Part shown: positions 1-64,000 of the stretch, piece after piece
Numbering within the stretch: the first letter of the stretch is position 1
How the letters are laid out: each line of letters starts with the position of its first letter
NCBI GenBank assembly: GCA_016000265.1
Contig: JAECRL010000001.1
Span: forward strand, 62,001-126,000
Length of the DNA: 64,000 nt
Direction of reading: 5' to 3'
Origin: Burkholderiales bacterium
Lineage (GTDB): Bacteria > Pseudomonadota > Gammaproteobacteria > Burkholderiales > Burkholderiaceae_C
Program-made: the position numbers and the translations under genes
Notes under the pieces: model-generated
What the model was told of the DNA's origin: nothing
Database searches by the model: none
The model's input: the letters and a program-made list of their open reading frames with translations, nothing else

Positions 1-760
1 GCAGCCAGGCGGCGTCGCTGCCGGGGTCGATGGCGAGGTGCTCGTCGGCGATGGCGGCGGTTTCGGTGCGGCGCGGGTCCACCACGACCAGCTTGCCACC
101 GCGTGCCTTGAGCGCCTTGAAGCGCGCGCGCACGTCGGGCACCGTCATCAGGCTGCCGTTGGAGGCCAGGGGGTTGCCGCCCAGCACCAGCATGAACAGG
201 GTGCGGTCGATGTCGGGGATGGGGATGGCCAGCTGGTGGCCGTACAGCCAGTGCGCCACGATGTGGTGCGGCAATTGGTCCACCGAGGTGGCCGAGAAGC
301 GCGCGCGCGTCTTGAGCTGGCTGAAGAACAGGTGGCCGTGGGTGATGTTGCCCCAGTTGTGCACGTTGGGGTTGCCCTGGTAGACGGCAACGGCGTTGGA
401 GCCGTGTTGCTCTCGCGCCTTGACCAGGCCTTCGACCACGGTGTCAAAGGCCTCGTCCCAGCCGATGGGCTGCCAGCGCGTCACCGGGCCACTCGGGCCG
501 TTTTCGACCACGCGCTTGACGGGCTGGCGCAGGCGGTCCGGGTCTTCGTGCAGGTCCTTGAGCGCCACGGCCTTGGGGCAGATGTGGCCGCGCGAGAGCG
601 GGTCGGCGTCGTTGCCTTTGACCGAGATGATGCGGGCCTGCGGGCCCTCGCCCTGCACCTGGAAGGTCAGGCCGCAGATGGCTTCGCACAGGTTGCACAC
701 GCCGTGGCGCGTGTGGATGGGGGCGTCGGCTGCCGACGCGGCGGGGTGGGCGTGAGCCAT
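1..760 (-). CDS. Molybdopterin-dependent oxidoreductase, N-terminal part (truncated by window edge)
   Basis: The reading frame runs off the left edge, so only about 253 N-terminal residues are visible. Cysteines at about 22, 25, 29 and 61 (C-x2-C-x3-C-x31-C, ending ICPKA) are the [4Fe-4S] site that opens the molybdopterin bis-MGD oxidoreductase family (formate dehydrogenase, assimilatory nitrate reductase and relatives). Later segments such as VVDPRRTETA and HLAIDPGSDAAW are the usual cofactor-binding core of that family. There is no twin-arginine signal before the cluster, so a cytoplasmic enzyme is expected. The start is the ATG at 760, with GAGGA about 8 bases upstream. The substrate cannot be decided without the rest of the protein; a formate-dehydrogenase-like or uncharacterised FdhF-type enzyme is likely. 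Confidence 0.85.
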   Translation of the reverse strand, partial: MAHAHPAASAADAPIHTRHGVCNLCEAICGLTFQVQGEGPQARIISVKGNDADPLSRGHICPKAVALKDLHEDPDRLRQPVKRVVENGPSGPVTRWQPIGWDEAFDTVVEGLVKAREQHGSNAVAVYQGNPNVHNWGNITHGHLFFSQLKTRARFSATSVDQLPHHIVAHWLYGHQLAIPIPDIDRTLFMLVLGGNPLASNGSLMTVPDVRARFKALKARGGKLVVVDPRRTETAAIADEHLAIDPGSDAAWL

Positions 761-845
761 GAGGCGTCCTCGTGGGGTGATTCGCCCACGATCATGCCAG
801 CTTGTGGTGGGCTGCGTATCATCAGGGTTCACCCTGAGGGAGCCC

Positions 846-1079
846 ATGCAGCTGCAGCCCAAACACGTTCAGCCGGTCGTCATGGCCGGCATCATGGCCT
901 TCATCATGACGGCCTTCATCACCTGGTTGAACCTGGGCTGGCGACCCGATTTCCTGGTGCTGTGGGCGCGGGCTTTCGTGGTCGCGTGGCCGGTGGCGTC
1001 GCTGGCGGCGTTCGTGGCCTCACCGATTGCGCCCAAGGTGACCCAGGCGATCATCAGGCGGCTCAACCGCCTGCCCTGA
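846..1079 (+). CDS. Small DUF2798-family membrane protein
   Basis: A 77-residue protein with two hydrophobic segments: about residues 11-30 (MAGIMAFIMTAFITWLNLG) and about 40-60. The tail is basic and contains the motif SPIAPKVTQAIIRRL. This matches the DUF2798 family of small two-helix inner-membrane proteins, whose function is unknown. An ATG further upstream in the same frame exists, but the ATG at 846 has GAGGG directly before it and gives the family's usual length. The gene is divergent from the molybdopterin oxidoreductase (86 bases apart) and ends 5 bases before the convergent lysS stop, so it stands alone. Confidence 0.7.
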   Translation: MQLQPKHVQPVVMAGIMAFIMTAFITWLNLGWRPDFLVLWARAFVVAWPVASLAAFVASPIAPKVTQAIIRRLNRLP

Positions 1080-1084
1080 TCGAC

Positions 1085-2611
<1,527 letters not shown>

Positions 2612-2708
2612 GGCGCGTGCGGGCTGACGTGGCGGAAGGCCGGGTGGGCGGTGTGCGGCGAGGCACAGAACCCGGCATTGTATGAAACCCTGGGCGACAA
2701 TGCCGGGC

Positions 2709-4127
2709 ATGTCCGAGCGCCCATCCCCCCTGACCACGGCCCGCTCCCGCGCCGATGCGGGGGGCGACGCGTTGGCGCGTGTGCGCGCCCTGTGGCAGGC
2801 CGTGCCGCGTGCGGCCCTGGGCAACCTGGCGGCCAAGCTGGTGATCGTGTCCCTGGGGCTGGCCATCACGGTGATGGTGGCGCGCCAGGGCCCCAAGGTG
2901 CAGGGTGCCTTCGCCTTGTTCGTGGCCGTCGAGTCGGCCTTGTTGACGCTGTTTTCGGGCCTGGGGCTGTGGCTGGCTCGGCAGATGTCCCAGCAGGCCG
3001 GGCACGCCTCGTTGCGCGCCTTGCCCATGCTCACGGGGGTGCTGCGCGCCGCCGTGGTGCTGGGCCTGGTGGCGGCGCTCGGCTTGTTGTCCGTGTCTTG
3101 GTGGGCGCAGTCGCTGCCCTACTCGCAGCTGTGGCTGCTGGCCCTGGCCGCGCCCTTTTTGCTGCTGGTGCCCACGGCCACCGGGCTGTGGTTGGGTGAA
3201 GGGCGCATGTGGCCCATCAACGTTGCGCAGGTGGCGGCGCCGGCCGTGGTGCTGGCGGGGCTGGTGGGGGCGGGCTGGCTCACGCAGGACAACATCCGCC
3301 GCGCCCCCGTGGTGCTGCTGGTGCTGACGGCCTGGGTCAGCGGCAAGGCCTTGGTGGCCGTGCTCACGGCGATCTGGGCCTTGCGCCACGCCAGCCAGCG
3401 CGACGAGCGTGTGGCGGCGGAGCTGAATCAGGAGGGGCCTTCCTCGCGCCTGGCGCGTTTCGAGCAGCCTGCGCCCCTCTGGCAGCAGCAATGGGGTTTC
3501 GTGGCGACCATCGGCCTGACCAATGTCGTCAGCCTGTTGAACTACCGCGCCTCGTTGTTCCTCGTCGAGCGGTTCCATGGGCTCGACGCGGTGGGCACGT
3601 ATTCCGTGGCCGTGACCGTGGCCGAGTTGCTGTGGCTGCTGTCGTCGTCGGTGACGGTTTCGGCGTACGCCCGCATCGGTCACCCCGACCGCGCGGTGGC
3701 GTCGGCCATGACGGTGCAGGCGGTGCGCATCAACGTGCTGGCCACGCTGCTGGCCGCGCCGGTGCTGCTGGCGGGCGCTTGGTGGGCCTTGCCCTGGGTG
3801 TTGGGGGAGGCCTATCAGGCGTCTTTGTGGCCGCTGGCGGCTTTGCTGCCTGGGGTGGCGGCCTATGCCGCGGCGTCGAGCCTGTCGGCGTTCTACACCA
3901 ACCACCTGGGGCGTCCGCAGTTGTCAGGCGCCATCGCGGGGTTGTCGCTGGGCCTGAGCTTCGGCTTGGGCTGCCTGCTGGTGCCTCGTTGGGGGGCCTT
4001 GGGGGCGGGGGTGGCGTCCAGCGTGGGCTACATCGGGGCCATCGTGGTGGCCTACGGGGTCTTCCTCAAGCACGCGGGGCTGCCACTGCGTGCGCTGTGG
4101 CAGCCCCGGGTGGGTGCGGCGGCGTGA
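2709..4127 (+). CDS. Polysaccharide flippase (Wzx/MATE-like), first gene of the glycan cluster
   Basis: About 472 residues with roughly twelve to fourteen hydrophobic segments spread over the whole length, typical of the oligosaccharidyl-lipid flippases of the polysaccharide biosynthesis / MATE-related superfamily. Such proteins move undecaprenyl-diphosphate-linked glycans across the inner membrane. The early segment [20 protein letters not shown] and the pattern of paired helices fit the family; there is no single diagnostic motif. An upstream in-frame ATG at 2682 is possible, but the ATG at 2709 starts before a short charged N-terminus that suits a membrane protein. It leads the glycan cluster reaching to 9739, although the PEP-CTERM gene intervenes on the other strand. 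Confidence 0.75.
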
Positions 4128-4147
4128 GGCGTGAGGTCGGTGGGCTG

Positions 4148-4813
4148 TCAGCCCGCTTGACGATGGCGACGGGTGCGCCAGGCCAGGCCAGCCAAGCCCA
4201 GGCCCATCAGGGCCCAGGTGCCCGGTTCGGGGACGCCGGGCGTGACCGAGGGGGTGAACCGGACGCCGATCACGAAGTCGTCGAAGTCGCCGTCGCCCAG
4301 GGGTGGGTTGGGGCCCTTCTCGTTGAAGCCGATGACGTAGTCGAAGGTGCCGAAGCCGGTGGTGGGCAGGCCCGAGGCGAACATCATCGAGCCGACGTCG
4401 CCGTTGGCGTAGGTGCGCGCCGGCGTGAACAGGGAGAACGGCGTCGAGGCGGTGAAGCTGAAGGCGAGTGCGCCCGCGCCGACCTGGGCGCTCAGGGTCT
4501 GGCCGATGTTCAGGCCAAAGAAGTCGCTGATGGACTGGCCGTTGAAACTGAAGCGGTTGGTCAGCGCGGCTTCTTTGCCCAGGTAGGTGAAGCTGATGGT
4601 GCCGGCGGTGTCGGCGACGAGCGTGCCGGTCAGGCCCTGGCTGAGCGCGCCGGTTTGCGAGGCGGGGGCGCCGTTGTAGCCGGTGAAAGACACCACGCTG
4701 GCGCCGGAGACCGACAGGCCGCCCTGGCTGGGGCTCAGGCCAGCGTGCGCCTGGGCGGTCAGGCCGATGCAAGCCAGGGGCAGCAGGGTGCGCAGGAAGC
4801 GGGTCGCGGTCAT
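4148..4813 (-). CDS. PEP-CTERM sorting-domain exported protein
   Basis: A 221-residue exported protein. The N-terminus is a Sec signal (FLRTLLPLACIGLTAQAHAG). The body is rich in Ser, Thr, Gly and Phe, as in beta-strand-rich surface proteins. The C-terminus is a textbook PEP-CTERM signal: VPEPGTWALMGLGLAGLAW followed by a basic tail (RTRRHRQAG). In this family the signal is cut by an exosortase, a membrane enzyme often encoded with exopolysaccharide genes; none is seen in this window. The gene lies antisense within the glycan cluster and converges on the flippase gene with 20 bases between. Its specific role is not known. Confidence 0.9.
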   Translation of the reverse strand: MTATRFLRTLLPLACIGLTAQAHAGLSPSQGGLSVSGASVVSFTGYNGAPASQTGALSQGLTGTLVADTAGTISFTYLGKEAALTNRFSFNGQSISDFFGLNIGQTLSAQVGAGALAFSFTASTPFSLFTPARTYANGDVGSMMFASGLPTTGFGTFDYVIGFNEKGPNPPLGDGDFDDFVIGVRFTPSVTPGVPEPGTWALMGLGLAGLAWRTRRHRQAG

Positions 4814-4987
4814 GGGGCTCCGTTCAGGGGGCGAAAAGATGATCAGGGTGAATGCTAATCTATCCGGGGTGAGGTCAGGCATCACCCAGACTGGGGGACT
4901 TGGCGTTTCCCCAGGGGTCGAGGGGGTGTTTCCCGCCTCTCTGTCCCTCAAAGCAGCCGACAATGGCGTCCCGAACCCGCCGAGCCC

Positions 4988-5623
4988 ATGACCCCCCTGC
5001 GTTATCACTTCACCCGCCCCCTGGCGCGCGTGCTGTCGGTTTTCACCGGGCCGCGCATCGTGTACGGTTGGCGCAACGCCGATGGCGGCTTCCAGCCGCA
5101 TTCGCGGGTGAGCACGCACACCTGTTTCGAGGGGCTGGAGGGGCTGACCCTGCAGGACCACGTTTTCGTGGGCCATTTCAACCGGATCGACGGCTCCAAC
5201 GGTTTGCTGATCGAAGAGGGCGTGCAGGTCACCAATTACGTGTCGGTGCTCAGCCACTCCAGTCACCGGTCGGTGCGGGTCATGGGGCGACGCTACCTGG
5301 GCGATCCGCAGCCGGTGGGCTATGTGCGTCGGTCCACGCGGGTGGGCGCCTACAGCTTCCTGGGGCCACACAGCGTGATCGCGCCGGGCTCCCAGATCGG
5401 CAAAGGGGTGATCGTGCAGGCCTACAGCTTCGTGTCGGGCGAGGTGCCGGACTTCGCCATCGTCGGCCCGACCGCGCATGGGCGCCCGGCCGAGGTGCTG
5501 GGGGACACGCGCGAGCTCGACCGCACCCTGCTGCAGCGCCACCCCGAGCTGCACGCCGTCTACGCGCAGTGGGCGGGCAAAGATCACCTGCGCCGGGCCT
5601 TGCAAGGGCAGGCCACCGCATGA
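4988..5623 (+). CDS. Hexapeptide-repeat O-acyltransferase
   Basis: A 211-residue protein with the irregular [I/L/V]-G-x4 hexapeptide pattern of left-handed beta-helix acyltransferases, most clearly in VGAYSFLGPHSVIAPGSQIG and the following IGKGVIVQAYSFVSG. A histidine-containing insertion (NYVSVLSHSSHRS) sits where the acetyl-CoA-dependent catalytic His of WbbJ/CapG-like O-acetyltransferases is found. It lacks the N-terminal Rossmann domain of PglD. The probable role is O-acetylation (or other acylation) of a sugar in the surface glycan made by this cluster. The stop overlaps the start of the next gene (ATGA), so the two are translationally coupled. Confidence 0.8.
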   Translation: MTPLRYHFTRPLARVLSVFTGPRIVYGWRNADGGFQPHSRVSTHTCFEGLEGLTLQDHVFVGHFNRIDGSNGLLIEEGVQVTNYVSVLSHSSHRSVRVMGRRYLGDPQPVGYVRRSTRVGAYSFLGPHSVIAPGSQIGKGVIVQAYSFVSGEVPDFAIVGPTAHGRPAEVLGDTRELDRTLLQRHPELHAVYAQWAGKDHLRRALQGQATA

Positions 5624-6783
5624 ACGCCGTCCTGAGCGCCTTGGCGCAGCCGCAAGCCATGGACGTGGGCACCCGCATCCTGTTTTTTGCCGACGCGGCC
5701 AGCGTGCACACGCGCCGCTGGGTGGCCGCCGTGGCCGACCGGGGCGGCGAGGCCGTGGTCATCACCCGCCAGCCGGGCGAGGTGCCGGGCGCCAAGGAGG
5801 TCATCTGCATCGCCCCGGGGGCCGACAAGCTCAGCTGGTTCCAGGCCCTGCCCGAGGTGCGCCGCGTGGCGCGCGAGGTGGCGGCCCGCTTTCAGCCCAC
5901 GCTGGTGCACGGCCATTACGTCACGTCGTACGGCCTGTGGGCGGCCGCTTGCGGGCTGCCGTGCCCGAAGGTGCTCACCGCCTGGGGCAGCGACATCCTG
6001 GTCACGCCGCGCGAAAGCCGGCTGATGCGGCTGGTGGTGGCGTGGTCGCTGCGTCGCGCTGACCTCATCACCGCCGATTCGATGGACATGATCGACGAGA
6101 TCGCGCGCTACCACCCGCAGGCGCCGTGTCACCAGATCCTGTGGGGCGCCGACACCGACCTGTTCACGCCCGTGGCGGTCGAGCGCCGCGCTCCGGGGTT
6201 CGACGTGGTCAGCCTGCGCAGTTGGGAGCCCAACTACAACATCGACGTCATCGTGGAGGCGTTCGCGGACTTCGTGCAGCAACGCCCGCAGGCCGACGCC
6301 CGCCTGCACCTGCTGGGCGGGGGCAGCCTGCAAGACGCGCTGGAGCAGCAGGTCAAGCAGCTGGGGCTGGTGGACGTGGTGCGCTTTCATGGTCGGGTCA
6401 ACGACCGGGCCATGGTGGAGGCGATTCAGCGCAGCAGCGTGTCGGTGTCGGTGCCGACGTCCGATGCGACGTCGGTGTCGGTGCTGGAGTCCATGGCTTG
6501 CGGCTTGCCCATCGTGGCCTCGGACCTGCCCGCCAACCGGCAGTGGGTGGACGAGCGGGGCGGCTGCATCGTGCCGGTGCGCGATGTGCAGGCCTTGAGC
6601 CAGGCCTTGCAGCACCTGCACGACCACCCGCAGCAGGCCGCCTGCATGGGGCCCCACAACCGCGATCGCATCGAGCGCGACGCCTCCCGCCGAGGGCAGA
6701 TGGACGCCATGTGGCGCCTGTACCAGAAGCTGCTTCATCCCTGCGTGCCGCGCATCCAGCGCAAGCGCTCGGTGTCGGGTTGA
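5620..6783 (+). CDS. Glycosyltransferase family 4 (GT-B fold)
   Basis: A 387-residue retaining GT-B glycosyltransferase. The N-terminal half carries an acceptor-side domain (ILFFADAASVHTRRWVAAVA, then HGHYVTSYGLWAA). The C-terminal half has the nucleotide-sugar signature of the GT4 family: a short E-x7-E arrangement in SVSVLESMACGLPIVASDLP. It would add one sugar to the lipid-linked glycan at the cytoplasmic face of the membrane; donor and acceptor cannot be told. The ATG overlaps the TGA of the acyltransferase gene. A 19-base gap separates it from the next glycosyltransferase. Confidence 0.9.
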   Translation: MNAVLSALAQPQAMDVGTRILFFADAASVHTRRWVAAVADRGGEAVVITRQPGEVPGAKEVICIAPGADKLSWFQALPEVRRVAREVAARFQPTLVHGHYVTSYGLWAAACGLPCPKVLTAWGSDILVTPRESRLMRLVVAWSLRRADLITADSMDMIDEIARYHPQAPCHQILWGADTDLFTPVAVERRAPGFDVVSLRSWEPNYNIDVIVEAFADFVQQRPQADARLHLLGGGSLQDALEQQVKQLGLVDVVRFHGRVNDRAMVEAIQRSSVSVSVPTSDATSVSVLESMACGLPIVASDLPANRQWVDERGGCIVPVRDVQALSQALQHLHDHPQQAACMGPHNRDRIERDASRRGQMDAMWRLYQKLLHPCVPRIQRKRSVSG

Positions 6784-6802
6784 GGGGGCGAGGGTGGAGA
6801 GC

Positions 6803-7903
6803 ATGAGCGTGTCGGGCCGCGTCTGTGTGATCGTGCCGTGTCGCAACGAGGTCGAGCACATCGTGCCTTTCTGTCGCAGCGTGGCCGCGCAGCAGCTGCC
6901 CGAGGGCTGGACGCTGGAGGTCTGGGTCGCCGACGGCATGAGCAACGACGGCACGCGCGAGCGCCTGGCCGACTGGTGCCAGCAGGACAGCCGCTTCGCG
7001 ATGATCGACAACCCGGGGCGCATCGTCTCGACCGGGCTGAACCGCTGCATCGCCCGAGCGCAGGGCGAGTTCATCGTGCGACTGGATGTGCACACGGTCT
7101 ACGCCCCCGACTACGTCGCGCAGTGCCTGGCCACTTGGCAAGCCACGGGCGCGGACAACGTGGGCGGCCCCTGGCGCGCGCAAGGCCAGGACGGCCCGGC
7201 GGGCCGCGTGCAGCGCGCCGTGGCCGCGGCCTTCCAGTCGAAGTGGGTGGCGGGCGGGGCGCGCTCGCGCGACCTGGCCTACAGCGGCGAGGTCGACACC
7301 GTCTACCTTGGCGCCTGGCCGCGCAGCACCTTCGAGCGCTTCGGTGGCTTCGACGAAAGCCTGGTGCGCAACCAGGACGACGAGCACAACCTGCGCATCC
7401 ACCTGGGCGGCGGTCGCATCTGGCAGTCGGCGTCGATCCGCTCCGTCTACTTCCCGCGCAGCAGCAAGATGGACGTCTTCCGGCAGTACCGCCAGTACGG
7501 CTACTGGAAGCCCTTCGTCATGAAAAAGCACGGTCAGGCGGCGGCCTGGCGGCACCTGATCCCGGGGCTGTTCGTGGGCGCCTTGCTGCTGTGCCTGTTG
7601 ATGATGCTGGCGGGTTCGGCCACGGCCCTGTTCATCCAGCCGGGGGCCGACTGGCGCCTGGCTGCCTTGTGGGTGGCGGCGCTGGGCACCGGCGGCCTGT
7701 TCCTGTTGACCTTGCTGTACGGCAGCGCGGTCCTGGCGGTCAGCACCCAGATCGCGCGGGCCAGCGGCCGCGACCTGTTCTGGCACCTGCCCGACGTCAT
7801 CGCCGGCTACCACTTCGGCTACGGGCTCGGCTCGCTGCGTGGCTGGTGGGACGCCTGGGTGCGCGGCCGACCCGACCCCGCTTTCGGTCGCCTGACGCGC
7901 TGA
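6803..7903 (+). CDS. Glycosyltransferase family 2, ExoA-like, membrane-anchored
   Basis: A 366-residue GT-A glycosyltransferase. The N-terminal VCVIVPCRNEVEHI begins the family 2 fold, VWVADGMSNDGT follows as the second nucleotide-binding strand, and RLDVHTVYAPDY replaces the classical DxD by DxH, as in ExoA-type succinoglycan enzymes. The acceptor-side NQDDEHN and the motif RQYRQYGYWK (in place of QxxRW) are also present. The last third has three or more hydrophobic helices (about 245-320), which anchor it to the inner membrane. A GTG at 6794 is in frame, but AGGGTGGAG lies at the right distance from the ATG at 6803. It is in the same transcription unit as its neighbours. Confidence 0.88.
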   Translation: MSVSGRVCVIVPCRNEVEHIVPFCRSVAAQQLPEGWTLEVWVADGMSNDGTRERLADWCQQDSRFAMIDNPGRIVSTGLNRCIARAQGEFIVRLDVHTVYAPDYVAQCLATWQATGADNVGGPWRAQGQDGPAGRVQRAVAAAFQSKWVAGGARSRDLAYSGEVDTVYLGAWPRSTFERFGGFDESLVRNQDDEHNLRIHLGGGRIWQSASIRSVYFPRSSKMDVFRQYRQYGYWKPFVMKKHGQAAAWRHLIPGLFVGALLLCLLMMLAGSATALFIQPGADWRLAALWVAALGTGGLFLLTLLYGSAVLAVSTQIARASGRDLFWHLPDVIAGYHFGYGLGSLRGWWDAWVRGRPDPAFGRLTR

Positions 7904-7933
7904 CCGCCCGAGAACCCTGAAGAGACTTCCCCC

Positions 7934-9118
7934 ATGAGCGCTGACGCTGACAACAAGCTGCCCTTCCTGCCCTTCGCCTTGCCCGAGATCGGCGAGGAGG
8001 AGATCGCCGAGGTCGTCGACACCCTGCGTTCGGGCTGGGTCACCACCGGCCCGAAGGCGCGCAAGTTCGAGGAGGCGTTCGGTGCCTTCCTGGGCGACCC
8101 CAGCCTGCATTGCATCGCCGTCAACTCGGCCACCGCCGGCCTGCACCTGGCGCTCGAGGCGCTGGGGCTGGGCCCGGGTGACGAGGTCATCACCACCACC
8201 CACACCTTCACGGCCACGGCCGAGGTGGTGCGCTACCTCGGCGCCGACGTCAAGCTGGTGGACATCGACCCGGCCACGCTCAACATCGACCTGGTGGCGC
8301 TGGAGGCGGCCATCACGCCCCGCACCAAGGCCATCATGCCGGTGCACTACGCGGGCCTGGCGGTGGACATGGATGCCGTGCAAGCCATCGCGCGCCGGCA
8401 CGGCGTCAAGGTGGTCGAAGACGCCGCCCACGCCCTGCCCACCACGTGGCGCGGCAAGCTCATCGGCCTGCACGACAGCGAGGCCATCGTCTTCAGCTTC
8501 TACGCCAACAAGACGATGACCACGGGTGAAGGCGGCATGCTGGTCACGCGCAACGCCGAGCTGGCCGCGCGCGCCAAGGTCATGCGCCTGCACGGCATCA
8601 ACCGCGATGCCTTCGACCGCTTCACGGCCAAGGTGCCCAGCTGGTACTACGAGATCGTGGCGCCCGGCTTCAAGTACAACCTGACCGACATCGCCGCGGC
8701 GCTGGGCCTGCACCAGCTGCAGCGCATCGAGGGCTTTCAGCACAAGCGCGAGCACCTGGCCGATCGCTTCGACGCGGCGCTGGCCGACCTGCCGCTGGTG
8801 CTGCCGCCCAGGCCCCAGCACGCGGGCGACCGCCATTCCTGGCACCTCTACGTGGTGCGCCTGAGCGACGAGGCCGGCATCACGCGCGACCAGCTCATCG
8901 AGGCGCTGTTTGCCGATGGCATCGGCGTGAGCGTGCACTACATCCCGCTGCACCTGCACCCTTACTGGCGCGACCGCTACGGCCTGCGGGCCGAGGACTT
9001 TCCGCACAGCCAGAAGGCGTACGAGCGCATGGTCAGCCTGCCGCTGTACACGCGCATGACAGACGCCGACGCGGACCGCGTCATCGCGTCGGTGCGCCGC
9101 GCGCTGGGTCGGGCCTGA
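7934..9118 (+). CDS. DegT/DnrJ/EryC1/StrS-family PLP-dependent sugar aminotransferase
   Basis: A 394-residue aminotransferase of fold type I. Family marks in order: [17 protein letters not shown] at about 34-50, [20 protein letters not shown] for cofactor-phosphate binding, VEDAAHALP with the Asp that contacts the pyridine nitrogen, and [17 protein letters not shown] with the Schiff-base Lys at residue 193. Such enzymes transfer an amino group from glutamate to a keto group on a nucleotide-linked hexose; sequence style is close to the PglE/PseC group that makes 4-amino-4,6-dideoxy sugars. This suggests an amino sugar in the glycan. No dehydratase or N-acetyltransferase partner is visible in the window. 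Confidence 0.93.
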
Positions 9119-9142
9119 TCGGCTCAGGAGCGCCTTGCACCG

Positions 9143-9739
9143 ATGGCCAAACGCCTCTTTGACCTGCTGCTGTCGTCCATCGGCTTGCTGCTGCTGGCAC
9201 CGGTTCTGCTGCTGATCGCGGCGCTGATCAAGCTGGACTCGCCCGGGCCCGTGATGTTTCGCCAGGAGCGGGTGGGGCGCTTCGGGCGGCCGTTTCACAT
9301 CCACAAGTTCCGCACCATGCAGCACGCCCCGGCCGGCCAGGGCCCGCTGATCACCGTGGGGGCGGACCGCCGCATCACCCGCGTGGGCGCCGTGCTGCGA
9401 CAGACCAAACTCGACGAGCTGCCCCAGTTGCTCGACGTGTGGCGCGGCGCCATGAGCCTGGTGGGCCCGCGCCCCGAGGTGCCGCGCTATGTGGCGCACT
9501 ACCCGCAGGCCTTGCGCGACAAGGTGCTGTCGGTGCGCCCGGGCATCACCGACATCGCCTCCATCGAGTACCGCGACGAGGGCGCCGTGCTGGCGCGCGC
9601 CGCCGACCCGGAGCGCGCCTACATCCACGAGGTGCTGCCGCACAAGCTGGCGCTGGCCGCGCAGTACGTGGAGCGCTCCTCGGTCTGGCTGGATGCGTGG
9701 CTGATCGCACGCACCGTGTGGGCGATCGTGCGCCGCTGA
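9143..9739 (+). CDS. Initiating sugar transferase (monotopic phosphoglycosyltransferase, PglC/WcaJ-like)
   Basis: A 198-residue polyprenyl-phosphate phosphoglycosyltransferase. An N-terminal re-entrant membrane helix with the Ser-Pro-type break (about 8-30) is followed by SPGPVMFRQERVGRFGRPF, the FRTM motif, the catalytic Asp-Glu pair in QTKLDELPQL, and SLVGPRPEVPRYV. It transfers a sugar phosphate to undecaprenyl phosphate, the first step of glycan assembly. Its short form (no N-terminal CoA-binding-like domain) resembles PglC rather than full-length WbaP or WcaJ. It is the last gene of the cluster, 24 bases after the aminotransferase. No polymerase or export (Wza/Wzc) gene follows. Confidence 0.92.
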   Translation: MAKRLFDLLLSSIGLLLLAPVLLLIAALIKLDSPGPVMFRQERVGRFGRPFHIHKFRTMQHAPAGQGPLITVGADRRITRVGAVLRQTKLDELPQLLDVWRGAMSLVGPRPEVPRYVAHYPQALRDKVLSVRPGITDIASIEYRDEGAVLARAADPERAYIHEVLPHKLALAAQYVERSSVWLDAWLIARTVWAIVRR

Positions 9740-9757
9740 GGCGCGGCTTGCGGCAAG

Positions 9758-11362
9758 ATGGCCCCTCCGCCTGCGAACATGACCGAACGCCGCCCTTCTG
9801 ACTCCCCTTCGCCGCCTTTTGATGTGGCGGGTGCTTATGTGCCCACCGTCAAGGAGCGCCCGCTCAGCCGCGGAGGCGAGCGCCTGCGCGAGTCCGTGGC
9901 CGACTGGTCGGCGGGCCTGGCCGCCGTCAGCGACCTGCCCGCCACGGTGCGCCAGGACGTGGCCGACGCGCTCGACCTGGCGCGCCGCTTCAACGCCGCG
10001 GTGGTGCGCCCCCAGGCCTTGCACATCGACCGCATGGCGCTGGACAACCCCAGTTTCGTGCCGAATGAGCTGATCCGCCGGGCCAACGAGTGGGGGCTGT
10101 TCACGCTGTGGCTGCCGGCCCTGTTCGGGGGCAAGGGCTGGAACTTCCTGTCGCTCTACGCCTTCCTCGAGGAGGTCTCCACCGCCTGCGTGGGCGTGGC
10201 CAACGTCATCGGGGTGCACTACATGGGCGTGGCCACCTTGACGGCCAGCTGGAACCTGCGCCTGGCCGAGCGCGTGTTCACCGACGTGTGCCGCGGCGAG
10301 CGCATCGGCGAGCCTTGCCTCATCAGCCTGGCCATGAACGAGCCGCGCGCCGAGTCCGAGGTGGCCGAAGTCGAGCTGCTCGACCGCGCCGAGTTGGGCA
10401 CGCGCTCGGTGCGCCAGGCCGATGGCAGTCACGTGCTGGATGGGCACAAGACCTTCGTTCACAACGGCCCGGTCTCCAGCTGGCACATGGTCGTGGCCTG
10501 CGAGGACCTGGGCCGCCCCGCCGACACCCTGGTCGTGCTGGCCGTGCGCGCCGGCGCTCAGGGCTGCCGCGTGGGGGCCACCGAGCGCAAGATGGGCCAA
10601 CGCGCTTGCCCGGTCTCCGAGCTGTTGTTCGAACGCTGCGTGGTGCCGCCTGATCAGGTGGCGTTCGATGGCCGCGCCACCGCGGGCTTCAGCCACTCGC
10701 ACCGCGAGGTCGCACAGACCTTGCTGGACTACGTGGTCTCGTGCACCCGCGCGGGCGTGGCGGCGTTCTCGGCGGGCGTGGCGCGTGGGGCCTTCGACGC
10801 GGCCCGCGACTACGCCGCGCGCAAGAGCGTGCCGGGCGGGCGCGTCATCGAGCAGCAATGGGCCCAGGCCCTGCTGGCCGACATGGGCATCCACGCCAGC
10901 CTGGCGCGGCAGGCTTACCTGGAGTCGGCCACGGCCAATGGCCTGGGCGGGCTCTTTCGCATGATGTTCTTTCGGCCGCTTTACTGGGCCGATCAGTTGA
11001 TGCCGATGGGGGTCTGGCGCTTCGCGGCGCGGCGCATCCTGCGCTGGCCCGAGGCCACGCGCTGGTTCCAGCGGCGCTTCCTGGATGCCCAGCCGCCCGA
11101 GTGGCAGCGCTTGACGTCGGGCCTGGCGTCGATGGCCAAGGTGGCGGCCAGCGACTTCGCGGTGCGCAACGCGGGCCTGGCCATCGAGCTGACCGGCCCC
11201 GATGGCCTGCGCCAGGAAATGGGCATGGAAAAACGCCTGCGCGACGCCAAGGTGCTGCAGGTTTACGAGGGCACCAACGAGCTCAACCGCGTCAACTTCT
11301 TCAAGTGTCGCGTGCGACCGGATGAAGGGGTGCGCGTCTTCGTGCGGGAGGCCGACGCATGA
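9758..11362 (+). CDS. Acyl-CoA dehydrogenase, catalytic subunit
   Basis: A 534-residue FAD enzyme of the acyl-CoA dehydrogenase superfamily. The N-terminal alpha domain (about 60-185), a middle beta domain with FVHNGPVSSWHMVVAC, and the C-terminal helical domain are in order. The catalytic Glu is present in the classic C-terminal motif VYEGTNELNR. It has about 150 residues more than standard enzymes: a proline-rich N-terminal extension and an insert of about 50 residues near 400-450 (GGLFRMMFFRPLYWADQLMP). The ATG at 9758 is taken; a second in-frame ATG at 9779 is equally possible since neither has a good ribosome site. The stop overlaps the next gene by ATGA, whose product looks like its partner subunit. 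Confidence 0.88.
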   Translation: MAPPPANMTERRPSDSPSPPFDVAGAYVPTVKERPLSRGGERLRESVADWSAGLAAVSDLPATVRQDVADALDLARRFNAAVVRPQALHIDRMALDNPSFVPNELIRRANEWGLFTLWLPALFGGKGWNFLSLYAFLEEVSTACVGVANVIGVHYMGVATLTASWNLRLAERVFTDVCRGERIGEPCLISLAMNEPRAESEVAEVELLDRAELGTRSVRQADGSHVLDGHKTFVHNGPVSSWHMVVACEDLGRPADTLVVLAVRAGAQGCRVGATERKMGQRACPVSELLFERCVVPPDQVAFDGRATAGFSHSHREVAQTLLDYVVSCTRAGVAAFSAGVARGAFDAARDYAARKSVPGGRVIEQQWAQALLADMGIHASLARQAYLESATANGLGGLFRMMFFRPLYWADQLMPMGVWRFAARRILRWPEATRWFQRRFLDAQPPEWQRLTSGLASMAKVAASDFAVRNAGLAIELTGPDGLRQEMGMEKRLRDAKVLQVYEGTNELNRVNFFKCRVRPDEGVRVFVREADA

Positions 11363-12261
11363 GCGAGGTGAAGCCGGCCATCCAGCAGGTGCTGGCCCTG
11401 GCGCGCGAAGACGCCAGCCTGGCGGCGGCCCGCTATGCCGATGGGGCCGCCCGTGCGGCGGTGCGGCGCGTGAGCGGGCGCGACCTCGACTCGGTCGGGC
11501 CGTGCGCCTGGCCGGCCTTTCACGCCCGCATGGAGGCCTTGTGGCCGGCCCTCGATGGCCGGGGGCACCTGCAAGGCACGGTCGACTTGGTGCTCAGGGG
11601 GCACGGGGCGCAAGCCTTGATCTTGCCCGTTCAGGGACGCGATGGGGCGTTGATGCTCGCGCGCGTGGACCTGGGCCACCCGGCCGTCGTGCTGGGCGAG
11701 CGGGTGCAGACCCTGGGTCTGTCGGGTTGCGACGTGCGCGACGTGGAGTTCAGCGGGGTGCCCAGCGAGGTGCTGGGGGCCTTCGATGCCGCGGCCGACG
11801 AGGCCTTGCTCGCGGACCTGGTCCCGATGGCGATGGCTTTGCTGTGCGGGGTGGCGCAGGCCAGCCTGGCGCAGGCCCATGAACACGTTGCCCAGCGCCA
11901 TCAGGGCGGTGGCCCGATGCAAGGCTGGGGCGAGGTGCGGCGCCTGCTGTCGGGCATGCAGGAGCGCGTGAGCGCCATGCAGGGCTTGTTGTCGTCTGCC
12001 GCGTCTTCAGGCGAGGCCTCGGTGTCCAGCGCGGTGTCCAACGCGGGGCCCACGCTGGCGGCACAGTTGCTGCACGTGGGGCGCCTGGCGTGTGAGGTCA
12101 CGGTGGACGGCGTGCAGTTGCTGGGCGCAGCCGGCACGCTGCAGGACCACCCCCAGGCTCAGCGCCTGCGCGACGCGCGTCAGCTGCACGGCTTGCTCGG
12201 TGGGGTGGCCTGGCGCCGTCAGCAGGGCTGGGCGCTCACGCCGATGCCGGGGTGTCGCTGA
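11359..12261 (+). CDS. Acyl-CoA dehydrogenase-like protein, probable non-catalytic partner subunit
   Basis: A 300-residue protein lacking the N-terminal alpha domain of acyl-CoA dehydrogenases. Its C-terminal half has the helical-domain signature: AQRHQGGGPMQGWGEVRRLL corresponds to the R-x-F-G-x-P-I segment, and QLLGAAGTLQDHPQAQRL to the last conserved stretch. Where a catalytic enzyme has EGT it has LGG, so the base is missing. Translational coupling (ATGA) with the full-length enzyme suggests an alpha/beta heteromer, as established for the ChsE4-ChsE5 type dehydrogenases of Mycobacterium tuberculosis; that analogy is my inference. The 3' end overlaps the convergent MarR gene by 26 bases. 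Confidence 0.7.
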   Translation: MSEVKPAIQQVLALAREDASLAAARYADGAARAAVRRVSGRDLDSVGPCAWPAFHARMEALWPALDGRGHLQGTVDLVLRGHGAQALILPVQGRDGALMLARVDLGHPAVVLGERVQTLGLSGCDVRDVEFSGVPSEVLGAFDAAADEALLADLVPMAMALLCGVAQASLAQAHEHVAQRHQGGGPMQGWGEVRRLLSGMQERVSAMQGLLSSAASSGEASVSSAVSNAGPTLAAQLLHVGRLACEVTVDGVQLLGAAGTLQDHPQAQRLRDARQLHGLLGGVAWRRQQGWALTPMPGCR

Positions 12262-12709
12262 CCTTGGTGAGCAGGCGGCGCAAGAGCGCCTGTTCGTCGG
12301 GGCTCAGGGAGCGCGCCATGCGCTCGTCGTGGGCTTGCACCGCGGCCGTGATCTGGGCCAGGTCGGCCAGGCCTTTGTCGGTCAGCGCCAGGCTGAAGGC
12401 GCGGCGGTCTTCCGGCGCCGGCTGGCGCTCGATGTAGCCCAGGTCCTCCAGGGCGTCGACCAGGATGACCACACCGGAGCGCGCGATGCCCATGATCTTG
12501 GCCAGCTGCGTGAGCTTGAGCCCCGGGTTGCGCGAGACGATGACCATGGCTGAGAAGCGTGGCGGCGTGATGCCCCAGGGCGCCAGCGAGGCGATGAAGT
12601 CCTCGTACACCCGGATCTGAGCGCGTCGAACGGCGAAGCCCAGCAGGGACTCGAGCACGCCGTAGTCGATGCCGGGGACGTGGGGGACGAAGTGATCCGG
12701 GTCGTGCAT
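12236..12709 (-). CDS. MarR-family transcriptional regulator
   Basis: A 157-residue protein with the winged-helix layout of the MarR family: a dimerisation helix (about 15-50), a recognition region LKLTQLAKIMGIARSGVVIL (about 70-90), the wing with QPAPEDRRAFSLALTDKG (D-R-R-x-x-x-L-x-L-T-x-x-G is the family mark), and a long C-terminal dimerisation helix. MarR proteins bind palindromes near their own genes and respond to small ligands such as acyl-CoA or aromatic compounds. The gene converges on the acyl-CoA dehydrogenase pair with a 26-base overlap, so regulation of that pair is plausible but unproven. Confidence 0.9.
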   Translation of the reverse strand: MHDPDHFVPHVPGIDYGVLESLLGFAVRRAQIRVYEDFIASLAPWGITPPRFSAMVIVSRNPGLKLTQLAKIMGIARSGVVILVDALEDLGYIERQPAPEDRRAFSLALTDKGLADLAQITAAVQAHDERMARSLSPDEQALLRRLLTKVSDTPASA

Positions 12710-12831
12710 GGTGTCGGTGAGCGGCGTGGGGGCAATTCAGGTCAGCTCGCAGTCTAGGAGCCCCCGGGTGATTGGGCGCCATCCGGACGCCATCCCGAGG
12801 TCATCTCCCCGAGCTTGGGGCGGGAATGTCG

Positions 12832-14220
12832 TCAGCAGGCCACGATGTTGACGGCCAGGCCGCCGCGCGAGGTTTCTTTGTAGTGGCTGCGCATGTCGGC
12901 GCCGGTCTGCTTCATGGTCAGGATGACCTGGTCGAGGCTGACGCGGTGGCGGCCGTCGCCCACCCGGGCCAGGCGCGCGGCGTGGATGGCCTGGATCGCG
13001 CCCACGGCGTTGCGCTCGATGCAGGGGATCTGCACCAGCCCGCCCACGGGGTCGCAGGTCAGGCCGAGGTGGTGCTCCATGCCGATTTCGGCGGCGTTCT
13101 CGACCTGTTCGGGCTGGCCGCCCATGAGCGCGCACAGCCCGGCCGCCGCCATGGAGCAGGCCACCCCCACCTCGCCCTGGCAGCCGACTTCGGCGCCCGA
13201 GATGGATGCGTTTTCCTTGTAGAGCAGCCCGATGGCCGCCGCCGTGAGCAGGAAGTCGTGCACGCCTCGGCGGTCGCAGCCCAGGTGCCGCACGGCGTGG
13301 TGCAGCACGGCGGGCACGATGCCCGCGGCGCCGTTGGTGGGGGCGGTGACCACGCGCGCGCCCGCGGCGTTTTCTTCGTTGACGGCCAGGGCGAACAAGG
13401 TGACCCAGTCCATCTGCACCAGCGGGTCGCGGGTGGGGTCCTGGCTGGTGAGGTGCTTGAGCAGGGCCGGGGCGCGCCGCTGCACGTGAAAGCCGCCAGG
13501 CAGCTCGCCTTCTTGCTGACAGCCGCGTGCCACGCAGTCCTGCATGGCTTGCCAGATGCGGTCCAGCCCGGCTTCGGTGTCGGCGGCGGGCCGCCAGTGC
13601 GCTTCGTTGCGTCGCATCACCTCGGCGATGTCGATGCCGTGGGTGCGCGTGAGCGCGAGCAACTCGGCGGCGCTGTGAAAGGGCAGGGGCAGGACGTCGA
13701 CGGCGGGGGCCAGGCCTGGCCCTTGCCTTCGTGCGTCGGGCCCCTGGATCGCGTCATCCGAAACCACGAAGCCGCCCCCCACCGAGTACCAGGTCTGGGC
13801 GCACAGCAACGCGCCGTCGGCGTGGGCACTCAGGGTCAGGGCGTTGGGGTGAAAGGGCCGTCGCTGCCTGCCTTGAAAGAGCAGGTCGCGCGTTGGATCG
13901 AAGGCCACGGGGTGCCGCCCCAGCAGGCTCAGGCGGTGGGTGTCGTGAACGGCCTGCACCCAGGCGCCGATCGAGTCGATGGGCACGGTGTCGGGCTCGT
14001 GCCCCATCAGGCCGAGCAGCACGGCGCGGTCGCTGCCGTGTCCGCGCCCGGTGGCGCCGAGTGAGCCCAGCAGCCTCACCTCGATGTGCGTGACGCGGTC
14101 CAGCAAACCGGCGTGGTCGAGGTGCTGAGCGAAGTGGCGCGCGGCGCGCATGGGGCCCACGGTGTGCGAGCTGGAGGGCCCGACCCCGACCTTGAACAGA
14201 TCAAACACCGAAACAGCCAT
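12832..14220 (-). CDS. sdaA: L-serine ammonia-lyase, single-chain [4Fe-4S] type
   Basis: A 462-residue L-serine dehydratase converting L-serine to pyruvate and ammonia in the cytoplasm. The beta domain starts with [20 protein letters not shown], the standard N-terminus of SdaA. The alpha domain carries the Fe-S cysteines: [12 protein letters not shown] is followed later by [16 protein letters not shown] and [18 protein letters not shown]. Length agrees with the one-chain enzymes of Gram-negatives (about 455-460). No RNA element was recognised upstream. The gene is separated by 122 bases from the MarR gene, with no clear terminator between, and reads in the same direction. Confidence 0.96.
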
Positions 14221-14296
14221 GGTTTGCTTTCCTGTGCCCCCATGGTGAACCGCCGCAGGCGACTCTGCAAGCGCTGTGTGTCACGGTGGCGCCCAG

Positions 14297-14322
14297 AAAA
14301 AAGGCCGCCCCGAGGGGCGGCC
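14297..14322 (-). terminator. Rho-independent terminator of the PF10118 gene
   Basis: On the minus strand a stem of 9 GC-rich pairs (GGCCGCCCC with GGGGCGGCC, two bases between the arms) is followed at once by six T residues. It lies 22 bases after the stop of the gene ending at 14344 and would end that transcript before sdaA. Confidence 0.85.
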
Positions 14323-14343
14323 ATCAATCGGGGTGCTCGCAGC

Positions 14344-15225
14344 TCAGTAGGCGGCCTGAAAGAGTGCGTCTCCGGCTTTCATCGGGTTGCCAGATTCTTC
14401 GAAGGCCTTGACCCACACGGGGTAGCTGTGGATGACCTGGTGCTGCCAGGGGTGGAAGCCAGGGCGGTAGTAGTCGAGCAGCTTGAGGGTGTTGCGCGCG
14501 AAGATGCCCTTGGGGCCATACACCCACCACGAGCCCTTGAGGCACAGCCAGAAGCGTTTGGGTGCCGAGATCTTGTCGCCGATGAGCAGGCGGTTGGTCA
14601 GGCGCATGCTGTCGACCACGACCTTGTAGAGCGCGTGGGTCATGGCGGCGCAGCGCATGAAGTAGCCGACCTTGGCCACGTCCTGCATCACGTCGAAGGC
14701 CACGGCCTTGTGCTCCATCTCTTCGATGGCGTGCCAGGCCCACATGGCGCGCACCTTGGGGTCGGCCGGGGCCATGACTTCCTTGGACTCGAACAGCATC
14801 TGCGCCATCATGGCCGTGAAGTGCTCGAAGGCGGCGGTCAGCGCCAGGTTGTACTTGGCCGAGTACTTCTTCTCGTAGTTGTCGAAGAGCGCCTTGGCGT
14901 CCTTGACGATGCGGTCGACGTCGCAGCCTTGCTTGCGCAGCAGGTCGTTGTAGTGCGTGTGCGCGATGCCGTGCTGGCCTTCTTGGCGGATGAAGTTCTT
15001 GACGTCCTCGGCCAGCTTGGGGTCGGTGATCTGGTTGCGGAAGGCGCGCACGCTGGTGATGAAGTAGCGCTCGCCGTCGGGGAAGGCGGCTTGCATGCCG
15101 TCAAACAGGCGGGTCTGGAAGGCCTGGCCGCCGTACCACCAGCGAGGGGTGTTTTCGTCGAGTTCGAAGTCCAGCTTCTCGCGCGGGACGATGGCATCCG
15201 GGCCGGTGTGTTTGTCGTGGCTCAT
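14344..15225 (-). CDS. PF10118-type predicted metal-dependent hydrolase (ferritin-like helical protein)
   Basis: A 293-residue all-helical protein of the family labelled predicted metal-dependent hydrolase. Conserved acidic and histidine residues fit a ferritin-like di-metal site: [15 protein letters not shown] (about 87-100), [12 protein letters not shown], and [15 protein letters not shown] (about 170-185). The N-terminal [10 protein letters not shown] and [13 protein letters not shown] are also typical. Activity and substrate of the family are not established. The ATG at 15225 has GAGGAGACAC upstream. It is divergent from a short-chain dehydrogenase, and a perfect 16-base palindrome lies between the two genes, suggesting shared control, perhaps linked to lipid metabolism. 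Confidence 0.82.
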
Positions 15226-15275
15226 GTGTGTCTCCTCGGTACATCCGATGACTCAGTCTAGGAAGCGCGCCCAGG

Positions 15276-15291
15276 TTGACGTATACGTCAA
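15276..15291. promoter_or_regulatory. Perfect 16-bp palindrome, candidate operator
   Basis: TTGACGTATACGTCAA is its own reverse complement. It lies in the 167-base divergent space, 51 bases upstream of the PF10118 gene and about 100 bases upstream of the dehydrogenase gene. The form is like operators of MerR- or TetR-family regulators of acyl-CoA degradation; which protein binds is unknown. Confidence 0.6.
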
Positions 15292-15392
15292 TGCGACACG
15301 GGGGCATCCTGCGCGACACTGGGGGGCCTGACTCCGGTGTGACCCACGCCGCAGATCAGGGTTTCCACCGAATTTTTCGCCAGAGGACCCCC

Positions 15393-16310
15393 ATGACCGT
15401 CTCCGATTCCGCTTCGACCCCCTCTTTTGCCGAGCGCGTCCGCCTGGACGGCCGCGTGGCCATCGTCACCGGGGCCGGCGCCGGCCTGGGGCGCAGCCAC
15501 GCCTTGCTGCTGGCCGAGCGCGGCGCCCGCGTGGTCGTCAACGACCTGAACCTGGCGCCGGCGCAGGCCGTGGCCGATGAGATCCGCGCCGCCGGTGGCC
15601 AGGCGCTGGCCTGTGCGGGCTCGGTCACCGACGAGGCCGCCGTGCAGGTCATGGTCGAGCAGGCGCTGGCCACCTTCGGGCGCATCGACATCCTGGTCAA
15701 CAACGCCGGCATCCTGCGCGACAAGAGCTTCGCCAAGATGACGCTCGACGACTTCCGCCTGGTGGTGGACGTGCACCTGATGGGCGCGGTCATCTGCACC
15801 AAGGCGGTCTGGGAGACGATGCGCGCGCAGCAGTTCGGCCGCATCGTGTTCACGACCTCGTCGTCGGGCCTGTTCGGCAACTTCGGCCAGGCCAACTACG
15901 GCGCAGCCAAGATGGCGCTGGTGGGGCTGATGCAGACCCTGTCGCTGGAAGGCGAGAAGGCCAACGTCCGCGTCAACTGCCTGGCGCCCACGGCGGCCAC
16001 GGCGATGACGCAGGGCATCTTGCCGCCCGAGGTGCTGGCCGTGCTGACGCCCGAGAGCGTGTCGCCGGGCCTGGTCTACCTGGTGAGCGATGACGCGCCC
16101 ACGCGCGCCATCCTCAACGCCGGGGCGGGCGTGTTCGCCACCTCGCACGTGGGGCTGAGCGAGCCGGTGCGCATCGGCAGCGGCGCCGACGCGGTGGACG
16201 CGGTGGCTCAGGCCTGGCCGCGCATCAGCGATCGCGCCGGGGCCATCGTGCCGCGCAGCGGGCTGGAGCAGTCCATGCGCGAGATCGGCACGGTGCAGTC
16301 GAGGGGCTGA
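15393..16310 (+). CDS. Short-chain dehydrogenase/reductase, (3R)-hydroxyacyl-CoA dehydrogenase-like
   Basis: A 305-residue NAD(P)-dependent short-chain dehydrogenase. The dinucleotide motif TGAGAGLGRSHALLL, the NNAG motif (ILVNNAGILRD) and the catalytic Tyr and Lys (NYGAAKMAL), with Ser in FTTSSSG, are all present. VVVNDLNL after the second strand (Asp at the end) favours NAD(H). Sequence style, including SFAKMTLDDFRLVVDVHLMG, matches the dehydrogenase domain of peroxisomal-type multifunctional beta-oxidation enzymes. The frame is open upstream, but the ATG at 15393 has AGAGGA at good distance and the fold starts only there. It is divergent from the PF10118 gene and followed by the adhesin locus, with no evident operon. 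Confidence 0.88.
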   Translation: MTVSDSASTPSFAERVRLDGRVAIVTGAGAGLGRSHALLLAERGARVVVNDLNLAPAQAVADEIRAAGGQALACAGSVTDEAAVQVMVEQALATFGRIDILVNNAGILRDKSFAKMTLDDFRLVVDVHLMGAVICTKAVWETMRAQQFGRIVFTTSSSGLFGNFGQANYGAAKMALVGLMQTLSLEGEKANVRVNCLAPTAATAMTQGILPPEVLAVLTPESVSPGLVYLVSDDAPTRAILNAGAGVFATSHVGLSEPVRIGSGADAVDAVAQAWPRISDRAGAIVPRSGLEQSMREIGTVQSRG

Positions 16311-16341
16311 GCCAGCGGGCTGAGTCGCCCGCCTGGACCTG

Positions 16342-16395
16342 CGTTGAAGCGCAGCGCTGGGTTTCAACGGAGATTCAACGCGGCGTTCGGATACT
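16342..16395 (+). promoter_or_regulatory. Candidate SARP-type promoter of the two-partner secretion operon
   Basis: TTCAACG occurs twice as a direct repeat, at 16363-16369 and 16374-16380, exactly 11 bases apart; an inverted copy (CGTTGAA) is at 16342-16348. A -10-like GATACT begins at 16390, 9 bases after the second repeat. SARP regulators are known to bind heptamer repeats with 11-base period about 8 bases before the -10. A SARP/BTAD regulator is encoded at the other end of this locus. Confidence 0.5.
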
Positions 16396-16421
16396 CCCGG
16401 CTCAAATGCCAGGGAGGTTCA

Positions 16422-18194
16422 GTGATTTTCAAGCGCAGGGAGGCTTTCGCAGCCGGCAAGGGGTTCAGTGCAGGCTGGGTGGGTGCGTTGCCGGTGTGGT
16501 GCTGTGCCGTTTGGTTGACCGCTTGGCCGGCTGCGGCGGTGGCGCAGGGTGTCTCGCCCCAGGAGCTGGAACGCCAGGGCGACGTCATTCAGCGCCAGCA
16601 GCAGGAGCGCCTGCGTGAGTTGCTGGATCGCGCCCGCCCTGTCGACCCCGGTGTGCAGGGGGCAGACCTCCGTGGGCGCAGCCCGGATGGCACCCAGGCC
16701 GCCGAGGGGGGGCCGTGTTGGCCGATTGACGAGGTGGTGGTGGCCGGTGGCGAGCGCTTGCAGGCGGACACCTTGCGTGGCCTGCAGCTGGCTCACACCG
16801 GGCGCTGCCTGTCGGGCGCTGACATCCAGCGCGTGCTGGGTCGCGTCACCCAGGATTTCTTCGAGCGTGGGGAGATCACGACCCGCGCTTACCTGCCCGA
16901 GCAAGACCTGGCGTCGCGCCGCCTGCTGATCGAGGTGGTGACGGGCCGCATCGCGGGCTATCGACTGGAGGGGGATGGCGCCCAGCGGATCTGGCTGCCA
17001 GGGGCTTTTCCCGCTGTGGGTTCGGTGCTGAACCTGCGCGACCTGGAGCAGGGCGTGGAGGTGGTCAACCGCCTGGGCAGCCAGCGAGCCAGCACCGACA
17101 TCGAGCCAGGTCAAGCGCCCGGCGAGAGCGTGGTGGTGGTGCGCTCGGTGGGCCGCTTGCCGTTGAGCGCACAGCTGTCGTTTGACAACCATGGTTCGGC
17201 CAGCACCGGCAAGGAAGCGGCCTCGCTCAACCTCGTGGCCGATGCCATCCTGGGCTTCAATGAACGCTGGGTGTTGAGCCGCAGGCAGTCCTGGCCGAAT
17301 GGCCGGGGTGATCACTCGTCCAGCAGCACCGGCCTGGACCTGTGGCTGCCTTGGGGCCGCCAGTCTTTTGGCGTGAACGTGGGTGAGTCGGAGTACGTCA
17401 ACGTCCTGAGGCTGGCCTCGGGCACCCCGGTGCACACGGATGGCCGCACCAGCACGGTGGGCCTGATGACCGAACGGGTGATTCACCGCGATCAGTCATC
17501 GAGGGTGAACTGGCTGGCGCGGCTCAACCGCCAAGACAGCGTCAACCGGCTGGCCGGCGAAACGCTCAACAGCAGCTCGCGCGTGCTGACCTTCGGCGAG
17601 TTCGGGCTGGGCGGCAGCACCGTGTGGGCGCAGGGCCTGCTGACCGGTCAGGTCAGCCACGTGCAGGGGCTCAAGCTGGCGGGCGCCGAGCGTGACCCCC
17701 AGGGGCTGCCCGATGAGGCGCCGCGGGCTCAGTCCCGCAAGCTGGTGTTGGACCTTTCTTACGTCCGGGACGTGGTGGTCGCGGGGGTGCTGTTGAACTG
17801 GACGAGCCAGGTCAACGCGCAGCGTGCCTGGACCACGCTCCACGGCTCCCAGCAGATCCTCATCGGCAGCCTGGGCAGCGTGCGCGGCTTCAGTCGTCAG
17901 TCGCTCAGCGGCGACCACGGGGTGTTCTGGCGCAACGAGCTGGCCTGGCCGATGCAGTTCGAGTGGGGCCTGACGCCCCTGTCGGTTCGTTGGTACGCGG
18001 GCCTGGACATGGGGCGCGTGGAGAGCCGAGCCCAGGGGGCGCCCTCCGGCGACTTGGGGGGGGTGACGCTGGGGGCATCCATCCAGGCCGGTCGCGCCTG
18101 GCTGGATGTCTTCGGCAGCCAGGGGGTCTGGCGTCCGACCTCGATGCAGCGTGAGCCCGCACAGGTATGGGCCCGCTTGTCCTTTTCCTTCTGA
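16422..18194 (+). CDS. Two-partner secretion outer-membrane transporter (FhaC/ShlB family)
   Basis: A 590-residue TpsB transporter. After a Sec signal (ending AAVAQG) come an Arg/Gln-rich helix region (about 50-85), POTRA domains (CWPIDEVVVAGGERLQADTL, then LLIEVVTGRIAGYRLEG), and a C-terminal 16-strand barrel, ending with the typical phenylalanine (ARLSFSF). The barrel carries the family segment IGSLGSVRGFSRQSLSGDHG, which is the conserved VRGY/F tip of loop 6. The start is the GTG at 16422: AGGGAGG lies 4 to 5 bases upstream, whereas a TTG at 16344 has none and sits inside the likely promoter. It secretes the large exoprotein encoded 23 bases downstream, certainly in the same operon. Confidence 0.93.
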   Translation: MIFKRREAFAAGKGFSAGWVGALPVWCCAVWLTAWPAAAVAQGVSPQELERQGDVIQRQQQERLRELLDRARPVDPGVQGADLRGRSPDGTQAAEGGPCWPIDEVVVAGGERLQADTLRGLQLAHTGRCLSGADIQRVLGRVTQDFFERGEITTRAYLPEQDLASRRLLIEVVTGRIAGYRLEGDGAQRIWLPGAFPAVGSVLNLRDLEQGVEVVNRLGSQRASTDIEPGQAPGESVVVVRSVGRLPLSAQLSFDNHGSASTGKEAASLNLVADAILGFNERWVLSRRQSWPNGRGDHSSSSTGLDLWLPWGRQSFGVNVGESEYVNVLRLASGTPVHTDGRTSTVGLMTERVIHRDQSSRVNWLARLNRQDSVNRLAGETLNSSSRVLTFGEFGLGGSTVWAQGLLTGQVSHVQGLKLAGAERDPQGLPDEAPRAQSRKLVLDLSYVRDVVVAGVLLNWTSQVNAQRAWTTLHGSQQILIGSLGSVRGFSRQSLSGDHGVFWRNELAWPMQFEWGLTPLSVRWYAGLDMGRVESRAQGAPSGDLGGVTLGASIQAGRAWLDVFGSQGVWRPTSMQREPAQVWARLSFSF

Positions 18195-18217
18195 ACGAGT
18201 CCCAGGGAGTCCTCACC

Positions 18218-21200
18218 ATGAATCACATCTTCCGCGTCGTCTGGAACAGTGGCTTGGGCAGCTGGGTGGCCGCAGCCGAAACCGCCAAGGGGCGCGTGCG
18301 CTCGGCCAGCGCCGGCTCGGGACGTGCGGCCTTGTCTGTGGCGCCGCTTTTTGTCCTGACCGCCACCGCTTGGGCGGCCGGGCCGGGGCAGCCCACGGTG
18401 CAGTCGGTGACCCCGGGCACCAGCGCACTGGTGGCGGGCAACGGGGCCACGGTGTTCAACGTGGCCAACCCCAATGCGCAGGGGCTGTCTCACAACCAGT
18501 TCACCCGCTATGACGTTGACAGCAAGGGCCTCGTGCTCAACAACGCCACCTCGGCTTCGGGGTTGTCGGCGCTGTCTCAACTGGCCGGTCGCGTGGGCAC
18601 CAACACGGGCTTGTCTCGGTCTGCGTCGGTCATCCTCAACGAGGTGGTGAGCAACAACCGGTCGACGCTGGCCGGTTTCACCGAGGTGTTGGGCGGGCGG
18701 GCCGACGTGATCGTTGCCAACCCTTATGGCATCACCTGCTCGGGCTGCGGCTTCATCAACACCGACCGGGTGACCTTGAGCTCGGGGGTGCCTCGTTTTG
18801 ACGAGGCGGGGCGTTTCCAGGGCTTGGACGTGAGCCGGGGCGACATCCGCATCACCGGCGAGGGCCTCAATGCGAATGCTCAGCAGGTGCTGGACCTGGT
18901 GGCGCGCTCGGTGCAGTTGGAGGGCCCCGTGCACGCGCAGGACCTCATGGTGGTGCTGGGCAGCCAGGGCTGGTCGTACGGCGATCGGCAGGCCACCGCC
19001 TCGCTCACCGCACAGGGTGAGACGCCGCTCTATGCCTTGGACTCGTCGACCCTGGGCGGCATGTACGCACAGCGCATCCGCTTGATGGCGACCGATTCGG
19101 GCGTGGGCGTGCGCATGCGAGGTGACATGGCCGCCAGCGTGGCGGACGTTCAGATCAGCGTGTCGGGGCAGGTTGAGTTGCGCGGCAAGGTGTCGGCGCA
19201 GGGCAGCGTGGATTTGCGCTCAAGCCATGCTGGCGAGCAAGCCATTTTTTTGGCCGATGCGTCGGTGAGTGCGAAGCAGGATGTGCGCGTGGATGCCGTG
19301 GGTGCACTGCAAGCCATGGGCGCCCAGTTGTTTGCCGGTCGTGACCTGGTCATGCTGGCCGCGCAGGCATCGGCTCGCACCTCGGCCTTCCAGTCGGGGC
19401 AGGACCTGAGCTGGCGCTCCCTGGCGGGCGAGCTGAGCCTGGGCGACTCGGCCATGCAGGCCGGCCGCCACCTGTCGCTGGACGCTGGGGGCTCGCGCTT
19501 GAGCACGCAAGCCGCTTCGGGGCAGGCGATCGTGAGCCTGGCAGGTGAGGTGAGCTTGCGTGCCGGGCATTGGGTGCATGGCGGTCAGCTGAGTGCCGAA
19601 GGCGGCGTGCTGCGCGTGCACGCCGACCAGATCGATCACCATGGCGTGAGCCAGGCTCGGTCGGGCCTGGAGGTCCGTGGCCTGGCGGCCGATGGCGTGG
19701 CCGAACTGCACAACACCGGTCGCTTGCAGAGCGACGCCGACATGACGCTCAAGCTGGGTCGGGCCCGCAACGACGCGGGCGCCAAGGTCCAGGCGCGCAC
19801 GGGCAGCCGCGTTTTGGCCTCCAGCCTGGACAACCAGGGCAGTTGGGTGACCTCGACGCAGGCCTTGGCGGGCAGCGATGTGCTGGCCTTGAGCGGCGGC
19901 TGGCGCAACACGGGCGAGATGGAGTCGGCGCGCGCCTTGTCGGTGGAGGCGGATCACCTGGACAACCAGGGCGTGGTCTCCAGTGACGGGCCGTTGTCGA
20001 TCAAGTTGCGCGATCAGCAGGGGCTGGTGCAGGGGGCGCAAGCCGTCATGCGTTCGCGCGCGGGATTGGACCTGGAAGCGCAGCGGTTGAACAACGCGGG
20101 CACCCTGTTTGCCCAGGGCCTCATGCGCTTGCAAGGTGGTGCGGCGTCGCCCATGGTGGGCTTGCTCAACAGCGGTCGACTGGTCACCGATGGGCGGCTG
20201 GAAGTGGCCGCTCAGCAGTTGGAAAACCTCGGTTTGATGCAAGCCCGTCAGGGCACACGGGCGGAGTTGGGCAGCCTGCTGCAGTCGGGCAGCTGGGTGC
20301 TGTCGGCCCAGGCCGCGGTCGCACCGGATGAGGTGAGGGTGGCGGGCAGTTGGCGGCAGTCGGGTGTGACGCAGTCGGCGGGGGGGCTGTTGGCCTGGGC
20401 CGATGCCTGGTCCAACACGGGCTCGCTCGCGGTGGCGCAGGACCTGGTTTGGCAAGGCACCGGGGCCGCCACCTTGGACAACACGGGCGCTTGGTTGGTG
20501 GGGGGGCGTGCCGAGTTGCGTGCGGCCAGCCTCGTGAACCGCGGGCGCATGCACGCCCGCGGCGACTGGGTGGCCAGCGGGGTGGACGGCGCGGCGAGCC
20601 TGGACCTGCACAACCTGGGGCAGCTTTCCACCGACGGCTCGCTGTCGCTGTCAGCCGACGAGGTGCGCAACGACGCCGGCGGCGTGGTCCAGGCGGGGCA
20701 GGGCACGACCTTGCAGGCCCGCGAGGGCCGCAACGCAGGCACCTGGATCGGGGCCATGTCAGCCGGTGCCCGCAGCAGCTGGACGCTGACCGGCGCTTGG
20801 CACAACTCCGGCACCCTGAACGCGTCGGGCGACTGGGCCTGGCGAGCCTGGGGGCTGGAGAACCTGGGCGAGGTGTGGGTCGGGGGCGACCTGGACCTGG
20901 TCTTGACGGGAGCAGGCGTCGATCAGGTCGCCCTGAACAACGCAAAGAAAGCCGGCTTGCGGGCCCGCGCGCTGTCGATCTGGGCCACGGGGCTGGTGAG
21001 CAACGCAGGCGCGGTGGCGGCACGCGGCGGCCTGCTGTCCCTGACGGCCCACGCCCTGAGCAACGAAGGCACCTTGTATGGTCAGCAAGGTCTGGCGCTG
21101 CAGGGCACATCAGGTGCCTTGGCGAGCCTGAGCAACAGCGGCCAAATGCTGTCCGATGGTGCCTTGGGTGTGCGGGCTGTGCAGCTGCACAACCTGTCGG

Positions 21201-24200
21201 TGGGGTGGGTCCAGGCCGCCCAGAGATCGGACATCTGGGCGGGGTCGTTCACGCAGGAGGGCAATTGGTTCCTGTCGACCGCAGGGGGGGCGGCGCCCTC
21301 GCTGATCGAGGTCAGCGGGCTGTTCACGCAAGCGGGACTCACCCACGCCACAGGCGGCTACTCGGTCAGCGCCCAACGCTTGAGCAACTCAGGTCAGCTG
21401 CTGGGTGACGGGGCCATGTCCATTCGGGCGGGCGAGCTGATCAACCAGTCCACGGGGCGCATCCTGTCCATTGGGGACATCGACGTGCAAGCGGACTCGC
21501 TCGACAACCGCGGACAGTGGGCGGCCGATGGTGACGTGACCCTGGTGGTCAAGGGGCTGCTGTCCAACAGCAATCGCCTGCAGTCTGCGGCCACACTCGA
21601 TGTGCAAGCCAAAGACGTGGTGCAGGACGAGGGGGCCTTGATGTCCGCCCAGGCCATGAAGCTGCGTGCGCAGACCTTGGTGCTGAAGGCCCGAAGCACG
21701 CTGAGCACACAAGGCAAGTTGGACATCAGTGTCGGCTCGCTGAACAACACCGACAGCAGCCGCATCATGGGTTCGCTCAATGGCAACAGCCTGCTGGACG
21801 TCCGCATCGATCAGGATTTCCGCAACTTCGGGCTGATCTACTCCGGCAATGCTCTGAGGTTGAACACCAGCAACCTGATCAACGAGCTTGGCGCAGCGAT
21901 TTCCGGCTTGGGCCAGGTGGAGGTTTCCTCCAACAAGGACCTGGTCAACTGGGGCACGTTGTGGAGCGCCGAAGACCTGCACATCGATGCATCCCACGGC
22001 CTGTTCAGCAACCGAACCGATGAGGACCACGCCCAGGGTGTGGTCGAAGGCAAGACCGTTGTCATCCGGGCCGATCACCTGCGCAACGAAAGCACCATCA
22101 ACGCGCGGCAGGACTTGTTCGTTGAGGCCCGCGTGTTCGAGAACAAGCTGCGCGGAGACTGGACGGTCCAGACCCATCGGTTCAGCGAAGAAGGCGGCAG
22201 CGATCCGTCCTGGGTGGAAGATGGCAAGGGTGGCAGCACCTGGGAGTACACCCGCCACTGGGTGACCTGGGGCACCGACCAGGTCCTGGGCAATGGCTAC
22301 ACCAACCTCAATGGCCTGCCCACCTTCCACGCCCAGATGACCGCGGGTGGAACCCTGTCCATCACGGGGTTCCAGACCGCGCTCAACCACGGTGGAACCT
22401 TGTCGGCCAAGGCGATCCACATCGAGTCGGATCGCAGCAACGCCACGTTCACCAACAACAGCCTGGAGCTCAAGCGCTACGGCCACCGCAAGACCCGTGT
22501 GGCGCACATCCACTGGTGCTGGAACCACTTGTGCAAACACGGTGAGGGCTACGGTGAGTGGACCGAAGAGGCCCCTGTGCTGCTGAAGGTTCGCAGCTTT
22601 GGCGCGGGTGTCTACGCCGACAAGTTGACGGGCAGCGGCTTTGGATTGAGCTTGAATGGCACGCCCAAGCAGGCTTCTGTGGTTGGGGGGCCTGATGTCA
22701 CGCCACCCGCGCCGGGTGGCACCCCGGGAGGCTCGGTCTTCCTGGGCGACGACCCCGATCGCAAGCAGGGCGGACCCGTGGGCAACGTGGCATCCAACGC
22801 CAAGCCGGTGGCGGGCCTGACCGAGGCCGCGGCCCAGGTTCGCGAGCCGGTTCGACCCGATCAGATCGGCCTGCCTCCGGGCGTGAGCCACCTGCAGTTC
22901 GGCGGCATCCGCGTGAGCCTGCCCGGTGGCGGCAATGGCCAGTACATCACCATCGCAGATCCGCGTGCCAAGTACCTGGTGGAGACCAACCCGCTCTACC
23001 TGGCTGCCGGGCAGTTCGCCGGCTCCGATCTGCTGACCCGCGAGCTGGGCTGGGACCCGGATCGCCTCATCAAGCGCATGGGCGATGGCAACTACGAAGC
23101 CTTGCTGGTGCGTCAGCAGGTGGCGGCTCAGACCGGTCGAACCTGGTTGGCGGATGCCGGGCACAGCGACGCTCAGCAGATGCGCACCTTGATGAGCCAG
23201 GCGGTCAAGCAAGCCGGTGAGCTGGGCTTCACCTATGGCGAGCCGCTCAGCGCCACGCAGCAAGCCGCACTCAAGAGCGACCTGGTCTGGATGGTCAAGA
23301 CCCTGGTCGGGGATCAGGTGGTGCTCGCCCCGGTGGTCTACCTGTCCAGGCAAACGCTGGCCAGCATCGATCGGGGCAGCGTCATCGCGGCCCACGACGT
23401 GCAACTGGCGGTCAGCCGGTTGGACAACAACGGCGGCACGCTGAGTGGCGATCGTCAGCTCACGGTGGTCTCGCAAGGCGACATCGTCAACCTGTCTGGG
23501 GCGATCAAGGGCGGCAACGTCAGCCTGGCGTCGACTTCGGGTGACATCGTCAACCGAACCCTGGCACAGGAGCGCAATGGCCAGACGGTGGTGGGGCCCG
23601 AGGCGGTGATCGCCTCGACGGGCAACCTGCAACTCAAGGCGGGTGGCGACATCGACAACATCGGTGCACGCATGCAGGCGGGTGGCTCGGCTTCGCTGGT
23701 GGCCGATGGCGCGATCACCTTCGACTCGATCGCCAAACGCAGCTCAAGCGAGTCTCACCAGAGCACCCAGAAAGACGGGGTCCTGACCACCCAGCATGAG
23801 AAGACCGCGAGCGTCACCCAGGTCAAGTCGACCCTCAGCGTGGGACGGGACCTGGTCATGGATGCGGGCAAGGAGATCGTGCTGGCTGGCAGCGACGTCA
23901 CGGCCGCCGGCAACGCCGATTTGCAGGCCCGCGATGGCATCCAGGTCATCAACCGCATGGACACCACCCAAACGCAAAGCCGAACGGACCAAAGTGGCTG
24001 GGGCGTGGGCGGGGGCGTCTGGGGCACGTCCAAGACCACGACGGACACGGAGAAGGGCAAGGTGGTGGCCAGCACCTTGCAGGTGGGCGGCAACCTGAGC
24101 GCCCGCACTTCGGGGGACCTGCTGGTGCAAGGCTCCAAGGTCGATGTCAAGGGCGAGGGGGTGCTGCAGGCGCGTGACGTGAAGGCGATCGACGCGCACG

Positions 24201-27088
24201 ATTACAGCAAGACCACCTCGGTCACGGACACGACCAGCCTGCTCAAGGTGGTCAAGGGTGAGGGCAAGTCGGACTCGAAGTCGTCCGCCGAGGCCCAAGC
24301 AAAGCACAACGCCGACCAGCAGGTTGCTCAGGCCGGCGCCGGCGCCCAGGCCTCGGCCGAAGCCGAAGGCAAAGGGGGGCTGGCCTTTGTCAGCAACACC
24401 CGCACCGAGTTCAGCAGCGAGTCCACCCAGAGTCGCGGCAGCTCGGTGAGCTTCGGCAAGGGGGCGACCGTGCAGGCGCAGCGCGAGGTGCTGCTGCGTG
24501 GCTCGGACCTGAAGGCTGGCGGGGCGCTGGATGTTTCTGCGCAGAACGTCACCATCCAGGCCGGCCAGAACACCGAAACCAGCCGAACCAGCACCACGGA
24601 GACCAACATCGGTTTGATGGCCCGCACCACGAACAGTGCCGACGCCGACGCACAGGCAGCGGCCCGTGCCGACCGCGCAACCAGTGTTGCCGGCACCGCT
24701 GGCGCTTCGGCTGGGGCGGGTGCGCGCGCTGCAACCGAGTCGGAACTGCGCTTCGTGGATGTGCAGACCCGCACCACCGAAAAGGACAAGCTGACCCACA
24801 CCGGCAGCGAACTCTCGGGCGGATCGGTCAACCTGCGCGTCAAGGACAAGCTCCAGGTCGCGGGTTCGCAGGTCAAGTCGCAGGGTGACCTGGGCATCCA
24901 GGCCGGCTCGGTTGAGATCACCACGGCCGAGGACCGCGACACCACGAAGACCACCCGGATCGACGTGGGCATCGGCCTGCTGGCGGGCAGCCGCAACGAG
25001 GTCAAAGGCGGAGCCCAGGCCACGACGGGCAACGTCACCGACATGAACGCCAGCGCAGAGGGCTCGGCGAGCTCGCAGAACAAGCTGTCTCTGCTCAAGG
25101 TCGATGCGTCCAGCGAGAGCTCGCGCAAGGTCACCCACGTGGCAAGTGGCTTGAGCGCTGGCGGCGACATGAAGCTCGATGTCAAGGACGACCTGCGGGT
25201 CAAGGGCTCGGACATCCAGGCCGACGGATCGGCTGTGATCCAGGCCCGCAACCAGCGATTCGAAGCCGCGCAGGACCTGCACGAGAAGAGCTCCACCCGC
25301 AACGTCACCACCACGGGGCTGTACCTGGATGCCGAGGCCAAGGCCGGTGCCAAGGGGCAGGTGCTGGCGGGTGCGGATGCTTCGGCGCAAGTCGAGGGCG
25401 GCTACTTCGTCAACAACTCGGGCAGCAAATCGACCGAGGGCCGCACCACGGCCAGGGTGTCGAGCATTCGCACGGGAGGTGACCTGACGCGCGTGGCGCA
25501 GGGCAACATCACCGACGTGGGCACCGCCATCGAGGTGGGCGGCGACATGACCCAGAAGGCCGACACCCTCTCCAGCCTGGCGGCCAAGAACACCAGCTAC
25601 AGCAACACCGAATCTCACCAGAGCGAAGGTCGCTACGGCCTGTACGCGGGGGCCTCTGCCGGCGCCAGCGTCAATGGTGGAGCCGATGCGGACGCCTCGG
25701 TGGGCGCGCGCGTGAGGGCAGAGCACCAGCATTCGGTGGGCAGCAGCCAGGCCAGTGAGGCCGTGGCCTCCACCATCCAGGTGGGAGGCCAGCTGAACTC
25801 CAGCTCAAAGGGCCAGACCCTGCTGGAAGGCACCCAACTGGCCGCCGATGGCGACGTGCGTTTGCAGGCGGGCTCGCTCAAGGTGACGGCGGCTCGCGAC
25901 ACCGCCAGCTCCACGCAGACCGACGCCAAAGGCGCCGTGGCGGTGACGGTCAACGTCAACGCCAAGTCGGTGGTGGGTGGCGAGATCAGCGTGGCCGGCG
26001 AAGGCGGCACCACCCAGACCCAGTCCAGCACGGCTCGCGTGGCGAGCCTGAGCGGTGGCGGCAAACTGCAGGTCATCACCGATGGCGATGCCAGCTTCGA
26101 GGGCACCAAGTTGCGCGGCAGTGAATCGACGTCGGTGGATGCCGGCGGCAACGTCACCTTCGACGCCGCCACCAGCACCCGCAGCGAGACATCGAATGGT
26201 GGCAGCGCGTCGTTCGGTGTCGGTGGCGCCACCGGTGGCAAGGCAGACAAGCAGACCAAGAGTGGCACGGTCAGCCTGCAGGCTGACCACAAGCACGATG
26301 ATCAGCGGTCCAGCACTCAGCAGGCGGCCAGTGTCCAGGGGGGCACCATCGACATCCGCAGTGGCGGCAACACCCGTTTGGTCGGGACCGAGCTGGGGGC
26401 GCAAGGCGACGTCAACGTGGTCGCCAAGGGAGACCTGACGGTCGAAGCCAAGCGGGACACATCCTCGTCGGTGTCGGTGGGGGTGGGCCTGAGCGCTGGG
26501 GCCGGCAAGGAGCAGGAAAAGGGCGCCGGCAAGATCAAGACTGAGTCTTCGGTGACGGGGGGCTCGCAGGTCGACGTGGGGGTTCAGAAGTCCAGCGTTG
26601 AAAAGGGCGCGGTGGTGCTCAGTCAATCGGGCAACGTGCGCTTGTCTTCCGGTGGTGACACGACGCTGGTGGGCACGCAGGTGTCCGCGGAGAAGGGCAA
26701 GGCCTCGGTGTTGGCGGGGGGGCAGATCGTGGAGAGAGACGCACGCACGCTGCACGAAGCCGGTGGCGCCAAGGTGGGCTTGACGATGACGGTCAAGGAG
26801 ACCCAGACGCGCGACGAGGTGGAGAAGCTCCCCTCGGGCAAGACCCCACCCTCGGGCAAGACCCCACCCGTGACGCCGCCCAAGCCCCCGGTCAAGCCGC
26901 CTGCCAAGCCGCCCGTGACCCCGCCGGCCAAACCCCCTGTGCCGCCGAAGGCCTCGGAGAAGCCGACGAACAAGGTGGGCTTGGACGATGCCCGGGGCAG
27001 CTTCAACGCTCAGCGACGCGAGGGCAGCCAGGCAACGCACATCAAGGCAGGTGTGGTTGAAAAGCGCGCCAACGTGAGCCCGCCCTGA
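18218..27088 (+). CDS. Filamentous-haemagglutinin-type two-partner secretion exoprotein
   Basis: A 2956-residue TpsA protein. It starts with an extended signal peptide region (MNHIFRVVWNSGLGSWVAAA), a Sec core ending near residue 53 (TATAWAAG), and the TPS secretion domain at about 55-300, with HNQFTRYDVDSKGLVLNN and NPYGITCSGCGF (NPYG at 168-171). The body is a long beta-helix with repeats of the SLDNQGxW / LSNSGxL type to about residue 1250. A central unique part at about 1300-1700 includes a His/Trp-rich patch, and Fil_haemagg_2-like repeats (GSELSGGSVNLRVKDKLQVA) run at about 1850-2800. The tail is Pro/Lys-rich (about 2868-2915), then about 40 basic residues. No VENN motif, no toxin domain and no immunity gene are present, so it looks like an adhesin or biofilm protein rather than a CdiA. 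AGGGAG precedes the ATG at 18218. Confidence 0.93.
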   Translation: MNHIFRVVWNSGLGSWVAAAETAKGRVRSASAGSGRAALSVAPLFVLTATAWAAGPGQPTVQSVTPGTSALVAGNGATVFNVANPNAQGLSHNQFTRYDVDSKGLVLNNATSASGLSALSQLAGRVGTNTGLSRSASVILNEVVSNNRSTLAGFTEVLGGRADVIVANPYGITCSGCGFINTDRVTLSSGVPRFDEAGRFQGLDVSRGDIRITGEGLNANAQQVLDLVARSVQLEGPVHAQDLMVVLGSQGWSYGDRQATASLTAQGETPLYALDSSTLGGMYAQRIRLMATDSGVGVRMRGDMAASVADVQISVSGQVELRGKVSAQGSVDLRSSHAGEQAIFLADASVSAKQDVRVDAVGALQAMGAQLFAGRDLVMLAAQASARTSAFQSGQDLSWRSLAGELSLGDSAMQAGRHLSLDAGGSRLSTQAASGQAIVSLAGEVSLRAGHWVHGGQLSAEGGVLRVHADQIDHHGVSQARSGLEVRGLAADGVAELHNTGRLQSDADMTLKLGRARNDAGAKVQARTGSRVLASSLDNQGSWVTSTQALAGSDVLALSGGWRNTGEMESARALSVEADHLDNQGVVSSDGPLSIKLRDQQGLVQGAQAVMRSRAGLDLEAQRLNNAGTLFAQGLMRLQGGAASPMVGLLNSGRLVTDGRLEVAAQQLENLGLMQARQGTRAELGSLLQSGSWVLSAQAAVAPDEVRVAGSWRQSGVTQSAGGLLAWADAWSNTGSLAVAQDLVWQGTGAATLDNTGAWLVGGRAELRAASLVNRGRMHARGDWVASGVDGAASLDLHNLGQLSTDGSLSLSADEVRNDAGGVVQAGQGTTLQAREGRNAGTWIGAMSAGARSSWTLTGAWHNSGTLNASGDWAWRAWGLENLGEVWVGGDLDLVLTGAGVDQVALNNAKKAGLRARALSIWATGLVSNAGAVAARGGLLSLTAHALSNEGTLYGQQGLALQGTSGALASLSNSGQMLSDGALGVRAVQLHNLSVGWVQAAQRSDIWAGSFTQEGNWFLSTAGGAAPSLIEVSGLFTQAGLTHATGGYSVSAQRLSNSGQLLGDGAMSIRAGELINQSTGRILSIGDIDVQADSLDNRGQWAADGDVTLVVKGLLSNSNRLQSAATLDVQAKDVVQDEGALMSAQAMKLRAQTLVLKARSTLSTQGKLDISVGSLNNTDSSRIMGSLNGNSLLDVRIDQDFRNFGLIYSGNALRLNTSNLINELGAAISGLGQVEVSSNKDLVNWGTLWSAEDLHIDASHGLFSNRTDEDHAQGVVEGKTVVIRADHLRNESTINARQDLFVEARVFENKLRGDWTVQTHRFSEEGGSDPSWVEDGKGGSTWEYTRHWVTWGTDQVLGNGYTNLNGLPTFHAQMTAGGTLSITGFQTALNHGGTLSAKAIHIESDRSNATFTNNSLELKRYGHRKTRVAHIHWCWNHLCKHGEGYGEWTEEAPVLLKVRSFGAGVYADKLTGSGFGLSLNGTPKQASVVGGPDVTPPAPGGTPGGSVFLGDDPDRKQGGPVGNVASNAKPVAGLTEAAAQVREPVRPDQIGLPPGVSHLQFGGIRVSLPGGGNGQYITIADPRAKYLVETNPLYLAAGQFAGSDLLTRELGWDPDRLIKRMGDGNYEALLVRQQVAAQTGRTWLADAGHSDAQQMRTLMSQAVKQAGELGFTYGEPLSATQQAALKSDLVWMVKTLVGDQVVLAPVVYLSRQTLASIDRGSVIAAHDVQLAVSRLDNNGGTLSGDRQLTVVSQGDIVNLSGAIKGGNVSLASTSGDIVNRTLAQERNGQTVVGPEAVIASTGNLQLKAGGDIDNIGARMQAGGSASLVADGAITFDSIAKRSSSESHQSTQKDGVLTTQHEKTASVTQVKSTLSVGRDLVMDAGKEIVLAGSDVTAAGNADLQARDGIQVINRMDTTQTQSRTDQSGWGVGGGVWGTSKTTTDTEKGKVVASTLQVGGNLSARTSGDLLVQGSKVDVKGEGVLQARDVKAIDAHDYSKTTSVTDTTSLLKVVKGEGKSDSKSSAEAQAKHNADQQVAQAGAGAQASAEAEGKGGLAFVSNTRTEFSSESTQSRGSSVSFGKGATVQAQREVLLRGSDLKAGGALDVSAQNVTIQAGQNTETSRTSTTETNIGLMARTTNSADADAQAAARADRATSVAGTAGASAGAGARAATESELRFVDVQTRTTEKDKLTHTGSELSGGSVNLRVKDKLQVAGSQVKSQGDLGIQAGSVEITTAEDRDTTKTTRIDVGIGLLAGSRNEVKGGAQATTGNVTDMNASAEGSASSQNKLSLLKVDASSESSRKVTHVASGLSAGGDMKLDVKDDLRVKGSDIQADGSAVIQARNQRFEAAQDLHEKSSTRNVTTTGLYLDAEAKAGAKGQVLAGADASAQVEGGYFVNNSGSKSTEGRTTARVSSIRTGGDLTRVAQGNITDVGTAIEVGGDMTQKADTLSSLAAKNTSYSNTESHQSEGRYGLYAGASAGASVNGGADADASVGARVRAEHQHSVGSSQASEAVASTIQVGGQLNSSSKGQTLLEGTQLAADGDVRLQAGSLKVTAARDTASSTQTDAKGAVAVTVNVNAKSVVGGEISVAGEGGTTQTQSSTARVASLSGGGKLQVITDGDASFEGTKLRGSESTSVDAGGNVTFDAATSTRSETSNGGSASFGVGGATGGKADKQTKSGTVSLQADHKHDDQRSSTQQAASVQGGTIDIRSGGNTRLVGTELGAQGDVNVVAKGDLTVEAKRDTSSSVSVGVGLSAGAGKEQEKGAGKIKTESSVTGGSQVDVGVQKSSVEKGAVVLSQSGNVRLSSGGDTTLVGTQVSAEKGKASVLAGGQIVERDARTLHEAGGAKVGLTMTVKETQTRDEVEKLPSGKTPPSGKTPPVTPPKPPVKPPAKPPVTPPAKPPVPPKASEKPTNKVGLDDARGSFNAQRREGSQATHIKAGVVEKRANVSPP
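26831..26866 (+). repeat. Tandem 18-bp repeat, two copies, in the exoprotein tail
   Basis: CCCTCGGGCAAGACCCCA occurs twice with no base between and no mismatch. It encodes PSGKTP twice at the start of the Pro/Lys-rich tail of the exoprotein. The repeat keeps the reading frame, so copy number can change without breaking the gene. Confidence 0.9.
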
Positions 27089-27105
27089 GCAAGGGGGGTT
27101 GGGGC

Positions 27106-30100
27106 TCAGCCGAGCAGAACCCGCCGGCTGAGTGCCAACTTGCGGCTCAGCGCCACAGCGCCTTGTGCCTCGGCGATGTCCTGTGCGGCCTGAAGCGTGG
27201 CCTCGCAGGCTGCTTTGTCTGGTGGATCCAGTGCCGCTTGCGCATGGGCACGCAGTCGCATCAGCTCTGGCAGCAGGTAGGTGTCCGGGATGGCGTGAGC
27301 CGTTCGCAGGCCGTCATCGATGACGAGCAAGGCCTCGTCCCATTGGCGCAGGTGCACCAGGGCATCGGCCAGGAACGCCTGGAATGTGGTCTCCACCGCG
27401 GCCATGGCCTGCTTTGCCCCGGCCAGGCCGGTGCGGATCGGTGCGAGGCCTGCAGGGTCGCCGCTGCGGGCTTGCGCCCAGCCTGCCACGGCCGCCGCGG
27501 TGGCCTGCCAGAGCCCCAACCGGTGCTCGCTGGCCAGGGCCGCCAGGGTGGCGGCTTGCTTGGCTGCCGCATCGGCGCGGTCCAGGTAGCGTTGCAGCGT
27601 GGCTGAGAAGGCCAGTGCGAAACACAGGGTGTGAGCGTGACCGGTGCGGCGGCCTCGTGCCACGGAGTCATCGGCTCGCCACAAGGCCTTCTCGGTGTCG
27701 CCCTCAAGCCAGTCGAGCCACGACAGGAAGGCCTGTGCGCACACGTGGCTGGCCTCTCCATACAGGGCGATCATCTGGGTGTCGTCGACCCGACTGGACA
27801 GGGCCACGGCGGCCTCAAGCCTGCCCCGAGCAGCTGGGTATTGCGCCAGCCAGAAGTGGTTGTTGCCGAAGGCGTAGTTGACCTGAAGGTGGATGCCCGG
27901 GTCCGTGCTGTCGCGCGCAGCCCGTTCCAGCCGCTCGGCAAAAGACATGGGTGGTGCCTGTTCTTCGACCGTTCTGCTGCCCAGCCACAACCCCCACATC
28001 AACTGGAAGAGATCGCCTTCGTCGGAGAGGCGGTCGGCCATCGCGAGTGCGGTCGCATAGGCCCCGCGGCTCGACTCGCTGCCGTAGCCGTTCAGGGCCA
28101 CCAGCGTGTGCCCTCGCTCGACCCAGAGCCTGAATGCCATGTCCTGCCGTGTGGCTTCGTCTTGCAGCAAAGGCAGTGCGTTCAGGCCTTGCTGCAGGTG
28201 ATGCCTGGCTGCGTCAGGCTCGGAGCGTCGGTTGAAGTGGCGAGCGGCGGCCAGCCAGGCTGCGGGGGCATCTGGGCTTCCCGCTTCGTGCAGGTGCTGG
28301 GCCAGTCGCTCTGGGGCCTCTCGAATCCGGTCGGGGGTGCGAGTTCGCATGATGTCAGCGAGTTGGCGATGCACTCGCCGACGCACGTCATCCGGCATCG
28401 AGGCGTGTGCTGCGGCCTGGATGAATGCGTGACGGAAGCTCCAGTGCTCGCCGTTGCACTGCACGATGCCCGCCCTCTGCAAGGACTCCAGGCCCAGTTG
28501 CAACTGCAGCGAGGAGGTGCCTTGCTGGTGCATCAGCAAGGTCAGGTCGATGGTGCGGCCCGTGCATGCAGCGGACTGCACCAGCGCCAGGTGGGCGCCC
28601 AGGCCCTGCATGCGGGTGAGCAGGAGTTCGTTCAAGGTGGGGGGCGGGGCGATCCGTTCACCGTGCGCCCTCTGGTGTGCGTGGATGAGCTGTTCCAGGA
28701 ACAGCGGCACGCCTTCCGCACGGGCCGCCAGTTCGGCCAGCGTGTCCTCGGGGATGCGCATGTCTGCCGCAACAACGAGTTGGTGTGCCAGCTCGTTGGC
28801 CGCCGCGGGCGTCAGGGGGAGCAGGGTCAGTTGATCTTGCGTGGGTGCCTGACCTTCCCCCGTGCGGGCAGAGCTGACCACCTTCCAGTGACGCGGCCAG
28901 TTTGCTCGTTCACTGAGGCGCACGACGGCCTGCCACGTGGCCTCGTCCAGCCAGTGGGTGTCTTCCACGATGAGCAGCAGCGGGAGGTCGCCGCACCACA
29001 GTTTCAACAAACCGAACAGGCCAGCCTCCATGCGGGCGCGTTGTTGGTCCGCCGAGATCAGCGGGTCGTCCAGCGTTGAGGGCAACTCCAGCAGCCTGGT
29101 GAGGCCGTCCCAGGTCTCGGCCTGCCTCTTCAGCGCCCCTCCCCAGGCTCGGCGCAATCGCCTCAGCCGCCAGCTTTCGGGTCGGTTTGAGGCGTCCTGC
29201 ACCTGACCCTGGACCGATTGCTTGAGCGCTTGCCAGGGGTGATGCCTGAACAGCGGGTCGGCTTGAATCAGGAGGACCTTGCCGCCTTGGCCGATGCAGT
29301 GGGCGCCGAGGTGTCTGAGCAGGCGCGTCTTGCCCAGTCCCCCATCGCCCTCGACGTGGAGTCGGCGAGAGCCCTGTCCGAGGCCATCAGCCCACCAGGC
29401 CCTGAGTCGTTCGACTTCCTTGTCACGTCCCACTGGCGATGTTTCGGCATCGCTCATCCAGGGGCAGAACGAGGCGTTCGGGCGCAGAGGGGGCAAAGCC
29501 GAGAGGGCCTGAAAGCGCGTGCCGATGGAGGGGGGCGCAGGCGGGAGGTCTCGTTTGAGCATCAACAGCGCCGCGGCGTTGAGCTGCATGTGCCCCATGG
29601 GTGTGGCGAACGCCAAAGCCAGCGCCTCGGAGAGCACCTGTCCGCTGGCGTCGGGCGTGGGGTAGCCTGGGGCGAGGACGGTGCCGCCGTGCGCAATCGC
29701 AGCCTGCCAGGTCGCGCTGGATTGGCCGGCGTCCAGGTCCAGCTGGCGTCGCAACACCTCCCACGCCCGCTGCGGTGTGTGTTCCAGCGCCGCGGCCCCA
29801 CCGAAACTCACCACCAGCAGCCTGGCCGAGAGGCGGCTGAGGCGGCCGCCCAGCAACGGCCGGTCGGCGTGCCAGTGCGAACCCGCGGCATCCGGGTCCT
29901 GTGCGGCAAGGTGAACCACCAGCAAGGTGATGGGCGAGCGAACCCGTGCGGTTTCCACAACGTGATCTGCGTCCTGCAGGGCCCGACCCAGTGCCAAAGT
30001 CTGCTCGTCCAGTGGCAGTCCCCAGTGGCGCTGCTGCATGGCCAGGCAGGCCTCGTAAGCCACCTTTGCCCTGGCACGTTGCCCGTGCTGAATCAGCAGC

Positions 30101-30675
30101 CGGATCAGTTGCCGGTGACCCGCTTCGTGCTCTGGGCTGGCGTTGACCCTCAGCTCGGCGAAACCGATGGCCTGCTCCCATTCGCCACGCCGTTCGCACC
30201 GGTGGACTTGCTCGTCCAGGTTGGCCAGCCGTTCCTGCCTGAGCTGTTCACGTTGCTGCTGCCGCCACTGTTGCCAAGCCGGACAGTCGTCCAACTGCAC
30301 GTTCTCCAGGAAGACGCCGTGGGCGTCGGGGTGAACCACCTGGAAGGGTTCGACGTGCACCTCGGCTGTCGTGCGCCACTGGACCACGCGCCTGTCCGAG
30401 CTCAAAGGGCAGGGGGTGTGCAGGGATTCGAACAACTTGCGAAGATCAAAAAGGGCGCGTCGCAGGTTGTTCAATGCGGCCTCGGTGGTGCCGTCTGGCC
30501 ACAGCAGGCGGGCCAGTTCGGCGCGAGGGTGAGCCTGAGATGGGTGGCAAATCAGGTAGGCCAGCAACGCCTTGAGCTTTTCATAGCGAAACGACGCTTG
30601 AGCACCAGATGCATGCTCGACACGCATCGGCCCGATCAGCGTGATTCGGACAAGGGGGGGAGTGGGCTCCGACAT
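27106..30675 (-). CDS. Large SARP/BTAD-ATPase transcriptional regulator (AfsR/MalT-like architecture)
   Basis: A 1189-residue regulator. Residues about 1-105 form an OmpR-like winged helix (VRITLIGPMRVEHASG, then ELARLLWPDGTTEAALNNLR, the SARP hallmark). A bacterial transcriptional activation domain follows at about 110-245 (LDEQVHRCERRGEWEQAI and RQLIRLLIQHGQRARA). A STAND-type ATPase module lies at about 420-700 with Walker A EGDGGLGKTRLL near 445 and Walker B LLLIVEDTHW near 565. The remaining 450 residues are helical, TPR-like. There is no LuxR HTH at the C-terminus, so DNA binding is by the N-terminal domain. The gene faces the exoprotein gene tail to tail, 17 bases apart; control of that locus is inferred. 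It may be co-transcribed with the hydrolase gene 31 bases upstream. Confidence 0.85.
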   Translation of the reverse strand: MSEPTPPLVRITLIGPMRVEHASGAQASFRYEKLKALLAYLICHPSQAHPRAELARLLWPDGTTEAALNNLRRALFDLRKLFESLHTPCPLSSDRRVVQWRTTAEVHVEPFQVVHPDAHGVFLENVQLDDCPAWQQWRQQQREQLRQERLANLDEQVHRCERRGEWEQAIGFAELRVNASPEHEAGHRQLIRLLIQHGQRARAKVAYEACLAMQQRHWGLPLDEQTLALGRALQDADHVVETARVRSPITLLVVHLAAQDPDAAGSHWHADRPLLGGRLSRLSARLLVVSFGGAAALEHTPQRAWEVLRRQLDLDAGQSSATWQAAIAHGGTVLAPGYPTPDASGQVLSEALALAFATPMGHMQLNAAALLMLKRDLPPAPPSIGTRFQALSALPPLRPNASFCPWMSDAETSPVGRDKEVERLRAWWADGLGQGSRRLHVEGDGGLGKTRLLRHLGAHCIGQGGKVLLIQADPLFRHHPWQALKQSVQGQVQDASNRPESWRLRRLRRAWGGALKRQAETWDGLTRLLELPSTLDDPLISADQQRARMEAGLFGLLKLWCGDLPLLLIVEDTHWLDEATWQAVVRLSERANWPRHWKVVSSARTGEGQAPTQDQLTLLPLTPAAANELAHQLVVAADMRIPEDTLAELAARAEGVPLFLEQLIHAHQRAHGERIAPPPTLNELLLTRMQGLGAHLALVQSAACTGRTIDLTLLMHQQGTSSLQLQLGLESLQRAGIVQCNGEHWSFRHAFIQAAAHASMPDDVRRRVHRQLADIMRTRTPDRIREAPERLAQHLHEAGSPDAPAAWLAAARHFNRRSEPDAARHHLQQGLNALPLLQDEATRQDMAFRLWVERGHTLVALNGYGSESSRGAYATALAMADRLSDEGDLFQLMWGLWLGSRTVEEQAPPMSFAERLERAARDSTDPGIHLQVNYAFGNNHFWLAQYPAARGRLEAAVALSSRVDDTQMIALYGEASHVCAQAFLSWLDWLEGDTEKALWRADDSVARGRRTGHAHTLCFALAFSATLQRYLDRADAAAKQAATLAALASEHRLGLWQATAAAVAGWAQARSGDPAGLAPIRTGLAGAKQAMAAVETTFQAFLADALVHLRQWDEALLVIDDGLRTAHAIPDTYLLPELMRLRAHAQAALDPPDKAACEATLQAAQDIAEAQGAVALSRKLALSRRVLLG

Positions 30676-30706
30676 GGGTCAGAGCATCCCACACCTTCGA
30701 AGTCAG

Positions 30707-31423
30707 TCAGCTCGTTTGGTCCTCGCAGCTGCATCGGCTCGGCTGACGCAACACCTGCTGTCGGATGAGGTGGTCCACCTTCTGGCGCGACAGCGGCCAG
30801 GGGCCGAAGCCCGATTCGGTGTTGATGTGGCCGACCGCACCGAGGTTGATGAAGCCACCGCCCCAGCGGTGAGCCCATTCGCGGGCGCGCTCCAGGGGCA
30901 TCCAGGGGTCGTTCTCGCTGCCGATGACGCTCAGGGGCAGGCCCAGGTTGTGCTGCGGCAGGGCCTCGGTCAGGCTGAACTTGACGGGGTCGGCGGGCGC
31001 GACCATGAGCGCGGCGACGATGCGGCTGTGTCGGGGGCCGACGCCAGCTGCATCGGCGACGGATGCACTTTGTTGTTCGCGCTGCGCCCGCCAGGCCAGG
31101 TGCTGCGCCAGCGCGAGGCTGCCGAAGCTGTGGGCCACGGCGATCCACTGTGTGTGGCGGCTGGCGTGGGCGACGACCTGGTCGATGCGGTCGGCCCAGG
31201 CCGACAGGTCGGCTTCGTGCCAGTTGTGCTGGTTGACGCGCACGGCGCCGGCGTACTGGCGCTGCAGCCAGGTCTGCCAGTGGGCTTCGCCGCTGTTGCG
31301 CAGACCGGGGATCACCAGAACCCGGATCGACGCACGCTGAGCGTGCTCGCGGGGCAGCGAGCGGGCCTGAGGGCGCGTCGTGGCGAGGTGCGACGCCGAG
31401 GGGCTGAGGTGGGGCGCGTTCAT
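30707..31423 (-). CDS. RBBP9/YdeN-family alpha/beta hydrolase
   Basis: A 238-residue serine hydrolase. VLVIPGLRNSGEAHWQTWLQ near the N-terminus and WIAVAHSFGSLALAQHL with the nucleophile Ser (A-H-S-F-G in place of G-H-S-x-G) are marks of the RBBP9/YdeN family. The remaining triad residues are likely the Asp in VIGSENDPWMPLE and the His in LGAVGHINTESGFG. The physiological substrate of the bacterial family is not known. The frame extends to 31474, but the ATG at 31423 has AAGG upstream and precedes the conserved part. It lies 31 bases before the large regulator gene, in the same direction, and is divergent from the XRE-cupin gene. Confidence 0.85.
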   Translation of the reverse strand: MNAPHLSPSASHLATTRPQARSLPREHAQRASIRVLVIPGLRNSGEAHWQTWLQRQYAGAVRVNQHNWHEADLSAWADRIDQVVAHASRHTQWIAVAHSFGSLALAQHLAWRAQREQQSASVADAAGVGPRHSRIVAALMVAPADPVKFSLTEALPQHNLGLPLSVIGSENDPWMPLERAREWAHRWGGGFINLGAVGHINTESGFGPWPLSRQKVDHLIRQQVLRQPSRCSCEDQTS

Positions 31424-31554
31424 GGCTCGAACCTTAAGCAGGGGCGCGCGCCACGGGAAGCGCCTTTTTCGCATGTGAGGCTGCGGCTTGTGGATACCGG
31501 CGGGCCACCGGGGCGTTCATGCACAAAGCGAACATGACCATGCAAAAGCGGTCG

Positions 31555-31583
31555 TTGTCGCTTGAGGGGGGCGTGGCTATCGT
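31555..31583 (+). promoter_or_regulatory. Candidate sigma-70 promoter of the XRE-cupin / sigma-54 activator operon
   Basis: TTGTCG at 31555-31560 and TATCGT at 31578-31583 are 17 bases apart, the optimal spacing. Each box has four matches to consensus. The predicted start near 31590 leaves a leader of about 34 bases before the ATG at 31624. No other clear promoter is seen in this 200-base divergent region. Confidence 0.4.
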
Positions 31584-31623
31584 GTGCAGGCTCAGTCACA
31601 ACGACCATTCAGAGGACGCCCAC

Positions 31624-32361
31624 ATGACCGCCCCCGCCACCGTCTGGGTCCGCGACCCGCAGGCTCCGTTGCACAGCCGTGCGCGGCCCGATCGCCCTGG
31701 CCCGACGTCTGCGCGTCAGGACCGGGTGCCTGGCTCGGCCGGGGCCTCCGCGCCGGCGGGTCCGGCGACCCGGCCTTCGGTCAACGAGGCCGTGGTGTGC
31801 TCTCTGGTGGGCAGCAACCTGCGCCGTCTGCGCAAACAGCAGCGCTTCTCGCTGGAGCAGCTGGCTGCGCACAGCGGCGTGTCTCGCGCCATGCTGGGCC
31901 AGGTCGAGCAGGGCAAGAGCATCCCCAGCATCAAGACGCTGTGGCAGGTGGCCAAGGCGCTGGGCGTCTCGGTGTCGTGGTTCCTGGAGTCCACGCACGA
32001 TGACTCCGTTTTGCTGCTGCAGCCGCCGCCTGACAGCCCTTTCACGCTGCCGGTTCGCGCCGGCGAGCTGCGCCCGCTGCAGCAGGCCCGAGACGGCCAC
32101 CACGATGCCTTTTATGAGTTGCGACTGGCGCCAGGTGCTTCCTTGAGCCTGCCCGTGGCCATGTCGGTGAGGCGCGTCAACGTGGTGGTCTCCACCGGCG
32201 TGCTCGACGTGATCCTCGAAGGCCAGCGCCACCTGGTGCGCCCGCGCGAGACCTTGCAGTACGAGGCCGTGGACCAGCTGGTCTGGCGCAACAACGGCCA
32301 GGTTCAGGTGCAGGCCTTCGTGCTGATCCGCGGCTCGGCCTCCCGTGACGCCGCGAGGTGA
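31624..32361 (+). CDS. XRE-family regulator with C-terminal cupin domain
   Basis: A 245-residue regulator. After an unconserved Pro/Arg-rich stretch of about 50 residues there is an XRE helix-turn-helix at about 62-118 (NLRRLRKQQRFSLEQLAAHS, then SRAMLGQVEQGKSIPSIKTL). The C-terminal half is a cupin barrel (about 150-235; YELRLAPGASLSLP, GVLDVILEGQRHLVRP), which in this family senses a small ligand. The start is the ATG at 31624, with AGAGGA just upstream; earlier in-frame starts lack a ribosome site. It lies 7 bases before the sigma-54 activator gene, so the two form a regulatory operon next to the sulfonate-type transport genes. XRE-cupin proteins of this type often regulate amino acid, polyamine or sulfur metabolism. 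Confidence 0.88.
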   Translation: MTAPATVWVRDPQAPLHSRARPDRPGPTSARQDRVPGSAGASAPAGPATRPSVNEAVVCSLVGSNLRRLRKQQRFSLEQLAAHSGVSRAMLGQVEQGKSIPSIKTLWQVAKALGVSVSWFLESTHDDSVLLLQPPPDSPFTLPVRAGELRPLQQARDGHHDAFYELRLAPGASLSLPVAMSVRRVNVVVSTGVLDVILEGQRHLVRPRETLQYEAVDQLVWRNNGQVQVQAFVLIRGSASRDAAR

Positions 32362-32368
32362 ATGGCCG

Positions 32369-33589
32369 ATGCCCGAGCGTTTGCTGACCCTGCCCGATTC
32401 GCCGACCGCGCCTTTGTCCATCCGGGCGAAGGCGTTGGTCTTTCATGACCCCGGCTCCCTGCGTTTGCTGCAGGACGTCGAGCGCATCGCCAACAGCGAA
32501 GCGACCGTGCTGGTGACCGGTGAAACCGGCACGGGCAAGGAGCTGATCGCTCGCCACATCCACGCCGTCAGTGGACGCAAGGGCCCCTTCGTGGCCGTGA
32601 ACTGCGGGGCCTTCAGCGAGAGCCTGATCGACGCGGAGCTGTTTGGCCACGAGTCGGGTGCGTTCACGGGCGCTTCCCAGTCGCGCGCCGGCTGGTTCGA
32701 GGCGGCCAACGGCGGGACCTTGTTCCTCGATGAAATCGGCGACCTGCCGCTGGCCTTGCAAGTCAAGCTGCTGCGGGTGCTGCAAGAGCGCCAGGTGGTG
32801 CGGCTGGGTTCGCGTCGCGGCATCCCGCTGGACGTGCGCCTGGTGGCGGCCACCAACATCGACTTGAAGCGGGCGGTGGAGGCGCAGCACTTTCGCGCCG
32901 ACCTGTATTACCGCCTGAGCGTGGCCAGCGTGCGCCTGCCGCCGCTGCGCGAGCGCCCAGCCGACATCCTGCCGCTGGTGCGTCACTTCATCTCGGTCTA
33001 CCGCGGCCGCCTCAGCCTGGACGAGGTCCGCGTGAGCGAGGCCTCGCAGGCCGCGCTGCTGGCCTACAGCTGGCCGGGCAACATCCGCGAGCTGGAAAAC
33101 GTCATCCACTACGCCTTGATCGTGTGCCGCGATCACTGCATCGAGCCGGCCGACATCCGGCTGGTGCCACTGACGACCGGGCTGGCGCAGGAGCCGTCCC
33201 GCCTGGTGGTGGGTGGCCTGGCTGCCCAGGGTGGCGCCTCGTCGTCAGACGGGGCGCATCGCGCGGCGCCGGGTGTGGCGCGGGACGTGGCCCAGGACGT
33301 GGCGCCTGGCTCGCGTCCGCACGACGGCGGCGGCGCGCTGGAGCGCTTGCAGTCGGCCTTGGCCGATTTGCTGCAGCAAGGCGAGGACGCGGTGTTCGAC
33401 ACCGTGGAGTCGACCCTGGTGCATGTGGCCTTCGCGCACGCGGGCCAGAACCAGGTGCGCACGGCCCGCCTGCTGGGCATCACGCGCAACATGCTGCGCA
33501 CGCAGCTCAAACGCCACGGTCTGCTGGGACAGCACGACGACGCGGCCTTGGCGGCCGAGGGCGACGCGGCGCAGTTCGTGGCCTCCTGA
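32369..33589 (+). CDS. Sigma-54-dependent enhancer-binding activator (SfnR-like, no receiver domain)
   Basis: A 406-residue activator of RNA polymerase-sigma-54. The AAA+ domain begins almost at the N-terminus, with Walker A GETGTGKE at 51-58, the sigma-54 contact loop GAFTGA at 97-102, Walker B GGTLFLDEIGDLP, and RADLYYRLSVASVRLPPLRE with the arginine finger. A linker rich in Ala, Gly and Asp (about 280-330) leads to a Fis-type HTH (VRTARLLGITRNMLRTQLKR). There is no response-regulator or GAF domain; control of activity must come from level, ligand or a partner. This form is known from SfnR, the dimethyl-sulfone/sulfonate activator of Pseudomonas. Two sigma-54 promoters lie about 8 kb away, upstream of the porin and of the DUF1549 operon, and are the obvious candidate targets. 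Confidence 0.93.
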   Translation: MPERLLTLPDSPTAPLSIRAKALVFHDPGSLRLLQDVERIANSEATVLVTGETGTGKELIARHIHAVSGRKGPFVAVNCGAFSESLIDAELFGHESGAFTGASQSRAGWFEAANGGTLFLDEIGDLPLALQVKLLRVLQERQVVRLGSRRGIPLDVRLVAATNIDLKRAVEAQHFRADLYYRLSVASVRLPPLRERPADILPLVRHFISVYRGRLSLDEVRVSEASQAALLAYSWPGNIRELENVIHYALIVCRDHCIEPADIRLVPLTTGLAQEPSRLVVGGLAAQGGASSSDGAHRAAPGVARDVAQDVAPGSRPHDGGGALERLQSALADLLQQGEDAVFDTVESTLVHVAFAHAGQNQVRTARLLGITRNMLRTQLKRHGLLGQHDDAALAAEGDAAQFVAS

Positions 33590-33598
33590 GTTGGGGTC

Positions 33599-33631
33599 AA
33601 AAAAAGCGGCCCCGACGAAGTCGGGACCGCT
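33599..33631 (-). terminator. Rho-independent terminator after the sulfate-binding protein gene
   Basis: On the minus strand an 11- to 12-pair stem (AGCGG-x-CCCGAC with GTCGGG-x-CCGCT, one C-A mismatch, loop GAA) is followed by seven T residues. It lies 67 bases after the stop at 33699 and closes the minus-strand operon. It also separates it from the convergent activator gene. Confidence 0.85.
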
Positions 33632-33698
33632 GTCAAAGTGCCTTAGGGAGCGAAGCTCGCGTCCCGGGCACCCCCACTTGCTCAAATCAATGCCTGGA

Positions 33699-34724
33699 TC
33701 ACTTCTTGGTGTAGATCTGGTCGAACTGACCGCCGTCCGAGAAGTGCGTCTTCTGGGCCTTGGCCCAGCCGCCGAAGACGTCGTCGATCTTGACCAGCTC
33801 CAGCTTGGGGAACTGCTTGGCGTACTTGGCTGCGGCCTTGGCGTCCGTCGGGCGGTAGAAGTGCTTGCCGGCCAGGTCCTGGCCTTCGGCGCTGTAGAGG
33901 TACTCGATGTAGGCCTTGGCCACGTCGCGGGTGCCGCGCTTGTCGACGACCTTGTCCACGATGGCCACGGGCGGCTCAGCATAGATCGAGAACTTCGGGT
34001 AGACGATGTCGAACTTCTCGGCGCCGAACTCCTTGAGCGACAGGTGGGCTTCGTTTTCCCAGGCCAGCAGCACGTCGCCTTGGCCGCGTTCAGCGAAGGT
34101 CACGGTGGAGCCGCGGGCACCGGAGTCGAGCACGGGCACGTTCTCGAACAGCTTGCCGACGAAGGCCTTGGCCTTGTCTTCGGAGCTGGTCTTCTTGAGC
34201 TCGTAGGCCCAGGCGGCCAGGTAGTTCCAGCGGGCGCCACCGGAGGTCTTGGGGTTGGGGGTGATGACGCCCACGCCCGGCTTGATCAGGTCAGACCAGT
34301 CTTTGATCTGCTTGGGGTTGCCCTTGCGAACCAGGAAGACGATGGTCGAGGTGTAGGGCGAGCTGTTGCCCTTGAAGCCCTTTTGCCAGTCGGTCTTGAG
34401 CAGGCCCTTCTCGGCGATGGCGTCGATGTCATAGGCCAGGGCCAGGGTGACGACGTCGGCGTCCAGGCCGTCGATCACGGAGCGGGCTTGCTTGCCCGAG
34501 CCGCCGTGCGAGGCTTTGACGGTGACGTTGTCGCCGGTCTTGGCCTTCCAGAACTTGGCGAAGGCGCCGTTGTACTCGGAGTAGAACTCGCGGGTCGGGT
34601 CATACGACACGTTGAGCAGCGAGATGTCCTTGGCGTGCGCGACGCCGCTCAGGCCACCCAGGGCCACGACGGCGGCCAGGGCGAGGGAGGAAATGGCGCG
34701 ACGGGAGAAGGTCTTGTTCGTCAT
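33699..34724 (-). CDS. sbp: Periplasmic sulfate/thiosulfate-binding protein
   Basis: A 341-residue solute-binding protein of the Sbp/CysP family. The Sec signal ends with GVAHA before [17 protein letters not shown], the standard start of the mature protein. Conserved ligand-site segments are [35 protein letters not shown], and [19 protein letters not shown]. It would deliver sulfate to a CysTWA-type ABC transporter, whose genes are not seen here. It is the last gene of the minus-strand operon, but a 29-base box and a -10-like element upstream suggest it also has its own promoter. A terminator follows. Function is confident at the family level; sulfate versus thiosulfate cannot be told. Confidence 0.94.
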
Positions 34725-34754
34725 GGTGAATGCAATGGAATGAACGATGGGTGA

Positions 34755-34808
34755 ATGCTAGGAGGGCGTCCTTCTGAGGAGAACGAATGAAAGCGCAGTT
34801 GCATATGC
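34755..34808 (-). promoter_or_regulatory. Candidate sulfur-responsive (CysB-like) promoter of sbp
   Basis: The minus-strand 29-mer at 34808-34780 starts GCATATGCAACTGCG and ends CATTCGTTCT. It matches the box before ccmA (48951-48979) at about 19 of 29 positions without gaps. In both places TTCGTT is followed after exactly 21 bases by a TAG-type -10 hexamer (here TAGCAT at 34760-34755). Shared control is inferred; CysB is the likely but unproven regulator. Confidence 0.5.
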
Positions 34809-34821
34809 GCGGAGCAACGCG

Positions 34822-35595
34822 TCACCAGGTGGGGGTGGGGGCTGCGGGCGCTTGGGTGCCGGTTGCCGGGGCCGCTGGAGGTGGGGACGCGATCCACGCG
34901 CCGCTGGCCCACCACACCGCGGCCGCGGCCAGGGCGAGGGCCAGCACCCCGGCCAGGGTGCGCCGCCAGCGGGTGCCGCCACTCAGGTCGGGGGCCTGGG
35001 CGGCTTGCTCGGGGGGCAGCCGCTTCCAGCCCGTCACCATCGGGGGCACCAGCGGGTCGCGCTTGACGATGGCGTGGAATGCGATGGCCGCCAGGTGCAG
35101 TCCGATGAGTCCGTACAGGCCGTTGATGAGCCAGCGGTGCCAGCCGGTCCACGCGCTGACCTGCTCTTCGCTCAACAACGGCGCGAGCGGCCCGCTGAAA
35201 GCGATGTCGTCGTTGCTGAACAGCCCCGTGCCCACTTGCGCCCCCAGCAGCGTCAGCAAGGCGATGACCGACAGCGCCCCCAGGGGGTTGTGGCCGATGC
35301 CGTGCCAGCGACCTTGCAGGTAGGCCTTCACACGCGCGGGCGTGGGCAGGAAGTGGCTGAAGCGCGAGGTGGGCGAGCCCACCAGGCCCCAGGCCAGGCG
35401 AAACGCCAGCAGGCCCACGATGGCCAGGCCAGCGCGTGCATGCCAGGTCATCCAGTCGCCGCCCGCCAGGCCCGTGGCGATGGCCGTGGCCACGGCGGCC
35501 AGCAGCAATCCATGAAAGATGCGCAGCGGGGCGTCCCACACGCGCACGCGCACGGTGGGGGTTTGTCGCGCGTCGGGTTCAGCTGCCACAGCCAT
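34822..35595 (-). CDS. Cytochrome b561-family membrane protein
   Basis: A 257-residue inner-membrane b-type cytochrome. Four core helices carry the likely heme ligands: RIFHGLLLAAVATAIATGLA, MTWHARAGLAIVGLLAFRLAW, IGHNPLGALSVIALLTLLG and WLINGLYGLIGLHLAAIAFH. A fifth hydrophobic segment (AGVLALALAAAAVWWASGAW) and a Pro/Ala tail follow. Members of this group carry electrons between quinones or periplasmic partners; partner and direction are unknown here. It lies 33 bases after the rhodanese-like gene and before sbp, so it belongs to the same minus-strand operon as the ABC transporter. Finding it here hints that the imported or periplasmic compound undergoes redox chemistry. Confidence 0.85.
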   Translation of the reverse strand: MAVAAEPDARQTPTVRVRVWDAPLRIFHGLLLAAVATAIATGLAGGDWMTWHARAGLAIVGLLAFRLAWGLVGSPTSRFSHFLPTPARVKAYLQGRWHGIGHNPLGALSVIALLTLLGAQVGTGLFSNDDIAFSGPLAPLLSEEQVSAWTGWHRWLINGLYGLIGLHLAAIAFHAIVKRDPLVPPMVTGWKRLPPEQAAQAPDLSGGTRWRRTLAGVLALALAAAAVWWASGAWIASPPPAAPATGTQAPAAPTPTW

Positions 35596-35628
35596 GTCGC
35601 TCTCCTGCCTGCGTTGGGTTCGATGCGA

Positions 35629-36159
35629 TCAGTTCGCGGCAGGGGCCGGGGCCGCCGCCGGGGCGGTGGCGGTGCGCACCGGCGGCGTCACCTTGATGAT
35701 GGTGCCGCCGGCCTCGCGGTAGTCCTCCGAGCCCAGGGCGCCCGCCACTTTGAACCCCTTGCTGGAGAGCAAGTCGCCCGCGACCCCGCCGCGGTGGGCG
35801 CGGTTGGAGACCAGGATGATCTGGCGGTCGCGCGGGATGTAGTCCAGCGCCTGGGGCAGGTCCTTGAGCTGGATGTTGAGGTACACGGGCAGGCTGCCGT
35901 ACTTGCTGAGCTCATCGGGCCGGCGCACGTCGATCACGAGCAGCTTCTTGGGGTTGCCCAGCAGCTTGTCGACGTCGTTGCGGCTGAGTTGCCTGGTCTG
36001 GTAGGTCCAGGGGCGGGGGACGTAGGCGGTGGCCGCGGGTTCGGCCGCCGATGCCGCAGCAGCGGGGGTGGCCGGGGCGCCTTGGGAGAGGGCCACCGAG
36101 GTGGAGGCAGCCAGGCTGGACAGCAGGACGAGGGCGACGATGTGTTGACGGGAAGACAT
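35629..36159 (-). CDS. Exported rhodanese-fold protein lacking the catalytic cysteine
   Basis: A 176-residue exported protein: a signal peptide (HIVALVLLSSLAASTSVALS), an Ala/Pro linker, and one rhodanese domain at about 60-150 (LSRNDVDKLLGNPKKLLVID, then VRRPDELSKYGSLPVYLNIQ and LPQALDYIPRDRQIILVSN). In active rhodaneses the last strand is followed by the Cys of C-x-x-G-x-R. Here the loop reads VSNRAHRGGVAG, and the entire protein has no Cys. Persulfide transfer is therefore not possible in the usual way; a binding or structural role is more likely. It sits between the ABC ATPase gene and the cytochrome b561 gene, in one operon. Confidence 0.8.
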   Translation of the reverse strand: MSSRQHIVALVLLSSLAASTSVALSQGAPATPAAAASAAEPAATAYVPRPWTYQTRQLSRNDVDKLLGNPKKLLVIDVRRPDELSKYGSLPVYLNIQLKDLPQALDYIPRDRQIILVSNRAHRGGVAGDLLSSKGFKVAGALGSEDYREAGGTIIKVTPPVRTATAPAAAPAPAAN

Positions 36160-36202
36160 GGGGGTGTTGCGGAGTTGGGGAGAGGGATGAGGGGGGCAGG
36201 GT

Positions 36203-37015
36203 TCAAGCGGCCAGCGGGTCGCTGACGCGCGCCAGCCGCTCGGCCACGGTGGCGTGGTTGATCTCGTGGCTGAACTCGCTGAGCACGTCGTCCTTGATGG
36301 CGGTGAAGTCCGCGCTCACGCGGTCGCGCGGGCGCGCCAGGGGCACGTCGACGATGCGTTTGATGCGACCGGGGCGCGGCTCCATCACCACGATGCGGTC
36401 ACCCAGGTAGACGGCTTCTTCGACGTCGTGGGTGACGAGGATGGCGGTGATGCCTTCGGCTTGCCAGATGCGCTGCAGCTCCTGTTGCAGGCGCGTGCGG
36501 GTCAGGGCGTCGAGCGCGCCGAAGGGCTCGTCGAGCAGCAGCACCTCGGGGCGGTTGACCAGCGCGCGCGCGATGGCCACGCGCTGCGACATGCCCCCGG
36601 AGAGCTGATGCGGGTGGGCCTTCTCGAAGCCCTTGAGGCCCACCAGCTCGATGTGTTCCTTGACGCTGCGGTCCTTCGCGGAGGGCGAGCCGGGGGCGTT
36701 GAGCAGGCCCAGGGCCACGTTCTGCTCCACCGTCAGCCAGGGGAAGAGGCGGTGTTCCTGGAAGACGATGCCGCGCTCCAGGCTGGTGCCGCGGATGGGC
36801 TGGCCGTCCAGCAGCAGTTGCCCTTCGTAGCCGCTCTCCAGCCCGATGAGCAGGCGCAGCAGCGTGGACTTGCCGCAGCCGCTGGAGCCCACGATGCTGA
36901 TGAACTCGCCAGGCCGTATGGACAGGTTGATGTCTTGCAGCACCTTCAGGGGCTGGCCCTTGACGTCGTACTGCTTGTGGAGGTGCTGGATGTCGATGGT
37001 GCCGGCTTGGGGCAT
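36203..37015 (-). CDS. ABC transporter ATPase, sulfonate/nitrate/taurine type
   Basis: A 270-residue nucleotide-binding subunit. Walker [19 protein letters not shown]-loop [17 protein letters not shown], signature [15 protein letters not shown], Walker [17 protein letters not shown] and the switch His in LVTHDVEEA are all intact. The Q-loop form and [12 protein letters not shown] are typical of the SsuB/TauB/NrtD group. It energises import of a small anion from the periplasm together with the two permeases upstream. It lies 45 bases after the second permease gene. Confidence 0.93.
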
Positions 37016-37060
37016 GGCGATGTTCCTTGGAGGGGGGGAAGAGGTGCGGGTGCGGGTGCT

Positions 37061-37873
37061 TCAGCGATGGGCGGGGGCGCGCCAGCTCAGCAGCCGCGCT
37101 TCGGCCACGGCGGCCAGGCGGTTGAAGGCGTTGCCCACCAGGCCGATGGCGACCAGGCCGAAGAGGATCAGCTCGATGTTGAAAGCCATGCGACCCTTGA
37201 AGACGATGTTGCCCAGGCCGTGCCCGTCGTTGACGAGCAGGAACTCGGCGCCGATGGTGGCCAGCCAGGCGCAGATCAGGCCCAGTCGCAGGCCACCGAT
37301 GACCTGCGGCGAGGCCGCAGGCAGCACCAGCCGAAACAGGGTCTGGCGCCAGGTGAAGCCGCACACGCGGGCGACCTCGGCGTGCGCCTGGCTCACGCCG
37401 CGCACGCCCTCCAGCGTGCCCAGCACCACCGGGTAGAACGCCGAGAAGGCGATGAAGATGACCTTGGAGAGGTCGCCCGTGCCCACCAGCGCCGACAGCA
37501 GCGGCAGCCAGGCGAACAGCGAGATCTGGCGCGCGGTGTGAAAGGTCGGGCCCAGCAGCCGGTCGGCCAGGCGCGAGACGCCGATCAGCACCCCCACGGC
37601 CACGCCGGCCAGGGCGCCCAGGGTGAAGCCGGCGAGGTCGCGCCACAGGCTCAGGCCGATGCCGGCGTAGAAATCGGGCTGGGCCAGCTCGGCCCAGGCG
37701 GTGGTGAGCACGCCCCAGGGCGGCACGATGAGCCGGGTGTTGACCAGGTTCAAGGCGGTCACGGCGTACCAGGCGGCGAGCAGCAGCGCGGGCAGCACCA
37801 GGCCGCGCAGGTCGGGGCGGCGGCGATCGGGGGAGGACCCAGGGGTGGGCGCAGGGGGCGTGGAAGCGGACAT
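37061..37873 (-). CDS. ABC transporter permease, sulfonate type (second permease)
   Basis: A 270-residue inner-membrane permease of the SsuC/TauC family, with six hydrophobic segments. The EAA-like loop that docks the ATPase is at about 160-195 (LEGVRGVSQAHAEVARVCG, then RLVLPAASPQVIGGLRLGL). The motif ARQISLFAWLPLLSALVGTG is also characteristic. Two different permeases in one operon suggest a heterodimeric channel. No RNA or second start problem was noticed. Confidence 0.9.
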   Translation of the reverse strand: MSASTPPAPTPGSSPDRRRPDLRGLVLPALLLAAWYAVTALNLVNTRLIVPPWGVLTTAWAELAQPDFYAGIGLSLWRDLAGFTLGALAGVAVGVLIGVSRLADRLLGPTFHTARQISLFAWLPLLSALVGTGDLSKVIFIAFSAFYPVVLGTLEGVRGVSQAHAEVARVCGFTWRQTLFRLVLPAASPQVIGGLRLGLICAWLATIGAEFLLVNDGHGLGNIVFKGRMAFNIELILFGLVAIGLVGNAFNRLAAVAEARLLSWRAPAHR

Positions 37874-37907
37874 GGTGGGGCCCTTTGGGCTGTCGGGGGG
37901 ATGGGGG

Positions 37908-38807
37908 TCAGAAGGCGTTGCGGCGCCAGCCTTGCAGGCGTGACTCGATCAGGCGCAGGCCCAGCTCGATGAGGATGCCGACCACGCCGATGGCGAACAT
38001 GGCCACGATCACCATGTCGATCTGGCTGAGCGAGCGGCTGTAGGCCATCAGGAAGCCCAGGCCTTCGCTGGAGGACAGCAGCTCCACGAAGATGACCGAC
38101 AACCACGCCTGCATCACGCCCTGGCGCAGGCCCGTGAACAGGGCGGGCGTGGCGGCGGGCAGCACGATGCGCGTGAGCGTCTGCCAGCCCGTGAAGCGGT
38201 GGACGCGGCCCACCTCCAGCAGCGTCGAGGGGATGTTGGCGATGCCGTTGAGCGTGCTCAGCGCCACCGGCACGACCACCGCGATGGACACCGCCGAGAC
38301 CTTCAACGGCTCCTCGATGCCCACGAAGATGATGAGCAGCGGGATCCAGCCCAGCACGGGCAGTTGGGCCAGCACGTCGAAGGTGGGGAAGACGTAGGCC
38401 TTGAAGGTGCGCGACAGGCCCATGCCGAAGCCCAGCACCAGGCCTGCCGAGCCGCCGATCAACAGGCTCCAGGCCACGCGCTTGGCGCTGAAGACCACGT
38501 GGCCCCACAGCTCGCCGGTGTCCAGCACGATGAGCAGCGACTCCCAGACGAAAGCCGGTGAGGGCAGGATCTGCTCGGCGATCCAGCCGCGATCGGCGGT
38601 CAGCCACCACAGCCCGAAGATCAGCGAGGGCAGCAAGGCACCCAGCAGCACGGTGGTGGCCGCCGAGGTGAGTGAGGACCCCGCGGCGCGCAGGCGCTGG
38701 GAGGAGGGGGGCACCGGGGTCGCAGGCCGTTGTGCCAGGCCAGTCGATGGGGTCGACGCCGTGGCGGCAGGGGGAAAGATCTCGATGTCGTCGGCTGAAA
38801 CGGCCAT
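37908..38807 (-). CDS. ABC transporter permease, sulfonate type (first permease)
   Basis: A 299-residue permease of the SsuC/TauC family with an unconserved Pro/Ser-rich cytoplasmic N-terminus of about 45 residues. Six membrane segments follow. LAQLPVLGWIPLLIIFVGIE and the docking loop LNGIANIPSTLLEVGRVH, then RIVLPAATPALFTGLRQG, are diagnostic. It differs from the second permease in sequence throughout, so this is not a recent duplication. It lies 74 bases after the substrate-binding protein gene and 34 bases before the second permease gene. Confidence 0.9.
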   Translation of the reverse strand: MAVSADDIEIFPPAATASTPSTGLAQRPATPVPPSSQRLRAAGSSLTSAATTVLLGALLPSLIFGLWWLTADRGWIAEQILPSPAFVWESLLIVLDTGELWGHVVFSAKRVAWSLLIGGSAGLVLGFGMGLSRTFKAYVFPTFDVLAQLPVLGWIPLLIIFVGIEEPLKVSAVSIAVVVPVALSTLNGIANIPSTLLEVGRVHRFTGWQTLTRIVLPAATPALFTGLRQGVMQAWLSVIFVELLSSSEGLGFLMAYSRSLSQIDMVIVAMFAIGVVGILIELGLRLIESRLQGWRRNAF

Positions 38808-38881
38808 GGGAGCGACTCCAGGTGAAACGCGGGGAGGGGCACCACCGCGGTGGCGCCCCGTTCAGGACCTTGCTGAAGCGA

Positions 38882-39979
38882 TCAGGTCCGGGTGTACTTG
38901 CCGTTGGCGTCCTGGGTCGGCCAGAAGGCCTCCAGCTTCTGGTCGGCCAGGGCCTTGTTGAGGTACTTGCGCTCGATCCAGCCCTCGATGCTCACGTCGC
39001 GGCGGATCAGGCGGTGCTTCTTGATCTCGTCGATGGAGCGCTGGATGGACGCCAGGTAGTAGTCGTCGAGCAGCGGGTTCTGGCGCGTGCGCAGGTCTTT
39101 GGTGCGGTCCCACACGCGCTTGTTGTCGACGTAGGTGTTCACGCCCGAGCGCGTCCACAGCTGGTACTGGGTCTCGCGATTGGCCTCCTGGGTGCTCCAG
39201 TGCGCGACCTTGACCAAGCGGTTGACGATGCGCTGGACCAGGTCGGGGTGCTTTTGCTCGAAGGCCTCGCCCACCCAGACCGTGCCGGGGCGGTTGATGA
39301 TGGCGTCGTCGTAGATCTCCGACAGGCGCTTGGCCACACCGCGTGCTTCCAGGCCGAAGGGCGTCTCGATGGCGCCGGCGATGTCGCCGGTGGACAGCGA
39401 GGCCACGCGGTCGTCGCGGATCTGGCTGATGATGCGGAACTGCTTTTCGGGTTCGGTGAAACCGCTCTTCTCCAGGAAGCGGTACATCGTCAGCTGGCCG
39501 GCGGTGCCCTTTTGCACCGACAGGGTCTTGCCCTGCAGGTCGGCCACGGTCTTGGCCGTGGAGGTGGCGGGCGTGATGAAGTAGATGTCACCGCCGCGGC
39601 CCGAGGACAGGATGATCTTGTGCTTGAGGCCCGTGGAGCGGCCCACGATCAGGGGCAGGTCGCCGTGGCCGAAGCAGAAGTCCAGCAAGCCGTTGGCGAA
39701 CGCCTCGTTGAGTGCGGGGCCGGCGCCCACGTAGTACTTCCATTCGATCTTGATGCCGTCTGCGGCGAACTCTTGTTCCAGTTCGTTGCGAAACACGGTG
39801 TTGGCTGTGAAACCGGTGGAGGGCAAGGGGCGACCGCCCGTGCCGGCGCCGGGGAAGCCGATGCGGATGGTGGCCGGTTTGTCGCCGGCTTGTGCGAAGG
39901 CGCTGCCGGTGCTCAGGCCGATGAGGGCGGGGGCCGCCAGCCCGGAGGCCAGCAGGGAATTGAATGAACGACGCTTCAT
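38882..39979 (-). CDS. ABC transporter substrate-binding protein, SsuA/NMT1-like
   Basis: A 365-residue periplasmic binding protein of the sulfonate/nitrate/taurine (SsuA, NMT1/THI5-like) superfamily. A signal with Arg pair (MKRRSFNSLLASGLAAPALI) suggests Tat or Sec export, ending near GSAFA. Core segments are TIRIGFPGAGTGGRP, FANGLLDFCFGHGDLPLIVG, and VADLQGKTLSVQKGTAGQLT. Sequence alone does not fix the ligand: sulfonates, sulfate esters or related anions are the natural candidates given the neighbours (sbp, sigma-54 activator, rhodanese fold). It stands between the porin and permease genes. Confidence 0.88.
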   Translation of the reverse strand: MKRRSFNSLLASGLAAPALIGLSTGSAFAQAGDKPATIRIGFPGAGTGGRPLPSTGFTANTVFRNELEQEFAADGIKIEWKYYVGAGPALNEAFANGLLDFCFGHGDLPLIVGRSTGLKHKIILSSGRGGDIYFITPATSTAKTVADLQGKTLSVQKGTAGQLTMYRFLEKSGFTEPEKQFRIISQIRDDRVASLSTGDIAGAIETPFGLEARGVAKRLSEIYDDAIINRPGTVWVGEAFEQKHPDLVQRIVNRLVKVAHWSTQEANRETQYQLWTRSGVNTYVDNKRVWDRTKDLRTRQNPLLDDYYLASIQRSIDEIKKHRLIRRDVSIEGWIERKYLNKALADQKLEAFWPTQDANGKYTRT

Positions 39980-40030
39980 GTTGGAGGGGCTCCGTGTTCA
40001 GGTTGCGTGTGAGGGGGCGTGCGTGCGGCG

Positions 40031-41533
40031 TCAGAAGCCGGCGACGAACTGGGCCTGGATGCCGTTGGTGCGCTTGGGGCTGGCCAGCGTGCTCAGGCCG
40101 GCGGTCTGGTTGCGGCCCTTGAAGTAGTTGATCTGGAAGCGCGTGGTCTCTGCGAAGAACACGTTCAGCCCCAGGGTGGTCAGGAACTGGCGGTCTTTGG
40201 TGGCGCGCTGGTTGCGATCGGGGTCGAAGGTGTCCACGCGCAGGAAGGCCTGGTAGGACAGCGGCCAGAAGTCGTCGAACTTGCCCTGTTGCTTGGAGCT
40301 GTTGAGGAACTGCTCGCCCCAGGTGTAGCCCAGGTTGATGTACTGACCCACACCGCGCTTGAAGCCGTCGGGGTGGGTGGCCGTGACGCTGGCCTGCTCG
40401 TCTTTGCCGTAGGCCCATTCGTAGGACACGGAGTAGGGCAGGTGCGTCCAGTTCACGTCGAAGCCGGTGCGGCTGCTCTCGCCGCGGCGCCCCACGGCCG
40501 TGGTGCCGATGGTGGGAAAGCGCTTGGTGTACGACGCCCCGATCTGCAGCTGGCGCAGCCAGCTCGTGTAGTCCACCGGCAGGGTGTAGACGACGCGACC
40601 GATCCAGTCGCGCATGGCGTTGTTGTCGCTCTTGTTGGGGCCGTTGCCGTTGAAGAAGCCCAGCGAGTAGCCCAGCAGCGGCGCGCGGTAGTTGTTGGTG
40701 AAGTCGACGTAGGGGTCGTAGTCACCCGAGACCAGCAAGCCGACCTGGCGCTGGTCGAGGCCCAGGCCGGTCACGAACAGCGCGTTGTTGATGACGGCGC
40801 GCACTTCCGGGTCGAGCGCGGGTGCGTCCAGGCCGAAGGGCACGGCCTGCTGGCCCAGGGTGATGGTGCCCAGGCGGTCTTCGAGGTTGCCCGTGGCCGG
40901 CTCGAAGCTGTAGCGCACGAAGGCGTTGGTCAGGTTGACCTGGGAGTTGTTGCTCGCGTTGGTGCCGGTGGTGCCGATGCTCAGGCCCAGCTGGTAGGTG
41001 AGGTTGCGGCCTTCGGCGTAGTCCCGGTAGAGGTTGCCCGCGAAGCTCAGCGTGCCGGTGGGCGCGCGAAAGCCGTTCTTGCGCGCCTCGGCGGGCGTGG
41101 CGGCGGCGGCGGCCGTGGTCTGGCTGTCGCCCGGTGCGAACGCGGGGCTGCGACTCTGGTAGCCCAGCGTCAGGGTGCCGGCGATGCGGGTGTTGCGCAG
41201 CACGCTGGGGATGTTGCGCTCTTGCAGGCGCGACTGGTCGTACTTGTAGTTCTCCAGGTCCGTGCGCAGGCCCTGGATGTCGGCCTTGGTGGCGGAGGTG
41301 CGTGCATCGAGGGCTTCTTGCGACTCTTCTTGTGCGCCTTCCGGGCTGGCGGTGGCCGCGGGCGCGCCGGGCGCCGGCTTGAGCAGCGAGCGCAGGTCTT
41401 CCACCTGGCGGCGCAACTCCTCCACGGTGTTCTTCAGCGCCTTGACTTCGTCACTGGACTGGGCGTGAACGCTGGCGCCCGAGATCGCGATCAGGGCGGC
41501 CAGCGCCAGTTGTGTTTTTCTTGGAAATAGCAC
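40031..41533 (-). CDS. OprP/OprO-type outer-membrane porin with N-terminal coiled coil
   Basis: A 500-residue outer-membrane porin. The signal peptide ends at SVHAQ; a coiled coil follows (EVKALKNTVEELRRQVEDL, about 28-50), then a beta-barrel ending in the typical C-terminal phenylalanine (QAQFVAGF). The coiled coil and barrel layout resemble the phosphate-selective OprP/OprO family, whose members trimerise and admit anions. Being first in an operon with an ABC importer, it probably admits the importer's substrate through the outer membrane. A sigma-54 promoter lies 52 bases upstream of the start codon, so this gene and those after it are expected to be switched on by an enhancer-binding protein. 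Confidence 0.85.
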   Translation of the reverse strand: MLFPRKTQLALAALIAISGASVHAQSSDEVKALKNTVEELRRQVEDLRSLLKPAPGAPAATASPEGAQEESQEALDARTSATKADIQGLRTDLENYKYDQSRLQERNIPSVLRNTRIAGTLTLGYQSRSPAFAPGDSQTTAAAAATPAEARKNGFRAPTGTLSFAGNLYRDYAEGRNLTYQLGLSIGTTGTNASNNSQVNLTNAFVRYSFEPATGNLEDRLGTITLGQQAVPFGLDAPALDPEVRAVINNALFVTGLGLDQRQVGLLVSGDYDPYVDFTNNYRAPLLGYSLGFFNGNGPNKSDNNAMRDWIGRVVYTLPVDYTSWLRQLQIGASYTKRFPTIGTTAVGRRGESSRTGFDVNWTHLPYSVSYEWAYGKDEQASVTATHPDGFKRGVGQYINLGYTWGEQFLNSSKQQGKFDDFWPLSYQAFLRVDTFDPDRNQRATKDRQFLTTLGLNVFFAETTRFQINYFKGRNQTAGLSTLASPKRTNGIQAQFVAGF

Positions 41534-41584
41534 CTTGGGGACTCCTGGGTGGTTGTGCCTGTGAATATCTGTGGGCTTTTCATT

Positions 41585-41600
41585 TGCAGACTTTGTGCCA
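41585..41600 (-). promoter_or_regulatory. Sigma-54 (-24/-12) promoter of the porin-ABC operon
   Basis: On the minus strand TGGCACAAAGTCTGCA fits the consensus TGGCAC-N5-TTGCA with one mismatch. The invariant GG and GC are exactly 10 bases apart. Transcription would start near 41574, giving a leader of about 40 bases before the porin ATG at 41533. Confidence 0.75.
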
Positions 41601-41700
41601 GCCCTTTTGACTTGATTTCATGGGCATCTGATGGCGCGTTGTTGATTTTTGTGAATGTCGCTGTTGGGTTTTGAACATCGGCCCTGTTGAAAAAACAGCA

Positions 41701-41725
41701 CCACCGCTCATGCGCCGAGCGGTGG
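41701..41725. promoter_or_regulatory. 9-bp-arm inverted repeat, candidate enhancer (UAS) for the sigma-54 activator
   Basis: CCACCGCTC and GAGCGGTGG are perfect reverse complements, separated by 7 bases. The site lies about 100-125 bases upstream of the minus-strand -24 box and about 175-195 bases upstream of the plus-strand one, the usual distance for enhancer sites of sigma-54 activators. A T-run typical of a terminator is absent on both sides. Confidence 0.6.
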
Positions 41726-41775
41726 GGGTCGCTGGGCGCGAGGCGGTCGCTTTGCTGGATGAAAGAGGTCAATGA

Positions 41776-41788
41776 AATCAATGGTTTG
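41776..41788 (+). promoter_or_regulatory. IHF-binding site (perfect consensus)
   Basis: AATCAATGGTTTG agrees fully with WATCAA-N4-TTR. It lies between the inverted repeat and the plus-strand sigma-54 promoter, where IHF bends DNA to bring the enhancer to the polymerase. Confidence 0.6.
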
Positions 41789-41897
41789 GCGTTTAAGTGG
41801 CGAATTTTTGGCGGCACGAAAAGCTGGCGCGATGATTGCTTATCAGTGCCCCGTCCCGGTCCCGCATGGGTGGGTCCGGATTCGATGTGCATGGGTT

Positions 41898-41913
41898 TGG
41901 CAGGTTTTCTGCA
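41898..41913 (+). promoter_or_regulatory. Sigma-54 (-24/-12) promoter of the DUF1549-cytochrome operon
   Basis: TGGCAGGTTTTCTGCA keeps the invariant GG and GC 10 bases apart and differs from TGGCAC-N5-TTGCA at two positions. It shares the form CTGCA in the -12 box with the divergent promoter. The start of transcription near 41924 would give a leader of about 70 bases. Confidence 0.65.
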
Positions 41914-41995
41914 CATCAATATGCGCTGACCTGATATTCACGCAAAACGAGCAAGCAAATGAATACTTCGAATTTCGCAAATGGAGGCCATCGCC

Positions 41996-44335
41996 ATGAA
42001 TAACTCCTGGTATTTGCCGGCCCTGTTCGGTGTGCTGACGGTGGTGGCTCAGGCTGCCGAAGTGGCCGCACCCAGGGCGGTCGAGCCCACCCGCGCGACC
42101 GCGTCGCGCTGGTCCCCCTATCAACCCGTGAAGGCGCCGGCTGCGCCCGAGGTCAAGCAAAAGGGCTGGGTGCGCTCGTCCATCGACGGCCACGTGCTGG
42201 CCCAGATCGAAGCCAGCGGCCTCAAGCCTTCGCCCGAGGCCGATCGCGCCACCTTCATCCGCCGCGCCACCCTGGACGCCTGGGGCCTGCTGCCCACGCC
42301 CGAGGACATCAAGGCCTTCGTCAACGACAAGTCGCCCAACGCCCACGAGAAGCTGGTGGATCGCCTGCTGGCCTCGCATCACTTCGGTGAGCGCCAGGCG
42401 CGCCGCTGGCTCGACCTGGCCCGCTACGCCGACAGCACGGGCTTTCAGAACGACAACACGCGGCCCAACAACTGGCGCTACCGCGACTACGTCATCAACG
42501 CCTTCAACCAGGACAAGCCCTTCACGCGCTTCATCCAGGAGCAGATCGCGGGCGATGAGCTGTGGCCCGACAGCCAGGAGGCGCGCATCGCCACGGGCTT
42601 CCTGGCCGGCTACCCGGACAACTTCAACTCGCGCGACCTGGTGCAACGCAAGTACCAGATCGAGACCGACATGACCGACCTGGTGGGCGAGACCTTCCTC
42701 TCCAGCACCATCGGCTGCGCCCGCTGCCACAACCACAAGGCCGACCGCGTCAGCCAGAAGGAGTACTTCCAGCTGCAGGCCTTCTTCGCCAACACCGCGT
42801 TCAACGAGAAGGCGCCGCTGGCCAAGGGCACCGAGAGCGAGCACGACCAGGCGTTCCTCAAGCAGCAGGCCATCTACCAGGAGGCCACCAAGGACATCCG
42901 CGCCAAGCAAAAGGCCATCCTGGACAAGGTGCGTGACGCCGGTCGCAAGTACTACAACGAGCGCTACCTCGACGACAGCCGCGCCGCCATCTTCAAGCCC
43001 GAAGCCGAGTGGACGCCACTGGACAAGTGGGTCAACTGGCGCAAGCAGGCCGTGGCCTCGGACAACGAGATCATTTCCTACCTGCGCGACACCGCCGAGG
43101 AGAAGACCCGCCCCGACCACAACGAGGCGCACGTCGAACTGTGGACCCAGTTCAAGGCCCTGCGTGAGGAGCTCAAGCAGTTCGACAAGCTGCGTCCGGC
43201 CAAGGGCAGCACCTGGCTGACGACCGCCTTCGAGCTGACCAGCCAGGATGTGCCGGCGACCCACGTGCGCTTCGGTGGCATCCACGAGCGCCCGCTGGAG
43301 GCCGTCAAACCCGCCATCCCCGCGCTGTGGGGCGGCAAGGGCGAGGTGGCCATCACGCCGACGGAGAAGTCATCGGGCCGCCGCACCGCGCTGGCTCAGT
43401 GGTTGAGCAGCGACAGCAACCCGCTGACCGCCCGCGTCTACGTCAACCGCGTGTGGGCTCAGTACTTCGACAAGGGCATCATCCCGACGGTGGCTGATTT
43501 CGGTCGCGCCGGCCAGAAGCCGACCCACCCGGAGCTGCTCGACCACCTGGCCTCGCGCTTCGTGCAAAACGGCTGGAGCGTCAAGAAGCTGCACCGCGAG
43601 ATCCTGCTGTCGGCCACCTACCGTCAGGCCTCCGACGAGCGGGTCGACGTGGCCAAAGCCGACCCGGAAAACAAGCTGCTGGCGGTCTACCCGCGCAAGC
43701 GCCTGGAGGCCGAGGTGATCCGCGACTCGCTGCTGTACGCATCGGGCCTGCTGGTCGACAAGGTGGGGGGCCCCTCGGTGTTCCCGCCGGTGCTCAAGAC
43801 GGGTGACGTGGGCAAGTCGCAGGACTTCGCCGGCAACCGCGCCTGGACCGTCTCGGAGAACAAAGAAGACTGGCACCGCCGCAGCATCTACGTGTTCACG
43901 CGCCGCAGCTTCCCGTATCCGATCACGCAGAACTTCGACCCCGCCAACCCGAACAACCCGCACCACAAGCGTGACGTGACCACCACGCCGCTGCAGGCGC
44001 TGACCCTTTTCAACAGCGAGATCGTCTTCGACTGGAGCCAGGCGCTGGCCGGTCGCGTCATCAACGAGGCGGGCCACAGCGAAGACGCGCAGCTCAACCG
44101 GGTGTACGAAATCCTGTTTGCGCGCCAGCCCAACAAGACCGAGCGCGCCGCGCTCAAGGGCTTCCTGGCCGAGCAGCAGATCGCCATCCGTCAGAAAGCC
44201 GCCAGCGGCAAGTTCGAGGTGGCCGTGCCGCACGGCCTGAAGGACACCAAGGGCTACGACCCGGTGCGATCGGCCGCCTTCGTGGACCTGGTGCACACGG
44301 TGGCGAACTCCAATGACTTCGCCTACCGCTTCTGA
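41996..44335 (+). CDS. Exported DUF1549/DUF1553 protein with c-type heme motif (planctomycete-type)
   Basis: A 779-residue exported protein. The signal peptide (NSWYLPALFGVLTVVAQAAE) is followed by a DUF1549 domain at about 60-270, with FIRRATLDAWGLLPTPEDI, ARRWLDLARYADSTGFQND and ETFLSSTIGCARCHNHK, where C-A-R-C-H is a heme c attachment site. After a helical linker comes DUF1553 at about 460-740 (SNPLTARVYVNRVWAQYFDK, then ILLSATYRQ and PRKRLEAEVIRDSLLYASG). These domains are numerous in Planctomycetes and have no established activity; they are rare in beta-proteobacteria. GGAGG lies 8 bases before the ATG at 41996, so that start is preferred over the ATG at 41981. First gene of a seven-gene operon. 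Confidence 0.88.
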   Translation: MNNSWYLPALFGVLTVVAQAAEVAAPRAVEPTRATASRWSPYQPVKAPAAPEVKQKGWVRSSIDGHVLAQIEASGLKPSPEADRATFIRRATLDAWGLLPTPEDIKAFVNDKSPNAHEKLVDRLLASHHFGERQARRWLDLARYADSTGFQNDNTRPNNWRYRDYVINAFNQDKPFTRFIQEQIAGDELWPDSQEARIATGFLAGYPDNFNSRDLVQRKYQIETDMTDLVGETFLSSTIGCARCHNHKADRVSQKEYFQLQAFFANTAFNEKAPLAKGTESEHDQAFLKQQAIYQEATKDIRAKQKAILDKVRDAGRKYYNERYLDDSRAAIFKPEAEWTPLDKWVNWRKQAVASDNEIISYLRDTAEEKTRPDHNEAHVELWTQFKALREELKQFDKLRPAKGSTWLTTAFELTSQDVPATHVRFGGIHERPLEAVKPAIPALWGGKGEVAITPTEKSSGRRTALAQWLSSDSNPLTARVYVNRVWAQYFDKGIIPTVADFGRAGQKPTHPELLDHLASRFVQNGWSVKKLHREILLSATYRQASDERVDVAKADPENKLLAVYPRKRLEAEVIRDSLLYASGLLVDKVGGPSVFPPVLKTGDVGKSQDFAGNRAWTVSENKEDWHRRSIYVFTRRSFPYPITQNFDPANPNNPHHKRDVTTTPLQALTLFNSEIVFDWSQALAGRVINEAGHSEDAQLNRVYEILFARQPNKTERAALKGFLAEQQIAIRQKAASGKFEVAVPHGLKDTKGYDPVRSAAFVDLVHTVANSNDFAYRF

Positions 44336-44389
44336 GTCCCTCGAGGTTCACCCCCCATCCCATTCGACACACAGACCCAAGGAATCAAC

Positions 44390-45841
44390 ATGAGCAACGA
44401 TCAACGCCGTGCCTTCTTGCGCAACGCCGGCATCGGCCTGGGCGGCGCCGCCCTCGGCGGCTTCATCCCCGGCATCGGCCACATCAACGCCGCGACGGCC
44501 GCCGAGCTGGTGGACCCGCTGGCCACCAAGGCCCCGCATTTTCCCGGCAAGATCAAGTCGGTGATCTGGCTGCATCAAAACGGCGCCCCCTCGACGCTGG
44601 ACCTCTACGACCACAAGCCCACGCTGGAGAAGCTCGCCGGCCAGCCCGTGCCCGAGTCCTTCCTCAAGGGCATCAAGACCAGCACCCAGGGTGGCGTGGG
44701 CAAGCTCTATGCGTCCAACCAGCGCACCTGGAAGCAGCACGGTGAAAGCGGTGCCTGGTTCTCCAACCTGCTGCCCAACCTGGCCCAGCACGCCGACAAG
44801 CTGACCTTCATCAAGTCCAGCACCACCGTGGGCGCCACCCACGACATCTCCATCCTCAAGCTCAACACCGGCGACCTCAACCCCGGCCGTCCGTCGCTGG
44901 GCGCCTGGATCACCCACGCGCTGGGCTCGGCCAACCCCGACCTGCCGGCCTACGTGGTGCTCTACAACGGCGACCGCGAGCCGTCGGCCGGCTCCGTCAA
45001 CTGGTCGTCGGGCTTCCTGCCCGCGGTCTACCAGGGCACGGCCTTCCGCCCCGGTGACTCCCCCATCCTGTACCTCAACCGCCCGGACGTGCGCAGCGCC
45101 GTGCAGCAGCGCACCTCGCTGGACCTGCTCAAGCGCCTGAACCTGCTGGGCGCGCAGCGCCACCCGCAAGACACCGAGCTGCGCGCGCGCCTGCAGTCTT
45201 ACGAGCTGGCCGACCGCATGCAGACCGCCGCGCCAGCCGCCGTGGACATCACCCAGGAAAGCGCCGCCACCAAGGAGCTGTACGGCCTCAACGACAAGAC
45301 CAGCCAGAGCTATGGCGAGGTGCTGCTGCGCGCGCGCCGCCTGGTCGAGCGTGGCGTGCGCTTCGTGCAGGTGGTCTCCGGGTTCCCCGAAGGCGCCGAC
45401 ATCGATCGCCAGAGCTGGGACGCCCACAGCGAGCTGGACCAGAACCACGCCGTCATGGCCCGCATGGTGGACAAGCCCATCGCCGGCTTGCTGCATGACC
45501 TCAAGGAAAGCGGCCTGCTGGAGACCACCCTGGTGGTGTGGACCTCCGAGTTCTCGCGCACCTCCTGGGGCGAGAGCGGCAGCGGCCGCGACCACAACCC
45601 CTGGGGCTACACGCAGTGGCTGGCCGGCGGCGGCCTCAAGGCCGGTTTCACCTACGGTGAGACCGACGACATCGGCCTGCAGGTGGCCGACAAGGAAAAG
45701 GCCGTTGACACCTACGACCTGCACGCCACCGTGCTGCACCTGATGGGCCTGGACCACCTCAAGACCACCTTCATCCACAACGGCCGCTCCGAGCGCCCGA
45801 CCGTGGTGTACGGCAAGGTCGTCAAGGACATCCTGGCCTGA
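44390..45841 (+). CDS. Tat-exported DUF1501 protein (alkaline-phosphatase/sulfatase-like fold)
   Basis: A 483-residue protein of the DUF1501 family, which is distantly related to the alkaline phosphatase/sulfatase superfamily. The N-terminus has a twin-arginine signal, QRRAFLRNAGIGLGGAALGG. Family segments: VIWLHQNGAPSTLDLYDHKP near 60, ATHDISILKLNTGDLNPGRP, LVERGVRFVQVVSG, DAHSELDQNHAVMARMVDKP, and TLVVWTSEFSRTSWG with GRDHNPWGYTQW. The His/Asp-rich motifs suit a metal site. Tat export means it folds, probably with metal, before leaving the cytoplasm. DUF1549/DUF1553 and DUF1501 genes are standard neighbours in Planctomycetes, which supports a joint function; it follows its partner by 54 bases here. 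Confidence 0.88.
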   Translation: MSNDQRRAFLRNAGIGLGGAALGGFIPGIGHINAATAAELVDPLATKAPHFPGKIKSVIWLHQNGAPSTLDLYDHKPTLEKLAGQPVPESFLKGIKTSTQGGVGKLYASNQRTWKQHGESGAWFSNLLPNLAQHADKLTFIKSSTTVGATHDISILKLNTGDLNPGRPSLGAWITHALGSANPDLPAYVVLYNGDREPSAGSVNWSSGFLPAVYQGTAFRPGDSPILYLNRPDVRSAVQQRTSLDLLKRLNLLGAQRHPQDTELRARLQSYELADRMQTAAPAAVDITQESAATKELYGLNDKTSQSYGEVLLRARRLVERGVRFVQVVSGFPEGADIDRQSWDAHSELDQNHAVMARMVDKPIAGLLHDLKESGLLETTLVVWTSEFSRTSWGESGSGRDHNPWGYTQWLAGGGLKAGFTYGETDDIGLQVADKEKAVDTYDLHATVLHLMGLDHLKTTFIHNGRSERPTVVYGKVVKDILA

Positions 45842-45845
45842 CAGC

Positions 45846-46226
45846 ATGCGCAAGCTCCTCATCGTCATCGGGGTGCTGATGGTCTTCATGGGGGTCGTGC
45901 GAGCCGCAGATGGCGAGCTCGACATGGACCTCATGCAGACCATCGAGGACACCAACAAGAGCCTGGCCTCGAACATCGCCATGCAGAACGCCGCCGGCAG
46001 CACCGCCGACGCGCGCGAGCTGCACACGCTGTTCGTTCAAGTGGAGGCGCACTTCGTGGCCAAGGGCGATGCGCCCGACGCCGTGGACCTGTCGCGCAAA
46101 AGCAAGGACCTGGCCGAGGCCATCGTCAAGTCCGTGGGCGACAAGAACTTCGAGGCCGCGTCCAACTCGGCCACCGACCTCTCGCGTGCCTGCCGAACCT
46201 GCCACACCTTCTACAAGAAGTCCTGA
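45846..46226 (+). CDS. Small class II (c'/c556-like) cytochrome c
   Basis: A 126-residue periplasmic cytochrome. The signal peptide is LLIVIGVLMVFMGVVRAADG. The mature part is helical, and the single heme motif C-R-T-C-H is near the C-terminus (ACRTCHTFYKKS), the layout of class II cytochromes c. It starts 4 bases after the DUF1501 stop, so it is translated from the same message. It probably takes electrons from, or gives them to, the DUF1549/DUF1501 proteins. Confidence 0.85.
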   Translation: MRKLLIVIGVLMVFMGVVRAADGELDMDLMQTIEDTNKSLASNIAMQNAAGSTADARELHTLFVQVEAHFVAKGDAPDAVDLSRKSKDLAEAIVKSVGDKNFEAASNSATDLSRACRTCHTFYKKS

Positions 46227-46241
46227 GGTGAAAGGTCGGGT

Positions 46242-46934
46242 GTGAAGTCATCGTTGTTGAGCCTGTTCATGTGGTCTGCTTTCGTTTTCACCTCGCTGGC
46301 TGCGTTCTCGGCGCCCCCTTCCCGGGTGGCCAAGGGCGTCGCCAGAGACGTGTCCCCGATGGCGATGAAAAAGGGCGACCCCTTGCGGGGCCGCGAGCTC
46401 ATCGACTCGGAGCGCTGCATGGAGTGTCACGGGGTCGACGGCCAGGGGGCCGGTCACCCCAATGGCCCGGAGGGCAAGTTCGCCAAGCTCGCCGGGCAGC
46501 ACCCCGACTACCTCCTCAAACAGATCCGCGACTTCCGATCGGGTGCGCGCAAGCACGACCAGATGGCCATCATGGCCCGCAGCATCAGCGACGAGGACGT
46601 CATCGACATCGCGGCCCACTTCGCTTTGCAACCGGTGATGAAAGGCGAGCCTGGTCCGATCAACGAGCTCGGACAACGCCTGTACGAGCAAGGTGACGCC
46701 GCGCGCGGTGTGCCCGCTTGCGTGGCCTGCCACGGCCCCAACGGCAAGGGCGTGCCTGGCCTCACCTTGATGCCGCTGGTGGGGGGGCAGGAGTGGCGCT
46801 ACCTCGACAAGCAACTGCGGGACTGGCGCTCAGGCGAGCGCCGCAACGGCGCCGACGCGGGCATGAACCTGGCGGCTCGCAACCTCAGTGACGCCGACAT
46901 CGAGGCGCTGGCCAGCCACCTCGCGGCGCAGTGA
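46242..46934 (+). CDS. Diheme cytochrome c (c4-like)
   Basis: A 230-residue periplasmic cytochrome with two heme c motifs, ERCMECHGVDGQGAG near 60 and PACVACHGPNGKGVPG near 160. Each lies in a class I domain, and axial Met candidates are in HDQMAIMARSISDEDV and DAGMNLAARNLSDADI. The two-domain layout is that of cytochrome c4, which links periplasmic enzymes to terminal oxidases. The start is the GTG at 46242, preceded by AAAGG; the signal peptide follows directly (MKSSLLSLFMWSAFVFTSLA). It lies 15 bases after the c'-like gene. Confidence 0.9.
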   Translation: MKSSLLSLFMWSAFVFTSLAAFSAPPSRVAKGVARDVSPMAMKKGDPLRGRELIDSERCMECHGVDGQGAGHPNGPEGKFAKLAGQHPDYLLKQIRDFRSGARKHDQMAIMARSISDEDVIDIAAHFALQPVMKGEPGPINELGQRLYEQGDAARGVPACVACHGPNGKGVPGLTLMPLVGGQEWRYLDKQLRDWRSGERRNGADAGMNLAARNLSDADIEALASHLAAQ

Positions 46935-46987
46935 GGCCACGGATCGCTGCCTTTCTTTTTCCATCTTTTGAACATCACGGAGCCAAC

Positions 46988-47584
46988 ATGAAATCGTGGA
47001 TCGCCGCCAGCTTGCTGGCCGTCACCTCGGCGTGGATCGCCACGCCGGCTCACGCCGCCTTGAAAGAAGGCGACACCGCCCCCGACTTCAGGCTGCAGGC
47101 CTCGCAAGCCGGCAAGCCCTTCAACTACGCCATCAAGGACGCCCTCAAGAAAGGCCCCGTGGTCGTGTATTTCTACCCCTCGGCCTTCACCAGCGGCTGC
47201 AACATCCAGGCCCACCTGTTCGCGCAGAACGTCGAGAAGTTCGCCGCCGCGGGCGCCACCATCGTGGGCGTCTCGCTCGACAGCATCGCCCGGCTCAACG
47301 AGTTCTCGGCCGACCCGCAGTACTGCGCCGGCAAGATCCCCGTGGCCTCGGATGCCGACGGCAAGGTCGCGCGCGCCTTCGAGCTGCCCATCAACGAGAT
47401 CCCGGCGGGCCGCAAGGACACCCGCGGCGTCGAGATCGACCACGCCCGCACCGACCGCACCACCTTCATCGTCACGCCCGACGGGCGCATCGCGGCGACC
47501 GTCGGGGGCGTCACGCCCGACGTCAACGTGCTCAAGGCGCTGGAGATCGTGCAGGGCCTGGGCAGCAAGGCCCGCAAGTCCTGA
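46988..47584 (+). CDS. Exported peroxiredoxin (AhpC/TSA, Bcp-like)
   Basis: A 198-residue exported thioredoxin-fold peroxidase. A Sec signal (AVTSAWIATPAHAALK) precedes GDTAPDFRLQASQAGKPF. The peroxidatic Cys is in VVYFYPSAFTSGCNIQAHLF (normally P-x-x-x-T-x-x-C), and a second Cys in ADPQYCAGKIP may resolve it. The frame extends 19 codons upstream, but ATG 46988 follows GGAG and begins the signal. Periplasmic peroxiredoxins reduce hydrogen peroxide or organic peroxides; here it may protect against a by-product of the redox enzymes in the operon. A reductant could be the DsbD-like protein encoded at 61-63 kb. Confidence 0.88.
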   Translation: MKSWIAASLLAVTSAWIATPAHAALKEGDTAPDFRLQASQAGKPFNYAIKDALKKGPVVVYFYPSAFTSGCNIQAHLFAQNVEKFAAAGATIVGVSLDSIARLNEFSADPQYCAGKIPVASDADGKVARAFELPINEIPAGRKDTRGVEIDHARTDRTTFIVTPDGRIAATVGGVTPDVNVLKALEIVQGLGSKARKS

Positions 47585-47645
47585 TCGTCGTTTCCTTCGC
47601 TCGTTCTTTTCTCCCCACCACGCAACCCCAACCCAAGGTCATCGC

Positions 47646-48122
47646 ATGAAATCGATCCTCAAACCCGTCGCCGCCACGGTGCTGGCGGCGGCCGCCCTGG
47701 CCGCGGCCAGCGCGTCTTTTGCCCAGCAGGCGCCCAAGCCCGAGCAGCTCATCAAGTGGCGTCAGTCGGCCTACCAGGTGCTGGCCTGGAACACCGGCCG
47801 CGTCAAGGCCAACGTGGACGGCACCTACAACAAGGACGACGTGATCAAGGCGTCCAACGCCATCGCCGCCATCGCCAACTCCGGTCTGGGTGCGCTGTAC
47901 GCACCCGGCACCGAGACGGGCAAGGGCTGGCGTGAAACCACCGTCAAGCCCGAGCTGTTCACCGACAAGAAGGCCGGCGAAGTGGCCGCTGCTTTCAACA
48001 AAGAAGCCAACGAGCTGGCCCGCGTGGCCGCCGTGGGCGACGTGGCCCAGGTCAAGGCCCAGCTGGCTAAGCTGCAAGGCACCTGCAAGGCGTGCCACGA
48101 CGACTTCCGCAAGAAGGACTGA
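47646..48122 (+). CDS. Cytochrome c' (class II)
   Basis: A 158-residue periplasmic four-helix cytochrome c'. The signal peptide ends at ASFAQ; the mature chain starts APKPEQLIKWRQSAYQVLAW, with the Arg/Lys pattern of the family, and ends with GTCKACHDDFRKKD, the C-terminal heme motif. Cytochromes c' bind NO and CO and may transfer electrons or detoxify. It has a 61-base gap after the peroxiredoxin gene and 9 bases before the lectin-like gene. It is not a duplicate of the 126-residue cytochrome earlier in the operon; length and helices differ. Confidence 0.92.
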   Translation: MKSILKPVAATVLAAAALAAASASFAQQAPKPEQLIKWRQSAYQVLAWNTGRVKANVDGTYNKDDVIKASNAIAAIANSGLGALYAPGTETGKGWRETTVKPELFTDKKAGEVAAAFNKEANELARVAAVGDVAQVKAQLAKLQGTCKACHDDFRKKD

Positions 48123-48131
48123 GCGCACACC

Positions 48132-48842
48132 ATGAACCACCGCAAGCAAACCTTCATCGCCTTGGCCTGGCTGGGCCTGTCGGGCGCCGCCCTGGCCCAG
48201 GCCACCACCGCCACCCCTCCGCCGGCCAACCGCGAAACCGGCCCGTTCAGCTTCTTCGTGACGAGCGTGGGCTCGGGCAAGGGCGCCGACCTCGGTGGGC
48301 TGGCGGGCGCCGATGCGCACTGCCAGAAGCTGGCGGCGGCCGTCGGTGCGGGCAACAAGACCTGGCGTGCCTACCTGAGCACCCAGTCCTGGGACGGCAA
48401 GCCAGCCGTGCACGCCCGCGACCGCATCGGCACGGGCCCCTGGTTCAACGTCAAGGGTGCCTTGATCGCCCGCAGCGTCAGCCACCTGCACGGTGACGAC
48501 CTGGAGGAGGCCCGCATCGGCAACGCCGTGAACTGGTCCACCGCGCTCACCGAGCAGGGGCAACCCGTCAAGCGAGCCGGTGACACGCCCAACGAGCACG
48601 ACATCCTCACCGGCTCCCAACCCGATGGCCGCGCCTTCGTCAACGACGTCTCCGACCGCACCTGCAAGAACTACACGAGCAGCGCCGAAGACGGTGCCGT
48701 GCAGGTGGGCCACTTCGACCGCACCGGCGGTGTGCACACGGCCCTGTCGTGGAACTCCGCCCATGCCAGCCGTGGCTGCAGCCAGCCCAAGCTCGTGAGC
48801 ACGGGCGGCGCGGGCTACTTCTATTGCTTCGCGGCCAAGTAA
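48132..48842 (+). CDS. Secreted lectin-like protein (DUF1554/endostatin-like fold)
   Basis: A 236-residue secreted protein. A signal peptide (ALAWLGLSGAALAQA) precedes FFVTSVGSGKGADLGGLAGA, DAHCQKLAAAVGAGNKTWRA and YLSTQ, a pattern seen in C-type-lectin-like secreted proteins of Planctomycetes, Myxobacteria and Leptospira. Four or more Cys (DAHCQKL, RTCKNYTS, SRGCSQPKL, YFYCFAAK) probably form disulfides. The DILTGSQPDGRAF segment is also recurrent in that group. It closes the operon and may bind a glycan or another surface ligand. Naming rests on pattern memory rather than a search. Confidence 0.7.
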   Translation: MNHRKQTFIALAWLGLSGAALAQATTATPPPANRETGPFSFFVTSVGSGKGADLGGLAGADAHCQKLAAAVGAGNKTWRAYLSTQSWDGKPAVHARDRIGTGPWFNVKGALIARSVSHLHGDDLEEARIGNAVNWSTALTEQGQPVKRAGDTPNEHDILTGSQPDGRAFVNDVSDRTCKNYTSSAEDGAVQVGHFDRTGGVHTALSWNSAHASRGCSQPKLVSTGGAGYFYCFAAK

Positions 48843-48950
48843 GGCCGCCCACCAGCGTCAAGTCCAGCGCCACCGACCCACGCGTGGCGGTGCGGGAGCC
48901 CGGTGACCCGCTCAGCCTGAGCCTGAGTCACCCCCGCCCATCGGCATAAG

Positions 48951-49004
48951 GCATATCCAAACTCCGTTTCCTTCGTTGGTGGCGAGCGGGGCGCTCGATA
49001 GAGT
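48951..49004 (+). promoter_or_regulatory. Candidate sulfur-responsive (CysB-like) promoter of the ccm operon
   Basis: The 29-mer at 48951-48979 begins GCATATCCAAACTCC and ends CTTCGTTGG. It resembles the box before sbp, with GCATAT and TTC-x-TTCGTT conserved. A TAG-type -10 hexamer (TAGAGT, 48999-49004) lies 21 bases after TTCGTT in both. The ccmA start is 31 bases further on. Confidence 0.5.
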
Positions 49005-49035
49005 GCATCGCAGCACATCAACGTGGATTCAGGAC

Positions 49036-49680
49036 ATGACTTTGCAGGCCAGCGGCCTTGCCGGAGGGCGAGGGCAGCGCACCCTCTTCAGCGGCATCGA
49101 ACTGGCCGTGGGGCCCGGTGAGGCGCTGCAGGTTGCCGGACGCAACGGCAGCGGCAAGACGACCTTGCTGCGCCTGTTGTGCGGCCTGCTGGAGCCGCTG
49201 GCCGGTGAGGTGCGCTGGCGAGGTGAGCGCCTGCATGAGCAGCGCGATCGCTTGCACCGCGACCTGATCTTCATCGGTCACGCACAGGGCCTGAAAGGCG
49301 AGCTGAGCGCGCTGGAGAACGTGCGCGTGTCCGCCGCCCTGGCGGGCCACCCGTGCACCCGCGCGCAGGCCTTGCAGGCCTTGGCCGAGGTGGACCTGGC
49401 TGCGCGTGCGCACCTGCCCGCGCAAGCGCTGTCCCAGGGGCAGCGACGTCGCGTCGTGCTGGCCCGCCTGGCGTGGCAGCGGTCCGCGGGCCTGCTGGTG
49501 CTCGACGAGCCCTTCAACGCGCTCGACCCCGAATCGCTCGGGCTGGTGGGTTCGCTGATCGGGCGCCAGCTGGCCGAGGGCGCGGCATTGGTCTACACGA
49601 CCCACCAGGCTCAGCAGGTGGTGGCCGCGCGCCGACACACGCTGGAGCTGGGGCCACCTGGCATGCGGGAGGCGGCTTGA
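49036..49680 (+). CDS. ccmA: Heme exporter ATPase CcmA
   Basis: A 214-residue ABC ATPase of cytochrome c maturation System I. Walker A is AGRNGSGKTTLLRLLCGLL, the signature LSQGQRRRVVLARLAW has Gln in place of the usual second Gly, as in CcmA proteins, and Walker B is GLLVLDEPFNALDPES. With CcmB and CcmC it drives release of holo-CcmE. Length is usual. In-frame sequence upstream is open, but ATG 49036 (with AGGA) starts before the conserved fold. First gene of the nine-gene ccm operon; a CysB-like box lies upstream. Confidence 0.95.
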   Translation: MTLQASGLAGGRGQRTLFSGIELAVGPGEALQVAGRNGSGKTTLLRLLCGLLEPLAGEVRWRGERLHEQRDRLHRDLIFIGHAQGLKGELSALENVRVSAALAGHPCTRAQALQALAEVDLAARAHLPAQALSQGQRRRVVLARLAWQRSAGLLVLDEPFNALDPESLGLVGSLIGRQLAEGAALVYTTHQAQQVVAARRHTLELGPPGMREAA

Positions 49681-50348
49681 TGGGGCGGGTCTTCCTCGCC
49701 GTGCTCCATCGGGATCTCTTGCTGGCGTTTCGGCGCCGATCGGATGTGTGGACCACGGTGTGCTTCTTCCTGATGGTGAGCAGCCTGTTTCCGCTGGGCG
49801 TGGGGCCCGAGCGGGACACCCTGCGCGCGCTGGCGCCCGGGGTGCTGTGGGTGGCGGCTTTGCTGGCCTCGAACCTGTCGCTGGCGCGCCTGTTTGCGCT
49901 CGACCACGCCGACGGCACGCTGGAGCAGGTGCTCCTGTCGCCCGAGCCCCTGAGCGTGATCGTGCTGGCCAAGGTGCTGGCGCATTGGCTGAGCACCGGC
50001 TTGCCGCTGGTGTTGCTGGCGCCGGTGCTGGCCTTGCAATTCGACCTCGGTGGCGACGCCATCGCGGTGCTGGTGGCCAGCCTGTTGCTGGGCACACCGG
50101 TCTTGAGCCTGCTGGGCGCCATCGGCGCGGCGCTGACCCTGGGCGTGCGCGGCGCGGGGGTGCTGGTGTCCTTGCTGGTGCTGCCGCTGACGGTGCCTGT
50201 GTTGATTTTTGGCGCCGGCGCGGTGGGCGCGCAAGCCAGCGGCCTGGGTGCCTCGGCGCACCTGCAGTTGCTCGCGGGTGTGCTGGCGCTGGCGCTGGCC
50301 TTGTCGCCCTGGGCCGCGGCTGCGGCCTTGCGGCTCTCCCTGGATTGA
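49680..50348 (+). CDS. ccmB: Heme exporter membrane protein CcmB
   Basis: A 222-residue inner-membrane protein with six hydrophobic segments. It starts VFLAVLHRDLLLAFRRRSD, the usual N-terminus of CcmB, and has VSSLFPLGVGPERDTLRALA, then LARLFALDHADGTLEQVLLS. It forms the channel part of the CcmAB complex. The start overlaps the ccmA stop by one base. The next gene follows after a 16-base gap. Confidence 0.95.
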   Translation: MGRVFLAVLHRDLLLAFRRRSDVWTTVCFFLMVSSLFPLGVGPERDTLRALAPGVLWVAALLASNLSLARLFALDHADGTLEQVLLSPEPLSVIVLAKVLAHWLSTGLPLVLLAPVLALQFDLGGDAIAVLVASLLLGTPVLSLLGAIGAALTLGVRGAGVLVSLLVLPLTVPVLIFGAGAVGAQASGLGASAHLQLLAGVLALALALSPWAAAAALRLSLD

Positions 50349-50364
50349 AGAAGAAGGTGTGGAA

Positions 50365-51168
50365 GTGAGCAGCGTGTCCCCGAGTGATCAGAAGCGGCCC
50401 AGCGGCCGACCGACCCGAGTTGGCCTGTGGCGCCATGCCGCGCCCCAGCACGCCCACCGGCTGGCGGGCTCGCTGGTGCCCTGGGCCTGGGCCGTGGCCG
50501 CATTGGCCGGCCTGGCCGGCCTGTACGTGGGCTTCTTCGTGGCGCCCACCGACCACCAGCAAGGCGAGTCCTACCGGATCATCTTCGTGCACGTGCCCGC
50601 GGCCTGGCTGTCCATGGTGTTGTACGTGGCCATGGCCTTCTGGGCTGCGGTGGGCTGGGTGTTCAACACGCGGGCCTCGTCCTACCTGGCCCGGGCCCTG
50701 GCGCCCACCGGCGCGCTGTTCACCTTCCTGGCGCTGTGGACCGGTGCGCTGTGGGGCAAGCCGACCTGGGGCACCTGGTGGGTGTGGGACGCGCGGCTGA
50801 CCTCCGAGCTGCTGCTGTTGTTTCTCTACTTCGGGGTCATGGCGCTGCAGTCGGCCATCGACGATCCGCGTCGCGGCGACAAGGCCGGTGCGCTGCTGGC
50901 CGTCGTGGGCGTGGTCAACGTGCCCATCATCTATTTCTCGGTGCAGTGGTGGAACACGCTGCACCAGGGCGCGTCCATCAGCTTGAAGGCAGCGCCCACC
51001 CTGGCCGCGTCCATGTTGGCGGGCCTGCTGCTGTGCACCGTGGCCCTGTGGGGCTGGGCGGTCGCGGTGGTGCTGGGGCGCTTTCGCACCATCGTGCTGG
51101 AGCGCGAGCGCGATGCCGAGTGGGTGCAGCAGCTGCCCGAAGTCAAGCACATCAAGGAACAAGCATGA
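50365..51168 (+). CDS. ccmC: Heme delivery protein CcmC
   Basis: A 267-residue inner-membrane protein with six helices and the heme-handling motif WGTWWVWDARLTSEL (WWxWD). Likely external heme-binding His residues are in IIFVHVPAAWLSM and WWNTLHQGASIS. It loads heme on CcmE in the periplasm. The start is set at GTG 50365, because AAGAAGG is 7 bases upstream; GTG codons at 50359 and 50374 are alternatives. The first 40 residues are basic and unconserved. Confidence 0.95.
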   Translation: MSSVSPSDQKRPSGRPTRVGLWRHAAPQHAHRLAGSLVPWAWAVAALAGLAGLYVGFFVAPTDHQQGESYRIIFVHVPAAWLSMVLYVAMAFWAAVGWVFNTRASSYLARALAPTGALFTFLALWTGALWGKPTWGTWWVWDARLTSELLLLFLYFGVMALQSAIDDPRRGDKAGALLAVVGVVNVPIIYFSVQWWNTLHQGASISLKAAPTLAASMLAGLLLCTVALWGWAVAVVLGRFRTIVLERERDAEWVQQLPEVKHIKEQA

Positions 51169-51323
51169 ACTGGGGTAGCTGGCATCAGTTTGCCGACATG
51201 GGTGGCCACGGCCTGTACGTGTGGGGCTCTTTTGGCGTGGTCGCCTTGAGCCTGGTGTGGGAGGCCGGTGCGCTGGCGTGGCGACATCGCCTGGCGCTGC
51301 GATGCGCGGGAGACCCGGCATGA
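51165..51323 (+). CDS. ccmD: Small cytochrome c maturation protein CcmD
   Basis: A 52-residue single-helix membrane protein. It carries the family pattern W-x-x-F-x-x-M-G-G-H-G-x-Y-V-W, here [20 protein letters not shown], followed by a basic C-terminus. CcmD holds the CcmABC complex together and helps free holo-CcmE. Its ATG overlaps the ccmC stop and its stop overlaps the ccmE ATG (ATGA at both ends), so it is real despite its size. Confidence 0.92.
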
Positions 51324-51784
51324 AGCCCCGTCACAAGCGATTGCTGCTGGTGTTGATGGGCGTGGCCAGCCTGGGGGTGGGCGCGTGGTTCGTGCTGTCG
51401 GCCTTTCAGCAGAACCTGGTGTTCTTCTTCACGCCCACGCAGGTCAGCCAGGGTGAGGCGCCCAGCGGGCGCCGCTTCCGCGTGGGCGGCATGGTGGAGG
51501 CCGGCAGCTTGCAGCGCCTGCCCGATGGCCTGACCCACACCTTCGTGGTGACCGACTCGGCCCAGCGCGTGAGCGTGCGCTACCGCGGCCTGTTGCCCGA
51601 CTTGTTCAAGGAAGGCAAGGGCGTGGTGGCCCAGGGTCGACTGGGGCCCGACCGCACCTTCGCGGCCGATGAGGTGCTGGCCAAGCACGACGAGAACTAC
51701 ATGCCGCCTGAGGCCGCCCACGCGATGGAGCAAGCCAGGAAGCAGGCGGCTCAGCAAGCAAGCCCCCAGGAGGTGCCACGATGA
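51320..51784 (+). CDS. ccmE: Heme chaperone CcmE
   Basis: A 154-residue periplasmic heme chaperone anchored by one N-terminal helix ([20 protein letters not shown]). The OB-fold includes [14 protein letters not shown] and [19 protein letters not shown]. The heme-linking His is residue 123 in [13 protein letters not shown], the H-x-x-x-Y form. CcmE accepts heme from CcmC and gives it to CcmF. ATGA overlaps link it to both neighbours. Confidence 0.97.
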
Positions 51785-53778
51785 CCGCCGAGCTCGGGCA
51801 AGTTGCCCTCATCCTGGCCTTGGGCCTGGCCTGGCTGCAAGGCGTTCTGCCGTTGTGGGGCGCCCACCGGCAAGACGCGCGACTCATGGCCCTGGGGCGT
51901 TCACTGGCACTCGGTCAGTTCCTGCTGGTGGCCCTGGCATTCGGCCTGCTGGTGCACGCCTTCGTGGCCATGGACTGGTCGGTGGCTTACGTCTCGCACA
52001 ACGCCAACTCGATGCTGCCCTGGCCCCTGCGCGTGGCGGCCACCTGGGGCGGACACGAGGGCTCGCTGCTGCTGTGGCAGCTGATGCTGTCGGGCTGGAC
52101 CCTGGCCGTGGCCCGCTTCAGTCGCAGCCTGCCCGACGACACCGTCGCCCGCGTGCTGGGCGTGCTGGGCCTGCTCAGCGTGGGCTTTCTGAGCTTCACG
52201 CTGTTGACGTCCAACCCGTTTGATCGCAGCCTGCCCGCGCCGCTCGATGGCCGCGACCTCAACCCGTTGCTGCAGGACCCGGGCATGATCTTCCACCCGC
52301 CCTTGCTGTACATGGGCTACGTGGGCCTGTCGGTGGCGTTTGCCTTCGCCATCGCGGCGCTGCTGGCCGGGCGGCTCGATGTGGCCTGGGCGCGCTGGTC
52401 GCGTCCGTGGACGCTGGCGGCATGGTCCTTCCTGACCCTGGGCATCTTGTTGGGCAGCTTCTGGGCCTACTACGAGCTGGGCTGGGGCGGATGGTGGTTC
52501 TGGGATGCGGTCGAGAACGCCTCCTTCATGCCCTGGTTGGTGGCCACGGCCCTGATCCATTCGCTGGCCGTCAGCGAAAAGCGCGGCAGCTTCAAGAACT
52601 GGACGGTGCTGTTGGCCATCCTGGCCTTCTCGCTGTCCTTGTTGGGCACCTTCCTCGTTCGCTCCGGTGTGCTGACGTCGGTGCACGCCTTCGCCAGCGA
52701 CCCCGAGCGGGGCCTCTACATCCTGGTCTTCCTGCTCGTGGTCATCGGGGGGGCGCTGGGTCTGTACGCCTGGCGTGCGCCCAGCGTTGGCTTGGGTGGA
52801 CGCTTCGGCCTGTTCTCGCGCGAGTCGCTGCTGCTGCTCAACAACGTCTTCCTGGTGGTGTCGGCCGGCACGGTGCTGCTGGGCACGCTCTACCCGCTGG
52901 CGCTGGACGCACTCGGTGGCGGCAAGATCTCGGTGGGGCCGCCGTACTTCGAAGCCGTCTTCGTGCCTTTGATGCTGCCGCTCTTGTGGCTGATCGGCGT
53001 GGGGCCCTTCGTGAGCTGGAAGCAGGGTTCGTGGGCCGGCGCATGGGGAGAATTGCGTGGCGTGTTCTTCGTCAGCCTGGGCGTGACGGCCCTGTTGTCG
53101 CTCGCCCTGTGGGTGAGTGCGCGCGGGTCCGTGGGCTTGAGCGTGGGCCTGCTGCTGGCGGTCTGGGTCACGCTGGCCACCGTGCACCTGGCTGGCCAGC
53201 GCCTGTCGGCCGGTGCGCCACAGCAGGGCTGGCGCCAGCGTGGGCGGGCCATCCCGTTGGGCTTCTGGGGCATGGTCGTGGCGCACCTGGGCGTTGGCGT
53301 CTTCGTGGCTGGTGTGACGTTGGTGCGGGGCCTCGACCAGGCCCAGGACGCCAGCCTGCGCGAAGGCCAGCAGGTCACGGTGGGCGAGCACGTCTTCGCC
53401 TTCCAGTCCCTGGAGAAGGGCAAGGGCCCGAACTACATCTCCGCGCGCGCCACCTTCGAGGTCAGCCGTGGCGGCCGCGTGGTGGCCACCTTGCACCCCG
53501 AAAAGCGCCTGTACGTGGTGCAGCGCATGCCCATGACCGAAGCCGCCATCGACCGGGGCTTCACGCGCGACCTGTATGTCTCGCTGGGTGAGGCCGCACC
53601 CGATGGCACCTGGGGCGTGCGCGTGCAGGTCAAGCCCTTCATGGGCTGGGTGTGGGCCGGCTGCCTGGTCATGGCCCTGGGTGGCGCGCTGGCCGCCGCC
53701 GACCGCCGCCTGCGCAAGCCGGTGCCGCGTGCGCTGTCCGCCTGCATCCCCGCCGCCCCGGCTGTGCTCGCGACCTGA
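51781..53778 (+). CDS. ccmF: Cytochrome c heme lyase subunit CcmF
   Basis: A 665-residue integral membrane protein with about fifteen helices. The WWxWD-type motif is [20 protein letters not shown]. Likely heme b or heme c ligand His residues are in the segments [36 protein letters not shown] and the later [13 protein letters not shown] large periplasmic domain near the C-terminus (about 520-625) precedes the last helix. CcmF transfers heme from CcmE to apocytochrome with CcmH and CcmI. Length agrees with the family. Confidence 0.97.
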
Positions 53779-53783
53779 TCACC

Positions 53784-54326
53784 ATGAGCCGCTTCTTCCT
53801 CCCCCTCGTATTCTTCCTCGTGCTGGCGGCCACGCTGGCCGTGGGCCTTCGGCACAGCGGTGAGGCCGGCGACCCGCAGGCCTTGCCCTCGCCCCTGGTC
53901 GGTCGCCCCGTGCCGGCGTTCGACCTGCCCGTGCTGGACGACGGCGAGCGGCGCTTTCAGCCGAGGCAGCTCGCCGGCCAGGTCTGGGTGCTCAACGTGT
54001 GGGCTTCCTGGTGCGCGCCCTGCCGCGAAGAACACCCCTTTTTGCTGGAGCTGGCCCGGCAGCAGCAGGTTCCGCTGGTGGGCTTCAACCACCAGGAAAA
54101 GCCCGAACAAGGTCGTGCCTGGTTGAGCCGCTTGGGCAACCCCTATCGCTTGACCGTCACCGACCCGAGTGGCCGAACGGGCCTGGACCTGGGTGTCATC
54201 GGCGTGCCGGAGACCTTCGTCATCGACAAGGCGGGGCGGGTGCGCCACAAGCACGCCGGCCCCTTGACGCCCGAGGTCTGGCGCGACGAACTGCAGCCGC
54301 TGATCAAGGAGTTGCAAGGTGCGTGA
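53784..54326 (+). CDS. ccmG: Thioredoxin-like protein CcmG/DsbE
   Basis: A 180-residue membrane-anchored thioredoxin-fold protein. The N-terminal helix is FFLPLVFFLVLAATLAVGLR. The active site is NVWASWCAPCREEHPFL, and GVPETFVIDKAGRVRHKHAG is the conserved GVPE segment with cis-Pro. It keeps apocytochrome or CcmH cysteines reduced and is itself reduced by a DsbD-type protein. It begins 5 bases after ccmF. The last 8 bases overlap ccmH. Confidence 0.96.
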   Translation: MSRFFLPLVFFLVLAATLAVGLRHSGEAGDPQALPSPLVGRPVPAFDLPVLDDGERRFQPRQLAGQVWVLNVWASWCAPCREEHPFLLELARQQQVPLVGFNHQEKPEQGRAWLSRLGNPYRLTVTDPSGRTGLDLGVIGVPETFVIDKAGRVRHKHAGPLTPEVWRDELQPLIKELQGA

Positions 54327-54861
54327 GCGTCGTCGTCTTGGGGTGCGGTGGGGCGTGGTGTGCGCCCTGGTTTGGGTCTTGGTGGGCGCCTGGGGTGGAC
54401 CGTGGGGTGTGGCCCAGGCCAACACCGCGCCGCCGAGCGGGCCCGAACTGGAGGCTCGCACCAACCGCCTGGCCGCCGAGCTGCGTTGCCTGGTCTGCCA
54501 GAACCAGACCATCGCCGACTCGCAGGTCGAGCTGGCTGTGCAGCTCAAACGCGAGGTGCGCGAGCAGCTGGCGCGCGGCGAGAGCGAGGCCGCGGTGCGC
54601 GACTTCATGGTCCAGCGCTATGGCGACTTCGTGCTCTACCGCCCGCCCTGGCGCGAAGGCACGCTGGCGCTGTGGCTGGGCCCGCTGTTCTTGCTGCTGG
54701 CGGGCCTGGGTGGCTTGCTGTGGCACCTGCGCGAGCGGGCGCGCGGGCTGGGCGCCCCCGACTCCCTCAACAACCCCGATTCCGCCTTTGATTCCGCCTG
54801 GCCTGACGACACCGACGGCCAGCCGCTGCCCCCTCGAACCTCAACCGGCCCCAAGCCATGA
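54319..54861 (+). CDS. ccmH: Cytochrome c maturation protein CcmH (CycL type)
   Basis: A 180-residue periplasmic thiol protein. The signal peptide ends near VAQAN. The redox motif is AAELRCLVCQNQTIADSQ (C-L-V-C-Q-N-Q), and YGDFVLYRPPW precedes a membrane helix (LWLGPLFLLLAGLGGLLWHL). It corresponds to the N-terminal half of E. coli CcmH; the TPR half is a separate gene (ccmI). The start is GTG 54319 with AAGGAG upstream. It has a longer, acidic and Pro-rich tail than usual. Confidence 0.95.
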   Translation: MRERRRLGVRWGVVCALVWVLVGAWGGPWGVAQANTAPPSGPELEARTNRLAAELRCLVCQNQTIADSQVELAVQLKREVREQLARGESEAAVRDFMVQRYGDFVLYRPPWREGTLALWLGPLFLLLAGLGGLLWHLRERARGLGAPDSLNNPDSAFDSAWPDDTDGQPLPPRTSTGPKP

Positions 54862-55634
54862 CGTCTTTCGTGATCCTGAGCCTGGCCTTGCTGGCCCTGG
54901 CCGCCAGCTTCGTGGCCTGGCCTTTGTTGAGCGCCCCGGCAGCGCAGGAGCCGCCCCGCTCGCCCCCACGCCGCCTGACCACCGCGGTGTTGCTGTTGGC
55001 GCTGGCCGCGGCCACGGTGGCCTTGTACGCGGCGGTGGGCACCCCCGCCGCCCTGGATGGACAGGTGCAGGCCGCCCCGCCCCGCGGACCGACCGAGGCC
55101 CAGGTCGCCGCGGCCGCGCCGGCCATGACCCCGCAGCAGGTCGAGGGCATGGTCTCGCGCCTGGCTCAGCGCCTGCAGAACCAGCCCGATGACGTGGCCG
55201 GCTGGCGCATGCTGATCCGTTCGTACGAAACCCTCGGGCGCTTCGAGGAGGCGGCTCAGGCGTACCAGCGCCTGTTCGCGCTCGAGGCCCCGGGCGCCGA
55301 TCAGCTCACCGAGTTCGCCGTCACGCTGGGCATGAGCCAGAACCAGACGCTGGCCGGTGAGCCCGAAGCCCTCATCAACCAGGCCCTCAAGCTGGAGCCC
55401 GATCACATCCAGGCGTTGGCCTTGTCGGGCAGCGCGGCCTTCGAGCGCCAGGATTACGCCCGCGCCATCGCACAGTGGCGCCACATCCTGCGCCTGACCC
55501 CGCCGGACGCCGAGGTGCGCGCGGGCATCGAGGGGCACATCGCGAAGGCGCAAGCGCTGGCGCAACAGCTGTCCCAGCCGGCCCGAGAGGTTCGTCCCTC
55601 AAGGGCGCCCGGTGAAAAGCTTTCCACCCAGTGA
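54858..55634 (+). CDS. ccmI: Cytochrome c maturation TPR protein CcmI (CycH)
   Basis: A 258-residue protein with two N-terminal membrane helices (about 1-22 and 40-60) and a periplasmic domain with TPR motifs at about 115-240 (WRMLIRSYETLGRFEEAAQA, ALINQALKLEPDHIQALALS). CcmI holds the C-terminus of apocytochrome c for the heme lyase. It overlaps ccmH by 4 bases and is the last ccm gene. The N-terminal module is shorter than in alpha-proteobacterial CycH. Confidence 0.9.
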   Translation: MTSFVILSLALLALAASFVAWPLLSAPAAQEPPRSPPRRLTTAVLLLALAAATVALYAAVGTPAALDGQVQAAPPRGPTEAQVAAAAPAMTPQQVEGMVSRLAQRLQNQPDDVAGWRMLIRSYETLGRFEEAAQAYQRLFALEAPGADQLTEFAVTLGMSQNQTLAGEPEALINQALKLEPDHIQALALSGSAAFERQDYARAIAQWRHILRLTPPDAEVRAGIEGHIAKAQALAQQLSQPAREVRPSRAPGEKLSTQ

Positions 55635-55650
55635 ACTCAGGAACCCGACC

Positions 55651-56553
<903 letters not shown>

Positions 56554-56623
56554 TTCACCGGGGTCGTCGAGCCGCCTCGTGGCCCCTTGTTCGCAGACCC
56601 CTTGTTTCATCAGGAGAACCAAC

Positions 56624-56914
56624 ATGTCCCTTCGTCCCTTGCAAGACCGCCTCATCGTTCGACGCAGCGAGCCCGAACGCAAGACCGCCAGCGGCATCGT
56701 CATCCCCGACTCGGCCGGCGAGAAGCCCGAACAGGGCGAGGTCATCTCGGTGGGCCCGGGCAAGCGCAACGACCGCGGCGACTTCGTGGCCCTCAACGTC
56801 AAACCGGGCGAGCGCATCCTGTTTGGCAAGTACGCCGGCCAGACCGTCAAGGTCGACGGCGAGGAGCTGCTGGTCATCCGCGAAGACGACGTGCTCGCCG
56901 TGATCCAGGCCTGA
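56624..56914 (+). CDS. groES: Co-chaperonin GroES
   Basis: A 96-residue Gro[22 protein letters not shown], the mobile loop [20 protein letters not shown], and [20 protein letters not shown] all match. AGGAGA lies 9 bases before the ATG at 56624. No CIRCE inverted repeat and no clear heat-shock sigma promoter was found upstream. It forms the lid for the GroEL encoded 48 bases downstream. Confidence 0.95.
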
Positions 56915-58600
<1,686 letters not shown>

Positions 58601-58615
58601 GGCGCGGGCCCTGTC

Positions 58616-58646
58616 GCCGCAGGCCATGGCGACCATGACCTGCGGC
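58616..58646 (+). terminator. Strong hairpin after groEL, possible terminator
   Basis: GCCGCAGG-x-CATGG and CCATG-x-CCTGCGGC pair over 13 positions with one C-A mismatch and a 3-base loop, starting 16 bases after the groEL stop. The T-run after it is weak. A second hairpin (GACCCGC/GCGGGTC) follows at 58663-58685. Either may end the transcript or mark the junction with the remnant gene. Confidence 0.45.
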
Positions 58647-58701
58647 TGGCTCTTGCCCCACGGACCCGCTCGCCAGTCGCGGGTCGCTCCCTGCCTCTCG
58701 C

Positions 58702-59187
58702 TCAGATGTTCACGACGCTGCCGTCAAAGCGCGTGAAGCGGAAGCCCTCGAAGGGCTCTTTGAAGGTCTTGCTTTCATCGCGCAGCAAGGCGATGGCGAC
58801 TTCTTCGCCCAGCGCCAGCGAGGCCGCTGCGTCCGAGCGCCAGTGGATGCCGGCCCCGTTGCGACCTTGACCGAGGTGGGTGGCGAGCTTGTTGAGTTCC
58901 CCGCCGATGGTCAGGGGCGCGCCCGTGTACGGGATGAGTCGCGTGGGGTCGCTGGGGTCGGTCTGAACCGGGTTGGGCACGAGGGCGTTCTCATCGAAGA
59001 AGGCCTTCAACAGCGTGGCCTGCACCGCTGCGCTGATGGAGGCGCCGCCGGGGTAGGAGCTGTGGATGGGCGCGCCTTCCGGGTCGGCGCTCGACAGCAG
59101 GGGGGTGCCGAATTGGCTGATGTTGCGGCTGACGGCTTCCGACTGCAGGACCTGGGCGTGCAGCGGATGGGGCACCTGCGCCGCCAT
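58702..59187 (-). pseudogene. Remnant of a vanadium-dependent haloperoxidase (C-terminal fragment)
   Basis: Only about 161 residues remain of a family normally 450-700 long. VPHPLHAQVLQSEAVSRNIS, PIHSSYPGGASISAAVQATL, and GRNGAGIHWRSDAAASLALG correspond to the C-terminal part. The last of these holds the vanadate-coordinating His. The acid-base His of the P-x-G-H motif is Ala here (YPGGAS), and the N-terminal helices and other vanadate ligands are gone. No suitable ribosome site or N-terminus exists upstream, as the FadL stop is 80 bases away. This is a decayed gene, probably left by a deletion. Confidence 0.7.
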
Positions 59188-59268
59188 CCACGACGCGCTC
59201 GACCACGCCGATGCCTTGCGTGAGCGATGGCGCCGGGGTGAGCTGCTGCCCGTGTGGAGCGAGCCTGA

Positions 59269-60600
59269 TCAGAACTTCCTGCCCCAGGCCACGCCGAAGG
59301 TGTTTTGCTTCATGCGCACGTCCACCTCGCCACCGCCAAGCAGCGACGGGATGGACCCTTGCCCCGACACCGCCTTGCTGAAGGCGTGGGCCGCGTAGCC
59401 GGTCAGCTCCGATTGGGCGTTGACCCGCCAGGTGAAGCCCGCCGTGATGTGGTCTTGCACCACGCCCGGCGCCAGGATGTTGAAGAAGGTCTGGTCACGG
59501 GGAATGGGCTGCTCGGCGTGGCTGTAGCCGGCGCGCAGGGTCCATGCGTCGGAGTGGCGATAGACCGCACCCAGCTTGATGACGGAGACGTCCTGCCAGC
59601 CAAAGCCCGGGCCCGCCGATTCGCCCAGCTTCTTGCCGCTCAGCAGCGGCGCCAGCGGGTTGCCCACGGCGCGCGTGTTGCTGTAGTCGATGCGTTGGTA
59701 GTCGGCCGCCAGCTGCACGGCCGGCGTGGCCTGCCACGACGCGCCCAGGCCCCAGGTGGCCGGGATGTCGAAGTTGCCGTCGCCGGCGAACAGGCCACGG
59801 TAGCGGTCGAACTGGCCACGCACGCTGGAGGCCCAGCTGAAGCCCACCTTGATCTCGGGCGTCAGCTGGCCCAGCCAGCCCAGGCGCAGGCCCGCGCCGT
59901 TGCTCGTGTCGCTGCCGCGGTTCGTCACGTTGCCCGGTGAGGCCGAGAAGTTGCCGTTGTCAAAGGCTTGCAGGCCTTCGGCCGAGAAGCGCTGGTGAAC
60001 CAGGTTGAGCGCCACGCCCAGGCTGTGTGTCTCATTGACCCGGTAGGACAGCGCAGGCGAGACGTAGAGCTGCTCCAGGTTCACGCCTGCCTGGCCCTGT
60101 CCCCCGATGGCGGCGAAGGGGTTGCGCTCGTACCCCGTGTTCATGCCGCCGTTGCCGTAAACCGCCAGGCCGGCGCTCAGGCCGCCCGTCAGCTGGCGCG
60201 TGTAGCCGAATTCGGGGATCCAGAAGTTCTTCTTGCTGTCGCCGCTGTACGTGCCGTTGAAGCCCGGCACCGGGCTGCCGCTGACGGTGGCCTCGCGCTC
60301 CGGGCGGAACAGGGAGACGCCCACGTCCAGGCGGCTGCCCAGGTGCGAGATGCCGGCCGGGTTGGCGGCGATCACCAGCGCGTCTTGCGGCAAGGCAATG
60401 GCCACGCCCGCCGTGCCCAGGGCCTGGGCGCCGTAGCCATGCGAGAAGTAGCCGTTGGTGGCGTGTGCGCTGAGGGGCAGCAGCGACAACAAGGGCGCCA
60501 CCGACAGGCAGGCGGCGATCAGGCCAGGCGATCTCTGGCGCGGGGTGGAGAGGGCGTGGCGGGCGGCATCGTGGGGGGGTGCGTGGCTGGTGCGGATCAT
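59269..60600 (-). CDS. FadL/TodX-type outer-membrane transport protein
   Basis: A 443-residue barrel of the OMPP1/FadL/TodX family, which admits hydrophobic compounds such as long-chain fatty acids or aromatics through the outer membrane. The signal peptide (SVAPLLSLLPLSAHA) is followed at once by the hatch-domain motif TNGYFSHGYGAQALGTAGVA and DALVIAANPAGISHL. The C-terminus ends in Phe (GVAWGRKF). The signal has a long basic n-region, so a shorter start is possible. It probably has its own promoter; the neighbours are remnants. Confidence 0.92.
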   Translation of the reverse strand: MIRTSHAPPHDAARHALSTPRQRSPGLIAACLSVAPLLSLLPLSAHATNGYFSHGYGAQALGTAGVAIALPQDALVIAANPAGISHLGSRLDVGVSLFRPEREATVSGSPVPGFNGTYSGDSKKNFWIPEFGYTRQLTGGLSAGLAVYGNGGMNTGYERNPFAAIGGQGQAGVNLEQLYVSPALSYRVNETHSLGVALNLVHQRFSAEGLQAFDNGNFSASPGNVTNRGSDTSNGAGLRLGWLGQLTPEIKVGFSWASSVRGQFDRYRGLFAGDGNFDIPATWGLGASWQATPAVQLAADYQRIDYSNTRAVGNPLAPLLSGKKLGESAGPGFGWQDVSVIKLGAVYRHSDAWTLRAGYSHAEQPIPRDQTFFNILAPGVVQDHITAGFTWRVNAQSELTGYAAHAFSKAVSGQGSIPSLLGGGEVDVRMKQNTFGVAWGRKF

Positions 60601-60667
60601 GAACTGCTCGGACTGGGTTGGTGATGAGGAGGAGGGGAGGGGGAGGCTGAGGCTGAGGAGCAGGCCA

Positions 60668-61080
60668 TCAGCTGCCGTATTTCACCGAGCAGCCATGGGG
60701 TTGCGTGCTGGCCTGCGCGACCTTCTGGCCGCTGGTCAGCGCCTGCAGCGCGTTCTTCACGTGGGGCTCGGCGCGGGCGATGTCTTCGATGCGGCTGGAG
60801 GGGATGCTGTCGATGCCGCCCTTGTAGGCCAGGCGACCTTGCGCATCGACGATGAAGATGTGCGGCGTGGTGCGGGCGCCGTACTGCTTGCCGATGGCGC
60901 CCTGGGGGGCAGCACCACGATCTTGCCTGAGTGGTCGCTCAGGCTGATGGGCTTGCCGTGGGCGTCTTGCGCCGTGAAGGCGGGGGCGGGTTGCTGCAGT
61001 TCCACGGCCTGGGCGCTCAGGCTCCAGGTGCCGAGGACCAGGGTGGTGACCAGTGCGAGGGTGAGGGTTCTGCGTTGCAT
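60668..61080 (-). pseudogene. Exported thioredoxin-like/redoxin gene broken by internal deletion and frameshift
   Basis: The first 57 or so codons give a signal peptide (LALVTTLVLGTWSLSAQAVE) and QQPAPAFTAQDAHGKPISLS, ending at GKIVVL. The family then continues only in another frame, from QGAIGKQYGARTTPHIFIVD to the end (HGCSVKYGS). The 60-70 residues that should lie between, including the redox-active Cys region, are absent. The junction is at a run of six G at 60904-60909. It lies 17 bases after the dsbD-like gene and must once have formed an operon with it. An assembly fault is the alternative. Confidence 0.75.
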
Positions 61081-61097
61081 GGAGGCTCCTGAGGGGT

Positions 61098-63368
61098 TCA
61101 TGGACGGGGTGAAGGCGCCCGCGCGAGTTCGGCGATGGCCAACCGCACGGTCTCGGGGGTCAGCACCTGCGGCAAGACCACGGCCGGCAGGCTCGGGTTG
61201 GCCGGAAACAGCAGGTACAGGGGCACCCCGCTGCGGCCGAACTGCGCCAGCACGCGGGTGATCTCGGGGTTCTGGTTGGTCCAGTCGCCCTTGAGGTAGG
61301 TGACGCCGTGTGCGCGCAAGGCCTGTTGCACCGAGTCCTGGTTCAGCGCCACGCGCTCGTTGACCAGGCAGGTGATGCACCACGCGGCGGTGAAGTTCAC
61401 GAACACCGGCTTGCCTTCGGCGCGCAGCGCGTCGAAGCGGGCTTGTGTGAAGGGCTGCCACGTCGCTTGCGCGCCCACCTGGGCGTTGACCGGTGTGGCC
61501 GCCGAGGCGGGCGCGTCGAGTTGCTGCAGGGCCCAGGCCGCGGCCCCGGTGCCGCTCAGCAGCACGGTGGACGCCAGCCACGCGCCCCGTTTTTGCCAGC
61601 GCAGGGAGGCCACCTGCGCACTGCCGTGGATCCACGCGGCCAACCCGATCAGCAGCATGCCGCCCAGGCCGATGGCCACCGCGTTGGGCCCGCCTTGTTG
61701 GGCCAGCACCCAGATCAACCAGGTGGCCGCGGCGAACATCGGAAAGGCCAGGGCCTGTTTGAAGCGCTCCATCCAGGCCCCGGGGCGCGGCAGGGCGCGC
61801 TGCAGCGCGGGCCACAGGCTCAGCAGCAGGTAAGGCGCAGCCAGGCCCAGCCCCAGCGAGGTGAACACGCCCACCACCACGACGGGGGGTTGGGTCAAGG
61901 CGTAGCCCACGGCGCTGGCCATGAACGGCGCGGTGCAGGGGGTGGCCACCACCGTGGCCAGCACGCCGGTGAAGAAGCTGCCGGCCAGCCCATCGCGTGT
62001 GGCCAGCTGGTCGCCCACACCGGTCAGCGAGTGGCCGAAGCTGAAGACCCCCGCCAGGTTCAGCCCCACGCCGAACAGCAAGGAGGCCAGCAGCAGCACG
62101 AACACGGGCGACTGGAACTGGAAGCCCCAGCCGATTTCATGGCCCGAGGCCTGCAGCGCCAGCAGCGCCGCGGCCAAGGCGACGAAGCTCAGCACCACGC
62201 CTGCGGTGTAGGCCCCACCGTGAGCGGCTCGTTGCCAGGTGCTGCGCTCGGGGTGCTGCAGCAAGGACAAGGCCTTGATGGACAGCACCGGGAAGACGCA
62301 AGGCATCAGGTTGAGGATGAGACCGCCCACGAAGGCCAGGCCCAGCGCGGCCCCCAGTCCCAGGAGGTCGATGTCGATGTCGATACCGGCGCCGGCGGCG
62401 GTGCGCCATTCAGGCGGAGCGGCCTGCACCGTCACCTGGATTTCGTGTCCTTCGTCGCCGATGCGAAGCACCCCCGCGAGCGGGGCGCCCTCCGACACCG
62501 GGGACTCACCGTGCGGCACCCTCAAGACGCTCAGGCCCGCCGAGGGGCTCAGCCTCACCTGCTGGGCGTCGTGTTGGCTGACGCCCCAGGTGTTGGCAAA
62601 AAAGTGCGTCTCGCGGCCTTGGCTGGCGTGCGCGGGCAAGCCGATGAACAGCGCCTGTTCGTCGCGCCAGGCTCGCGCCACCCAGCTGCCGTCGCCAGCC
62701 GGGCGGGGCAAGGCCCGGCGCGCCTGCGCCAGGGCGGCCGTGGCATCGGTGTCGGGCACCGAGCGGGCCGCCACGTCCAGGGGCAGTCGCAGCGTGGCTT
62801 GCTGCGGGATGCACACCTCCTTGCACACCAGCCAGTTCACCTGGGCCTGCAGCTCGATGCGCTGTCCCAAGGCTTGATCCGGCGGCACCTGAAGCCGCGC
62901 CAGCAGCGTGACGCGGCCCTCGTGTCCGTGGTTGGTCACCGGGCCGACGGCGATGCGTTGCGGGGTGGGCCACTGCAGGTCACCGGCCTGCCAGCCTGAG
63001 GGCAGCTGCCAGGCCACGGAGGTGGCCATGCCGGAGTCACCCGGGTTGCGCCAGTAGGTGTGCCAATGCGCAGCCAGGTCTTGCTGGATCCCGACGGTGA
63101 GCGCCTGGCCGGGTTGCACGACCCGGCTGTCGGCCAGCAGGCGCACGGCCACCTGCTCGGTGTGGGCCCGCGATGCATCGGTGGCGTCGGCGACGGCTTG
63201 GGGGCCGCTTGCCTGCGCGTGAGCGGGAGTCAGCCCGGTGAGCGTGACCAGCCAGGTGAGCAGCAGGGCGAGCAGCCGTGCGGCGCGCGTGGAGCGGCGT
63301 CGCTCACGGCAAGGCGACTTGAATGTGGCAAGGAAAGCGAAGGGGGGCATGCGGCGAGCGCGGCCCAA
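61098..63368 (-). CDS. dsbD: Thiol:disulfide interchange protein, DsbD/ScsB type
   Basis: A protein of about 756 residues (750 if the ATG at 63350 is used instead of TTG 63368; neither has a strong ribosome site). It passes electrons from cytoplasmic thioredoxin to periplasmic thiol proteins. The N-terminal exported domain has the Cys pair NWLVCKEVCIPQQ (about 175-187). The membrane domain has eight helices with Cys in LNLMPCVFPVLSIKALSL and VVATPCTAPFMASAVG. The C-terminal thioredoxin domain has NFTAAWCITCLVNERVA. The larger N-terminal domain resembles ScsB rather than E. coli DsbD. Candidate clients nearby are CcmG, CcmH and the peroxiredoxin. Confidence 0.92.
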   Translation of the reverse strand: MGRARRMPPFAFLATFKSPCRERRRSTRAARLLALLLTWLVTLTGLTPAHAQASGPQAVADATDASRAHTEQVAVRLLADSRVVQPGQALTVGIQQDLAAHWHTYWRNPGDSGMATSVAWQLPSGWQAGDLQWPTPQRIAVGPVTNHGHEGRVTLLARLQVPPDQALGQRIELQAQVNWLVCKEVCIPQQATLRLPLDVAARSVPDTDATAALAQARRALPRPAGDGSWVARAWRDEQALFIGLPAHASQGRETHFFANTWGVSQHDAQQVRLSPSAGLSVLRVPHGESPVSEGAPLAGVLRIGDEGHEIQVTVQAAPPEWRTAAGAGIDIDIDLLGLGAALGLAFVGGLILNLMPCVFPVLSIKALSLLQHPERSTWQRAAHGGAYTAGVVLSFVALAAALLALQASGHEIGWGFQFQSPVFVLLLASLLFGVGLNLAGVFSFGHSLTGVGDQLATRDGLAGSFFTGVLATVVATPCTAPFMASAVGYALTQPPVVVVGVFTSLGLGLAAPYLLLSLWPALQRALPRPGAWMERFKQALAFPMFAAATWLIWVLAQQGGPNAVAIGLGGMLLIGLAAWIHGSAQVASLRWQKRGAWLASTVLLSGTGAAAWALQQLDAPASAATPVNAQVGAQATWQPFTQARFDALRAEGKPVFVNFTAAWCITCLVNERVALNQDSVQQALRAHGVTYLKGDWTNQNPEITRVLAQFGRSGVPLYLLFPANPSLPAVVLPQVLTPETVRLAIAELARAPSPRP

Positions 63369-63479
63369 AAGGGGGCGCGCGCTCGCAGTCTGTCGAGTTC
63401 AGCGGCATCCGTGAAGCGCGTTTCTCGCATACGGATATGCCCTTCAACGGGACCCTCAAACAGCCCCTTGCCAGCCCCG

Positions 63480-63944
63480 TCAGTGACGGTGCTGGCCCAC
63501 CGGGTTGGTGCGGCGCTGCAGCCAGGCGCCGGCCAGCATGGCGGGCACCACCACCCAGGTCTCTGCGTTGCCGGCCAGCAGCCCGGCGAGGGCCGGGCCG
63601 GGGCAGTAGCCCGCCAGCCCCCAGCCGATGCCGAAGAGCGCGGCGCCCGTCAGCAGGCGTCGGTCGATGGCTTTGTTCTGCGGCAGGTGAAAGAGGTCGC
63701 CGCACACGGGGGCTGTGCGCCGCTTGAGCAGCTGAAAGCCGATGACGGTGACCCCCACCCCGCCACCCATCACGAAGGCCAGGCTGGGGTTCCAGGCGCC
63801 GGCCACGTCCAGGAAGGCCAGCACGGTCAGCGGGTCCATCATCCCCGACAGGGCCAGGCCCCAGCCAAAGAACAAGCCCGTGATCAGCGCGATGACCACG
63901 CCGTGCCAGGTGGGCGTTGCGGGTGCAGGTGCGTGTGGGGTCAT
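63480..63944 (-). CDS. YeeE/YedE-family sulfur-compound membrane protein (DUF6691-like half)
   Basis: A 154-residue inner-membrane protein with about four helices. GLFFGWGLALSGMMDPLTVL and FGIGWGLAGYCPGPALAGLL are the marks of the YeeE/YedE family; the Cys in GYCPGP is invariant and in the thiosulfate transporter YeeE handles the substrate. This short form usually occurs as one of two neighbouring half-size genes, often near sulfide or polysulfide genes. The end of the partner gene appears just upstream at the window edge. Confidence 0.9.
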   Translation of the reverse strand: MTPHAPAPATPTWHGVVIALITGLFFGWGLALSGMMDPLTVLAFLDVAGAWNPSLAFVMGGGVGVTVIGFQLLKRRTAPVCGDLFHLPQNKAIDRRLLTGAALFGIGWGLAGYCPGPALAGLLAGNAETWVVVPAMLAGAWLQRRTNPVGQHRH

Positions 63945-63960
63945 GGTGTGCTCCTGTGCA

Positions 63961-64000
63961 TCAGGCGACCAGCACGTGGCGCATCACGAAGACCGTGAGC
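63961..64000 (-). CDS. C-terminal end of an upstream gene, probably the partner YeeE/YedE half
   Basis: Only the last 12 codons are visible, ending LTVFVMRHVLVA before TGA at 63963-63961. They are hydrophobic. Position 16 bases before the YeeE/YedE gene fits the usual pair of half-size genes, but the sequence is too short to prove it. Confidence 0.4.
   Translation of the reverse strand, partial: LTVFVMRHVLVA

Follow-up and report, generated by a model that had tools for sequence, protein, structure and literature searches.

Proteins that pair the domains DUF1549 and DUF1553 (PSCyt2 and PSD1) are abundant in planctomycetes, and 41 copies of each are reported in Rhodopirellula baltica (PMC2754498). 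In the portions of the literature returned by our search, no tested function is named for either domain. The planctomycete and Verrucomicrobia sets, which include DUF1501 proteins, share with the locus described here the same Pfam families over cut-off and an invariant CxxCH, but the proteobacterial-type clade also has dedicated cytochromes, a peroxiredoxin, a rhodanese-like protein and a regulator. DUF1800-DUF1501 pairs, which some Proteobacteria carry in linkage with chitin synthases, likewise combine a twin-arginine DUF1501 protein with an uncharacterised partner. However, that partner is a different one, and the available parts of the paper mention no cytochrome for these pairs (PMC5122149).

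Systems of sulfur acquisition offer further comparisons. The SfnR/msu/sfn regulon of pseudomonads and Burkholderia resembles our locus in its sigma-54-type site, sensorless SfnR-like activator and adjoining sulfate-binding protein (Sbp), but here the regulated genes would form a periplasmic heme system, and the genome has no SsuD/MsuD/SfnG-family or TauD match. The SsuEADCB system for aliphatic sulfonates has one permease, SsuC. Our locus has a comparable SsuA-like binding protein, ATPase and permeases, but the permeases number two, the SsuA-like protein falls below the family cut-off, and an SsuD-family match is lacking. On balance, we lean towards the view that the locus is induced by sulfur starvation and serves to process an organosulfur compound in the periplasm.

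Layout of the locus and its proteins

The window, a 64-kb stretch of DNA, comes from a freshwater member of the genus Aquabacterium. A sequence-only reading had described a seven-gene series in it, and all seven frames are open at 41996-48842. They encode, in order, a DUF1549/DUF1553 heme protein, a DUF1501 protein, a class II-like cytochrome, a cytochrome c4, a peroxiredoxin, a cytochrome c' and an endostatin-like protein (Table 1). The spacing is operon-like, as proposed, with gaps of 4, 9, 15, 53, 54 and 61 bases, the last counted with the cytochrome c' start at ATG 47646. A hydropathy scan, rather than a signal-peptide predictor, found a hydrophobic N-terminal stretch in 7/7 products, in line with the claimed export signals, and a sequence scan placed the one expected twin-arginine motif in the DUF1501 protein. 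CxxCH motifs are present in proteins 1, 3, 4 (two) and 6. The locus is larger than the series and includes a porin/SsuABC-type importer, a sigma-54 activator, Sbp, a cytochrome b561, a rhodanese-like protein and a Tat-type hydrolase; apart from the importer, these had been missed in the earlier reading.

Table 1. Features of the Aquabacterium locus, with positions in the window
Feature	Position	Strand	Evidence
XRE-type HTH regulator beside activator	31519..32361	+	HTH_3 5e-16; same family in 2 more loci of the genus (L030, L044)
SfnR-like sigma-54-dependent activator, without N-terminal sensor domain	32369..33589	+	PF00158 starting at residue 26; homologues' neighbourhood
Sulfate-binding protein (Sbp)	33699..34724	-	NF008022 524.8 bits, cut-off 288
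Cytochrome b561-type membrane protein	34822..35595	-	PF01292 78.7 bits; cluster in 35/63 loci
Exported rhodanese-like protein, Ser for catalytic Cys	35629..36159	-	PF00581; Ser 37/37; co-occurrence with DUF1549
ABC ATPase, SsuABC-type importer	36203..37015	-	Reading frame; present in relatives
ABC permease (first)	37061..37873	-	Reading frame; present in relatives
ABC permease (second)	37908..38807	-	Reading frame; present in relatives
SsuA-like substrate-binding protein	38882..39979	-	TIGR01728 94.4 bits, cut-off 163.5; solved structure SsuA E 9e-34
Porin-like protein, label by reading	40031..41533	-	No Pfam/NCBIfam match over cut-off; present in relatives
-24/-12-type site toward porin operon	41586..41600	-	9/10 positions
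-24/-12-type site toward DUF1549	41825..41839	+	9/10 positions
DUF1549/DUF1553 protein, one putative c-type heme site (C241-x-x-C-H)	41996..44335	+	DUF1549 265 bits, DUF1553 307 bits
DUF1501 protein, twin-arginine motif, predicted alkaline-phosphatase-superfamily fold	44390..45841	+	Pfam 432 bits
Small class II-like cytochrome (protein 3), C-terminal CxxCH, invariant Met30	45846..46226	+	Profile search, alignment
Diheme cytochrome c4-like protein	46242..46934	+	Cytochrom_C in two stretches; c4 E 9e-32
Exported peroxiredoxin, PxxxTxxC and second invariant Cys	46988..47584	+	AhpC-TSA
Cytochrome c'	47646..48122	+	PF01322 (Cytochrom_C_2) 99.4 bits
Exported endostatin/DUF1554-like protein, sub-threshold	48132..48842	+	Endostatin 21.3 bits, cut-off 29.4
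Tat-type YghX-like dienelactone hydrolase (DLH)	55651..56553	+	PF01738 169.9 bits; inside operon in several relatives

Judged by its sequence, the first protein is a PSCyt2/PSD1 member, with both domains over cut-off and a putative C-x-x-C-H heme site of its own, as had been claimed. C241, C244 and H245 are invariant in 57/57 sequences (57 of 82, window included). Profile searches agreed with the names given to the c4-like cytochrome (two CxxCH), the peroxiredoxin and the cytochrome c'. The label c'-like for protein 3 holds in part: the protein has a CxxCH and a weak profile match to cytochromes c' (best E 0.0013), and no Pfam match. 'Lectin-like' is a weak label for protein 7, whose Endostatin match lies below the cut-off.

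The DUF1501 protein shares the predicted fold of sulfatases and the alkaline-phosphatase superfamily, but the window protein has neither a PF00884 match nor the C/S-x-P/A-x-R signature. Identification as a sulfatase was rejected on the missing signature and on the weakness of the profile matches (E 0.013-0.02). His151, which begins a helix, is invariant in 59/59 sequences (59 of 80, window included) and may replace the usual nucleophile of the superfamily. Scattered S-x-A-x-R motifs occur in 12/59 DUF1501 sequences. The Ser of the rhodanese-like protein lies at what we take to be the catalytic position of the active-site loop.

Conservation and gene neighbourhood

In a panel of 120 genomes (our own and 119 relatives), 21 have DUF1549. 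All of these also have cytochrome 3, which is found in G002 too (22/120), and the Cys-less periplasmic rhodanese-like protein, which is found in G002 and G049 as well (23/120). Because the three co-occur, we consider the series a conserved unit. Conservation of gene order also exceeds chance: the order through c4 and the peroxiredoxin is kept in 15/20 relatives' loci, c4 and the peroxiredoxin are swapped in 4/20, and c4 is missing from 1/20. The sequence subsets were A1 (15 of the 21 DUF1549 sequences available), A2 and A3 (16/21 each), A4 (14/19) and A5 (15/21); A6 and A7 are the 59/80 and 57/82 given above.

A class-wide sample had DUF1549 over cut-off in only 1/369 genomes (our own), with 3 more below it, and so gives no independent sample of linkage. 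A scan of named genomes matched 593 stretches, 507 of them encoding a relative, and the best 80 of 507 gave 78 distinct loci. With L043 excluded (same assembly as L038), 49 proteobacterial-type loci were compared with 28 outgroup loci; the latter include L074 (Bryobacterales, 57% identical), which falls within the proteobacterial clade in the tree. Proteobacterial-type DUF1549 copies, mostly single per genome, form one clade (35/57 sequences, support 1.0).

Within this sample from the best 80 of 507, cytochrome 3 is near 42/49 proteobacterial-type loci, the peroxiredoxin near 41/49, a TonB-dependent receptor near 33/49, cytochrome b561 near 24/49 and SsuA near 3/49. DUF1501 is near 26/28 outgroup loci, around which the dedicated cytochromes, peroxiredoxin, rhodanese-like protein and regulator are absent except for one cytochrome 3 and one ExbB. 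The proposal of an undescribed periplasmic redox operon is supported, with recurrent linkage to cytochromes such as cytochrome 3 and a conserved sigma-54-type site, and it is false that such pairs are never linked to cytochromes elsewhere. The suggestion that the substrate enters through the divergent importer fits the relatives' loci, where the divergent operon has SsuA in 15/20 and the rhodanese-like gene in 18/20, but the importer is not universal.

The b561 genes could indicate an inward electron flow, in which quinol would feed the DUF1549 heme through b561 and the cytochromes, O2 or peroxide would be activated, and a C-S bond would be broken in the periplasm by a monooxygenase-like desulfonation, with the peroxiredoxin guarding against leak. 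The lack of matches to flavin- and 2-oxoglutarate-dependent desulfonase families in our own genome also fits. However, cytochrome c4-like proteins are mostly known as donors to terminal oxidases, which favours outward flow, and most module-bearing relatives tested have Bac_luciferase genes. We regard this scheme as unlikely. Oxidation, the direction originally proposed, was not borne out over reductive or oxygen-activating use of electrons.

Genes for SMP-30/gluconolactonase-like proteins, whose nearest solved structure is an exported gluconolactonase, and for DLH (near 15/49 and 14/49 loci) would suit a dehydrogenase that acts on sugars or uronates in the periplasm. In that case DUF1549/DUF1501 would oxidise a carbohydrate to a lactone and pass electrons to the cytochromes, the lactonase and DLH would open the lactone, and sulfur would enter only through sulfated or sulfonated sugars. 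On a Saccharobesus plasmid the DUF pair is surrounded by GH88 and pectate-lyase genes and accompanied by a cytochrome c, a TonB receptor and a protein with a cytochrome b/b6 domain; no sulfur gene is listed there, which also speaks against our reading. Carbohydrate-binding modules are reported in some Verrucomicrobia PSCyt genes (PMC5615132). Yet the SMP-30-like and DLH genes are not universal, the sulfur-regulon context recurs in several beta families, and none of the window proteins covered by a general scan is a sugar enzyme. A dehydrogenase of this kind is in our view rather improbable.

Sigma-54-type sites and sulfur genes

A sigma-54 promoter had been proposed ahead of the series, and a -24/-12-type site with one mismatch is found there. 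Counting both strands, the 64 kb contain only 8 sites of this score, and a scan for sigma-70-type promoters found none over 41500-49100. Sites matching at least 8 positions precede DUF1549 in 53/73 upstream regions, against 4.2 expected from composition shuffles. This set, which includes second copies, uses 73 of 74 regions (L057 was too short) and contains at least four assemblies twice (L028/L090, L033/L059, L036/L044, L038/L043), all with a site. A looser pattern with two mismatches allowed was uninformative (84 matches, 109 expected). Evidence against our reading is that 20/73 regions, mostly from alphaproteobacteria and methanotrophic gammaproteobacteria, have no such site, and that the Sbp, b561, rhodanese-like, activator, ccmA and DLH genes of the window have none of their own.

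No SfnR model is among the best 25 of 27 NCBIfam matches. Four plasmid homologues were examined from 25 listed (L123, L124, L128, L129; the top match, H1, is outside the four), and all 4/4 have sfnG and/or msuE within ~6 kb; for this reason we call the activator SfnR-like, as judged by its homologues' gene neighbourhood only. L123 has msuE only, with insertion sequences between it and the activator homologue.

In the window, the Sbp gene adjoins the activator. Genes for sulfate uptake, CysB, serine acetyltransferase, encapsulin or cysteine desulfurase are near 10/49 proteobacterial-type loci from the best 80 of 507, an SfnR-like activator is near 14/49, and any sulfur marker, SfnR-like activator or SsuA is near 18/49. 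These markers are found in 0/28 outgroup loci, an imperfect control for missing sulfur neighbours since it is mostly acidobacterial, i.e. from another phylum. The other 31/49 loci have no such marker in the fetched flanks, which counts against a sulfur-starvation module. In L087 the module is followed by Sbp, one other frame and CysT, CysW, CysA and CysB-family genes, and family 2A encapsulin genes adjoin it in L052, L064 and L065; a family 2A encapsulin is reported to be up-regulated upon sulfate starvation in Synechococcus (PMC8049743).

Sulfur starvation of Pseudomonas aeruginosa is reported to raise the sfn regulators and a 1-Cys peroxiredoxin, and Sbp marginally; catalases and alkyl hydroperoxide reductases are slightly down, against our reading (PMC12581299). 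The antioxidant genes lsfA and ohr rise there together with sfn/msu genes (PMC12581299), and this, with the frequent peroxiredoxin, would suit a protective role: the peroxiredoxin and cytochrome c' would deal with peroxide and NO upon failing iron-sulfur assembly, and DUF1549/DUF1501 would repair or shunt electrons with no gain of sulfur. We consider this very unlikely. It accounts neither for the sulfatase-type fold of DUF1501 nor for the lactonase/DLH, nor for the presence of a dedicated importer or TonB receptor.

Our own genome has 0 matches to PF00296 (Bac_luciferase, the SsuD/MsuD/SfnG family) and no TauD-type match; it is 93% complete, so the absence is not final. PF00296 is present in 24/41 genomes (our own and 40 relatives). 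Among 24 same-genus relatives it is found in 9/11 with DUF1549 and in 5/13 without, and the module as a general substitute for SsuD-family desulfonases is therefore unsupported.

A possible role in sulfur scavenging

To judge by its regulator, promoter site and gene neighbourhood, the module may aid sulfur scavenging under sulfate limitation. In this organosulfur-processing scheme, the SfnR-like activator would turn on two divergent operons. One would import an organosulfur compound, through the porin and SsuABC-type importer here and a TonB-dependent receptor in other lineages, and the other would make a periplasmic redox chain. DUF1501, as a Tat-exported metalloprotein, would bind an oxyanionic substrate (a sulfonate or sulfate ester), and the c-type heme of DUF1549/DUF1553 would perform a redox step that loosens its sulfur. 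The class II and c4 cytochromes may ferry electrons, b561 may connect them to the quinone pool or a terminal oxidase, and the peroxiredoxin would clear peroxide formed en route. Where present, the lactonase and DLH would dispose of the carbon product, and Sbp would gather the freed sulfate.

In a more specific version, DUF1549/DUF1553 and DUF1501 would together form a c-heme-dependent enzyme that cleaves organosulfur compounds in the periplasm and is driven by cytochromes instead of flavin or 2-oxoglutarate. It would work alongside the desulfonases of the cytoplasm, and in this genome replace them, when freshwater Proteobacteria respond to sulfate starvation. This would also be the first function for two protein families present in tens of copies in planctomycetes. 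We give this version a low probability, slightly reduced because the Bac_luciferase survey spoke against general replacement.

With mostly single copies, an apparently defined regulon and fixed partners, the proteobacterial genes bring the function of these families within reach of growth experiments on cultured species, e.g. Aquabacterium commune, whose strain DSM 11901 carries the module (L044). If our reading is true, sulfur scavenging would include a periplasmic heme branch overlooked by annotation.

Content and conservation of the operon

The operon, in a genome of 3.56 Mb (window C6:62001-126000), consists of seven serial frames with intergenic gaps of 4-61 bases. All seven products carry an N-terminal hydrophobic stretch, and a twin-arginine motif is present in the DUF1501 protein. 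Residues C241, C244 and H245 of the DUF1549 protein are invariant (57 of 57 sequences). The third protein, cytochrome 3, had no match in the Pfam search; a profile search reached cytochromes c' at E 0.0013, and CxxCH and Met30 are kept in 16 of 16 sequences. The fourth protein is similar to cytochrome c4, the peroxiredoxin retains PxxxTxxC and a second cysteine (15 of 15 sequences), and the Endostatin and DUF1554 matches of the seventh both fall below the cut-off. The cytochrome c maturation (ccm) genes directly 3' of the operon are likewise close to the module in L027, L044, L060 and L083.

Features of the window and of loci from other genomes
Feature	Position	Strand	Basis or scope
Activator, Sbp, b561, rhodanese-like genes	32369-36159
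Exported rhodanese-like protein	35629-36159	-	Window member and 36 homologues
Seven-gene operon	41996-48842
Protein 1, DUF1549 plus DUF1553			Pfam
Protein 2, DUF1501			Pfam
Protein 4, two Cytochrom_C stretches			Pfam
Protein 5, AhpC-TSA			Pfam
Protein 6, cytochrome c'			Pfam
ccm cluster	48976-55634
Family 2A encapsulin near module	L064:5735-9070		Alphaproteobacterium
Family 2A encapsulin near module	L065:13173-17327		Gammaproteobacterium
Family 2A encapsulin near module	L052:4995-7915		Betaproteobacterium

DUF1549, DUF1501, cytochrome 3 and the peroxiredoxin were found in all 20 loci from relatives. The counts for the other members are 19 for both c4 and c', 18 for the rhodanese-like gene, 17 for protein 7 and 15 for SsuA. 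The order c4-peroxiredoxin is the same in 15 loci and swapped in 4, and one lacks c4. Several loci have a Tat-type dienelactone hydrolase (DLH) gene and an SMP-30/gluconolactonase-like gene inserted between peroxiredoxin and c'; the DLH gene of the window is located 3' of the ccm genes. Of 120 genomes (our own and 119 relatives), 21 have DUF1549; cytochrome 3 is found in exactly these and in G002 (an assembly of 630 contigs), and the rhodanese-like protein in these 22 and in G049 (completeness 65%). The rhodanese-like family is thus co-inherited with DUF1549, and since its gene sits on a separate contig in G096, the tie is not mere adjacency. Class-wide, DUF1549 is rare and exceeded the cut-off in 1 of 369 genomes, our own. 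Judged from these comparisons, the seven-gene series and its partners form a unit. Because serine replaces cysteine at what we take to be the catalytic position in 37 of 37 rhodanese-like family members, this protein is probably a binding protein and not a sulfurtransferase.

Distribution and origin

A scan of named genomes gave at least 78 loci among the matches listed. Near the proteobacterial-type pair, a TonB-dependent receptor was found in 36 of 63 loci, cytochrome b561 in 35, a sigma-54 activator in 25, SMP-30 in 21, DLH in 20, ExbB in 12 and a sulfate-binding protein in 11 (window included; among the matches listed). Zoogloea-type loci (L047, L048, L049, L058) carry two tandem DUF1549-DUF1501 pairs, with 69-71% identity to the window DUF1549 for the first copy and 48-49% for the second; a contig end truncates the second DUF1501 of L058. 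Two Paucibacter genomes (L060, L083) have a TonB-dependent receptor flanked by two divergently oriented module copies, and the DUF1549 frame is in two pieces in L042 and L092, through assembly error or decay.

A phylogeny of 57 DUF1549 proteins groups the 35 proteobacterial-type sequences in one clade (support 1.0), with the remaining 22, mostly acidobacterial, outside it. A Bryobacterales (Acidobacteria) MAG, L074, has a copy inside this clade with a cytochrome 3 match, which suggests gene transfer or a binning error.

Probable sigma-54 control and sulfur genes

With a match to 8 or more of the 10 consensus positions required, -24/-12-type sites were found 5' of DUF1549 in 53 of 73 upstream regions, versus 4.2 from composition shuffles; regions lacking one are mostly from alphaproteobacteria and methanotrophic gammaproteobacteria. 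A second site in the window faces the porin, and scans of the window Sbp, b561, rhodanese-like, activator, ccmA and DLH genes gave none. The AAA+ domain of the activator begins at residue 26, so the protein lacks a sensor domain. Four plasmid homologues were examined among the best 25 of 2478 matching records, the top match excluded. Annotated sfnG-msuE-SfnB adjoins the homologue in L124, sfnG and msuE lie within about 6 kb in L128 and L129 (tblastn), and msuE lies about 6 kb away in L123, with insertion sequences in between. By the neighbourhood of its homologues, the activator is therefore classed as SfnR-like. Two papers cite SfnR as a regulator of dimethyl sulfone use that depends on sigma-54 and is under CysB control (PMC13352529, PMC8234197).

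We compared 49 named proteobacterial-type loci (mean 19.4 kb) with 28 outgroup loci (mean 17.6 kb), among the matches listed. Genes for sulfate uptake, CysB, serine acetyltransferase, encapsulin or cysteine desulfurase occur in 10 of the 49, the SfnR-like activator in 14, and any of these markers or SsuA in 18, versus 0 of 28 in the fetched outgroup flanks, an imperfect control because it is mostly acidobacterial. In L087 the module is followed by Sbp, one other frame, CysT, CysW, CysA and CysB-family genes. L052 combines a family 2A encapsulin, serine acetyltransferase and a cysteine desulfurase match; L064 and L065 encode an SrpI-like shell and an aminotransferase class V (cysteine desulfurase type) protein, the latter also found in L080. 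In one study, Synechococcus SrpI increased under sulfate starvation, although its knockouts had no growth defect (PMC8049743).

Within the fetched flanks, 31 of the 49 loci (among the matches listed) have no sulfur, SfnR-like or SsuA marker, and on a Saccharobesus litoralis plasmid (L122) the setting is a non-sulfur one: the pair is accompanied there by a TonB receptor, a LamG protein and two cytochrome-type proteins (a cytochrome c and one with a cytochrome b/b6 domain), and lies among genes for GH88 enzymes and pectate lyases. A sulfur role may therefore not be valid for every lineage.

A possible role in sulfur acquisition

Our genome (completeness 93%) has no match to PF00296 (SsuD/MsuD/SfnG) or PF02668 (TauD), and its one PF00884 (sulfatase) match is on a different contig. 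With an SsuABC-type importer but neither SsuD nor TauD, the route lacks an assigned enzyme to release the sulfur; the periplasmic module is the candidate for this role. A general replacement of PF00296 enzymes by the module is countered by their distribution in the same-genus relatives tested (9 of 11 with DUF1549 versus 5 of 13 without) and by the 93% completeness.

The proteobacterial module was not found in the published literature as covered by title and abstract, most subscription papers lying outside this coverage. In earlier reports, PSCyt2 genes of Verrucomicrobia adjoin uncharacterised families with no function assigned (PMC5615132), and a redox role was suggested in R. baltica (PMC2754498).

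We give slightly better than even chances to the reading that sulfur starvation induces the module and that the module processes a sulfonate or sulfate ester by redox chemistry in the periplasm. The sequence data support the regulation and context of this reading; its proposed parts are the induction itself, the substrate, the chemistry and the direction of electron flow. The main rival is a sugar-oxidising dehydrogenase. Sulfur-starvation-induced processing and sugar oxidation could both hold for a sulfo-sugar substrate.
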